From IMG/VR virus record IMGVR_UViG_3300008113_000189, positions 1 through 33,517 of that record: a DNA stretch of 33,517 nucleotides; one strand, given 5' to 3'. The DNA comes from a virus. Of this stretch, positions 1 to 33,517 are shown piece by piece (the first letter of the stretch is position 1; every line of letters starts with the position of its first letter). Made by a program: the position numbers and the translations under genes. Under the pieces are notes generated by a model that saw only the letters and a list, made by a program, of their open reading frames with translations, was not told the DNA's origin and searched no databases.

Positions 1-653
1 CCGGATGAAAGTGCGGTTACGCTACTTGCATACGCACTAAACGCCGGACCATTCACCGCTTGGCTGCCGCCGATTTGCAGCGTGCCGCCAGTGATGTTGA
101 GGTTGCCCGTCATCGTATCGCCGCTCTTGGCGACTGCATTGGCGACGATGAAAGAGGTGTAGAGGATGGCAACGAGCGTATCGCCCGCCGTGGCTGCATT
201 CGTCAGCACAAAGGTCGTGCCGTTGGTGGCCGTGACATCCACCCCTACCACGAGTTGCACGCCATTGCGCAGCACTTGAATCTGACCGGCAGTGTAGCCG
301 CCCGCGACCGTGAACGTGGTCTGACCCGCCGTGGCCGTGAAGACTTGCGTGGTCATAGCAGCTTGATTGGGGGTCGAGGCTAACCCGACATCGCCCAACT
401 GAATGCCCCAAAAGGTCGTACCCGCCGGAGGCGCAGCCGTGAAGGAGATCACAGAACCGGCCACCGTATAGGCCGTGTTCGGCTCTTGAATGATGCCGCC
501 AAGGGAGATGATGAGGTTCGTGGTCAGCCCCGGAAAGACTGCCGCCCCACCCGATGTGAGGTTGAACGAAGTCGTGCTTCCGTTAAAGGACGCCGCGATG
601 GTGTCCAGTTTGCGGAAGACCCCGTTGACGGGCGGGTTGCCGATATAGCTCAT
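1..653 (-). CDS. Tail fibre / receptor-binding protein, 3' end cut by window edge
   Basis: The frame is open from ATG at 653 to the window edge, giving 217 codons with no stop, so the C-terminus is missing. The N-terminus reads MSYIGNPPVNGVFRKLDTIA and is followed by FNGSTTSFNLTSGG, LIISLGGIIQEP and a Gly/Thr/Val-rich beta pattern with few charged residues. I recognise this style from fibre and tail-decoration proteins of marine and cyanophage-like phages. Near the edge, GDTMTGNLNITGG and NGPAFSAYAS appear; NGPAF resembles the start of the C1q-like domains in the genes at 3200-4275. Its ATG overlaps the TGA of the 60-aa gene upstream (ATGA), so translation is probably coupled. The exact receptor role is inferred from position and composition. 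Confidence 0.8.
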   Translation of the reverse strand, partial: MSYIGNPPVNGVFRKLDTIAASFNGSTTSFNLTSGGAAVFPGLTTNLIISLGGIIQEPNTAYTVAGSVISFTAAPPAGTTFWGIQLGDVGLASTPNQAAMTTQVFTATAGQTTFTVAGGYTAGQIQVLRNGVQLVVGVDVTATNGTTFVLTNAATAGDTLVAILYTSFIVANAVAKSGDTMTGNLNITGGTLQIGGSQAVNGPAFSAYASSVTALSS

Positions 654-832
654 TCCGTTTCCCCATCAGCGGGTTGGATCACGATTTTACCCTCGCGCTC
701 CAGTTCCATCAAGTTGGCGTAGTCGATGTTGGCGGGGTCAAGCGGGACACACGTTTGCTGCCCATTTATAAGCACGCAAATGCAAATTATGGCACCGCTC
801 ATGTCTTTAACGTATGAAGCGTTGCTATACAT
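650..832 (-). CDS. Small fibre-associated protein (60 aa), paralogue of 1909-2088
   Basis: The 60-aa product begins MYSNASYV and ends IQPADGETE. It shares the frame MYSNA-x-x-V-x-D, ING, VP-[IL]-D, N-x-DY-x-N and PADGE with the 59-aa protein at 1909-2088. Short proteins with a VPLDPANxDY-type segment followed by a Gly-x-I/P-Pro-Ala-Asp tail are common next to phage fibre genes; some are thought to be accessory or assembly proteins, but I cannot assign a function. It lies directly downstream of a fibre gene (stop at 833) and overlaps the start of the next one. There is no signal peptide or membrane segment. Two cysteines (CICV) and a third in QQTC are absent from its paralogue. Confidence 0.8.
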   Translation of the reverse strand: MYSNASYVKDMSGAIICICVLINGQQTCVPLDPANIDYANLMELEREGKIVIQPADGETE

Positions 833-1909
833 TTACAACTCCGCGCTAAAAGTAAATTTGCCGAGATTGACCGTAGAGACACCATTATATGATCTATATT
901 GGGTTAATCCCGACCAACCATCTATTCTAACTCTCCCCCCATCCGCAACGAGGCTAGATGCGCCGATTGTTGGAGATGCATTAGTATAATCGGCAGTTGC
1001 ATCATCTGAAAATTGGATTGTCCCCGATACCGTTACTGACGGAGCCGCCCTCATGGTTTGCTTAAATGATGTATGCGCCCAAATAATAGTTGCTGTCGCG
1101 CCAACACCATTGGTGAAAACATCCGAAAGGCCGACAAAACAATATCTTTGGCAGAAAGCCAGTTCTTGCGGGTACATCCGCCGTTCAAATGGCGTTGCGA
1201 CAGCACCATCTTCTAGCTGTACTCCGGTAATGTAGAGCGTTGCGCCGTTAGTGCCGACAACGGAGGTTGCGCCCGTGGCAGACCAATAGCGAGATGAAGA
1301 CCACGCCCCTGCCGTCCCGCTTAATGTTGACCCCGTGCCAAGGCTGAAAATGACGCCAATCCCGCCACTGTTGGTCGTGTTCCATGTTCCCGATGTCGGG
1401 CCGGGGATTTGAACCGTCTTATATTCCCATGTGTTCGCACCGTTAATCGTATATGTGAACGGATAGGAATTGGTGTTTGAGTAGCCGGAAATTGCACCGC
1501 CAAACGTGCCGGTGAGCGAAGAGCGCACCCAAAAGGATAGTGTAACCGTTGATGCAGAGGCCGTTCCCCATGCGAGGTCAGCCGTGTTGAACCCTTCGAT
1601 AAATTGACGGATGTTAAACGTCTCAGATGCGCCAACTGTATATGCGGAAGAAGAAACAGCACCGAGATAGTTAGTAAAGCCCGCAGGAGGCGTCACGCCG
1701 CCGGAGTTCTGTTGCGCTGTAAACTTGCTTGTTTGATCATAAACAAGTTGCCATCTATCGACAGAATATGTCCCCGTTCCACTAGATGTGGCAACACTAG
1801 CCCCCGCATAGCGTTGGTCGATCATCATCGCGCCGTTGATGATGCGGTTCCGTAGATAGCCGTTGAAGCTGCTATCGACTTGTGAGGGTTGGAAATAGGT
1901 AAGAGGCAT
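833..1909 (-). CDS. Fibre protein with NRIINGAM / carbohydrate-binding-like fold (358 aa)
   Basis: The N-terminal part contains RNRIINGAMMIDQR (about residues 20-33), then VDRWQ, SFWVRSSLTGTFG, WEYKTVQIPG, and VQLEDGAVATPFERR followed by YPQELAFCQRYC. This order of motifs is typical of phage and prophage fibre or receptor-binding proteins with a jelly-roll, carbohydrate-binding-like domain. The last 110 residues form a separate beta-rich tip. It is clearly a paralogue of the 369-aa protein at 2091-3200: the cores align throughout and the tips diverge. Its ATG overlaps the stop of the 59-aa gene (TAATG). Cell-surface sugar binding is inferred from the family and was not tested. Confidence 0.85.
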   Translation of the reverse strand: MPLTYFQPSQVDSSFNGYLRNRIINGAMMIDQRYAGASVATSSGTGTYSVDRWQLVYDQTSKFTAQQNSGGVTPPAGFTNYLGAVSSSAYTVGASETFNIRQFIEGFNTADLAWGTASASTVTLSFWVRSSLTGTFGGAISGYSNTNSYPFTYTINGANTWEYKTVQIPGPTSGTWNTTNSGGIGVIFSLGTGSTLSGTAGAWSSSRYWSATGATSVVGTNGATLYITGVQLEDGAVATPFERRMYPQELAFCQRYCFVGLSDVFTNGVGATATIIWAHTSFKQTMRAAPSVTVSGTIQFSDDATADYTNASPTIGASSLVADGGRVRIDGWSGLTQYRSYNGVSTVNLGKFTFSAEL

Positions 1910-2088
1910 TATTCCTCTCCATCTGCGGGTGCGATGGTCAGTTCACCGGCAGCCACGAGGGCCATGATGTTTTGATAGTCGGTGTTGGAATCATCAATCG
2001 GCACGTAGGAAGTTACGCCGTTGATATCGACACGGATCAGAACGTGGTTGCCTTGCTCGTCATCCACCCATTGAGCGTTGCTATACAT
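1909..2088 (-). CDS. Small fibre-associated protein (59 aa), paralogue of 650-832
   Basis: I place the start at ATG 2088 (MYSNAQWVDD), not at an upstream in-frame codon at 2124. The sequence then aligns residue for residue with the paralogous 60-aa protein, begins two bases after the stop of the preceding fibre gene, and has GGAG eight bases upstream. The product has DINGVTSYVPIDDSNTDY and ends APADGEE. It sits between two paralogous fibre genes, so the pair fibre plus small protein occurs twice in tandem. Function is unknown; a role as accessory, chaperone or tip subunit for the fibre encoded beside it is inference. It contains no cysteines. Confidence 0.75.
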   Translation of the reverse strand: MYSNAQWVDDEQGNHVLIRVDINGVTSYVPIDDSNTDYQNIMALVAAGELTIAPADGEE

Positions 2089-2090
2089 GA

Positions 2091-3200
2091 TTAAAGCTCC
2101 GCAGCTGCTGCATAACGAACCCACGCATCGGCATAATAAAAAGAGCCATTGTTGATGGTGTTGAACCCTCTGAAAGCACCGGAAGATATGCTTGTTGTCC
2201 CAACGGCGCTTGTGGAGTTATCAATATTAGAGATGTATGTCATAGCAACAGTTGGCGTTGTTCTTTTGCTTACTTTGAACATAGCCAAATAATGAGTTGT
2301 GCCTTGTGCCAAACCCGAGCTTGATATCTTCGGGCTTCCGCTCGCCGGGATATCATCAACTTCATAATAGCGTTGACACATAGCCAATTCTTGATTGTAA
2401 AGACGCCGCTCAAATGGTGTAGCGACTGAGCCAATTTCAAGTTGGACGCCTGTGACATACCATGTTGCGCCGTTAGTTCCGACAACAGCTTGCGTTCCAG
2501 TAGCGCCATAATAGGCGGCGGAGGCCCATGTATTAGCTGTACCTTTGTAGTTGGAACCACTACCCATGTCGCAGATAAGGTAAAGCCCAACTCCAGTTGT
2601 CGTAAGCCATGTGCCGGTCACATCGCCGGGAATTGTAATTGTCTTGTATTCCCATGTATTCGCGGCGCTGATTGTATATGCGAATGGGTACGAACGCGAA
2701 GCAGCACTGCTTGCGACTGAAGCCCCAAATGAACCCGTGAGGCTTGATCGGACCCAAAAAGACACAGTGATTGTTTTTGCACCTGCCGTCCCAAAAGCAA
2801 TATCGGGGACATTTAACCCTTCTACTGCTTGAATGATGGCATAAGTTTCTGACGCTCCCGCAGTCGTCGCGGCAAGAGAAGTGACACCAAAATAGTTCTT
2901 AAATCCTGTCGGCGGCGTTACGCTGCCTGCATTTTGTTGCACAGAGAATTTTGATGCTTGGGCAGATTGAGCAAACCACCTATCAAGCGTGTAAGTGCTT
3001 GTGCTCGCACCAATCGTAACGCTCGCCCCACCATTGCGTTGATCAATCTCCATCGCCCCATTGATGATCTTATTCCGCATCGCATACGGCGAAGGCGGCA
3101 CCGGCATCTGCGCGAACGTGGCAGAGCCATCCGTGTTCAGCGCGATGTTGACTGAAGCAGAAGAGCCGTTTTGGATGTTAGAGGCTTTGATTGTGGACAT
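2091..3200 (-). CDS. Fibre protein with NKIINGAM / carbohydrate-binding-like fold (369 aa)
   Basis: The N-terminus MSTIKASNIQNGSSASVNIA is a short attachment-like segment found in many phage fibre proteins. It is followed by RNKIINGAMEIDQRNGGAS, LDRWF, FWVRSSLTGSFG, WEYKTITIPGDVTGTW and VQLEIGSVATPFERRLYNQE (last E about residue 270). The C-terminal 100 residues form a distinct tip with little similarity to the paralogue at 833-1909. It starts at the stop of the 185-aa gene (TAATG). Relative to that paralogue it has about 20 extra N-terminal residues, which could mark the part that docks on the virion. Host receptor binding is inferred. Confidence 0.85.
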   Translation of the reverse strand: MSTIKASNIQNGSSASVNIALNTDGSATFAQMPVPPSPYAMRNKIINGAMEIDQRNGGASVTIGASTSTYTLDRWFAQSAQASKFSVQQNAGSVTPPTGFKNYFGVTSLAATTAGASETYAIIQAVEGLNVPDIAFGTAGAKTITVSFWVRSSLTGSFGASVASSAASRSYPFAYTISAANTWEYKTITIPGDVTGTWLTTTGVGLYLICDMGSGSNYKGTANTWASAAYYGATGTQAVVGTNGATWYVTGVQLEIGSVATPFERRLYNQELAMCQRYYEVDDIPASGSPKISSSGLAQGTTHYLAMFKVSKRTTPTVAMTYISNIDNSTSAVGTTSISSGAFRGFNTINNGSFYYADAWVRYAAAAEL

Positions 3201-3757
3201 TAGGCGGCCCTCACCAATGCGCCGGAAAAGGAAGTATACCCCTCTATCCCGCCTACTACATTAAGAGATGCGTTTGTGTTTTGGTATATATACAGTTCGA
3301 CATAATCAGTTGTTCCATTCATGTATGTGACTGTTGAAGAAGTAATAGCGTTAAAATGCTGAGTTGATGGCACAAGATTAGTTGACCATGTAAGGTCAGT
3401 TGACCCATTTTTCCTTATTCTAGCCAATATTTCCAATGTCCCACCACTATTCACAGCAGCGGTAACAACAGTTTGCGCAAGCATATAATACCCGGCAACA
3501 TTCGGCGTAAACCTATAATTGGTTGTGCTATCAAAACAGTTTGCTGTATCAAAAACTTCTGTATTTAAAATAACTTTTGTGTCTGCGTTGTTTGAAAGAG
3601 TTTGTGTAATCGACGTTTGATACACTTTAAACGCCGGTCCATCCAACCCAATCGTTCCCGTCTGAGCAGGAGCAGTCAGCGTCAGTGTGGATGCTGTCGA
3701 TGCGGGCGAGATCGTGATAGAGCCGCCACCGGATGAATTGAGCTTGATAGCCGACAT
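3200..3757 (-). CDS. C1q-like tail/fibre protein (185 aa)
   Basis: MSAIKLNSSGGGSITISPAS at the N-terminus matches a common fibre attachment segment. From about residue 40, GPAFKVYQTSITQTLSNNADTKV, FDTANCFD, YRFTPNVAGYY and YMNGTTDYVELYIYQN follow the strand pattern of C1q/TNF-like beta-sandwich domains (the F-x-P-x-x-x-G-Y-Y element is characteristic). These domains trimerise and form the tips of phage fibres. The protein is a paralogue of the 172-aa product upstream; both end in [AV]RAA. The gene is visibly richer in A+T than the capsid genes, which hints at separate acquisition. It overlaps both neighbours by one base (TAATG junctions). Confidence 0.75.
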   Translation of the reverse strand: MSAIKLNSSGGGSITISPASTASTLTLTAPAQTGTIGLDGPAFKVYQTSITQTLSNNADTKVILNTEVFDTANCFDSTTNYRFTPNVAGYYMLAQTVVTAAVNSGGTLEILARIRKNGSTDLTWSTNLVPSTQHFNAITSSTVTYMNGTTDYVELYIYQNTNASLNVVGGIEGYTSFSGALVRAA

Positions 3758-4275
3758 TATGCAGCCCTCGCGAGTGAAGCAGAAAAATATACGTTGGTTG
3801 AAGAATAATTAACAGAACTTCCTGCAATGTTTGATGAAACATACACTTCAACATAATCCGTTGTGCCGTTGCAATAAATTATATTTGCAACATTATAAAG
3901 ACCATTGCCCGAATTTGTTCCTGTGTATAAACCAACAGTATCTGCGCTCCCATTTTTATTAAGGCTGATTGACCCTACTAACGTCCCAAGAAGCTGAACC
4001 CCGGCGTTACATTGATAGTATCCGGAGATGGATGGGGTAAATCTTGAATTTACAATGCTAAAATTATTAGCTGTGTCAAAAACAATAGTATCAAAAAGGA
4101 CTTTTGTTGAAACATTTTGGCTCAACGATTGCGCTGAACCAATTCTTGTGACGCGGATAGTTGGCCCCGTTCCCGCCACACCATTGGCAAGGATGTTCTG
4201 TGTCACCGAGCCATTGGCAAGGTTGACTGTGCTTACGCCGCTGAGGCCGGTTGTGCCGTTGATGATTACTGGCAT
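3757..4275 (-). CDS. C1q-like tail/fibre protein (172 aa)
   Basis: The N-terminal MPVIINGTTGLSGVSTVNLA resembles short leader segments of cyanophage-type fibres. From about residue 37, GPTIRVTRIGSAQSLSQNVS, FDTIVFDTANNF, RFTPSISGYYQ and YCNGTTDYVEVYVSSN form a C1q-like domain aligned with that of the 185-aa protein encoded next. Length and order of strands fit a complete single domain. Both copies and their boundaries are AT-rich. A virion-tip or adhesion role is inferred from position between the long fibre and the carbohydrate-binding-like fibres. It starts two bases after the stop of the 91-aa gene. Confidence 0.75.
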   Translation of the reverse strand: MPVIINGTTGLSGVSTVNLANGSVTQNILANGVAGTGPTIRVTRIGSAQSLSQNVSTKVLFDTIVFDTANNFSIVNSRFTPSISGYYQCNAGVQLLGTLVGSISLNKNGSADTVGLYTGTNSGNGLYNVANIIYCNGTTDYVEVYVSSNIAGSSVNYSSTNVYFSASLARAA

Positions 4276-4276
4276 G

Positions 4277-4552
4277 TCAAACCACCGTCCATGTAGCGCC
4301 CGAAGAAACCGTCACGGTGATGCCATTGGCTACCGTCACAGGACCCGCCGTCATCGCATTATTAGTCGCAATCAGCGTGTAGTTAGCCGAAATCGTTTGG
4401 CTGTTCTCGAAGAACGGAGCCGCTGCGATCAAGCCGCCGCTGCCATTCCATGACGGCGCACCCGTCGAGAGATCAATAGGCTGAACCGCCCCGTCAGTGA
4501 TCTGCGAGGAGGTCAGCGGTGTGGAAGGAGGATAATTGCCTTGATAGGACAT
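4277..4552 (-). CDS. Small tail/fibre protein (91 aa)
   Basis: The product reads MSYQGNYPPSTPLTSSQITD at the N-terminus. Its second half, SQTISANYTLIATNNAMTAG followed by VTVANGITVTVSSGATWTVV, is a repeat type very common in marine and cyanophage tail proteins (ITINSGVTVTIPSGSxWTIV-like). This half probably folds as a short beta-helix or triple-stranded beta unit. The MSY-x-GN-x-PP start is shared with the partial gene at 1-653, so the two may use the same docking segment. There is no membrane segment. The function is not known beyond a likely structural tail role. Confidence 0.75.
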   Translation of the reverse strand: MSYQGNYPPSTPLTSSQITDGAVQPIDLSTGAPSWNGSGGLIAAAPFFENSQTISANYTLIATNNAMTAGPVTVANGITVTVSSGATWTVV

Positions 4553-4559
4553 GCTACCC

Positions 4560-4892
4560 TCAAGTGATGTTCAAGAACGACACGAAGCAGTCTGCCGTGC
4601 CGGATGCCGTCACAACTTGCGCCTTCACGATGTCGTTTGTTTGAAGGACAACCTTTTGATCGCCGCCAACCACGACAAGGCTCGATCCGGTCGGGATCGG
4701 CGCTTGATACGCGAGGAAGTAGCTGCCACCGCCGGACTTATCGACCTTCACGTTGATCGTTATCGTGCTGCTATAGGTGTTTGCGAAAGACAGACCAATC
4801 AGCGTCGTTTGCGTGGCAGCCGGTGCTGAATAGATCGTGGTGAAGCTGCTGTCTGTGATCGCTGCACCGGTAGAGAGGAATGTGTTCGCCAT
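4560..4892 (-). CDS. Small virion protein (110 aa)
   Basis: The sequence starts MANTFLSTGAAITDSSFTTIY and continues with a regular beta pattern (TTLIGLSFANTYSSTITINV, GGGSYFLAYQAPIPTGSSLV, DCFVSFLNIT). This resembles small all-beta proteins found after fibre or tail genes in many phages, where they are annotated as virion structural proteins. It starts six bases after the stop of the 848-aa fibre gene and is followed by the 91-aa gene. Nothing catalytic is visible. It could be a fibre cap, a connector or a decoration subunit; sequence alone does not decide. Confidence 0.75.
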   Translation of the reverse strand: MANTFLSTGAAITDSSFTTIYSAPAATQTTLIGLSFANTYSSTITINVKVDKSGGGSYFLAYQAPIPTGSSLVVVGGDQKVVLQTNDIVKAQVVTASGTADCFVSFLNIT

Positions 4893-4898
4893 TGTTCA

Positions 4899-7445
4899 TT
4901 ACCCCAATGCGATTGCCATTGCGACCGCCGTTCCAGCGGGGTCCACTTGAAGGTTTGTCTGCGCACCCGCCACAGTCGTAGCACCAGTGCCGCCGTTGGC
5001 AAGGTTCAACGTGCCAGCCACAACGATGTTGCCAGCCGTTGCAGATGCCGGTGTGAGGCCAGTCGTACCGAACGAAATGTCGATGACACCAGCCGTAGAA
5101 GGAACAGTGCTAGACCATGATGGAGCGGTGCCAGCCCCGTTCGATATGAGGACTGAGCCAGCAGCTGCCGCCGCCAGCTTGGATAGTGTGGTAGACCCGG
5201 ACGCATAGAGAATGTCACCAGTCGTGTAGGACGTGATGTTCGTGCCGCCATTGGCGACAGGGAGCGTGCCGGTCACACCAGCCGACAAGCTCACTAAGCC
5301 CCATACGGGGTCCGTGCCGTCGCTCAAAAGAGCTTGATTGGCCGTGCCAACCGCGAGGCGAGTGTTCGGCGTGGCATTGCGATAAATGATATCGCCGCGC
5401 GTCGTAGTCGGGGCCAGCGCATCGAAAGCGCCCGAAGCTGTGGTCTGCCCCGTGCCACCATTAGCAATCGGCAACGTGCCGGACACCGCCGCTGTGAGGC
5501 TAACCTTACCCCATGACGGAGCGCCGCTGACACCGCCGGAAAGCAGAACATTGTCCGTGGCTGCCCCACCGAGGGTGGACAGAGTGTTCGCCGCCGACCC
5601 GTAGAGAAGATCGCCAGCAGCGATGCTAGACAGCCCCGTGCCGCCACGAGGAACGCCTAGCGTGCCGCTCGTGATCTGCGAGGTATCGATGGCAATCGAC
5701 ACCGTGGCTGCCGCTGTAAGCTGCCCCTGCGCGTTTACCGTGAAGGTGCCGACCGAGTTTGCAGCGCCATAGCTGTTGGCTGTGACGGTCGTGTTCGTGA
5801 TCGAGAACGTGGTGCCGGTAAGCGTGAGGCCCGTACCAGCGGTATAGGTGCCAGCGCCCGAGAACTGTGTCCATGTGATGGGCGTAACGCCCAGCGTGCC
5901 GCCGGGGTCGATGGTGCAGACCCAACCGGTATCAGCTTGCGTTGTGCCTTGATGCACAAACGTGAACGCGCTGACCAGTTCATCCCATGTGTTCGCATCG
6001 GACGTGCGCGTCCAGCCGGAAGACGAAGCAGCATAGATGCCGTTGTCGGCTTGCGCTGTCTGATTCTTGACGAGGATTCGCATCCCGTTCGTGAGAGAGG
6101 ATGCCCAATCGCCACCGGCTTGCGTGCCGAGACCCGACAGCGTGATGTTGCCGGTCGTGCCATATTCGCACGATGCTTTGATCTTCAGACCTTCAGCAAC
6201 GCTATCGACATAGGCTTTGTTGACGATATCGGTCGAGCCGGACGGTGTGGTTGAGATCGTGCCATTTGTCAGCGTGGCGGTGGTCAGCGTTGCTGTGCCG
6301 CCAGTGATGGCAACCGAATTCGCATTCTGCACCGACATCGTGCCGAGGCCGGTGATGTCGGTGTTCGGGATAGTCGGGTTCGCTGTAAAGGCCGAAGTGC
6401 CGTTGCCCTTTACATAGCCCGTGAGCGTCGTAGCACCCGTGCCGCCATTTGCGACAGGCAGAGTTCCAGTGACACCGCTAGTAAGGCTAACTTGCTTGTA
6501 AGACGGCGGGAGCGAAGCACCGTTGGAGGTAAGAACATAGTCGGCAGTACCAGCTGCAAGCTTCGACAACGTCGTAGAAGCCGAAGCGTAAATAAGATCA
6601 CCAGTCGTATAAGACGATAGGCCCGTGCCGCCACGGGGAACGCCAAGGACGCCAGTCGTGACTTGGCTCGTATCGATGGCAATGCTGACAGCAGCAGCCG
6701 TTGTGAGCTGGCCTTGAGCATTCACGCTCATCGTCAGCGTCTGATTGGCCGAACCGTATGAAGCGGCAGTCACGCCGGTCACATCAATCGAGATTGTGCC
6801 AATCGCCGTGATGGGGCCGCCAATGAGGCCCGTGCCGGTGTTAACTTCTTGAACCGTACCCGTGCCGGTCGTGGTGAACCATTCCGGCGCAACGCCGACG
6901 CCCAACGTGCGCAGCACTTGCCCCGAAGCGCCGGGGTTCAAAACTTCCCAGCCGCTTGTATCAAGATAAAGGATCGCGCCGGTAAACGGTACAGACGGCC
7001 CCACCATGCGGTTCAGCGCATCCGACAGCGTCTGATAATAGCGCTCGTCAGAAAGCTGGCCGGACGTGATATTGGCCGCATTCGTCGTGTCGATGGTCGC
7101 CGATGGAGCGAGGCTCAACATCGTGGACAGCGTGCCCATCGTGATATCGGTTGGAGCAGCCGTTGTGCCGGTCGAATTGCCCTTCACCGTGTTGGCGGGC
7201 ATCGTCGCTAGCTTCGTATTGTCTACGCCCTGCCCAGCAATCTGAATGGTGCCAGTCGTGGTAATCGGACCACCGGACAAGCCGCCAGCGGTATCAATCT
7301 GCGTAACCGTACCTTGCGGTGGGTTCAGATCCGCAATAGCTTGTGTTGTCGTGCGCCGAGACACACCAGCTTGAACGATTTCAAGCTCCTCGTTACCACC
7401 AAGCGACGTGGCAACTGGTAAATTCGGGATCTGGACGTTGCTCAT
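4899..7445 (-). CDS. Long tail fibre protein with GGTG repeats (848 aa)
   Basis: The protein is Gly/Thr/Ser/Ala-rich with few charged residues. N-terminal MSNVQIPNLPVATSLGGNEE resembles a virion-docking segment. The shaft repeats [LV]P-[IV]-ANGGTG or VPRGGTG at about residues 272, 335, 602, 664, 734 and 818. A near-identical unit of about 35 residues (NAQGQLT ... LGVPRGGTGLSS) occurs at 243-277 and 572-606. Residues about 410-545 form a classic phage fibre domain: KAYVDSVAEGLKIKAS, MRILVKNQTAQADNGIY, WTRTSDANTWDEL, ADTGWVCT and TYTAGTGLTLTGTTFSI. The start overlaps the stop of the zinc-finger gene (ATGA). It is probably the main adsorption fibre, carrying or joined by the short fibre proteins encoded after it. 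Confidence 0.9.
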   Translation of the reverse strand: MSNVQIPNLPVATSLGGNEELEIVQAGVSRRTTTQAIADLNPPQGTVTQIDTAGGLSGGPITTTGTIQIAGQGVDNTKLATMPANTVKGNSTGTTAAPTDITMGTLSTMLSLAPSATIDTTNAANITSGQLSDERYYQTLSDALNRMVGPSVPFTGAILYLDTSGWEVLNPGASGQVLRTLGVGVAPEWFTTTGTGTVQEVNTGTGLIGGPITAIGTISIDVTGVTAASYGSANQTLTMSVNAQGQLTTAAAVSIAIDTSQVTTGVLGVPRGGTGLSSYTTGDLIYASASTTLSKLAAGTADYVLTSNGASLPPSYKQVSLTSGVTGTLPVANGGTGATTLTGYVKGNGTSAFTANPTIPNTDITGLGTMSVQNANSVAITGGTATLTTATLTNGTISTTPSGSTDIVNKAYVDSVAEGLKIKASCEYGTTGNITLSGLGTQAGGDWASSLTNGMRILVKNQTAQADNGIYAASSSGWTRTSDANTWDELVSAFTFVHQGTTQADTGWVCTIDPGGTLGVTPITWTQFSGAGTYTAGTGLTLTGTTFSITNTTVTANSYGAANSVGTFTVNAQGQLTAAATVSIAIDTSQITSGTLGVPRGGTGLSSIAAGDLLYGSAANTLSTLGGAATDNVLLSGGVSGAPSWGKVSLTAAVSGTLPIANGGTGQTTASGAFDALAPTTTRGDIIYRNATPNTRLAVGTANQALLSDGTDPVWGLVSLSAGVTGTLPVANGGTNITSYTTGDILYASGSTTLSKLAAAAAGSVLISNGAGTAPSWSSTVPSTAGVIDISFGTTGLTPASATAGNIVVAGTLNLANGGTGATTVAGAQTNLQVDPAGTAVAMAIALG

Positions 7446-7936
7446 GTAAGCGGCCCCGTCTTGGGAACTTCAGTGTTGTCGTACGGCAAGCCCGGATCAT
7501 TATTACCCGGAGCGTTCGGATCGGTACCCGGTCGCTGGTTAAGACCACCAGACGGCTCGCCGGTCTGTTGAGTAACACGCGTGTTATTATTCTGCGTAAT
7601 TCTCACATCGTCACCGGGAACGGGAATTCCAGTCCAAAAATCCGTTGTATTTTGCCCTGATGTGGTTCTTTTGTCAACGGATGCGTCTACATAATTTTGA
7701 ATACGAGCATTCATAATAGGCGTCGGATCCGCCGGAAGGATAATATTGCGGAGCTGTGCTTGCGGTACGTCTTCGCAGGGACCACACACCAAAATTCGCC
7801 GGTTGATTAGACCCGCGCCCGCATAGTCGAACTGCCACCGGAGATTATGGTGATTATAGAGAAACCCGCACCGGTCACAAATACCAAAAGCGCGAGGATT
7901 TCTAGAATCTACCTTAGCTCGCCCATGGGGTCTCAC
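7442..7936 (-). CDS. Zinc-finger virion-cluster protein (164 aa), GTG start
   Basis: The GTG start at 7936 (MRPHGRAKVD) is favoured because it overlaps the TGA of the adaptor gene (GTGA) and has AGGGG eight bases upstream. Residues about 20-55 read CDRCGFLYNHHNLRWQFDY and then ILVCGPCEDVPQAQLR. Two C-x2-C pairs about 30 residues apart make a likely zinc ribbon. I recognise this arrangement from a small conserved protein in head-tail gene clusters of many podovirus-like phages. The C-terminal 60 residues are Asn/Gly/Pro-rich and look disordered. Its function is unknown; an assembly or DNA-stabilising role at the connector is a guess from position. Confidence 0.8.
   Translation of the reverse strand: MRPHGRAKVDSRNPRAFGICDRCGFLYNHHNLRWQFDYAGAGLINRRILVCGPCEDVPQAQLRNIILPADPTPIMNARIQNYVDASVDKRTTSGQNTTDFWTGIPVPGDDVRITQNNNTRVTQQTGEPSGGLNQRPGTDPNAPGNNDPGLPYDNTEVPKTGPLT
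7649..7677 (-). promoter_or_regulatory. Candidate sigma70-type promoter ahead of the long fibre gene
   Basis: On the minus strand TTGACA (7677-7672) is followed by 17 nt and CAAAAT (7654-7649), which matches the -10 consensus at four of six positions. It lies inside the zinc-finger gene, about 200 nt upstream of the fibre start. It could add transcripts for the fibre genes, but a site within coding sequence with one weak box may be chance. Confidence 0.3.
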
Positions 7937-8622
7937 CGAAAGTACCCCTGAATTTGCGGACTAATGTATTGCTGAGCGTATTCAACGTTCTGATCAGCCG
8001 CAATACGATAAGACTCTGCAGCGCGACCTTGAAGGTACTGAACAACGCTTGGTTGCCACACTTCGGCCAAACGGTGGGCGAGACCGTAAGCGAAGGCGTC
8101 CATCCACAAATACGGAATTTCGACCTGTTGGCCGGATGTAAATTCCGAATCCTGCAGTCGACGAACGCGGTAGTACTTCAGATAAGTGGCTTCACCACCA
8201 TCCGGTACCGGCCAAAGAGTGATCGTCGGTGAAAGAAGGCGATCGAACCAGTAAACGGTAGGAAAGCCCTGTTGCTGCTTATTGGGATAAGAAGCGTATT
8301 CGGTGCGGGACACCGGCAGAATAATACGATCGGTCTCGGATACGCCTTGTTGGATCGTGATATACGCGTCCAAGATCATGACGGTGTCGTTTGGCACCGA
8401 ATACGTGGACTGACCTTGGATAAGCGAGACCGTTTGAAGATCCACCGCCCAAAGATTAACGCCTTGGTTAGACCAACTAGCCAAGAGCAGATTCGACGCC
8501 ATACGCGCCGCCATCATATGATCTTGGATGATTGCAGTCGGCCTAACGCCGCACAAATTATATGCGTAGAGCGTTAGCTCACCAAGCGACGGGTTAAATG
8601 TGTAAGTGCCGCTCGTCGACAT
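7933..8622 (-). CDS. Head-to-tail adaptor (P22 gp4 / tail-tubular-A-like), 229 aa
   Basis: The N-terminal half is helical (GELTLYAYNLCGVRPTAI, MASNLLLASWSNQGVNLWA), followed by STYSVPNDTVMILDAYI, YWFDRLLSPTITLWPVPDGG and YLKYYRVRRLQD, then a C-terminal helical stretch PYLWMDAFAYGLAHRLAE. This order is typical of podovirus connector proteins that dock under the portal (gp4 of P22, tail tubular protein A-like). About 230 residues is a usual length for them. It lies between the capsid group and the fibre, as expected. The assignment rests on recognised motifs and position; a structural comparison with P22 gp4 would settle it. Confidence 0.75.
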   Translation of the reverse strand: MSTSGTYTFNPSLGELTLYAYNLCGVRPTAIIQDHMMAARMASNLLLASWSNQGVNLWAVDLQTVSLIQGQSTYSVPNDTVMILDAYITIQQGVSETDRIILPVSRTEYASYPNKQQQGFPTVYWFDRLLSPTITLWPVPDGGEATYLKYYRVRRLQDSEFTSGQQVEIPYLWMDAFAYGLAHRLAEVWQPSVVQYLQGRAAESYRIAADQNVEYAQQYISPQIQGYFR

Positions 8623-8634
8623 CCAAATGTCCGA

Positions 8635-9273
8635 TCAATAAGGCGCATTGCTGAACTGGGCAATCGTCAGAGTGGCGTAGCCATCACCACCGCTCGTCAC
8701 GAGACGGACGAAAGTGGGTGTGTATGCGAAGAAGCCGGACTTCGATGTGCTTTCGCTCACAAGGTTCGGATCAAGCGCATCGAGCCAAACAACGTTGGCA
8801 ATGGGAGTCGGATCAACAGGGTCATTGGGGTCGTTCATAGTGGTTTGGACAGAGTACGTTACGGTACCGCTCACCGAGACTTGAGCGACAGCCTGTGCAG
8901 TTGCCCAGCTATCCATACGCACCCAACGAGACCCGCCGGACTGGGCGTAACCGGCTTCGACGTTGCCAGCCGTTGCACCGCTGGACGAAATCCGCGTAAC
9001 CGTGGCGAAATCAAGGGTTGTGGTTGCAGTACCGGCATTTGTGCCAGCGATAGATTCAGAGATGGAAGCGCCACCATAGGTAGTTCCATAAACCACGAAT
9101 GTGAGGCCACTATCGTTGCCAGCGGACGTCACCGTGACGCGGCGCGGCGGGTCCAACGTATATGGGGTAGAAGTAAGCGTGAGGTCGCCAGCTGCGCCGA
9201 GAGTGGCGGCCAACGCGATCGCATTCGCATCCGCAATCGGAAGGCTACCAGCGGTAACGGAAATCGGCTGCAT
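8635..9273 (-). CDS. Putative virion structural protein (212 aa)
   Basis: An Ala/Thr/Ser/Gly-rich beta protein starting MQPISVTAGSLPIADANAIA, with YTLDPPRRVTVTSAGND, GTTYGGASISESIAGTN, ISSSGATAGNVEAGYAQSGG and ending ATLTIAQFSNAPY. It resembles uncharacterised structural proteins placed just before the adaptor gene in related phages. No enzymatic motif or membrane segment is present. Its start lies one base after the stop of the 54-aa gene. It could be a head fibre or decoration protein or a neck component; position between capsid and adaptor supports the virion but does not choose between these. Confidence 0.75.
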   Translation of the reverse strand: MQPISVTAGSLPIADANAIALAATLGAAGDLTLTSTPYTLDPPRRVTVTSAGNDSGLTFVVYGTTYGGASISESIAGTNAGTATTTLDFATVTRISSSGATAGNVEAGYAQSGGSRWVRMDSWATAQAVAQVSVSGTVTYSVQTTMNDPNDPVDPTPIANVVWLDALDPNLVSESTSKSGFFAYTPTFVRLVTSGGDGYATLTIAQFSNAPY

Positions 9274-9274
9274 A

Positions 9275-9439
9275 TTACTTCCCCTTCTTCATGCGAGCTG
9301 CGGCAGCGTTATCCACGAGATTGGGATAAGGTCTGCCAGCAACACGGGCGCGAGACTTCGCGGCCATTTTTTGCTTGCGGTCGAGATGCTTAGTCTTAGC
9401 ATCATCGGGTGCTTCAGTCTCCCAAAATGGCTTGCTCAT
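9275..9439 (-). CDS. Small basic protein (54 aa)
   Basis: ATG at 9439 overlaps the TGA of the DUF6321-like gene (ATGA), and TAA at 9275-9277 precedes the next ATG at 9273, so the frame fills the gap exactly. The product starts MSKPFWETEAPDDAKTKHLD, continues with RKQKMAAKSRARVAGRPYPN and ends in ARMKKGK. It is strongly basic after residue 14, with no membrane segment. Small proteins with a K-x-RA-x-AGRPYPNLVDN-type segment occur in other phage head clusters, but no function is known. A role in binding DNA or the capsid interior is conceivable from charge. It is short enough to be skipped by most gene callers. Confidence 0.75.
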   Translation of the reverse strand: MSKPFWETEAPDDAKTKHLDRKQKMAAKSRARVAGRPYPNLVDNAAAARMKKGK

Positions 9440-9708
9440 CAGCAATCCCACTTCCTAAGAGACTTATTAATTCGACTGTCAGGATCATTCTTCGTCTTCG
9501 CGCCGGTAAGCTGCTTTTTCATACCCTCCATCCGCGAACAGAATGAGCGACGACGCGCAGCGTCCATTTCGCTATTTTGTGCCTGTTCGCGACTAACAGG
9601 AGGCTTGAGATTATGACCCTGCGATTTAGCAGAAGCGCGGCCTTTAGCGTTGAGCCCGCCCTCAGGGTTCTTACCTTCAGAACGTGTCCAAGCCGGTGTT
9701 TTGGCCAT
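9439..9708 (-). CDS. DUF6321-like small phage protein (89 aa)
   Basis: The sequence has MAKTPAWTRSEGKNPEGGLN, then AKGRASAKSQGHNLKPPV, and ends with RRRSFCSRMEGMKKQLTGAK, NDPDSRINKSLRKWDC. I recognise this as the family annotated DUF6321, which recurs in phage structural regions. Its conserved pattern is PAW-x-R-x-EGKNP-x-GGLN-x-KGR and RKSFC-x-RM-x-GMKK. It is small and very basic with two cysteines near the C-terminal end, and its function is unknown. In this genome it lies among several small basic proteins between the capsid and adaptor genes. Its start follows AGGTGG. Confidence 0.85.
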   Translation of the reverse strand: MAKTPAWTRSEGKNPEGGLNAKGRASAKSQGHNLKPPVSREQAQNSEMDAARRRSFCSRMEGMKKQLTGAKTKNDPDSRINKSLRKWDC

Positions 9709-9725
9709 TTACCACCTATAAGAGT

Positions 9726-9747
9726 GGCGGGAGCCGAAGCCCCCGCC
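9726..9747 (-). other. Very stable UUCG-tetraloop hairpin between genes
   Basis: Read on the minus strand, a 9-bp GC-rich stem (one G-U pair) closes a C(UUCG)G tetraloop: GGCGGGGGC, TTCG, GCTCCCGCC. It lies in the 46-nt gap after the 92-aa gene. No U-run follows in the direction of transcription, so it looks more like an mRNA-stabilising or processing hairpin than a full intrinsic terminator. Confidence 0.7.
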
Positions 9748-9754
9748 TTTATTC

Positions 9755-10033
9755 TCAGAGCGAACCGTCGACGGTGTGGCCCTTCGGGGGCGTGCCGTGA
9801 GCGGCAGACGACAGCGGGTTCATGTTCGAACCGGCGCGGCCACCCGACTTGCGGGGCTTGCGACCCGCATGCATCTTGGCCTTCATGCCTTCCGGCATAC
9901 CGACGTGCTTCTTGGCGGCTCCGCCCTTCTTCATGGCCTCAGCGGCGTTCATGATCTTAGGGGCAGAATTACGGCGTTCCGGCTTTGTGGCGGCGTCATT
10001 GACAACCGTACCACCAGTTTTACGACCCTTCAT
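9755..10033 (-). CDS. Small basic GG-motif protein (92 aa)
   Basis: The product is rich in Lys, Gly, Ala and Met: MKGRKTGGTVVNDAATKPER, AMKKGGAAKKHVGMPEGMK, GRKPRKSGGRAGSN. It carries three copies of a [KR]-x-GG motif that also recurs many times in the 504-aa protein and once at the C-terminus of the 774-aa protein. It is predicted to be disordered and highly positively charged. No domain is recognised. The start has GGAG seven bases upstream. A nucleic-acid or capsid-interior binding role is inference from charge and the shared motif. Confidence 0.75.
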   Translation of the reverse strand: MKGRKTGGTVVNDAATKPERRNSAPKIMNAAEAMKKGGAAKKHVGMPEGMKAKMHAGRKPRKSGGRAGSNMNPLSSAAHGTPPKGHTVDGSL

Positions 10034-10056
10034 AGCTATTCTCCATCAGAAGGATG

Positions 10057-10512
10057 TTACGCAGTCAGGTTACGAGCCTGAATGTAAGTTACGGTGATGA
10101 CACCGACACCAGAGCCAGTGTTGGCCGAGGTGACGAGGATCTGGCGATCTGTCGTGCCAACATCGTTCCAGTTACCAGCACGCGTTGCGTCCGTTCCCGG
10201 TGTCGCGGCAAGCGGACCGATTGCGGAAGCAGTGAGTGCAGCAGCAGCTGTGAAGAAGGTAGCCGAAGCAGTCGTACCAACACCAAACGTCGAAGCTGCG
10301 CCCGTCCATGCGGTCGTAACCATGACATCGATGCCGAGGATTTGGCTGTTAGCCGGGATCACGATGCTCGTCGAGCCGCTTGCTTGCGTAACCGGCGCGG
10401 ACTGAGCCATCACGACGAAACCAACGTTGGCGACGTCGTCACCGAGCGTCGTGCCGCTCGTGTTCAAAATATCACCAGCCTTAATAGGACCGGTAAAAGT
10501 GGTCGTACCCAT
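10057..10512 (-). CDS. Virion protein after the major capsid gene (151 aa)
   Basis: I choose ATG 10512 (MGTTTFTGPIKAGDILNTSG) because AGGAG lies six bases upstream; an in-frame ATG at 10527 would put that ribosome site inside the gene. The product is a Ala/Thr/Gly/Val-rich beta protein with NVGFVVMAQSAPVTQASGST, IVIPANSQILGIDVMVTTAW and ILVTSANTGSGVGVITVTY. Similar proteins follow capsid genes in many environmental phages and are called structural or decoration proteins. No enzymatic motif is present. It is separated from the capsid gene by about 110 nt containing several inverted repeats. Confidence 0.75.
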   Translation of the reverse strand: MGTTTFTGPIKAGDILNTSGTTLGDDVANVGFVVMAQSAPVTQASGSTSIVIPANSQILGIDVMVTTAWTGAASTFGVGTTASATFFTAAAALTASAIGPLAATPGTDATRAGNWNDVGTTDRQILVTSANTGSGVGVITVTYIQARNLTA

Positions 10513-10532
10513 CTGGGTCTCCTGCACGATAC

Positions 10533-10577
10533 GATTGCGTTGTCTGTGCAGTGTCCGCTAGGCCGGTCAACGCAATC
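10533..10577. repeat. 10-bp inverted repeat in capsid-downstream gap
   Basis: GATTGCGTTG (10533-10542) and CAACGCAATC (10568-10577) are perfect inverted copies 25 nt apart. They lie upstream of the ribosome site of the 151-aa gene and could form a stem in its leader. Confidence 0.6.
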
Positions 10578-10580
10578 TAT

Positions 10581-10592
10581 TCACCTAGGTGA
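10581..10592. repeat. 12-bp perfect palindrome TCACCTAGGTGA
   Basis: A complete 12-bp palindrome lies between the two other dyads of the gap after the capsid gene. It could be a protein-binding site or part of a cruciform; nothing else supports either. Confidence 0.5.
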
Positions 10593-10594
10593 CA

Positions 10595-10616
10595 GGGTGG
10601 GGGATTAACCCCACCC
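10595..10616 (-). terminator. Hairpin directly after the major capsid gene
   Basis: GGGTGGGG and CCCCACCC form a perfect 8-bp GC-rich stem with a 6-nt loop (GATTAA), starting eight bases beyond the capsid stop codon. No U-run follows on the minus strand. It may be an attenuator or a 3'-end protector that sets capsid mRNA apart, rather than a strong intrinsic terminator. Confidence 0.5.
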
Positions 10617-10623
10617 CAGAGTA

Positions 10624-11535
10624 TTAGGTCGGGAACGAACCGAAGATCGAACGCCAGTTGTAGTAACCGAACGAATAACGCTCGTAGCCCTTGACGAGGA
10701 GGTTGTCAGTGACGAAATCGACTTGCATGTCGGTTTCGAACTTGATGCGCTCCATGTACGACAGGCCGTCGATGTTCGTCAGGAGGAACCATGCGGAAGG
10801 CGAGGTCAAGAAGTCGTTGACCATGTAGCTTTCCGGCAAGCCGCCCGCCGTCATCATGATGGCGTTGACGTCGTTGTCTGCCGTGCCCGGACGGAGTTCC
10901 GTCTTCGTCAGACGGATGGCAACCGGTTCGAGCTGCGGAGGAACGATCAGCTTACGACCGCGAGCGAACACCTTCAGACCTGCTTGGTCCTTGAAATTCG
11001 TACGGATGGCGATCATTGCGTTCAGCAAGGTCGCTTCGTTAAGCTCAACGTCGACCAGCGGACGGTTAGCAACAGTGCCGCCATCGATCGGGTGGTCGGT
11101 GGCAATAAGCGCCTTGCCGTCACCGCCGATGGACGCATTGTACGTCGTCGCCGTGTTCAGAATGTTGGCACCATAAATTTCCTTCGTCTGCTGGAAGGAT
11201 TCGATGAGGCCAAGGTTTGACGGATGGAACTGCGTCTTATAGAGGTTATCATCGATCGCCTTGCGGGTGATCGCGTAACCCAGAGCAATTTCAGTGTGCT
11301 CTTGGTTATAGACGTAGCGTTCGCCAGCGTTGTTATCGAATGCGGTCTGGCCGCCTTCGGTCTTGAGCTGAGCGAGGCCGAGGTAACGCATTTCAGCGGT
11401 ACGCTCGAGCGCCATCTTCGAGTCATGCTTCGTGAAGATCTTGTCGTACTGCGACGGGATCTGTTCGTATTTGCCTTCAACACCACGGAGTCCGGGGAGG
11501 AGAAGGTCTTTAATGGCGGAAAGATTAACAGCCAT
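10624..11535 (-). CDS. Major capsid protein (303 aa)
   Basis: Recognised from MAVNLSAIKDLLLPGLRGVE, KMALERTAEMRYLGLAQLK, GYAITRKAIDDNLY, IATDHPIDGG, GLKVFARGRKLIVPPQLEPV and a C-terminal FVTDNLLVKGYERYSFGYYN. This layout matches HK97-fold major capsid proteins of the Mu gpT-like/podovirus type, with a helical E-loop region, a TDHP segment and an RKLIVPP core strand. About 300 residues with no N-terminal delta domain fits use of a separate scaffold, which is encoded upstream at 12845-13771. The ribosome site GAGGAG is strong, and hairpins flank the gene with the decoration gene, consistent with high expression. Confidence 0.93.
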   Translation of the reverse strand: MAVNLSAIKDLLLPGLRGVEGKYEQIPSQYDKIFTKHDSKMALERTAEMRYLGLAQLKTEGGQTAFDNNAGERYVYNQEHTEIALGYAITRKAIDDNLYKTQFHPSNLGLIESFQQTKEIYGANILNTATTYNASIGGDGKALIATDHPIDGGTVANRPLVDVELNEATLLNAMIAIRTNFKDQAGLKVFARGRKLIVPPQLEPVAIRLTKTELRPGTADNDVNAIMMTAGGLPESYMVNDFLTSPSAWFLLTNIDGLSYMERIKFETDMQVDFVTDNLLVKGYERYSFGYYNWRSIFGSFPT

Positions 11536-11550
11536 GGGTCCCTACTCCTC

Positions 11551-12129
11551 TTAGATACCGGTGAGCTGCTTCGTGGAAACGTTATTAAACGCCACGACAG
11601 CATAGTTATACGCACCAGAGTCCGTGCCGTTCGATCCGGGAGGTGCCGAAACGAGCGAAACAACGCGGAACGGGAGCGTGTTGGTGGTGTTGAGAGTCGA
11701 GGTATCGAGGTAAGCACCCGAGATACCCGTGGCCGAATTGCTCGTGCCGATGGCAAAGCCAATGTTGGCATTGATGTCAGCGAAGGCCACGCCGGTTGCG
11801 TCGGACTGAGCGACGAACTTAGCGTTCTGATCGTTCACGACGTAAGCTTCAACGTTGCCGTTAGCATCCGAACCAGGCCAATAGTTCGACCAGACGGTGC
11901 GCTTCTGCGACGTGGAAAGGTATTTGCAGCCAACGAAGATACCGGCAATCTGCACCGAGTTCGACGAAGCCTGAGCGATGTAGCCAGTGTTCAGCGGAAC
12001 AACCGGGTCACCGAAGTAAATTGCAGTCGTGTTATTCGAGGCAATGGTCATCGCGACCTGTTCGTAGGTCGGAGCGGAACCCGTGCCCGAATACTGACGA
12101 AAACCGAAAGGCGCGTTCGTGTTCGCCAT
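11551..12129 (-). CDS. Head decoration / stabilisation-like protein (192 aa)
   Basis: The product starts MANTNAPFGFRQYSGTGSAP and continues TYEQVAMTIASNNTTAIYFG, DPVVPLNTGYIAQA, IAGIFVGCKYLSTSQKRTVW, SNYWPGS and AYVVNDQNAKFVAQSD. N-APFGFR openings with a GDPV segment and a later beta barrel are typical of proteins encoded just before the capsid gene in many podovirus-like phages; they are usually called structural or decoration proteins. It is the first gene after a candidate promoter and a 5' hairpin, with AAGGAG eight bases upstream. Capsid attachment is inferred. Confidence 0.8.
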   Translation of the reverse strand: MANTNAPFGFRQYSGTGSAPTYEQVAMTIASNNTTAIYFGDPVVPLNTGYIAQASSNSVQIAGIFVGCKYLSTSQKRTVWSNYWPGSDANGNVEAYVVNDQNAKFVAQSDATGVAFADINANIGFAIGTSNSATGISGAYLDTSTLNTTNTLPFRVVSLVSAPPGSNGTDSGAYNYAVVAFNNVSTKQLTGI

Positions 12130-12198
12130 GACGGGTTCTCCTTATCGGGAGGTCTATCATCGCACACCGGGGCGACTTAAGAACCGGGATCAAGTTAA

Positions 12199-12218
12199 GC
12201 TTCCACACCGGGGGAAGC
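12199..12218 (-). other. Hairpin at predicted 5' end of capsid mRNA
   Basis: GCTTCC (12199-12204) and GGAAGC (12213-12218) form a 6-bp stem with an 8-nt loop. The transcription start expected from the promoter boxes at 12225-12253 is near 12218, so the message could begin with this hairpin. Such 5' stems protect phage and bacterial mRNAs from decay. Confidence 0.5.
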
Positions 12219-12224
12219 ATTATC

Positions 12225-12253
12225 AGAGTAACAGAATCTAGAATATGTGTCAA
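12225..12253 (-). promoter_or_regulatory. Candidate promoter for decoration and capsid genes
   Basis: On the minus strand a perfect TTGACA (12253-12248) is followed by 17 nt and TACTCT (12230-12225). A TG-n extension precedes the -10 box. The -10 itself matches only three of six positions. It lies in the largest gap of the late arm (175 nt) and points at the two genes that need the highest expression. Confidence 0.55.
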
Positions 12254-12270
12254 TAATTCAAATACATTTT

Positions 12271-12294
12271 GGCCGGTGAGTCTCCCCACCGGCC
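12271..12294 (-). terminator. 8-bp hairpin after the 175-aa gene
   Basis: GGCCGGTG (12271-12278) and CACCGGCC (12287-12294) are perfect inverted copies with an 8-nt loop, eleven bases past the stop codon of the 175-aa gene and just upstream of the capsid promoter. On the minus strand it is followed by AAAA and not by U residues, so intrinsic termination is uncertain. Confidence 0.45.
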
Positions 12295-12304
12295 ATTAGA
12301 AGGA

Positions 12305-12832
12305 TTACTCTTTCGGGATCGGCATCGCCTCGTATGCCTTTTTGATCTTCGGCGCAACGCGAGGATCGTCGCGGGTCATCGTACCATCCGGGGTACCCGC
12401 AATTTGCGCTTCTTTGGCGCGAACTTGGCCAATAGCGCGACGACGCTCGATTTCGCGGGCTTCGTCGACCAGCTCTCTCGGGCGCTCCATGAGGATCATG
12501 CCCTTACGTTCGATATGAACGTAATTTCCACCACTCGGCATCATTTCCGGGTGACGCGATGCAGGTACCGGCTCCCACCCCATGCGGGTAAGAGCGACCA
12601 TGTGAGACGGTTCTTCCGCACCGAGAGTAAGCTTGCGCTTCCACTCGTAGGACCAACCGGGTGGCGGTTCGGGCGCGGCGAATTCGTCTACGCCGTCATC
12701 CATGCTGCCGAGATGCCCACGGATCTCTGCAGCGCGGCGAGCGGCGCGATCGCGGGGATCCTCTTCCTTCGCCGTTACCGGGCGAGGATCGGGGCGAGTA
12801 GTCTGCTTGTTAGCGATGATTTTCGAGTCCAT
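12305..12832 (-). CDS. Conserved phage protein of the scaffold-capsid region (175 aa)
   Basis: The charged N-terminus (residues 1-45) looks disordered. The middle has FAAPEPPPGWSYEWKRKLTL, MVALTRMGWEPVPASRHPEM, then IERKGMILMERPRELVDEAR and a C-terminal helix rich in Arg, Glu and Ala. I recognise the PPPGW-SYEWKRK, GWEPVPASRHPEM and GMILMERP pattern from a conserved family located beside capsid genes. No biochemical function is known. It follows the scaffold gene by 12 bases and precedes a hairpin and the capsid promoter, so it is the last gene of its sub-block. A role in head assembly is inferred. Confidence 0.8.
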   Translation of the reverse strand: MDSKIIANKQTTRPDPRPVTAKEEDPRDRAARRAAEIRGHLGSMDDGVDEFAAPEPPPGWSYEWKRKLTLGAEEPSHMVALTRMGWEPVPASRHPEMMPSGGNYVHIERKGMILMERPRELVDEAREIERRRAIGQVRAKEAQIAGTPDGTMTRDDPRVAPKIKKAYEAMPIPKE

Positions 12833-12844
12833 TGGAACACCTTA

Positions 12845-13771
12845 TTAGTGAGGCAATTTGCCTTCTTTGATCAGTTGCGCCTTGTTCTTGGCATATTCCT
12901 GATCAGTCATACCCATCATTTGCGCCATTTCGCGTTCTGCCGACGTCAAACGAACAACGTTCTGACGAACGCCGTTGTTGTTGGTCGGGTTACGAGATAC
13001 TGGAGCGGCGGGAGGAGCGCTTCTACGCTGCGTTGGAGCCGAAGCGGAGGACAGAGAGCTTTCGTCCTGTTCACGAACGGGTGTTCTCTGGGATTGCTTG
13101 GACACTTTGAGAACATCTTCGACATACTCAAAGTATTCGTCGGTATCCGCAGCATAACCGTCGGCAATCGCCATATTGTGTGCGGCGACCATCTTCTGGT
13201 TAAGGCGCGGGTCGGTGACGAATTGAGGATTCTTGCGAACCCAATCGGCGGACCGAGGAGATAGCTGAGAGGCCAGAGACTCCACCGGATCGTCCGGGAT
13301 ATCGTAAGTAGGGCGCGGACGAGCCTCAAGAGCCATCTTTCCATTTTCAAGCTGCATCAATTTCGCAGCGTTGCTGGACATCGCTTCTTGAATATCTGCC
13401 ACGGAGTCGTAGTCATTAGCCGCCAGAGCCGCCTTGTAACGCTCTTTGAGCATCTGCGTGTCATTCTTCACCGTGTTAATAGCGGTGTCGAGTAATTGCA
13501 GATTGGTGTCGTGAACGTCTCCGGAGGCTTGAGTGGCCTTCTTTGTCGCCTCACGAGCACGCTTCTCGGCGTCAGCACGTGCTTGACGTTCGCGTTCAAG
13601 TTGTTCCTTGAGTTCGCGAATACTGTCGTCGACGTTGTCTTCCGCCTGAGCGCCCGAATCGGCTTTTACGACCTCTTCGGCGGGTTCGATCTTTACGATC
13701 TCTTCCTCGACGACGGATGCCTTCTCGTCGATTTCGATCTCTACGGTGTCTTGATCTTGAGATTTAGCCAT
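12845..13771 (-). CDS. Capsid scaffold-like protein (308 aa)
   Basis: The N-terminal 55 residues are strongly acidic. Residues about 50-82 form a coiled coil (IRELKEQLERERQARADAEK). The centre has QLLDTAINTVKNDTQMLKER, AANDYDSVADIQEAMSSNAA and PVESLASQLSPRSADWVRKN followed by DPRLNQKMVAAHNMAIADGY. The C-terminal part is Ser/Arg/Pro-rich with a final basic helical element (TSAEREMAQMMGMTDQEYAK). Acidic, coiled-coil proteins with a basic C-terminus encoded a few genes before the capsid gene are typical scaffolds, and the capsid protein here lacks its own delta domain. The assignment is from composition, pattern and position; no catalytic protease triad is visible. Confidence 0.7.
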   Translation of the reverse strand: MAKSQDQDTVEIEIDEKASVVEEEIVKIEPAEEVVKADSGAQAEDNVDDSIRELKEQLERERQARADAEKRAREATKKATQASGDVHDTNLQLLDTAINTVKNDTQMLKERYKAALAANDYDSVADIQEAMSSNAAKLMQLENGKMALEARPRPTYDIPDDPVESLASQLSPRSADWVRKNPQFVTDPRLNQKMVAAHNMAIADGYAADTDEYFEYVEDVLKVSKQSQRTPVREQDESSLSSASAPTQRRSAPPAAPVSRNPTNNNGVRQNVVRLTSAEREMAQMMGMTDQEYAKNKAQLIKEGKLPH

Positions 13772-13783
13772 GTCTTCGGATCC

Positions 13784-14176
13784 TTACCACACGCGATCGG
13801 GATGATCGATACGACCGCGAATATTAACATCATCAAGGATGCGGCAAAGAACATTGTTGACAGTAATGCTCCAGCCATCAGATGGCCTAAACACGACCCA
13901 ATCCTTGTCGCGAATAGTGTAGCCACGGAACCAACGTCCTTCGGGGTCATGGAAAGCATCCTCTCCCATCTTCAGCACCAAGCCGACCTTCGACTGATAA
14001 CGGTCTTCGTCGACCGTCTTGTCAGCCAAGTAGATACCGCTCTTGGTCTTCTGTGGGCGGATATAGACCGCAACTAGGAGCTGATTGTTGAATATTTCGA
14101 CCTTAGAAAGGTCACCCATCTCTTCCAGAAGCTTCTGCTTCGGATCGATGTCATGCTGCATTATCATTGGCGGCAT
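13784..14176 (-). CDS. GroES-like co-chaperonin (130 aa)
   Basis: From residue 31 the sequence follows the Cpn10 fold: NQLLVAVYIRPQKTKSGIYL with ADKTVDEDRYQSK (the strand and mobile-loop region), GLVLKMGEDAF, RDKDWVVFRPSDGWSITVNN and CRILDDVNIRGRI. Bacterial GroES is about 97 aa and T4 gp31 111 aa; this one is longer because of an N-terminal extension and an insert near residues 74-88. Its place next to the scaffold and three genes from the capsid suggests that it helps host GroEL fold the capsid protein, as T4 gp31 does. It starts after AGAGGGA. A non-chaperone structural use of the fold is possible. Confidence 0.75.
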   Translation of the reverse strand: MPPMIMQHDIDPKQKLLEEMGDLSKVEIFNNQLLVAVYIRPQKTKSGIYLADKTVDEDRYQSKVGLVLKMGEDAFHDPEGRWFRGYTIRDKDWVVFRPSDGWSITVNNVLCRILDDVNIRGRIDHPDRVW

Positions 14177-14191
14177 GCTATTTCCCTCTTT

Positions 14192-14398
14192 TTAGCGGTT
14201 GCGCTGATCCGCGTAGTCTTTAGCTAGCGGAACCAGTTCTTCCATTACTGACCGAAGAGCGGCGATGCGTCCCATGACGTATCTAAATTCGCCGACGGTC
14301 TCGTAATTGTTTATTTCGAGTTGCCCTCTGAGGTCATTGATCGTCTCCTCAATCAATTTGCCCAGCTCTCGTTCGAACAGTGCTGCGTTCGTTAACAT
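14192..14398 (-). CDS. Small helical protein (68 aa)
   Basis: The product MLTNAALFERELGKLIEETI continues NDLRGQLEINNYETVGEFRY and VMGRIAALRSVMEELVPLAK. It looks entirely alpha-helical, with a probable coiled coil, and about one quarter of its residues are charged. Small helical proteins of this type lie beside portal or scaffold genes in related phages without a known role. A purine-rich AGAGGG lies just upstream of the start. It is separated from the preceding 504-aa gene by a 12-bp hairpin. Confidence 0.75.
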   Translation of the reverse strand: MLTNAALFERELGKLIEETINDLRGQLEINNYETVGEFRYVMGRIAALRSVMEELVPLAKDYADQRNR

Positions 14399-14427
14399 TC
14401 ACCCTCTCTACCCTCTTGTTGAAAGGA

Positions 14428-14460
14428 AGTGGAGTGCCGAAGAGGGTACGGCACTCCACT
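14428..14460 (-). terminator. 12-bp hairpin after the 504-aa gene
   Basis: AGTGGAGTGCCG (14428-14439) and CGGCACTCCACT (14449-14460) pair perfectly around a 9-nt loop. In the minus direction the stem is followed by TCCTTTC, a poor U-tract. This is one of the strongest hairpins in the window and probably partly terminates transcription from the packaging/portal genes. Confidence 0.6.
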
Positions 14461-14490
14461 CGTCATCTGAGCTATTCGGGAGGAGACGGC

Positions 14491-16005
14491 TCAGCGACCC
14501 CGCTTGCTGCGCTGAATCTCCGTCTTTTCGAGACGGCCCTCTCCTGACCCTGCGCCAGCATCCATGTCCTTGTAGGAACGATAGACACCACCACCTGCTT
14601 TGCGAGCAGTACGACCACCTGTGGCACCCGGCACCTTGTTCGGGTAGCCGACGCCATCGAACACATTTTTACCGTCTTCGCGGGGCTTTGGCAAGCGCTT
14701 CGCGATATCGGTCTTCTGCAGACGGCCTTCGCCCGAACCGGCACCAGCTTCCATGTCCTTATAGGACTTGGCGATTTTGGTCACGCGACCACCGGTCTTG
14801 CGAGCCATCATCGAGGGTGGCGGCATCGACGGACCACCGGGACCAGCGCCCGGAGGCATGCCCATCGGAGGAGCACCTGCGCCAGCGAGGCCCGGAGGCA
14901 TAGAGCCCGGAGCGGGAGCCGGGACCGGCATCACCGGAGGACGAGCCATCGGCGGCATACCGGGATTCGGCATACCCATCGGAGTCTCGGTGCTGTCTTT
15001 CTTGCCCGTATTGACCACGATGTTGATATTCGTCTTACCCTTGGCGCGGCCACCGTCTTTGCGAGCCATGCGCTTGGTGGTCGAACCACCTTCGCACTTC
15101 TCCAAAGCCGACTTCTTCACCATCTTCTTGATGAGGGCCTTGTCCATGGCTTCGTCGCCATGCTTAGCCGCACCACCCTTTTGCATTACTTGGGTGCCGT
15201 ACTCTTTGCGGATCTCATCGAAGGACTTGTCCTTGATTTTGCCACCCTTCTTGTACGGCGTGCCTTGAGCACCGGCAAACTTCATGCGGGTCGGAGACAC
15301 CATACCAAGACGGGCGTCAGGACGATCGGATACCATCGGGCCACCGTCCATCTTGCCGACGCGGCCACCCTTCTTATAACCCCGCTCCAGACGCTTCATC
15401 TGCCCAGCGTCGTAGAAGTCGCGCGGCTGCGCTTTGCGACCATCGTACATGAGTTCGGCGTCTTTCAGAGTCGATTCACCACGACCCTTCTCGATGCCTT
15501 GAATCATCTGCATGAGCTTCTGGCGATCGGAATTTGAGTAGAATGGGGTCTCGGTGCGACCACCGTCCTGACGCTTGGTGCGACCACCGTGCTTCTTCTC
15601 GTCCTTGTCGCCCTTCATCATATTGTAAGCCATAGCAGCTGGGCTCACGATGCTGAGAGCGTCGAGTGCGCCACCACCTTTTTTGGCTACGCCACCCTTC
15701 TTCATACCACCAACGTGCTTGACGCCTTCACGCTCTTCGTTAGCGTCCTTGACGTTGCGGTTCACCTTGGCGTTAGCATAGGCGCGAGGAGCCTTGTCAG
15801 CGCGGGCGGCATTAGCCTCGCCGGTCACTTTGCCGCCTGACTTAAAAGCCCGACGAGACACCGGACGCATGCCGGTCTTAACGTCGGCGTTAAGAGGCTC
15901 CGGTGGGGTCCATGTCGACGAATCGACTTTCTTCTGCGGGTCTGCAACAAGGCGTTCAGCCTTGCTTTTAAGCGCCTTGCGGGCGGATTTGGCCATTTCT
16001 GACAT
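14491..16005 (-). CDS. GGR/GGK-repeat basic protein (504 aa)
   Basis: I use ATG 16005 (MSEMAKSARKALKS) with AGGAG six bases upstream; a TTG one codon earlier is not needed. The protein is very basic and low in complexity. A motif [KR]-x-GG-[RKAV] occurs about a dozen times (for example FKSGGKV, KKGGVAKK, YKKGGRV, YKKGGKI, ARKDGGRA, ARKTGGRV). Residues about 337-400 are a Pro/Met/Gly tract. A duplicated unit SYKDM[ED]AGAGSGEGRL is at about 414-429 and 477-492. No enzyme domain is seen. It follows the portal-linked gene. It could be an internal, DNA-contacting virion protein (RGG-box-like composition) or a scaffold-interacting linker; this is inference. Confidence 0.75.
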   Translation of the reverse strand: MSEMAKSARKALKSKAERLVADPQKKVDSSTWTPPEPLNADVKTGMRPVSRRAFKSGGKVTGEANAARADKAPRAYANAKVNRNVKDANEEREGVKHVGGMKKGGVAKKGGGALDALSIVSPAAMAYNMMKGDKDEKKHGGRTKRQDGGRTETPFYSNSDRQKLMQMIQGIEKGRGESTLKDAELMYDGRKAQPRDFYDAGQMKRLERGYKKGGRVGKMDGGPMVSDRPDARLGMVSPTRMKFAGAQGTPYKKGGKIKDKSFDEIRKEYGTQVMQKGGAAKHGDEAMDKALIKKMVKKSALEKCEGGSTTKRMARKDGGRAKGKTNINIVVNTGKKDSTETPMGMPNPGMPPMARPPVMPVPAPAPGSMPPGLAGAGAPPMGMPPGAGPGGPSMPPPSMMARKTGGRVTKIAKSYKDMEAGAGSGEGRLQKTDIAKRLPKPREDGKNVFDGVGYPNKVPGATGGRTARKAGGGVYRSYKDMDAGAGSGEGRLEKTEIQRSKRGR

Positions 16006-16046
16006 CAAAATCTCCTAGGAGTGGTCCGGGCGTCCCCGGTGGCTGA

Positions 16047-18371
16047 TCAACCAGTTTTAGAGGATAACATGAGCGCTTTATTCACGATAGATTCAGAATG
16101 CGCACCGACTTTACCGCCACGCTTGAATCGCGGCAGACCCTTGGCGATCGCTTCGCGCATCTTGGGCGTGATTTCGACTTCGAAGAAGGTGATAGGCTTC
16201 GTGAGATTATAATATTTATCGTTGTTAGCTTCGATCTCGTACTCGATCTCGGCCAATTGGTATTCAAGCTCATTATATTTCTCGCTACCGAATTCTTCGA
16301 AGCTCATCTGATCTTCGACATCGCGTTTAGCGGTGTTTAGCTCCTCGCCTCTCTGAAGCGTGTTTTCAACTTCGAAGTCTTCGTTGATGTCTCGCTCTAC
16401 CTTGCGCTTGGTAATTTTAGCGTCGGGGTCGAGCTTTTTGACTTGCTTCTCAAGCTGCGATTTGATGGTGGTATCGTAGAACTTGGCGACACCTTCAGCG
16501 TCTTCGGAACCCGCCCAACGAGCGGCTTGCACGTCGCCAGCCGATACTTGAAGCTTACCGTATTCCGGGTTGTCTGCAGCTTCCTTGAGAACACGCTTCA
16601 ACGCCAGAGCGGCCCAATCCTTGGTGTCTTCAACGTAGCGTTCGCGGGGATGGGCAAGATTCTGATTGTCGACCACTCTTGCTCTATTGCGAGCAGTATC
16701 GAGTTCAGATTCGGCTTGAGCGTAGTTATTATAAGCGGCTTTGTAGTCAGGGTGATCAATATCGCCTTGAAGCCTACTATATGTGTTTTCAAGGTCGGCT
16801 TCGGCTAGACTGAACTTTTGTGCAGCCATTTCACGTTCAACTACCAACGCTTGCTTTTCGTCCTCAGTCAAACGCCACCCACGCTGACGGCCACCTTGCG
16901 CCCAATCAGACTGGATCTCTTCGACGCGCAGAATCTTGCTGTTAGACCTCGGATCCGAAAAGTCCTGCATACGAATGTGCGCTGCAGTATTCGTGTAATC
17001 GCGGAAGTGACCACTAACATAATTAGGGTTGGGACTGTTCGGATCGTAGACCTTGTTCGAATAGACTTCGGCATTATTAAGACTATCCAAAGCCTTATCG
17101 ACTACATTGTCGCCAAACGACGCGCGGGCTTCCGGCGTAGAGAACTTTTCAATCATATCCCAAACCTTAGCCGCAGCCTCAGCTTCGGAGTTGAACTGAC
17201 GTTCACCTAACAAAAGCCAATTCATATCTGGCAATCGAATACCATACTCCACTTTGGGCTGATACTCTTTTTCGGGTGTCCGCAACAACACTTCGCGGTA
17301 ATTCGTGCCACCCGGTGTCGATGCTTCCGGATAAGTATCTGGGCCATAAAAAGGCTTATTATACCCTTCAGCGAACGATTCGCCCCAAGAATACTTAGCG
17401 CCAGCTTCCGAACCACCCATATTCAGACGAAAAGCAGCACTTGATGCTTCTTCGGCGGTCGGATAAGACCCGACGACCTCTCCAGTCTTAAAATCGGTAA
17501 CGGTGAAGGATCTACCCTTGTCGCCGCCCAGAATGGTCTCAGTGATTTGTGGGAAATCGCCCTCATTGATCATCTTGGCGAATTCCGGGCCGGTCAGCTT
17601 ACCCCTTTCGAGGAACTCCGGAGTAGCGTTGCCCTTGGCGTCGGTGATTCCGGCGGCCATAAGCTCTTCGTTGCGGATGCCCGACTTGCCTTTGAGCCAG
17701 TTGAGAGCCTGTTGTGCGGGCATCGTCTGGGGCATCGCGGCAGCGGTATCGGCTGCATGGCTATATAGACCCAGCGGAGTGAGTTCACGAGTATATGCGA
17801 GGGCCTTCTCGACTGCCGGTGCGGTCTTTTCAGCGACTCCTGCAGCCTTGGCGGGCATCGTCGCCATCGCCAAAGTGCCGAATTTACCAGCAGCCGCCAT
17901 CGGATCGGCAAAAATGCTACCCAGAATACCCGCAGAAGTGGCTCCGATGCTCGGATCTTGGCTCAGAGTACCCTTCTGCTTGGCTCTCTCCTCAAGATAG
18001 GCACTTCCACCCGGCAGAGACATTTCTTCGTGGCTCGGAATGCGCCCTTTGAGTACCTCGCGAGCCCCTCCAAGGAGGCCGACGATATCCATCGGCGTTC
18101 CGTAGATACCCGACGCTGCAATTGCTGCGGCGTCTTGGACGCCTTGAGACGTCGGACGAACGGTTTCCCAGACATTCTGCATTTGCTCCGGGTAGCTCAT
18201 CGTCGATGGTTGAACCGGCGCGGCTTGCCCGAATTGCGCTGAATACGCGTCGAGGGGCTGAAGTGCCGGTTGCTGGGGCTCTTGCGGTTTCGGAGCCGGA
18301 ACGAACTCGCGTCCCTCCGATTCCGCAAGCATCTGGAGGGCGCTTTTGACGATTTCCGGATCCTGAGCCAT
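16047..18371 (-). CDS. Portal-linked large protein with EEIQSDWA domain (774 aa)
   Basis: ATG 18371 overlaps the portal stop (TGATG) and follows GAGGAG. Residues 1-60 are Pro/Gln-rich. Residues about 80-190 contain Ala/Gly-rich hydrophobic helices. From about 196, TPLGLYSHAADTAAAMPQ, LGG, GGTNYREVLL (354-363), VSGHFRD, LRVEEIQSDWA (481-491), KDWAALALKRVLKEAA (584-599), GDVQAARWAG and ITPKMREAIAKGLPRFKRGG (734-752) follow in the order I know from very large phage and prophage proteins that hold this domain beside LPD/PLxRFG modules. Here it is compact and stands alone. A coiled coil lies at about 505-560. Position suggests an internal or ejected virion protein; no catalytic activity can be assigned. 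Confidence 0.75.
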   Translation of the reverse strand: MAQDPEIVKSALQMLAESEGREFVPAPKPQEPQQPALQPLDAYSAQFGQAAPVQPSTMSYPEQMQNVWETVRPTSQGVQDAAAIAASGIYGTPMDIVGLLGGAREVLKGRIPSHEEMSLPGGSAYLEERAKQKGTLSQDPSIGATSAGILGSIFADPMAAAGKFGTLAMATMPAKAAGVAEKTAPAVEKALAYTRELTPLGLYSHAADTAAAMPQTMPAQQALNWLKGKSGIRNEELMAAGITDAKGNATPEFLERGKLTGPEFAKMINEGDFPQITETILGGDKGRSFTVTDFKTGEVVGSYPTAEEASSAAFRLNMGGSEAGAKYSWGESFAEGYNKPFYGPDTYPEASTPGGTNYREVLLRTPEKEYQPKVEYGIRLPDMNWLLLGERQFNSEAEAAAKVWDMIEKFSTPEARASFGDNVVDKALDSLNNAEVYSNKVYDPNSPNPNYVSGHFRDYTNTAAHIRMQDFSDPRSNSKILRVEEIQSDWAQGGRQRGWRLTEDEKQALVVEREMAAQKFSLAEADLENTYSRLQGDIDHPDYKAAYNNYAQAESELDTARNRARVVDNQNLAHPRERYVEDTKDWAALALKRVLKEAADNPEYGKLQVSAGDVQAARWAGSEDAEGVAKFYDTTIKSQLEKQVKKLDPDAKITKRKVERDINEDFEVENTLQRGEELNTAKRDVEDQMSFEEFGSEKYNELEYQLAEIEYEIEANNDKYYNLTKPITFFEVEITPKMREAIAKGLPRFKRGGKVGAHSESIVNKALMLSSKTG

Positions 18372-20674
18372 CAACCCGGCTCCTCAAGCTTCCGCACGAA
18401 ATCCGGGTTGATAAGTGGTGCGGCTACCGCCAGACCTTCTGGATTGGTAATCGTGTCTTGGATGATCTTCGCCATGGCCACGCGTTCGCGGCTCTCACGA
18501 TCCTGAGCACGATTGTCGGCGTCGAGCTTGACGTCTGCGGCCTTGACTTCGAGTTCCTTGGACTTAAGATCCATTTCCTGCATCTTAAGCTGCGAGTCCA
18601 TCTGAGCTTTGGCCAAACCCTCCGGGTCGCCACCTTCGGGCTGGGCCATCTTCTGGATCTTGGCTTGCGCTTCGGCGACCTTCACATCGGCCAGCTTGGA
18701 CTTGGTGTCGGCGTCCTGCTTCTTGATCTGAATGGTGGCCATCTTCTCTTGCAGTTCCGGCGGTGGCTTGCCCTGCGCTTCCGGCGGTGCCATGAACTGC
18801 TGCGGATTGCTCCAACCGATAGCTTGGATCGCGGCGATATCGATCGCAATAGGATCGTACATGCCGGGGTTCTGCGCTTGCAGCTGCTTGAGCGCGATGA
18901 CTTTCATGAGGCGCTGCATCTGGCTAGCGGTATTCGGATCCGCTTGCGGCACGAGGTCGTAGTCCTCCACCGCTTGCATGAACGTCTTCTCGTCCCACGG
19001 ATAGGCGGGGCGACGATTGCGCTGCCAGAACGAATCGGGGTGCTCTTTGAAGCAATCGAGCAGCATATCGAGTTCTTCGGACTGCGCCGAGTGCAGACGC
19101 TTGTGGACCGAATTGAGAAGCTTCTGGGCTTGCTCGATCATGGCGAGCGTCGTGCCGACCGGCGCATCAGCGCGGCCTTCGGCCACCTGCATCTCCGCCG
19201 TGCCGCCGACCCTCTGGCCGGTCTCGACCATGTTGTTGACGAGGTTCATCAACGCGCCCGACGGCTCTTTGTAGGGCAGCGGCATGATGGCTTGGCTGAT
19301 AGGCATACCGCCGGTCTTGACCAGCGCTCCACCGCCCGGAGGAACACGGAAGATGTTCGTATTCTGCCGCGCACCCGTGTCGGCCATGAGGAAGCCGGGG
19401 AAGTTATTATACATACCGGCGTCGAGAAGCTCGCGCCATGCGGCAGTGACAGCGTTCGTCGTGTTGCCGAGGATGTGCAAGAGCCCGATGTCATAGAAGC
19501 CCATGCCGGGGACGAACGTGTACTTCACGAATGCCTTGCGGGGTTCGGGCAGATCCTTCTGGTCCTCGTCGTAGTTACGAACGATCGACAGAATGCGCTT
19601 GGACGAGACGTCGAGTGTCACGCGATACGGAATTTCGAGGCCGGTCAGCTTGCCCTTGTGCTTATGCTCGAAGCCCGCAATGTCGAGTTCGCAGTAGCAC
19701 TCGTAGATCTCGCGGTCGCGATCATCCGGGTTGTACGAATCGGGCGAGATGCCTTGCTGGCTGAGCTGCTCGCGCTGCACGGAATCGAGCTGCGGCGCTG
19801 CCGGTGTGGACAGGTCGATATCGGCGTAGACGCCAAGGATCTGCATGCGCTTCACGGTCGAAGGCTTCATGTAGATCCGGTGGGTGATGCGCTTGGCGTT
19901 GCTGAGATCCGTCGCCGAATTGTTGACGATCAGATCATCCGCGTCGACCGATTCAGATACCGGGCGGTTGCGCAGCGGGCAGAAGTACACTTTCTTGAAG
20001 CTCGTGCCACCGAAGCCCAGCATGAAGAGCATGCGATCGGTGTCGGGGTAATATTCCTTGGCGGTGGCCGTGAGGTAGTGATTCATGTCGACTTCGAGAG
20101 CGTCGGCCAGACGGTCATCGAGCGTCGTCGAATTATTGTTGTCGTTGCGTACCTTGGTCGGGCCGTCGGCGGGCAACAGTTCGCCACGAGCGTTGGCTTG
20201 GAACCGCAACACTGCTTCAAGCAAGAGCGGGTGCCGGACCTTCGACATACCTTCTACCGGCGCACCATCGGATGCACCGGCAAGGCCCGGAATTTCGATC
20301 TTGAGGCCAAGCAGCTTGATGCCCTGAGCGCGATCCTCGATCCACTCCTTGCGGGAGTCGATGTCGTCTTGGATGCCGCGCATCAGATCCATGGCGATGC
20401 GGTTAAGTTCCAGCTGATCGATGTCGTCGACCAAATTGCGGAACCAATTGCTGCGATCCTTCTCGCTCCGCTCGGCCTCTTGCACCGGCTTGCCGTCGAG
20501 CGAAATCGTGATCGAACCGTCCGGGTGCTCAATGCTCAGAATGTTGCCGTTATCGTCGACGTCGGGCTTGTCTTGGCCTTCGTCGAATTCGATAGACACG
20601 TCTTCCAGATCAGGCTTAGGAGCCTCGTCCTCGACTAACCGCAAATTGGGAACTAGTCCGGGCGTCAAAGCCAT
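18371..20674 (-). CDS. Portal protein (767 aa)
   Basis: I use ATG 20674 (MALTPGLVPNLRLVEDEAPK), which has AAGGA upstream and lies just past the stop of the 88-aa gene; an open frame continues to 20779 but without support. An acidic N-terminus is followed by DDIDSRKEWIEDRAQGIKLL, KVRHPLLLEAVLRFQANARG and ELLPADGP. Next come YYPDTDRMLFMLGFGGTSFK, CPLRNRPVSESVDADDLIVN, then FVPGMGFYDIGLLHILGNTT and TLAMIEQAQKLLNSVHKRLH. The C-terminal 130 residues are a charged coiled coil. These features match large podovirus portal proteins, which form the dodecameric DNA gate at the head vertex. It is next to the terminase genes, as usual. Confidence 0.88.
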   Translation of the reverse strand: MALTPGLVPNLRLVEDEAPKPDLEDVSIEFDEGQDKPDVDDNGNILSIEHPDGSITISLDGKPVQEAERSEKDRSNWFRNLVDDIDQLELNRIAMDLMRGIQDDIDSRKEWIEDRAQGIKLLGLKIEIPGLAGASDGAPVEGMSKVRHPLLLEAVLRFQANARGELLPADGPTKVRNDNNNSTTLDDRLADALEVDMNHYLTATAKEYYPDTDRMLFMLGFGGTSFKKVYFCPLRNRPVSESVDADDLIVNNSATDLSNAKRITHRIYMKPSTVKRMQILGVYADIDLSTPAAPQLDSVQREQLSQQGISPDSYNPDDRDREIYECYCELDIAGFEHKHKGKLTGLEIPYRVTLDVSSKRILSIVRNYDEDQKDLPEPRKAFVKYTFVPGMGFYDIGLLHILGNTTNAVTAAWRELLDAGMYNNFPGFLMADTGARQNTNIFRVPPGGGALVKTGGMPISQAIMPLPYKEPSGALMNLVNNMVETGQRVGGTAEMQVAEGRADAPVGTTLAMIEQAQKLLNSVHKRLHSAQSEELDMLLDCFKEHPDSFWQRNRRPAYPWDEKTFMQAVEDYDLVPQADPNTASQMQRLMKVIALKQLQAQNPGMYDPIAIDIAAIQAIGWSNPQQFMAPPEAQGKPPPELQEKMATIQIKKQDADTKSKLADVKVAEAQAKIQKMAQPEGGDPEGLAKAQMDSQLKMQEMDLKSKELEVKAADVKLDADNRAQDRESRERVAMAKIIQDTITNPEGLAVAAPLINPDFVRKLEEPG

Positions 20675-20675
20675 A

Positions 20676-20942
20676 TTAGCTGTCCTTAGGTTGCGATTCG
20701 ATCTCGGCAACGAAACGGTCGATGCCCTGCCTCGCTGCGACGTCTTCGCTCTTAGCCTGAATCTGATAAATACGGGCAAAGTCGTGAGGCGGCTTGCCCC
20801 ACACTTCTACTTGGAATAACCCTAAGCCATTCTGAGTGGCGGGTCGAACCTCGTCGACCACAGCTTGGGCCAGAACCACGAGACTGCCCTTCGGAAATAT
20901 TGCGCGCTCGGTGATTGTAATGCAACACCGCCCGGAAGTCAA
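20676..20942 (-). CDS. Small protein between terminase and portal (88 aa), start uncertain
   Basis: The frame contains CCITITERAIFPKGSLVVLA, VDEVRPATQNGLGLFQVEVW, GKPPHDFARIYQIQAKSEDV and ends ESQPKDS. The pattern recurs in phages between the terminase and portal genes. There is no ATG in the frame: TTG at 20942 directly abuts the terminase stop, while GTG at 20879 follows AAGGG. A strong promoter-like sequence (20914-20942) overlaps the first codons of the longer form. The longer form is more likely if CCITITE is conserved in relatives. The function is unknown; a short beta-rich fold is suggested by the alternating hydrophobic residues. Confidence 0.65.
   Translation of the reverse strand: MTSGRCCITITERAIFPKGSLVVLAQAVVDEVRPATQNGLGLFQVEVWGKPPHDFARIYQIQAKSEDVAARQGIDRFVAEIESQPKDS
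20914..20942 (-). promoter_or_regulatory. Candidate promoter before portal genes
   Basis: On the minus strand TTGACT (20942-20937), 17 nt, then TACAAT (20919-20914) match the sigma70 boxes at five of six positions each. The first box begins at the TTG codon proposed as start of the 88-aa gene. It would drive the portal and following genes separately from the terminase. Confidence 0.55.
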
Positions 20943-22598
20943 TCAGATCGGATACAAAGGCGGCAGCGAACCACCGATCTTGCGCATGTCCTGCTCGGTC
21001 TCGTATTGGACCTCTTGACTGCGCTGCAGCAGCCCCGTGGTGCGGAGATACCGCATGGCTTGGCTGACGGTGTCGACCAAGTCGTCATGCTTGCCCTTAG
21101 GGAAGACTGTGCACTGGTCGATGACCATGTCGGCCCAGCCACGATCCGGCGCGAATATCAGGCCCTCGCTGAAGAGATGCTGCACCGAATAGAGCCGCGC
21201 CAGCTTGTCTTGGTTGCCGGTGTCCATGAGCTGCACCGCAAAATCGGCGTTCGAATAGATTCGCCGGATCTCCTGCGACACGCTTATACCGGCGGCCTTG
21301 TTTTCGATCAGCAGCTTGTCGATCTTGAATTGCTTGGCCGACCGGAGCACCCGCTCAATCAATTCGTGCAGTTCGTAGCGCCCCTGCCAAGCGTGGAGCA
21401 TGATCGCCTTGGGATGCTGCACCACATACGATCGCTCGATATGGTAGACGTTGCCATCGGCGCTCTGCATCTTGGTGGCTTGGGCTGTCACGTCCTGCGA
21501 GAAGATGCCCCAGATCGTCAAGGCGGACGGGTCGTTCTCCTGCTTGGCGGTGTAGGCGGTATCTAACGATGCGATCACATAGTCGAGTGGCGGGAATGCC
21601 TCGTGCTCCCATAGCTGCCACCATTCGCGCTTGATGACGCCACCACCGCGAGGCTGCGGCTCTTGCTGGAACTGACCGGCAGTGGCGTACGGTCCCATCA
21701 CCGCCTCGTCGCGGTCGACGACCTCCTTCGGGAATCGTGCCGGGAATAAGAGTTCGCCCTCCTCTTGGCGCGGGTCTTCATAACCAAGCTTGGTCGGCAT
21801 GGCCCGCATCGGGTCGTAGCGCATAGGCAGCATGATATGGTCGTAGCCAAGCTGCTTGTCCAAGATGACGCCCGACACATCCTCCTCGTGGAGGCGCTGC
21901 ATGATGACGATGATGGCCGACTTGATCGGATCGTTGAGGCGGGTCGGAATGGCTTCGAGGAAAGTGTCGATTTCCGATTGGCGCTGAGTATCGGACATCG
22001 CCGAATCCACCGAGTGCGGATCGTCGATGATCACCCGGTCGCCACGAAGGCCGGTGAGCGAAGTGATGGCGGTAGCGATACGGAAGCCGGACGCGTTGTT
22101 CGTGAAGTTCATCTTCTCGTTCTGGTCACGAGACAGCGACACCCGATCGCCCCACCGCTTCTGGTACCAGTCGGAGGTCACGAGCTGCCGCATACGCCGC
22201 GAATCGCGAGCAGACAGGTTCTCGACCTTGTGCGCCGCACAAATGTAGCGCAGGTGCGGCATGTTGCGTGGCCCCCATTCCCAAGCGGGCCAGAACACGT
22301 TGGTGAGCAGCGACTTCATCGTGCCCGGTGGAATGTTGATGAGCAGACGATTGTAATACTCGTCGTCGATCACGGTCTCGTCGGTGATGGCTTCGAGGTG
22401 CTTGGCGATGAAATCGACATGCCACCCGTGGACGTAAGGCTGACCGGGCTCGATGACATGCCACGCTTGCCGGACGAATTCGACGAGCGATTCCTCTGCG
22501 TCTGCCTTGTCGATTTCGAACACAGCCTCGTTGATATCGATCTTCTCGATGTCCTCGTCGCTGAAGACTCCGATTTTGCGCAGAAGAGCGGCGCTCAT
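20943..22598 (-). CDS. terL: Terminase large subunit (551 aa)
   Basis: The ATPase/nuclease motor that packages DNA into the head. The ATPase domain shows LLINIPPGTMKS (residues 85-96, Walker A region), RVIIDDPH (188-195, Walker B) and SAIIVIMQRLHEEDVSG (227-243, coupling motif). The RNase H-like nuclease begins at ASLDTAYTAKQENDPSALTI (343-362, with D346), continues with DKLLIENKAAG, and has its last acidic site in FPKGKHDDLVDTVSQAMRYL. Length is typical. The start overlaps the small subunit stop by four bases (ATGA). The nuclease and ATPase motifs look intact. The Walker A form (PPGTMKS) is the one usual for this group. Confidence 0.95.
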   Translation of the reverse strand: MSAALLRKIGVFSDEDIEKIDINEAVFEIDKADAEESLVEFVRQAWHVIEPGQPYVHGWHVDFIAKHLEAITDETVIDDEYYNRLLINIPPGTMKSLLTNVFWPAWEWGPRNMPHLRYICAAHKVENLSARDSRRMRQLVTSDWYQKRWGDRVSLSRDQNEKMNFTNNASGFRIATAITSLTGLRGDRVIIDDPHSVDSAMSDTQRQSEIDTFLEAIPTRLNDPIKSAIIVIMQRLHEEDVSGVILDKQLGYDHIMLPMRYDPMRAMPTKLGYEDPRQEEGELLFPARFPKEVVDRDEAVMGPYATAGQFQQEPQPRGGGVIKREWWQLWEHEAFPPLDYVIASLDTAYTAKQENDPSALTIWGIFSQDVTAQATKMQSADGNVYHIERSYVVQHPKAIMLHAWQGRYELHELIERVLRSAKQFKIDKLLIENKAAGISVSQEIRRIYSNADFAVQLMDTGNQDKLARLYSVQHLFSEGLIFAPDRGWADMVIDQCTVFPKGKHDDLVDTVSQAMRYLRTTGLLQRSQEVQYETEQDMRKIGGSLPPLYPI

Positions 22599-23233
22599 TC
22601 CTGCTCCTCGTATTCGATCACCCGCACGGAATTACGCTCGGCTTCGCGTTCAGCCTTCCGCTCAGCGATAGCCAGAAGCATCGCCTTGAGCATATTCCGC
22701 TCCTCTTTGTCGAGAAGCGACACTTCGACCATCGATTTCGTCTCGATAGCGCCGCCATTCGGCCCCGACACCTCGATCTTCTCGCGGAACATGCCGAGAT
22801 GCTTGCCGATATCGAGAAGCGCTCCCCGCTTGTCGTGCAGCTTGACCTTGACGCGCTGCTTCCCATCAGGAGCAGTATCTATCTGCATCTCGGCAATCGC
22901 CGCCATTTGGTCTTTGCTGAGCTTCGACACGTCGACATTGGTGCGACCGGTATCGTCGATGGTCAGAAAATCGGAATAGTTCGCAAAGCCAATTTTGGCT
23001 AGCTCTTCCAATACACGCTGAGCAGTGATAGTGGTGCGAGTAGCAAACTGAGACTTGATCTCGGCGATTCGCTCCCGCACTTCGGGACGAGCGTGAAGCT
23101 TGTTCGCTTTGCCGTAAAGCGTTGTGGCGTTGCGTTCGCCCGGATAAAGCGCAGCATATGTCTCAGACACCCCGTCGCCTCTCGCAATAGCAAGCGCGAA
23201 CGCCTCGTGACGTGCGTTACTAAGAATAGGCAT
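22595..23233 (-). CDS. terS: Terminase small subunit (212 aa)
   Basis: The N-terminal half has the helix-turn-helix pattern of phage small terminases (Terminase_2-like): NARHEAFALAIARGDGVSET, YAALYPGERNATTLYGKANK and LHARPEVRERIAEIKSQFA. It is followed by ITAQRVLEELAKIGFANYSD, IDDTGRTNVDVSKLSKDQMA, EMQIDTAPDG and KLHDKRGALLDIGKHLGMF. The C-terminus is a charged helix (KEERNMLKAMLLAIAERKAE) that probably contacts the large subunit. It recognises phage DNA for packaging. It is the first gene of the left arm, 80 bases after a candidate promoter, with AGAGGG upstream of the start. Confidence 0.9.
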   Translation of the reverse strand: MPILSNARHEAFALAIARGDGVSETYAALYPGERNATTLYGKANKLHARPEVRERIAEIKSQFATRTTITAQRVLEELAKIGFANYSDFLTIDDTGRTNVDVSKLSKDQMAAIAEMQIDTAPDGKQRVKVKLHDKRGALLDIGKHLGMFREKIEVSGPNGGAIETKSMVEVSLLDKEERNMLKAMLLAIAERKAEREAERNSVRVIEYEEQE

Positions 23234-23314
23234 TTATTAATTCCCTCTCTAGTCTAGAATACCACAGCCATTCTCTTTCAGACAAGACTTGCGTTTCTTG
23301 CATACTTGATTTGC

Positions 23315-23343
23315 GTTAAAAGCATAATCGTTCTAAACGTCAA
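23315..23343 (-). promoter_or_regulatory. Candidate late-arm promoter, back to back with the early one
   Basis: On the minus strand TTGACG (23343-23338), a 17-nt spacer and TTTAAC (23320-23315, four of six matches) face the terminase genes. Its -35 box is one arm of the palindrome CGTCAAACATTGACG; the other arm is the -35 of the opposite promoter. Confidence 0.5.
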
Positions 23344-23352
23344 ACATTGACG
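23338..23352. promoter_or_regulatory. Palindrome CGTCAAACATTGACG joining two -35 boxes
   Basis: Two 6-bp arms, CGTCAA and TTGACG, are separated by three bases. Each arm is a -35 box for one arm of the genome. RNA polymerase could not fill both sites together, and the dyad could also bind a dimeric regulator. Confidence 0.5.
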
Positions 23353-23375
23353 CCTTATTCACCACATGTTATTTT
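23347..23375 (+). promoter_or_regulatory. Candidate early-arm promoter
   Basis: TTGACG (23347-23352), 17 nt ending in CATGT, then TATTTT (23370-23375) match the sigma70 boxes at five and four positions. It shares spacing and the CATGT element with the promoter at 29757-29785. It would start the message for the 262-aa gene about 45 bases upstream of its ATG. Confidence 0.6.
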
Positions 23376-23426
23376 GCGCCATCGATTCGCCTACAAAACG
23401 CAAACCGAAACATAGGATACACGAAA

Positions 23427-24215
23427 ATGACCAACATCAAGCTCAACGACACCGCCGCCGTCATCGTCTCGAAGGCTTACGGCAACGCAAATATCATCCC
23501 ATCCTTCGAAACGTCAGGTATTTCGTCCAGTCGCTCGTACATCGCATCTCTTCGTACTATGATGAAAAATGGCTGGGTACAAGAAATCGGTGGCCTCAAG
23601 GGTACTGCACAGCCGAACGACTTCGCGACTCCTGAAGGTCGTCGCTTGTTTCTGACGCAAAAGTTCCTCGACGCGTACTACGGAGCCACGGACGAGATCG
23701 AAGCCACTAAGATAGCTGCCAAGCCCACAAAGGCCAAGAAAGCGTCCAAGAAGGTCGAGGACGACATCGTCGATGAAGACACTGCCACTATGGACGTGGT
23801 CGAGATGCTCGAAGACGACGAGGAAGAAAAGCCCGCGTCGGCTATCGCGTCCAAGTACAAGGCCAAGTACGCCGAAAAGCGCGCTGAAGGCGGCACCGGC
23901 CAAGGCTGCAACGACGCTATCGATCGCTGGATGAGCGCTACCTTCATGAGCAAGACCGTCGTCACTCGCACGGTAACTACCAAGAAAGGCACGCAGCGTA
24001 CGGTCAACCGCAAAGTACTGCGCCTTGATCGCGATGCCCTCATCGCTTTCGCCAATGAGAATAACATCTTCGCTCCGAAGTACCTGACGCTGAACAACGG
24101 CATGCTCCGCATGGATCTCGCCAATAAGGTTCGCCGGATGCTCGCTACATCGCCGGTCCGCTATAATGGCAAGATCGTGCTGCGCCCGGTGGCCAAAGAG
24201 AAGAAGGCCGCGTAA
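23427..24215 (+). CDS. Putative DNA-binding/early regulatory protein (262 aa)
   Basis: I do not recognise a named family. The first 85 residues (IKLNDTAAVIVSKAYGNANI, SSRSYIASLRTMMKNGWVQE, FATPEGRRLFLTQKFLDAYY) look like a small helical domain, perhaps a winged helix. Residues about 90-140 are a charged linker with Lys-rich and then very acidic stretches (MLEDDEEEK). The C-terminal third (AIDRWMSATFMSK, RTVNRKVLRLDRDALIAFAN, DLANKVRRMLATSPVRYNG) is basic and helical. It is the first and only gene before a terminator. Its codon use fits the genome. A DNA-binding role is inferred from domain look and position. Confidence 0.75.
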   Translation: MTNIKLNDTAAVIVSKAYGNANIIPSFETSGISSSRSYIASLRTMMKNGWVQEIGGLKGTAQPNDFATPEGRRLFLTQKFLDAYYGATDEIEATKIAAKPTKAKKASKKVEDDIVDEDTATMDVVEMLEDDEEEKPASAIASKYKAKYAEKRAEGGTGQGCNDAIDRWMSATFMSKTVVTRTVTTKKGTQRTVNRKVLRLDRDALIAFANENNIFAPKYLTLNNGMLRMDLANKVRRMLATSPVRYNGKIVLRPVAKEKKAA

Positions 24216-24221
24216 TGAACA

Positions 24222-24266
24222 TGAGAGTAGCCGCCGGTTACCCCGGTTGGCTACTCTCACAATTTT
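24222..24266 (+). terminator. Rho-independent terminator after the 262-aa gene
   Basis: TGAGAGTAGCC (24222-24232) and GGCTACTCTCA (24249-24259) form an 11-bp stem; CCGG copies in the loop can extend it. It is followed by CAATTTTG. It lies seven bases past the stop codon. Confidence 0.7.
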
Positions 24267-24459
24267 GCGTTTCCTTTCCCTCCGTCGGATATAGTAGTAG
24301 TAGTCTCTTCTTCTACAACACCGCTTACAACACTACTTTTCTAATACTACTCTTCTTCTATTTTATTTTTATAAAAAAGAAAAAAAGTTAGGATAACCGG
24401 TAACGATAGAAAATCGATAACTACTATATTGCCTTCCATGACAAGCAATATAGTAGTAG
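24267..24459. other. AT-rich repeat-bearing gap, possible replication origin
   Basis: The longest untranslated stretch on the plus arm. It is rich in A+T and holds ATATAGTAGTAGT twice as a direct repeat (24289-24301 and 24448-24460). A further inverted copy is part of a 13-bp dyad (24420-24457), and it also has the palindrome TTTTTATAAAAA (24366-24377) and a purine run. It precedes the primase-helicase gene. Iterated sequence, AT content and location fit an origin, but no initiator site is known. Confidence 0.4.
24420..24457. repeat. 13-bp inverted repeat, operator or hairpin
   Basis: ACTACTATATTGC (24420-24432) and GCAATATAGTAGT (24445-24457) are perfect inverted copies with a 12-nt centre. 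The right arm ends two bases before the -35 box of the primase promoter, a position suited to a repressor or activator. Confidence 0.65.
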
Positions 24460-24488
24460 TTGACGCCACTCTTGCGGTATGCTTTGTT
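24460..24488 (+). promoter_or_regulatory. Candidate promoter of the primase-helicase gene
   Basis: TTGACG (24460-24465), 17 nt and TTTGTT (24483-24488). The -35 is good, the -10 weak (three of six). It is supported by the same spacing as four other plus-strand sites and by the gene 42 bases downstream. The weak -10 may need an activator at the adjoining dyad. Confidence 0.45.
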
Positions 24489-24529
24489 ACCCCAACGCGG
24501 ACCGTCCCACCACCTGAGAGATACTTGAA

Positions 24530-26683
24530 ATGCCCGTCGAAAGTCTTCTGAAAGACCCCGGACTCACCGAAAACGACAAATTCGCAGACTACAAGCGATA
24601 TGCTGAGCAGAATCTCTCAGCCTTTCCTGTATATATTTCAGGAAACCAGATCACCCCTCCGCAGGGTCACCAAAAGTATGCTAACAACATCCCGAGTAAA
24701 ACCGAGATAGATAGTTGGGTAAACTCCAATAGGGTACCTCAGGCATTTGGGTTAGCCATGGGCAAGACCTACGACGCCGATCATCGACTGGTCTGCATAG
24801 ATGTCGATCACCCCGGTCTCGTGAAATCCATTCAGTCCCTTTTTCCTACTCCCTGCGCCCGCTTTGGGTCCAAGGGTATCGGCCTCTTCTACCGTGTCGA
24901 TCGTAATGACAAGGACATGAAGAAGTCGGTGAATCTGATGATCCCCGGACGCAACTCGCCAGCAGTCGAATACCTCTCTGTGGGTCGCTTCACCTTCATC
25001 CCACCATCGATCCACCGCAAGACCGGCGACCGTTACAAATGGGTCGGCGTGCCTTTGCTGACGGCTCTGCCGCAATTGCCACCACTCACATCTAAAGACC
25101 TGCGTATCATCCAGACGATCGTTGGCCTCGACGTGGACGGAGCGACCGTCGACAACCTGATTGCCGGTGAAGGCACCCACTATGCCACACTGTCTCTCTG
25201 TGGCGCTCTCGTGGCCCGAGGACTGGACGCTGAGCGTATCATCCGGGCGGTAGAGCTTCTTTTCCCACCCGAGTACCAAGGCGACACTCTGCGCCAGATC
25301 CCCGAGATGGTGGAATCCGCTTTCCGCAAGGGCTTCGACAAAAAGCAGATCCGACCATCGGACGGCGACATCGACGACGAAGATCTGACCGACCTCTTCG
25401 CCGACTGGCATTACGTCACCAACGTTAACCGTATGGTCAATGTCGTGACGAAGGATGTCTTCGACAAGGAGCGTTTCGACGCAGTGATGGCCCGCCAAGT
25501 GCGCAGAGCCACTTCCGTCTACGTGCAATGGCCCAACGCCTCGATTAAAAAGTCGATGACTTATCTTCCGGGCAAACCGGCGATCGTCGAAGACTCGATC
25601 AACATGTGGCGACCGTCGGAGTTGAACCCCAAGTCCGGCGACGTGCAGCCTTGGATCCAGCATATCATGCACTTCTACTCCGAAGACGAAGTGAACCATA
25701 TGCTCGACTGGATCGCCCACACTCTGCAAAGGCCCTCGATTAAACCCGGCCACGCCATTCTCATGGGTAGCCGCTACGAAGGCGTCGGCAAGGACCTCTG
25801 GCTTTTGCCGGTCAGAGCAGCCTTTGGCAAGCACAACGTGTCCGAAATCGGCGCGGATTCTCTCGCCTCGCAGTTCAACGAATGGCTGGTCAACAAGCAC
25901 CTTATCATCGTGCAGGAGATCTGGTCGGGCTCCCGGCGCGAACTGTCTAACCAGTTGAAGCCTCTCCTATCGGCACCGCCGGACGAAATCATGGTGAACG
26001 AGAAGGGCGTGTCTCGCTACGCGACCCCGAACATTTGCGCCACGATCATGCTGACGAACCACAAAGACGCGGTGAGTATGGCGGCAGAGGACCGGCGGTA
26101 CTTCATCATCTGGTCGGACAAAGCACCTATGGATCCCGACTACTACTACTCGTTCGCCGAGTGGGTGATGGACCCCGAGAATCAGAGCCACGTCTACGAC
26201 TATCTGCTCAAAAGAGACGTGTCGAAGTTCAATGTGAAGGCTCGCCCGCCCAAGACTGCCGCCAAGACCGAGATGGTCGAGGCGACGATGACCAAGGCCG
26301 AGAATTTGGTGGCAGTGATCAGAGACTTCCTCGTCGAGGAGAACTTGGGCGATGTGGTGTCTATGCCACCGATATACGATCGTCTGCGCGAGAAGTACCC
26401 AGACAACGCTCGCGATGTGTCGCGTATCGCACCGTCCCATGCCAATTATCCGATTAAGCTAGCGTTGAAGCAGTTGGGCTTCGATCCCTACCACAAGAAG
26501 GTCCATCGCAAAAAGAACGGCATCCAGAAGAGCAAATACATCTACATCAAGACCAGCGTGGCGATGCACTACGCAGACATGACGGATTCGGATCTGTTCA
26601 CTTTGGCCGAGTACCCGTTCGGTCAGGACGGCAAGTCGCCGACGCAGATCATCGCTGACGCCAACGATACAGTGGACTTCTGA
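24530..26683 (+). CDS. Primase-polymerase / superfamily 3-type helicase (717 aa)
   Basis: The N-terminal half is an archaeo-eukaryotic primase-polymerase (Prim-Pol-like): LVCIDVDHP (residues 87-95, acidic D91 and D93), CARFGSKGIGLFYRV (109-123) and AVEYLSVGRFTFIPPSIHRK (145-164). The usual histidine of the second motif is absent, as in some phage subfamilies with a K-G-x-x-x-FYR version. Residues about 380-560 are a D5/DUF5906-like helicase: AILMGSRYEGVGKDLWLL (409-426, Walker A with GKD), HLIIVQEIW (457-465, Walker B), CATIMLTNHKD (503-513, sensor 1) and EDRRYFIIW (arginine finger region). It should prime and unwind DNA at the phage fork. It is the only sure replication enzyme seen here. Confidence 0.9.
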   Translation: MPVESLLKDPGLTENDKFADYKRYAEQNLSAFPVYISGNQITPPQGHQKYANNIPSKTEIDSWVNSNRVPQAFGLAMGKTYDADHRLVCIDVDHPGLVKSIQSLFPTPCARFGSKGIGLFYRVDRNDKDMKKSVNLMIPGRNSPAVEYLSVGRFTFIPPSIHRKTGDRYKWVGVPLLTALPQLPPLTSKDLRIIQTIVGLDVDGATVDNLIAGEGTHYATLSLCGALVARGLDAERIIRAVELLFPPEYQGDTLRQIPEMVESAFRKGFDKKQIRPSDGDIDDEDLTDLFADWHYVTNVNRMVNVVTKDVFDKERFDAVMARQVRRATSVYVQWPNASIKKSMTYLPGKPAIVEDSINMWRPSELNPKSGDVQPWIQHIMHFYSEDEVNHMLDWIAHTLQRPSIKPGHAILMGSRYEGVGKDLWLLPVRAAFGKHNVSEIGADSLASQFNEWLVNKHLIIVQEIWSGSRRELSNQLKPLLSAPPDEIMVNEKGVSRYATPNICATIMLTNHKDAVSMAAEDRRYFIIWSDKAPMDPDYYYSFAEWVMDPENQSHVYDYLLKRDVSKFNVKARPPKTAAKTEMVEATMTKAENLVAVIRDFLVEENLGDVVSMPPIYDRLREKYPDNARDVSRIAPSHANYPIKLALKQLGFDPYHKKVHRKKNGIQKSKYIYIKTSVAMHYADMTDSDLFTLAEYPFGQDGKSPTQIIADANDTVDF

Positions 26684-26684
26684 T

Positions 26685-26882
26685 ATGGACCGAGATAAAG
26701 AGGCATTTTTCATCACCATGAAGCGCATCAACAAAGAATCGAAGGACCGTCGCGCAAGCGACCCGGAACACCGCAAGCGTTGGATGCTTAAGAGCATGAG
26801 TGGTGGATTCGGTCGCAACCAGTCGACGAGACCCAAGACCGTCACTCTACCGAAAGTGTCTATTTTGGAGGACAAGAAGTGA
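26685..26882 (+). CDS. Small basic hypothetical protein (65 aa)
   Basis: A basic protein, MDRDKEAFFITMKRINKESK, then DRRASDPEHRKRWMLKSMSG and a C-terminus with GGFGRNQSTRPKTVTLPKVS. The start is two bases after the primase stop, with no clear ribosome site, so translation is probably coupled. Its last codons overlap the next start. No family is recognised and there is no membrane segment. Confidence 0.65.
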   Translation: MDRDKEAFFITMKRINKESKDRRASDPEHRKRWMLKSMSGGFGRNQSTRPKTVTLPKVSILEDKK

Positions 26883-27106
26883 ACAAGAGCGTCGAAGCGC
26901 TGCTGCGCGGATACATACTGTTCGATGTCAACGGCAAAAAGTTCGTAAACTACAACAATGCCCGCACCCATCGGGTTTATCTGACGGACACCGAGGACCT
27001 GCCCTATGTGGAGTTCGTCGGATACCATATCACCAAAGGGTGGCAATGCTTCTATCTTCGCACTAGCAACATCGAACTTGAAAAGGGTACTTACAATGAC
27101 ACATGA
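26879..27106 (+). CDS. Hypothetical protein (75 aa), GTG start
   Basis: GTG at 26879 overlaps the previous stop (GTGA) and has GGAGG seven bases upstream, so it is a convincing start. The product reads MNKSVEALLRGYILFDVNGK, FVNYNNARTHRVYLTDTEDL and YHITKGWQCFYLRTSNIELE, which suggests a small alpha/beta protein. No family is recognised. It overlaps the start of the next gene by eleven bases. Confidence 0.75.
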   Translation: MNKSVEALLRGYILFDVNGKKFVNYNNARTHRVYLTDTEDLPYVEFVGYHITKGWQCFYLRTSNIELEKGTYNDT

Positions 27107-27362
27107 CCAATTAAACGAGCGAATGCACGGAATGCAATCGGTGTTGGAGAACTTATCCTACCGACTGTCGCAGATAGAGAAAGCATTGCCTAAGCCAATG
27201 ACGGCTCGCGAGGCATATGATGATGCTTTGAGTGCAATAACGGGGGTCTTGGCTGAACCCTTGACCCAAGCGGTCCTTGGGAAGCCGGGGAACCAAACCG
27301 CTATCATCGAAGACATCATTGGCGAGATTAAACGCCGCCGTGACCGTAATGCGAGGGGCTGA
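27096..27362 (+). CDS. Hypothetical protein (88 aa)
   Basis: I use ATG 27096 (MTHDQLNERMHGMQSVLENL) with AAAGGG upstream; earlier in-frame codons lie inside the preceding gene. The N-terminal 35 residues are a likely coiled coil (SYRLSQIEKALP). The rest, AREAYDDALSAITGVLAEPL and IIEDIIGEIKRRRDRNARG, is helical with a basic end. It is the last gene before the cassette-like set that follows. Function unknown. Confidence 0.7.
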   Translation: MTHDQLNERMHGMQSVLENLSYRLSQIEKALPKPMTAREAYDDALSAITGVLAEPLTQAVLGKPGNQTAIIEDIIGEIKRRRDRNARG

Positions 27363-27367
27363 TTCAA

Positions 27368-27658
27368 ATGACTGACATTCTTGAACAATGGCGCTCTGCA
27401 AAAGAGCGTTGGATTATTTCCGGCGAGGCAAACGAAATGATAGTCGGCCTTGAAACGGAAATAGAACAATTACGGTTAGATTTGTATAAGGCAACCATTA
27501 GAATGGAAGCTGACGATGATTTAATTGGGCAATTACAATTTGCTGCTAACGACGAAATAGCGCGGCTGCGTGAGGCGTTGCGTTACATGATTGAGAACCC
27601 GGAAGACCTTGAGAGCTTTCACAGGATCGCCAGTGTCGCGCTTGGGGAGGGGAAGTGA
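27368..27658 (+). CDS. Coiled-coil protein with ALGEGK end (96 aa)
   Basis: The product starts MTDILEQWRSAKERWIISGE and is mostly helical: ANEMIVGLETEIEQLRLDLY forms a coiled coil. A segment NDEIARLREALRYMIEN is shared, at both protein and DNA level, with the 96-aa product at 27867-28157. The last residues ALGEGK come from a 19-nt repeat that also provides the next gene's ribosome site. Function unknown; proteins with D-EIARLREALR segments are frequent in small-gene regions of phages. The stop overlaps the next ATG (TGATG). Confidence 0.75.
   Translation: MTDILEQWRSAKERWIISGEANEMIVGLETEIEQLRLDLYKATIRMEADDDLIGQLQFAANDEIARLREALRYMIENPEDLESFHRIASVALGEGK
27637..27655 (+). repeat. Junction repeat copy 1 (CGCGCTTGGGGAGGGGAAG)
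   Basis: First of four identical 19-nt copies at gene ends. It encodes ALGEGK in frame and contains GGGGAGGGG as ribosome-binding sequence for the gene starting at 27658. Confidence 0.85.
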
Positions 27659-27870
27659 TGGAGATTTGGCATGTGTTAGAAAACGACGATGAAGTGAATA
27701 CATACATAAAAGACAAGAACTATGAACCTGTCGGAACATTTGTTCATCCAAAAACACTACGGCCAATGTATATGATGAGAGTAGATTACATTTGTATTGA
27801 TGGAGAAATGGAAAAAGTCACATTTGCCGCGCCATTATCTTGCGCCGCGCTTGGGGAGGGGAAGGAATGA
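27658..27870 (+). CDS. Hypothetical protein with ALGEGKE end (70 aa)
   Basis: ATG 27658 forms TGATG with the preceding stop; a GTG one codon earlier is possible but unneeded. The product MEIWHVLENDDEVNTYIKDK continues NYEPVGTFVHPKTLRPMYMM and RVDYICIDGEMEKVTF, a small alpha/beta type without a recognised family. It ends CAALGEGKE, so the repeat is followed by one extra codon here. The gene is richer in A+T than the primase gene. Confidence 0.7.
   Translation: MEIWHVLENDDEVNTYIKDKNYEPVGTFVHPKTLRPMYMMRVDYICIDGEMEKVTFAAPLSCAALGEGKE
27846..27864 (+). repeat. Junction repeat copy 2
   Basis: Identical to copy 1. With copies 3 and 4 it shares four further upstream bases, giving GCGC before the 19-mer (23 nt in total). 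It ends GAATGA, so the next ATG at 27867 overlaps the stop. Confidence 0.85.
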
Positions 27871-28157
27871 GCGATTACAGAGCAGCTATAGAACGGGATG
27901 GTTGTAAACACTCTTGCAACACATCAAAAATTTGCGTCTGCGCGATGATTGAAGATGCCGACGACGAAATAGCGCGATTGCGTGAGGCGCTGCGGGTTAT
28001 TGCAGACGGTGATGCGCCAAGAGACCACGCAATCATCTATCGCTCTGACGGAGTTCATTCAAAGCATGACAAGTGCAGACACGGCGCATGGATGTATGAC
28101 GGATGCGAAGATTGCGTGATTGAATACGCCCGCGCCGCGCTTGGGGAGGGGAAGTGA
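27867..28157 (+). CDS. Cys-rich protein with LREALR segment and ALGEGK end (96 aa)
   Basis: The start ATG 27867 overlaps the preceding stop (ATGA) and follows GGGGAGGGG. The product has MSDYRAAIERDGCKHSCNTS, KICVCAMIEDADDEIARLRE, then CRHGAWMYDGCEDCVIEYAR and the end RAALGEGK. Eight cysteines and four histidines in C-x3-C, C-x-C, and C-x2-C spacing suggest a zinc-binding domain split by the shared DDEIARLREALR helix. That helix is the one in the 96-aa protein at 27368-27658. Function unknown. Confidence 0.75.
   Translation: MSDYRAAIERDGCKHSCNTSKICVCAMIEDADDEIARLREALRVIADGDAPRDHAIIYRSDGVHSKHDKCRHGAWMYDGCEDCVIEYARAALGEGK
28136..28154 (+). repeat. Junction repeat copy 3
   Basis: Identical 19-mer, followed by TGATGG as in copy 1. 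It serves the 49-aa gene at 28157. Confidence 0.85.
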
Positions 28158-28306
28158 TGGAAAAAGAAAAATTGATGGAGCAACTTGAGGCGTCACAAGA
28201 AGCTGTTGAAGCGTTCTCAGATTACTTGCTAACTCTCCACGATATATTTTTGAAGTTAAGACAAGAGTTTGAAAAGTTGAGCGCCGCGCTTGGGGAGGGG
28301 AAGTGA
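28157..28306 (+). CDS. Small helical protein with ALGEGK end (49 aa)
   Basis: ATG 28157 (TGATG with the preceding stop), stop at 28304-28306. The product is MEKEKLMEQLEASQEAVEAF, SDYLLTLHDIFLKLRQEFEK and LSAALGEGK. It looks like a single long amphipathic helix or coiled coil. It is below common gene-size cut-offs, but its start and stop both sit in the repeated junctions, which strongly supports it. Function unknown. Confidence 0.7.
   Translation: MEKEKLMEQLEASQEAVEAFSDYLLTLHDIFLKLRQEFEKLSAALGEGK
28285..28303 (+). repeat. Junction repeat copy 4
   Basis: Identical 19-mer, followed by TGATGTG. It is the last copy; the next gene (28306) does not end with the repeat. Confidence 0.85.
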
Positions 28307-28437
28307 TGTGTAGCGACAACGCCCCCGAATGGGTAATATGGATCGTATTTGCTCCCATGATTATCGTGTTATGGGCCTGCTGCATATTAATGCTAAAAGG
28401 TGCGTGGATGATTTTTACCGGGCGAATTGGACGATGA
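28306..28437 (+). CDS. Tiny membrane protein (43 aa)
   Basis: ATG 28306 overlaps the preceding stop (TGATG) and uses the ribosome site of repeat copy 4. The product MCSDNAPEWVIWIVFAPMII continues VLWACCILMLKGAW and ends IFTGRIGR. One hydrophobic helix spans about residues 9-31, with a short acidic N-terminus and a basic C-terminus, so N-out/C-in topology is likely. It could be a host-membrane effector or a lysis helper; no endolysin is beside it. Its TGA overlaps the next ATG. Confidence 0.65.
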   Translation: MCSDNAPEWVIWIVFAPMIIVLWACCILMLKGAWMIFTGRIGR

Positions 28438-28649
28438 AAGCGGGTCTACCTGATGATTACTTCCGAAACAATTATGGCAAATGTAGACTTGGTGACAACT
28501 GTCACTGTGTTCGCAATTTGGGGAGCTGGATGGGCGCTCTGTGTGCGCAGTGGGAGCCGACGCAAGCCCGCTCATTCGAAGAGCTGATGGAAATCGCAAA
28601 AAAGGAACGCGCTAGTGCAAAAAATCGACAGTCTACAGGCACTAATTGA
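28434..28649 (+). CDS. Cys/His-containing hypothetical protein (71 aa)
   Basis: I use ATG 28434 (MKAGLPDDYFRNNYGKCRLG), which overlaps the stop of the 43-aa gene (ATGA). The segment KCRLGDNCHCVRN has three cysteines and one histidine, and a fourth cysteine follows in GALCAQWEPT; they could bind zinc. The C-terminal 25 residues are a charged helix (SFEELMEIAKKERASAKNRQ). No family is recognised. It overlaps the next gene by 35 bases. Confidence 0.65.
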   Translation: MKAGLPDDYFRNNYGKCRLGDNCHCVRNLGSWMGALCAQWEPTQARSFEELMEIAKKERASAKNRQSTGTN

Positions 28650-28875
28650 AACATACGACCTGATGATTAAGAACAAAAATGGTCAGATGAATATAGCGAT
28701 AGATCTGATCAACAAGTTGTGCGGAATACTAGAAAGGGTCGATAATGATGGGGCCTTTTTGAAGTACGATGATGAGTTCGTGAATTATGTGCAAGAGATA
28801 GTCCAAGAATGCGAAGACATCATCCAGATTCACGCGCAGTATGAAGCCCAGAATGAATCGGTAACTATACAATGA
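28615..28875 (+). CDS. Helical hypothetical protein (86 aa), GTG start
   Basis: GTG 28615 follows AAGGA at suitable distance. The product MQKIDSLQALIETYDLMIKN, KNGQMNIAIDLINKLCGILE, YDDEFVNYVQEIVQECEDII is almost all helical and acidic. The long overlap with the preceding gene is unusual but both frames look coding. No ATG start would leave most of the helix. Function unknown. Its stop overlaps the next ATG (ATGA). Confidence 0.7.
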   Translation: MQKIDSLQALIETYDLMIKNKNGQMNIAIDLINKLCGILERVDNDGAFLKYDDEFVNYVQEIVQECEDIIQIHAQYEAQNESVTIQ

Positions 28876-29045
28876 TATACGACCCCGATACCAAGGGCTT
28901 CCTGCGGAGAAAGAGGCAAAAGATGCTGCAGTTCATACGCAAGCACCTAACGATCGGTATGGTCGACGCTATCACTACGACCATCACGGTCATTACTCTG
29001 TGGATGTTCTTCGTGGTCGTGTTTTTACATTACAAGCCTCGTTAA
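28872..29045 (+). CDS. Small membrane protein (57 aa)
   Basis: ATG 28872 overlaps the preceding stop. The product has a basic N-terminal helix (GFLRRKRQKMLQFIRKHLT) and one strongly hydrophobic helix at about residues 32-52 (AITTTITVITLWMFFVVVFL), ending HYKPR. Predicted topology is N-in. It ends just before a strong promoter. Size and shape allow a holin-like, antiholin-like or host-inhibitor role, but nothing in the sequence decides. Confidence 0.65.
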   Translation: MIYDPDTKGFLRRKRQKMLQFIRKHLTIGMVDAITTTITVITLWMFFVVVFLHYKPR

Positions 29046-29055
29046 ATGTAGTATA

Positions 29056-29084
29056 TTGACACGCCTCTTGCGACGTGTTCTAAT
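29056..29084 (+). promoter_or_regulatory. Strong sigma70-type promoter
   Basis: TTGACA (29056-29061), 17 nt ending ACGTGT, TCTAAT (29079-29084, five of six). It lies in an 80-nt gap upstream of the 109-aa gene. The 17-mer GTAGTATATTGACACGC (29048-29064) is identical to one at 29749-29765. Confidence 0.75.
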
Positions 29085-29125
29085 GCATTACTGATTCGAA
29101 ACGTAAACACAAACGGAGACTAGAA

Positions 29126-29455
29126 ATGGCAAACGCTCTCTTCACCCTCGGCAAAGGCTTCAACCGCGCCAACATCATGGCCCACGCCCGCGAGCTGATG
29201 GCCGAAGGTCTGTTCTCGAAGTGGATCGTCACCAAGCGCGAACGTTGGGGCCTCTGCCTCAAGGCGGCATGGAACAATGCCAAGCACGAACGCTTCTCGG
29301 TCGAGTACCAAGCCAAGCAAGACGAACTCACCGCCTATATCGAGTCGATCAACGCCCGCGACGAATCGAACGAGCCGATCCACGTCGAGCACCGCGAAAT
29401 GACGGCGCAAGAAATGATCAACCACATCTACAAGACAGCCGGTACGCTGGACTAA
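29126..29455 (+). CDS. Hypothetical protein (109 aa)
   Basis: The ribosome site is CGGAGA in the shared leader ACAAACGGAGAC. The product MANALFTLGKGFNRANIMAH, ARELMAEGLFSKWIVTKRER, WGLCLKAAWNNAKHERFSVE looks like a small helical, basic protein, with an acidic middle (ESINARDESNEP) and a C-terminal helix (EMTAQEMINHIYKTAG). The K-x-RW-x-LCLKAAW-type helix recalls short phage early proteins with unknown function. It is the first gene behind the strongest promoter on this arm, so high early expression is likely. Confidence 0.75.
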   Translation: MANALFTLGKGFNRANIMAHARELMAEGLFSKWIVTKRERWGLCLKAAWNNAKHERFSVEYQAKQDELTAYIESINARDESNEPIHVEHREMTAQEMINHIYKTAGTLD

Positions 29456-29466
29456 TAGACCCTAAA

Positions 29467-29484
29467 CCAAAACGCAAACGGAGA
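29467..29484 (+). repeat. Leader repeat CCAAAACGCAAACGGAGA, copy 1
   Basis: An 18-nt sequence that contains the ribosome site of the 86-aa gene. The same 18 bases occur at 29813-29830; 16 of them at 30844-30859. Confidence 0.7.
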
Positions 29485-29491
29485 TACGACA

Positions 29492-29752
29492 ATGACCCAA
29501 GCAATGACCACCGCAGAAATCGCCCTCTTCTTCAAGAAGAACCGCGAAACGACGATTACCATGACGCGCGACCAGCTCGGCACGATCCTTAATGCGCTCT
29601 GCATGGCGATCGAATTCGCTGCGCCCTATGAGGACGTGATCGATGGTGATGATGGCGTGCCGATGCCAAACGACGCTATGTGCTTGCTGCGTGATCTTGA
29701 CGAAGCCATGGCGATCGCGGATCCGATCTTCGAAAAGAGCAAGCCAGCGTAG
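29492..29752 (+). CDS. Hypothetical protein (86 aa)
   Basis: ATG 29492 has GGAG eight bases upstream. The product MTQAMTTAEIALFFKKNRET, TITMTRDQLGTILNALCMAI, EFAAPYEDVIDGDDGVPMPN, AMCLLRDLDEAMAIADPIFE is helical and acidic. It is not a recognised family. Its stop codon (TAG) lies inside the conserved GTAGTATATTGACACGC promoter sequence, so the gene ends where the next promoter begins. Confidence 0.75.
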   Translation: MTQAMTTAEIALFFKKNRETTITMTRDQLGTILNALCMAIEFAAPYEDVIDGDDGVPMPNDAMCLLRDLDEAMAIADPIFEKSKPA

Positions 29753-29756
29753 TATA

Positions 29757-29785
29757 TTGACACGCTTTCTCGAACATGTTTAAGT
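29757..29785 (+). promoter_or_regulatory. Sigma70-type promoter
   Basis: TTGACA (29757-29762), 17 nt ending ACATGT, TTAAGT (29780-29785, three of six). The -35 region is identical over 17 bases to the promoter at 29056. It precedes the DUF6011-like gene. Confidence 0.6.
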
Positions 29786-29812
29786 ACGCATACGATCGAT
29801 GAGATCGCGAAA

Positions 29813-29830
29813 CCAAAACGCAAACGGAGA
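29813..29830 (+). repeat. Leader repeat CCAAAACGCAAACGGAGA, copy 2
   Basis: Identical to the 18-mer at 29467-29484; it provides GGAG for the ATG at 29838. Confidence 0.7.
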
Positions 29831-29837
29831 CAAAGAG

Positions 29838-30452
29838 ATGACCGCCATGGCCCGCAAATTCGATCCCGCAGTGATCAACGTCGAGAACTTCGCAGCGAGC
29901 AATCCGGCTGAATACAAGTGGATGATCGAGAGCGCACCGAAGTTCGAATTCGCGCAGTCGATGATTATCGCCGTGTCCAAGTGGGGCTCGCTCACTGAGC
30001 GCCAGATGGCCGCAGTGAAGAACTGCATGGAGAAATCCGCGCAGCGTGCAGCCGCGAAGGCCAATCCCGCACCGGCACCGTCTGTCAACACGGACGCTCT
30101 CAACGCCGCCTTTGATAAGGCGCTATCGAACGGCCTCAAGCGCCCGAAGATGCGCTTCGAAGGCTTCTCCGTCTCGCTCGCACCATCGTCTGGCAAAAAC
30201 CCCGGAGCGCTCTATGTCAAATCAGGTGATACTTATCTCGGTAAAGTGGTCGCCGGTCAGTTCTTCTCCTCGTACGATTGCGACACTGCAACTAAGACCC
30301 GCGTCATCGAAATCATGCAAGACCCCACTTCTGCGGCGATTGCGTACGCTCGCCGGACGGGCAATTGCTCGATTTGCGGGGCGGAGCTGACGAATGAGGA
30401 ATCCATCAAGCGTGGCATCGGTCCGATCTGCGCCGGTAAGTTCGGCTTGTGA
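29838..30452 (+). CDS. DUF6011-like zinc-binding protein (204 aa)
   Basis: I choose ATG 29838 (MTAMARKFDPAVINVENFAA) because GGAG of the leader repeat lies eight bases before it; an upstream in-frame ATG at 29799 precedes the leader. The N-terminal half is helical (AQSMIIAVSKWGSLTERQMA), with a Pro/Ala linker at about 75-85. The C-terminal 100 residues have RFEGFSVSLAPSSGKNPGAL, YVKSGDTYLGKVVAGQFF and then TGNCSICGAELTNEESIKRG followed by IGPICAGKFG. C-x2-C plus GIGP-[IV]-C is the signature of the family annotated DUF6011, probably a zinc ribbon. Found in many phages; the function is unknown. Confidence 0.85.
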   Translation: MTAMARKFDPAVINVENFAASNPAEYKWMIESAPKFEFAQSMIIAVSKWGSLTERQMAAVKNCMEKSAQRAAAKANPAPAPSVNTDALNAAFDKALSNGLKRPKMRFEGFSVSLAPSSGKNPGALYVKSGDTYLGKVVAGQFFSSYDCDTATKTRVIEIMQDPTSAAIAYARRTGNCSICGAELTNEESIKRGIGPICAGKFGL

Positions 30453-30464
30453 GGGGAGGACACA

Positions 30465-30872
30465 ATGACGCTTTTCGACATCTACATCAAGCGCCCCACC
30501 GGGCTCGACGTCATCATCGCCGCTGGCGTTAACATGCAGACGCTCGTCAAAATGACGACGCTCGACCCGAACGAAGTCGCTTGGGCGATCGAAGAGGACG
30601 GACGGTGCGACACCGACGTCTTCACCATCGTCGAATCATGCGATTCTTGCGTGAGAGGAGGCTTGCTTAACCTGCGCATGCCAAACGCAATGCTCGAAGA
30701 TCTGAAGTACGTGAACTTCGTCGACATGTTCGCAACGTTTTTGTCGACTAAGCTTAAAGATCCCGACGAATTCGAATCCACACTCAATCTGTTCGGCATG
30801 CAAGTGCAACGGACGTGCGGATTAAAGATTCACCCCGACGAAGAAAACGCAAACGGAGAGACGATCCAATGA
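30465..30872 (+). CDS. Hypothetical protein (135 aa)
   Basis: ATG 30465 follows GAGGGGAGGA. The product MTLFDIYIKRPTGLDVIIAA, MQTLVKMTTLDPNEVAWAIE, DVFTIVESCDSCVRGGLLNL has a C-x2-C pair. The last residues ENANGETIQ are encoded by the AACGCAAACGGAGA leader motif, which at the same time supplies the ribosome site of the next gene. No family is recognised. It shares the stop-start overlap ATGA with its neighbour. Confidence 0.75.
   Translation: MTLFDIYIKRPTGLDVIIAAGVNMQTLVKMTTLDPNEVAWAIEEDGRCDTDVFTIVESCDSCVRGGLLNLRMPNAMLEDLKYVNFVDMFATFLSTKLKDPDEFESTLNLFGMQVQRTCGLKIHPDEENANGETIQ
30844..30859 (+). repeat. Leader repeat AAAACGCAAACGGAGA inside a coding end, copy 3
   Basis: The 16-mer lies within the last codons of the 135-aa gene and places GGAG ten bases before ATG 30869. 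It is used both as coding and as signal sequence. Confidence 0.65.
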
Positions 30873-31207
30873 GAAACCTTGACGCTATCATCAACCAGCT
30901 CGCTAACGAACAGCAACGCACCGAGCATCTCCTCGTCGAGGACTTGCAAGCGATCAAAAAAGAAGCGCAGCTCTTCTTCGACAAGCAAGCCCGCGAAGCC
31001 GACGCTTATGTAGCCTTGCTCACTACGCGGTTCGATGATCTGGTTACTCGTATACAAAACGGGTACCCGAAAGAAAAAGGCTTTGGTGAATTGACCGAGG
31101 ATCCGGTACCTGCCTTTTTAGTGCGCCCCAAAATCACGAGCGAAGAGCGCGAGGCGATCGTCGCGAGCTTATCCGCTAATATGGCCACCGGAGACAATAA
31201 TGGCTGA
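30869..31207 (+). CDS. Hypothetical coiled-coil protein (112 aa)
   Basis: The start ATG 30869 (MRNLDAIINQLANEQQRTEH) is supported by the leader repeat and by the overlap with the preceding stop. Residues 1-70 are a long helix or coiled coil (LLVEDLQAIKKEAQLFFDKQ, AYVALLTTRFDDLVTRIQNG). The C-terminal part contains LVRPKITSEEREAIVASLSA. No family is recognised. It overlaps the next gene by eight bases. Confidence 0.7.
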   Translation: MRNLDAIINQLANEQQRTEHLLVEDLQAIKKEAQLFFDKQAREADAYVALLTTRFDDLVTRIQNGYPKEKGFGELTEDPVPAFLVRPKITSEEREAIVASLSANMATGDNNG

Positions 31208-31439
31208 ACAGCTTGAATTCGGCTTCATGGACGAAAATCGCCCTACACTTGAAGCTATGATGAGGCTATTTCCCAAATACCCGCGCGACGAGCCGTGCTC
31301 AGAGTGCAATCCCGAGTTGTGGCGCATGTTCTGCGAGTACAGAGGGCGCATTCAACAGCCAAGCTACGTGTGGATGGAAGAAGACGTTTATGATTGGCTA
31401 GCGGTAGTGCAGCTAATGGAAAGAGGTAAGACCAAATGA
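31200..31439 (+). CDS. Hypothetical protein (79 aa)
   Basis: ATG 31200 has CGGAGA upstream. The product MAEQLEFGFMDENRPTLEAM continues MRLFPKYPRDEPCSECNPEL, WRMFCEYRGRIQQPSY and VYDWLAVVQLMERGKTK. C-x2-C and a third cysteine occur in the centre. Helical, acidic at the start, basic at the end. No family is recognised. It overlaps the next start by four bases (ATGA). Confidence 0.7.
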   Translation: MAEQLEFGFMDENRPTLEAMMRLFPKYPRDEPCSECNPELWRMFCEYRGRIQQPSYVWMEEDVYDWLAVVQLMERGKTK

Positions 31440-31675
31440 GCGACTACGATAATACTAATACCGGTGTGCTTTTCCGCAACGAGTACAAGCAAAAGCCAAA
31501 ACAACCTGACTACACCGGCAGCGCTAATATCAATGGCGACGATTACAAAATCGCCGCGTGGAAAAACACGTCTAAAGCTGGCAAATCGTTTTTGTCACTT
31601 AAATACACGTTGGCAGAAGACACCAAGCCGACGATGACCGGCATCGTTGACATCGATGATAGCATCGATTTCTAA
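31436..31675 (+). CDS. Small beta protein, common in phages (79 aa)
   Basis: The sequence MSDYDNTNTGVLFRNEYKQK, KQPDYTGSANINGDDYKIAA, WKNTSKAGKSFLSLKYTLAE follows the NTG-x-LF-x-N, QPDYTGS, GDDYKIAAWK and SFLSLK pattern of a small family often seen near recombination and replication genes in phages and mobile elements. An OB-like or DUF736-like beta barrel is possible but not certain. It ends with an acidic tail DIDDSIDF, which recalls the acidic tails of single-strand DNA-binding proteins. Nucleic-acid binding is inferred. Confidence 0.75.
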   Translation: MSDYDNTNTGVLFRNEYKQKPKQPDYTGSANINGDDYKIAAWKNTSKAGKSFLSLKYTLAEDTKPTMTGIVDIDDSIDF

Positions 31676-31691
31676 TATTCCGTGTCATCAA

Positions 31692-31720
31692 TTGACAAAT
31701 CATCTCAAATGTGGTCTAGT
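31692..31720 (+). promoter_or_regulatory. Sigma70-type promoter
   Basis: TTGACA (31692-31697), 17 nt, TCTAGT (31715-31720, four of six). The start point expected near 31727 falls on the AGGAG ribosome site, so the message for the 126-aa gene would have a leader of about 15 nt. Confidence 0.6.
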
Positions 31721-31741
31721 GATCGCAGGAGAAACCAAAAC

Positions 31742-32122
31742 ATGAAACATAGGTTCAAGCGAGCTTTCGCACCTAATAATTCGCCGAAGTACGATTTGAG
31801 CCCAGCACTCGATATGGCTGACTCGATCTATTTCGCGTCGAAGAGCCCGGTATACGACGCTTCGATGGAAGACAAGGGCGAAATCGCTCGACAAGTCGCA
31901 TTGAGCATGGACATCTTCGACCATGAGCAAGACGTCATCATAGATTCTGGCGACCCGGTGGTCTTGGTTATGATGATCGCGTACATCTCCGATATCGCCG
32001 AAGGCTTCTATTTCGCTCGATACAACACCCGTGCCGGTAGGTATGTAGTGACGCGTATTAGCCAGTTAGAAATGCGCCCGGATCTCGCCGATTATTATGG
32101 TGAGGAGGTGTACGATGACTGA
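31742..32122 (+). CDS. Hypothetical protein (126 aa)
   Basis: I use ATG 31742 (MKHRFKRAFAPNNSPKYDLS), downstream of the promoter and of AGGAG; an earlier in-frame codon at 31682 lies upstream of the -35 box. The product continues DMADSIYFASKSPVYDASME, then ARQVALSMDIFDHEQDVIID and ISDIAEGFYFARYNTRAGRY, an acidic alpha/beta protein. No family is recognised. It overlaps the next gene by eight bases. Confidence 0.7.
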   Translation: MKHRFKRAFAPNNSPKYDLSPALDMADSIYFASKSPVYDASMEDKGEIARQVALSMDIFDHEQDVIIDSGDPVVLVMMIAYISDIAEGFYFARYNTRAGRYVVTRISQLEMRPDLADYYGEEVYDD

Positions 32123-32678
32123 GACGAACCTTCCTCCTGACATCGCGGAGCTTCGGGAAGCCCAGTTGGTAATTGATGAGGTATATAAGGCGCTTAACCG
32201 CGCAGATGCCCTCGTCGAGACCTTGGAGGGCGTCGGACCACGCGACGTGCTTGCACCGGCAGCGACCCATTACAAAGATGTGGCGGATCTTGAAGACGCG
32301 ATCGAGCGTCTGCGGATTCGGGTATATCATGTTAAAAATCACTACCAAATGCGGATTTTGCCCGACCTGTTCTTCAACGCGTCGACCGACCGCGTCGTCA
32401 CTCTGAACGGATTCACTATCACCAAGACGGACGATCTGTCGGTGTCGATCCCGAAAGAGAAGAGAGACGAAGCGTACGATTGGCTCTCGAAGAACGGATA
32501 CGGCGATATCATCACTTCGACCGTGAACTCGTCGACGCTCAAGGCCACGGTGAAGTCGATCGATAACGAGAACCGGCCACTACCGCCGGACGACGTTTTC
32601 ACTATCACGCGGCTGCCCAAGTATTCTGTCCGGGCGGTTGCTAAGAAGATTCCCTCCACGGCTCACGGGGACGTGTAG
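32115..32678 (+). CDS. Conserved phage protein (187 aa)
   Basis: ATG 32115 (MTETNLPPDIAELREAQLVI) is preceded by GAGGAGG. The first 75 residues are helical (EDAIERLRIRVYHVKNHYQM). The second half is RILPDLFFNASTDRVVTLNG, FTITKTDDLSVSIPKEKRDE, AYDWLSKNGYGDIITSTVNS, ending FTITRLPKYSVRAVAKK. The order 'metabolic helix, small beta part, S-[IV]-P-K-x-KR-x-EA-x-x-WL-x-x-x-G-x-GD-x-I' is one I have seen in uncharacterised proteins from many phages, typically near single-strand DNA-binding or recombination genes. No enzymatic residues are visible. Confidence 0.75.
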   Translation: MTETNLPPDIAELREAQLVIDEVYKALNRADALVETLEGVGPRDVLAPAATHYKDVADLEDAIERLRIRVYHVKNHYQMRILPDLFFNASTDRVVTLNGFTITKTDDLSVSIPKEKRDEAYDWLSKNGYGDIITSTVNSSTLKATVKSIDNENRPLPPDDVFTITRLPKYSVRAVAKKIPSTAHGDV

Positions 32679-32716
32679 GGTGCATTTCAACACCCCGTCA
32701 ATGCAGGAAAGCTACC

Positions 32717-33517
32717 ATGTCTAAAAACGCTCTCAAAAAAGTCGATGAAAATAGCAACGTGATCGCCGTGCCTGAGTTCATGCAGGGTGATGCGGGTATG
32801 GGTCTCGACCGTGTCGAACTGTCGGACCTGTCACCGCCGCGCATTGCTCTCATGCAGCCTCTGTCGAAGCCAGTTGAAGAGGGTCTGGCCAAACCGGGGC
32901 ATTTCTACCACAAATCTCGTAACGAAGACCTTGGCTCGTCCATCGTCGTCGTGCCGATTTTCGTGGATATGGCTTGGACGCTCTGGGATCCGACACCGGG
33001 CAACGGTGTGGTTCTCGCTCGTGGCCGCAAGAACGACAAGGGTGTATGGATCTGGGATCCGTCGCACACCAAGTTCGAAGTAACTGTTGGTCGCGATAAG
33101 GTCGTCTGGGACACCAAGGGCTCTGTCGCGGAGTCGAAGCTGGCGAAATGGGACGATAAAAATCCCCCGCCCGCTAAGCAGTCCTACGAAGTGCTCTTTG
33201 CACTGCCTGAGCACGGGCCAGATGTCTTTGGCATCTTCTCGTTCTCGAAATCCGCCTACCCTGTCGGTCGTGCCTTCGTCCAGCAGCTGCACGCAAAGTC
33301 GAGCTTGCCGACGTTTGCGTACAAGTTCCGTCTGGAGTCGACATCGACCACCAGCAAGGCCGGTCAGAAATTCCTCATGCCGAAGATCGTGCCAGATGGT
33401 ATGGTCGAAGACGCTGGGGCATATAATACGTTCAAACAGATGTACCTACGCGTTAAAGATGCCGGTTTGAGCGGGTATTCGAGCGAGGGTGACGAAGATC
33501 ATGGTGATGCTGGGGTT
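32717..33517 (+). CDS. Phage protein of replication region, 3' end cut by window edge (267+ aa)
   Basis: ATG 32717 follows AGGAA, and the frame stays open to the last base (267 codons). The product starts MSKNALKKVDENSNVIAVPE, with LSDLSPPRIALMQPLSKPVE, EEGLAKPGHFYHKS, SIVVVPIFVDMAWTLWDPTP, then KQSYEVLFALPEHGPDVFGI and KAGQKFLMPKIVPDGMVEDA. The PPRI-x-L-x-QP-x-S-x-P-V-x-E-G start with G-x-F and V-VVP strands is the look of a conserved phage family located beside DNA replication or recombination genes. It might be a single-strand DNA-binding-like protein, but that is not established here. The C-terminal end in the window is acidic (EGDEDHGDAG). Confidence 0.75.
   Translation, partial: MSKNALKKVDENSNVIAVPEFMQGDAGMGLDRVELSDLSPPRIALMQPLSKPVEEGLAKPGHFYHKSRNEDLGSSIVVVPIFVDMAWTLWDPTPGNGVVLARGRKNDKGVWIWDPSHTKFEVTVGRDKVVWDTKGSVAESKLAKWDDKNPPPAKQSYEVLFALPEHGPDVFGIFSFSKSAYPVGRAFVQQLHAKSSLPTFAYKFRLESTSTTSKAGQKFLMPKIVPDGMVEDAGAYNTFKQMYLRVKDAGLSGYSSEGDEDHGDAGV

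Follow-up and report, generated by a model that had tools for sequence, protein, structure and literature searches.

Analysis of a 33.5-kb virus record, called the window here and covering the whole stretch of DNA that was analysed, raises the question of why one short double-glycine motif should recur in three separate proteins, of 504, 92 and 774 aa, and what it could be doing there. The late arm of the window is on the minus strand and runs in the order small and large terminase, SU10-type portal, 774-aa protein, 504-aa GG-rich protein, 68-aa protein, GroES-like protein and scaffold-like protein, followed by a Mu gpT-like capsid protein, small proteins, an SU10-type adaptor and tail fibres (Table 1). 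The three genes are positioned as the initial annotation had placed them, all on the minus strand. Searches of Pfam, PHROGs and NCBIfam gave no match for the 504-, 92- and 774-aa proteins, and sequence searches of the PDB gave none for the 504- and 774-aa proteins.

Table 1. Late-arm genes and motif or tag elements, with positions in the window
Feature	Position	Strand	Basis
Portal (SU10 type), upstream anchor of the cargo slot	18371..20779	-	PHROG 1216, Pfam SU10_portal
774-aa cargo (polyvalent-type) protein	16047..18371	-	AlphaFold2 pLDDT; domain common to relatives
N-terminal tag helix EIVKSALQMLAE, aa 6-17 of the 774-aa protein	18321..18356	-	Computed position; N-termini of relatives
FKRGGKV, GG part of the C-terminal tag, aa 749-755 of the 774-aa protein	16107..16127	-	
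C-terminal tag helix SIVNKALMLSSK, aa 761-772 of the 774-aa protein	16056..16091	-	Tail of relatives
504-aa GG-rich disordered basic protein	14491..16005	-	pLDDT, charge, orthologous ORFs
FKSGGKV, first motif of the GG-rich protein, near-invariant, after KTGMRPVSRRA	15826..15846	-	
YKKGGRV copy in the GG-rich protein	15358..15378	-	
YKKGGKI copy in the GG-rich protein	15235..15255	-	
RKDGGRA copy in the GG-rich protein, ahead of conserved KGKTNINI	15043..15063	-	
RKTGGRV copy in the GG-rich protein, near the C-terminal (M/D)xAGAGSGxGRLxK block	14782..14802	-	
68-aa protein, next after the GG-rich gene in many relatives	14192..14398	-	Synteny
GroES-like protein, downstream anchor of the block	13784..14176	-	
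92-aa basic protein, downstream of the capsid gene	9755..10033	-	

Distribution and core of the motif

All 48 annotated ORFs of the window were tested for the motif. The strict form, [KR]xGG[RK], was found six times in the 504-aa protein and once each in the 92-aa and 774-aa proteins (in the latter as KRGGK within FKRGGKV), and in none of the other 45 ORFs, early arm included. Relaxing it to [KR]xGG gave 10, 3 and 1 copies in the 504-, 92- and 774-aa proteins, respectively. Set against the strict form, the initial counts of about a dozen in the 504-aa protein and three in the 92-aa protein were too high; the one copy reported near the C-terminus of the 774-aa protein is present. The chance level for the looser form was taken from composition-preserving shuffles. 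The 504-aa protein is far above it (10 against 2.2, a count reached by 0 of 2000 shuffles), the 92-aa protein, which contains KTGGT, KKGGA and GRKPRKSGGR, gives a suggestive result (3 against 0.43, P = 0.006), and the count in the 774-aa protein taken alone is not significant (P = 0.37).

Relatives of the window were found by their portal, giving 80 loci at 63-98% identity. On contigs that are long enough the gene order is largely conserved, with the portal followed by usually one to three variable large ORFs, the GG-rich gene, a gene of the 68-aa type, GroES and the scaffold; we refer to the variable ORFs between the portal and the GG-rich gene as cargo. The consensus in relatives is [FY]-x-x-G-G-x-[VI], for example FKSGGKV, YKKGGRV and FKRGGKV, and counts by gene class show that an aromatic residue is strongly favoured at the third position ahead of the GG and V/I at the second position behind it. 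Over-representation of the motif, roughly 60- to 100-fold, is confined to the GG-rich protein and to the variable portal-adjacent genes, although related sequences are among the counts and the ratios thus describe enrichment and are not independent trials. Searched as [FY][KARDE]xGGx[VI], it has 146 copies in cargo where shuffles predict 2.4, 111 in the GG-rich protein where they predict 1.1, and none in the portal, terminase, scaffold, GroES and capsid proteins of the relatives. Thirteen copies were found in other ORFs. Of these, 11 are in proteins that are short or unrecognised and seem to be part of the same block, and two are in minus-strand ORFs of a single locus (L062) that are apparently spurious. 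The strict form, [KR]xGG[KR], was counted 599 times in the GG-rich protein against 35.6 by chance, and it is at chance level in other ORFs (22 against 19.9). Early proteins had been named at the outset as the place to look for equally frequent copies; outside the GG-rich, small basic and portal-adjacent proteins the motif is at chance or absent. The idea of a short linear motif common to virion-module genes holds, and is strengthened by this restriction.

The flanks had been described initially as strongly basic and otherwise unrelated, and this did not extend to relatives, where F/Y and V/I are favoured around the GG and the basic form is a local variant. Lysine and arginine around the GG are a feature of the GG-rich protein, and cargo copies mostly read A-D-GG, A-S-GG, A-Q-GG or similar. 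We rejected a basic core for the motif; what the genes have in common is an aromatic residue and a valine around the GG. Since F/Y and V are favoured at a fixed distance from the GG, recognition is suggested rather than a plain flexible linker.

The GG-rich protein itself has about 15 GG blocks and a net charge of +49 (K+R-D-E), and is predicted to be disordered (mean pLDDT 47.7). About 95 orthologous ORFs were found, some of them partial or duplicate; the complete orthologues carry net charges of +38 to +66. An alignment of the protein, at 24% mean column identity, has the GG pairs among its few invariant columns. In some phages (L023 and L105) there is no cargo before the GG-rich gene, which points to some further role for the protein. 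Orthologues of the 92-aa protein, encoded two genes after the capsid gene, keep basic RGGK and RKSGG sites, the latter mostly as GRKPRKSGG.

RGG boxes are clusters of Arg-Gly-Gly, and a nucleic-acid contact of this type was one of three roles offered by the initial annotation. The GG-rich and 92-aa proteins would then be RGG-like disordered binders of DNA or RNA, with the motif as part of the binding. The charge range, the disorder and the enrichment of K/R next to the GG all agree with this for the basic copies of the GG-rich protein. However, lysine dominates over arginine, an aromatic residue and a valine are favoured, and the copies are mostly tens of residues apart, so that the clustered Arg-Gly-Gly of RGG boxes is not found; in other proteins the copies of the same core are mostly neutral or acidic. 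We consider a nucleic-acid contact unlikely as the explanation of the motif.

A terminal tag on unrelated cargo proteins

Comparison of the cargo ends revealed a common C-terminal tail, made up of GGxV, 0 to about 20 residues, and a helix [IV]xxALx[IL] that can also be written xxALxLxxK. Examples are KKKRGGSIVDRALMLTSKKA and FKKGGKVRSALMIAKGMKKR in relatives and FKRGGKVGAHSESIVNKALMLSSKTG in the 774-aa protein of the window. Many cargo proteins also begin with a similar helix (EIVKSALQMLAE in the window). Clustering by any similarity between bodies chained the cargo into a single cluster with 58 members by way of common domains, and we therefore based the clustering on the 200 residues that adjoin the tail. 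The C-tail pattern was present in 62% of the 29 resulting clusters, which are unrelated to one another over those 200 residues; its frequency was 4.5% in internal segments, 4% in shuffles and less than 2% in structural genes. For replication, the regular expressions were frozen beforehand and applied to 59 new loci having no more than trivial DNA in common with the first set. On these held-out contigs the C-tail was recovered in 11 of 17 clusters against a background of 5.4% (P = 1e-10), with 5 of 200 structural genes matching, and the N-terminal helix in 3 of 16 clusters against a background of 1.3% (P = 0.001). By the frozen patterns, only about two thirds of cargo clusters have the C-terminal tag and fewer have the N-terminal one. 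An alignment of 43 cargo proteins with a mean identity of 7% lines up GGxV and ALxL by itself. Only this alignment lends significance to the lone copy of the 774-aa protein, as G752 of FKRGGKV is one of two columns that are at least 90% conserved across these 43 same-slot, otherwise largely unrelated proteins.

When 2.9 million viral contigs were scanned with a DNA pattern matching one form of the tail, 34 ORFs were returned. This result tests position and neighbourhood and not how often a GG precedes the helix, since the GG was required, one tail type was used and several copies are near-identical. The tail was C-terminal in every ORF (no more than 36 residues from the C-terminus) and the GG-rich gene was directly next in 33 of the 34, with the contig of the 34th ending 78 bases further on. 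A stricter scan for the helix only gave three contigs, one already known, and the two new ones both have the GG upstream and the GG-rich gene next. Tail type and GG-rich protein lineage were not significantly associated in a Mantel-type test (rho 0.064, permutation sd 0.054).

It is conceivable that the tails and linkers are modular joints, that is, short stretches for homologous recombination which are kept by recombination and not by the binding of a partner. Cargo bodies are freely swapped within the one slot, the same domain can stand at the end of one protein and in the interior of another with the GG at the seam, and no more than about 200 bases separate the tail from where the following gene begins with its conserved stretch. 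In addition, two wobble positions of the tail are skewed (CTT in 29 of 30, TCT in 23 of 24), hinting at shared descent of the DNA. The other wobble positions vary while the residues stay constant, however, and tags of the same type (the HKALEIIHHLL class) are also found at N-termini and at the ends of cargo that does not adjoin the GG-rich gene. Furthermore, the repeats at conserved positions in the GG-rich protein are not explicable by any joint, and we find it improbable that recombination accounts for the motif.

Cargo bodies and module boundaries

The domains recognised in the cargo of relatives include ART-PolyVal, LPD23, transglycosylase (SLT), amidase, cell-wall hydrolase, M15 peptidase, pyrophosphatase, PcfJ, ASCH and metallopeptidase-like domains. 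ART-PolyVal is present in 8 and LPD23 in 3 of the 43 aligned cargo proteins, these being effector domains of catalogued polyvalent types. The 774-aa protein has a conserved domain in common with relatives, and in its AlphaFold2 model a folded body (aa 204-745) lies between low-confidence ends containing short helices only, both tag helices included: one at 5-18 in the N-terminus and one at 763-769 at the C-terminus, with the GG directly after the body. Foldseek gave no match to this model below E 0.026, and a GNAT-like fold appeared at E 0.3 and worse. VIA-align gave middling Z scores of about 9-10 to AtaT, KacT and the ICL2 C-domain over 118-147 residues, in a list made up mostly of helix-hairpin matches plus GNAT folds. 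As modelled, the body would appear to resemble GNAT acetyltransferases weakly.

Within the cargo, internal copies of the motif occur between modules at about one per 1000 residues, and none of 24 copies is inside a Pfam domain (3.0 expected, P = 0.04). This placement at module boundaries, whether after the folded body, between tag helix and body or between domains, is what would be expected of a proteolytic site. A maturation or host protease cutting at the GG would free the effector modules from the terminal helices and from each other, and would cut the GG-rich protein into basic peptides. The fixed F/Y and V around the GG resemble a recognition sequence, and some relatives have a metallopeptidase-like domain; for polyvalent proteins, processing by built-in metallopeptidases has been proposed (PMC5512222). 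On the other hand, family searches recognised no prohead-type protease in the window, a record that may be incomplete, and the scaffold and capsid proteins that such proteases normally target are without the motif in relatives. Domain searches found no recognised peptidase in most cargo proteins. Overall, we see cleavage at the GG as an unlikely role.

A proposed loading mechanism and its relation to known systems

The remaining role offered initially, a docking tag for the head interior, is the best fit of the three, since the motif heads a terminal tag on unrelated enzymes; the presence of the cargo in the virion, which that role implies, is suggested by gene position and protein type. We put the chances about even that [FY]xxGGxV serves as both hinge and recognition element in a short tag which loads unrelated effectors into the phage head. 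The slot between portal and GroES holds one to three variable polyvalent-type proteins, alike in their ends only, and then the basic GG-rich protein. The tag would dock each effector onto a partner inside the head, at the portal or close to it, before DNA is packaged. The likeliest organiser would be the GG-rich protein, as it is disordered, has many GG copies at fixed positions and is nearly always next to a tagged gene; through these copies it may bind DNA or the same partner. The effectors would leave the head with the DNA and act early in infection, and the 774-aa protein of the window may be one such effector, perhaps an acetyltransferase. Internal motif copies between modules, which a purely terminal tag does not account for, and a GG-rich gene without cargo fit docking less well; the internal copies suit a protease site or modular joint. 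The incomplete presence of the tag among cargo clusters, the lack of significant association between tail type and GG-rich lineage and the skewed wobble positions also weigh against docking.

More tentatively, docking could amount to an undescribed head-loading code, with a two-part tag ([FY]xxGGxV and the ALxL helix), swappable effectors and a disordered organiser carrying many GG copies. If this is true, the tag alone would predict the injected proteins of uncultured phages. How a phage chooses its head-borne proteins is known for few systems, and a transferable tag would make injected effectors, such as those for counter-defence and host takeover, readable from sequence across a large group of uncultured phages. 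It would also offer an easy way of directing chosen proteins into phage heads.

More distant isolates with the same portal family have no GG-rich gene and carry the motif, at modest enrichment, in small basic portal-adjacent proteins or large virion-module proteins. In MW202545, for example, five copies are present in a 449-aa protein encoded after the capsid gene, and FKKGGKV lies near the C-terminus of a 171-aa protein close by. A genome collection yielded eight contigs, all in metagenome bins of mixed phyla, and no host can be named from these.

An incomplete search, mostly of the open literature, found no description of the tag. For polyvalent proteins encoded beside virion genes, packaging and injection have been predicted (PMC5512222), and the cargo described here is similar in having ART-PolyVal, LPD23, PcfJ and peptidases and in lying next to virion genes. 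Term searches of that paper found neither a common terminal tag nor a GG-rich partner. The cargo-loading peptides of family 1 encapsulins are short, C-terminal or in some cargo N-terminal, and found on unrelated enzymes, with cargo genes adjacent to a shell gene of HK97 fold and TVGSL present in one such peptide (PMC8346489). The tag of the window is likewise short, terminal and on unrelated proteins with adjoining genes, and the capsid gene of the window is related to Mu gpT; it differs in consisting of GGxV and an ALxL helix and in belonging to a phage operon with a multi-copy GG-rich protein, where loading is predicted from the genes. In phage T4, internal proteins have a short N-terminal capsid targeting sequence that is removed by the prohead protease. 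Here too a short terminal stretch would bring unrelated proteins into the head before DNA packaging, but the tag is mainly C-terminal and no prohead protease is recognised in the window. By analogy, the tag would work most like the cargo-loading peptides of encapsulins or the targeting sequence of T4, although we class it with neither.

Codon usage in the C-terminal tag

Across the tails of 30 distinct cargo genes (variable polyvalent-type genes between the portal gene and the gene for the basic, disordered GG-rich protein), the leucine of AL in the GGxV-plus-helix tag is encoded by CTT in 29 of 30, and the serine following GG by TCT in 23 of 24. The remaining wobble positions of the tag are variable, unlike these two skewed codons.

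Other tails and gene arrangements

Other cargo proteins carry a second conserved C-terminal tail, HPAxGIPGVHIxTAExGEPxFxG, which is also preceded by GG, and a third, xAxxHKALEIIHHLLTR, is found on the first cargo gene, directly after portal. In three relatives (L105, L107 and L108) a 945-aa GG-rich protein is encoded immediately 3′ of portal with zero cargo genes in between. The distant relative MW202545.1 (L094) has no GG-rich gene; the motif copies in its 449-aa protein are YAKGGKV, YATGGAI, FAKGGKV, FATGGNV and FKKGGKV.

Features in the window and its relatives
Feature	Locus	Position	Remarks
449-aa protein	L094 (MW202545.1)	18808-20157	3′ of capsid gene; five motif copies
171-aa protein	L094 (MW202545.1)	20962-21477	FKKGGKV close to C-terminus
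Second tail class, example cargo	L055	12522-14216
	L063	3235-6021
	L079	6062-7471
Third tail class, example cargo	L007	12334-13827
	L012	4938-5990
	L046	6094-7800
Conserved small basic protein	window	9439-9708	adjoins 92-aa gene; DUF6321 match, E 8e-21
Tail-fibre ORFs	window	833-1909; 2091-3200	adjacent

Tail-fibre ORFs

Both tail-fibre ORFs of the window match one family (phrog_4492), and the pair is likely a duplication.
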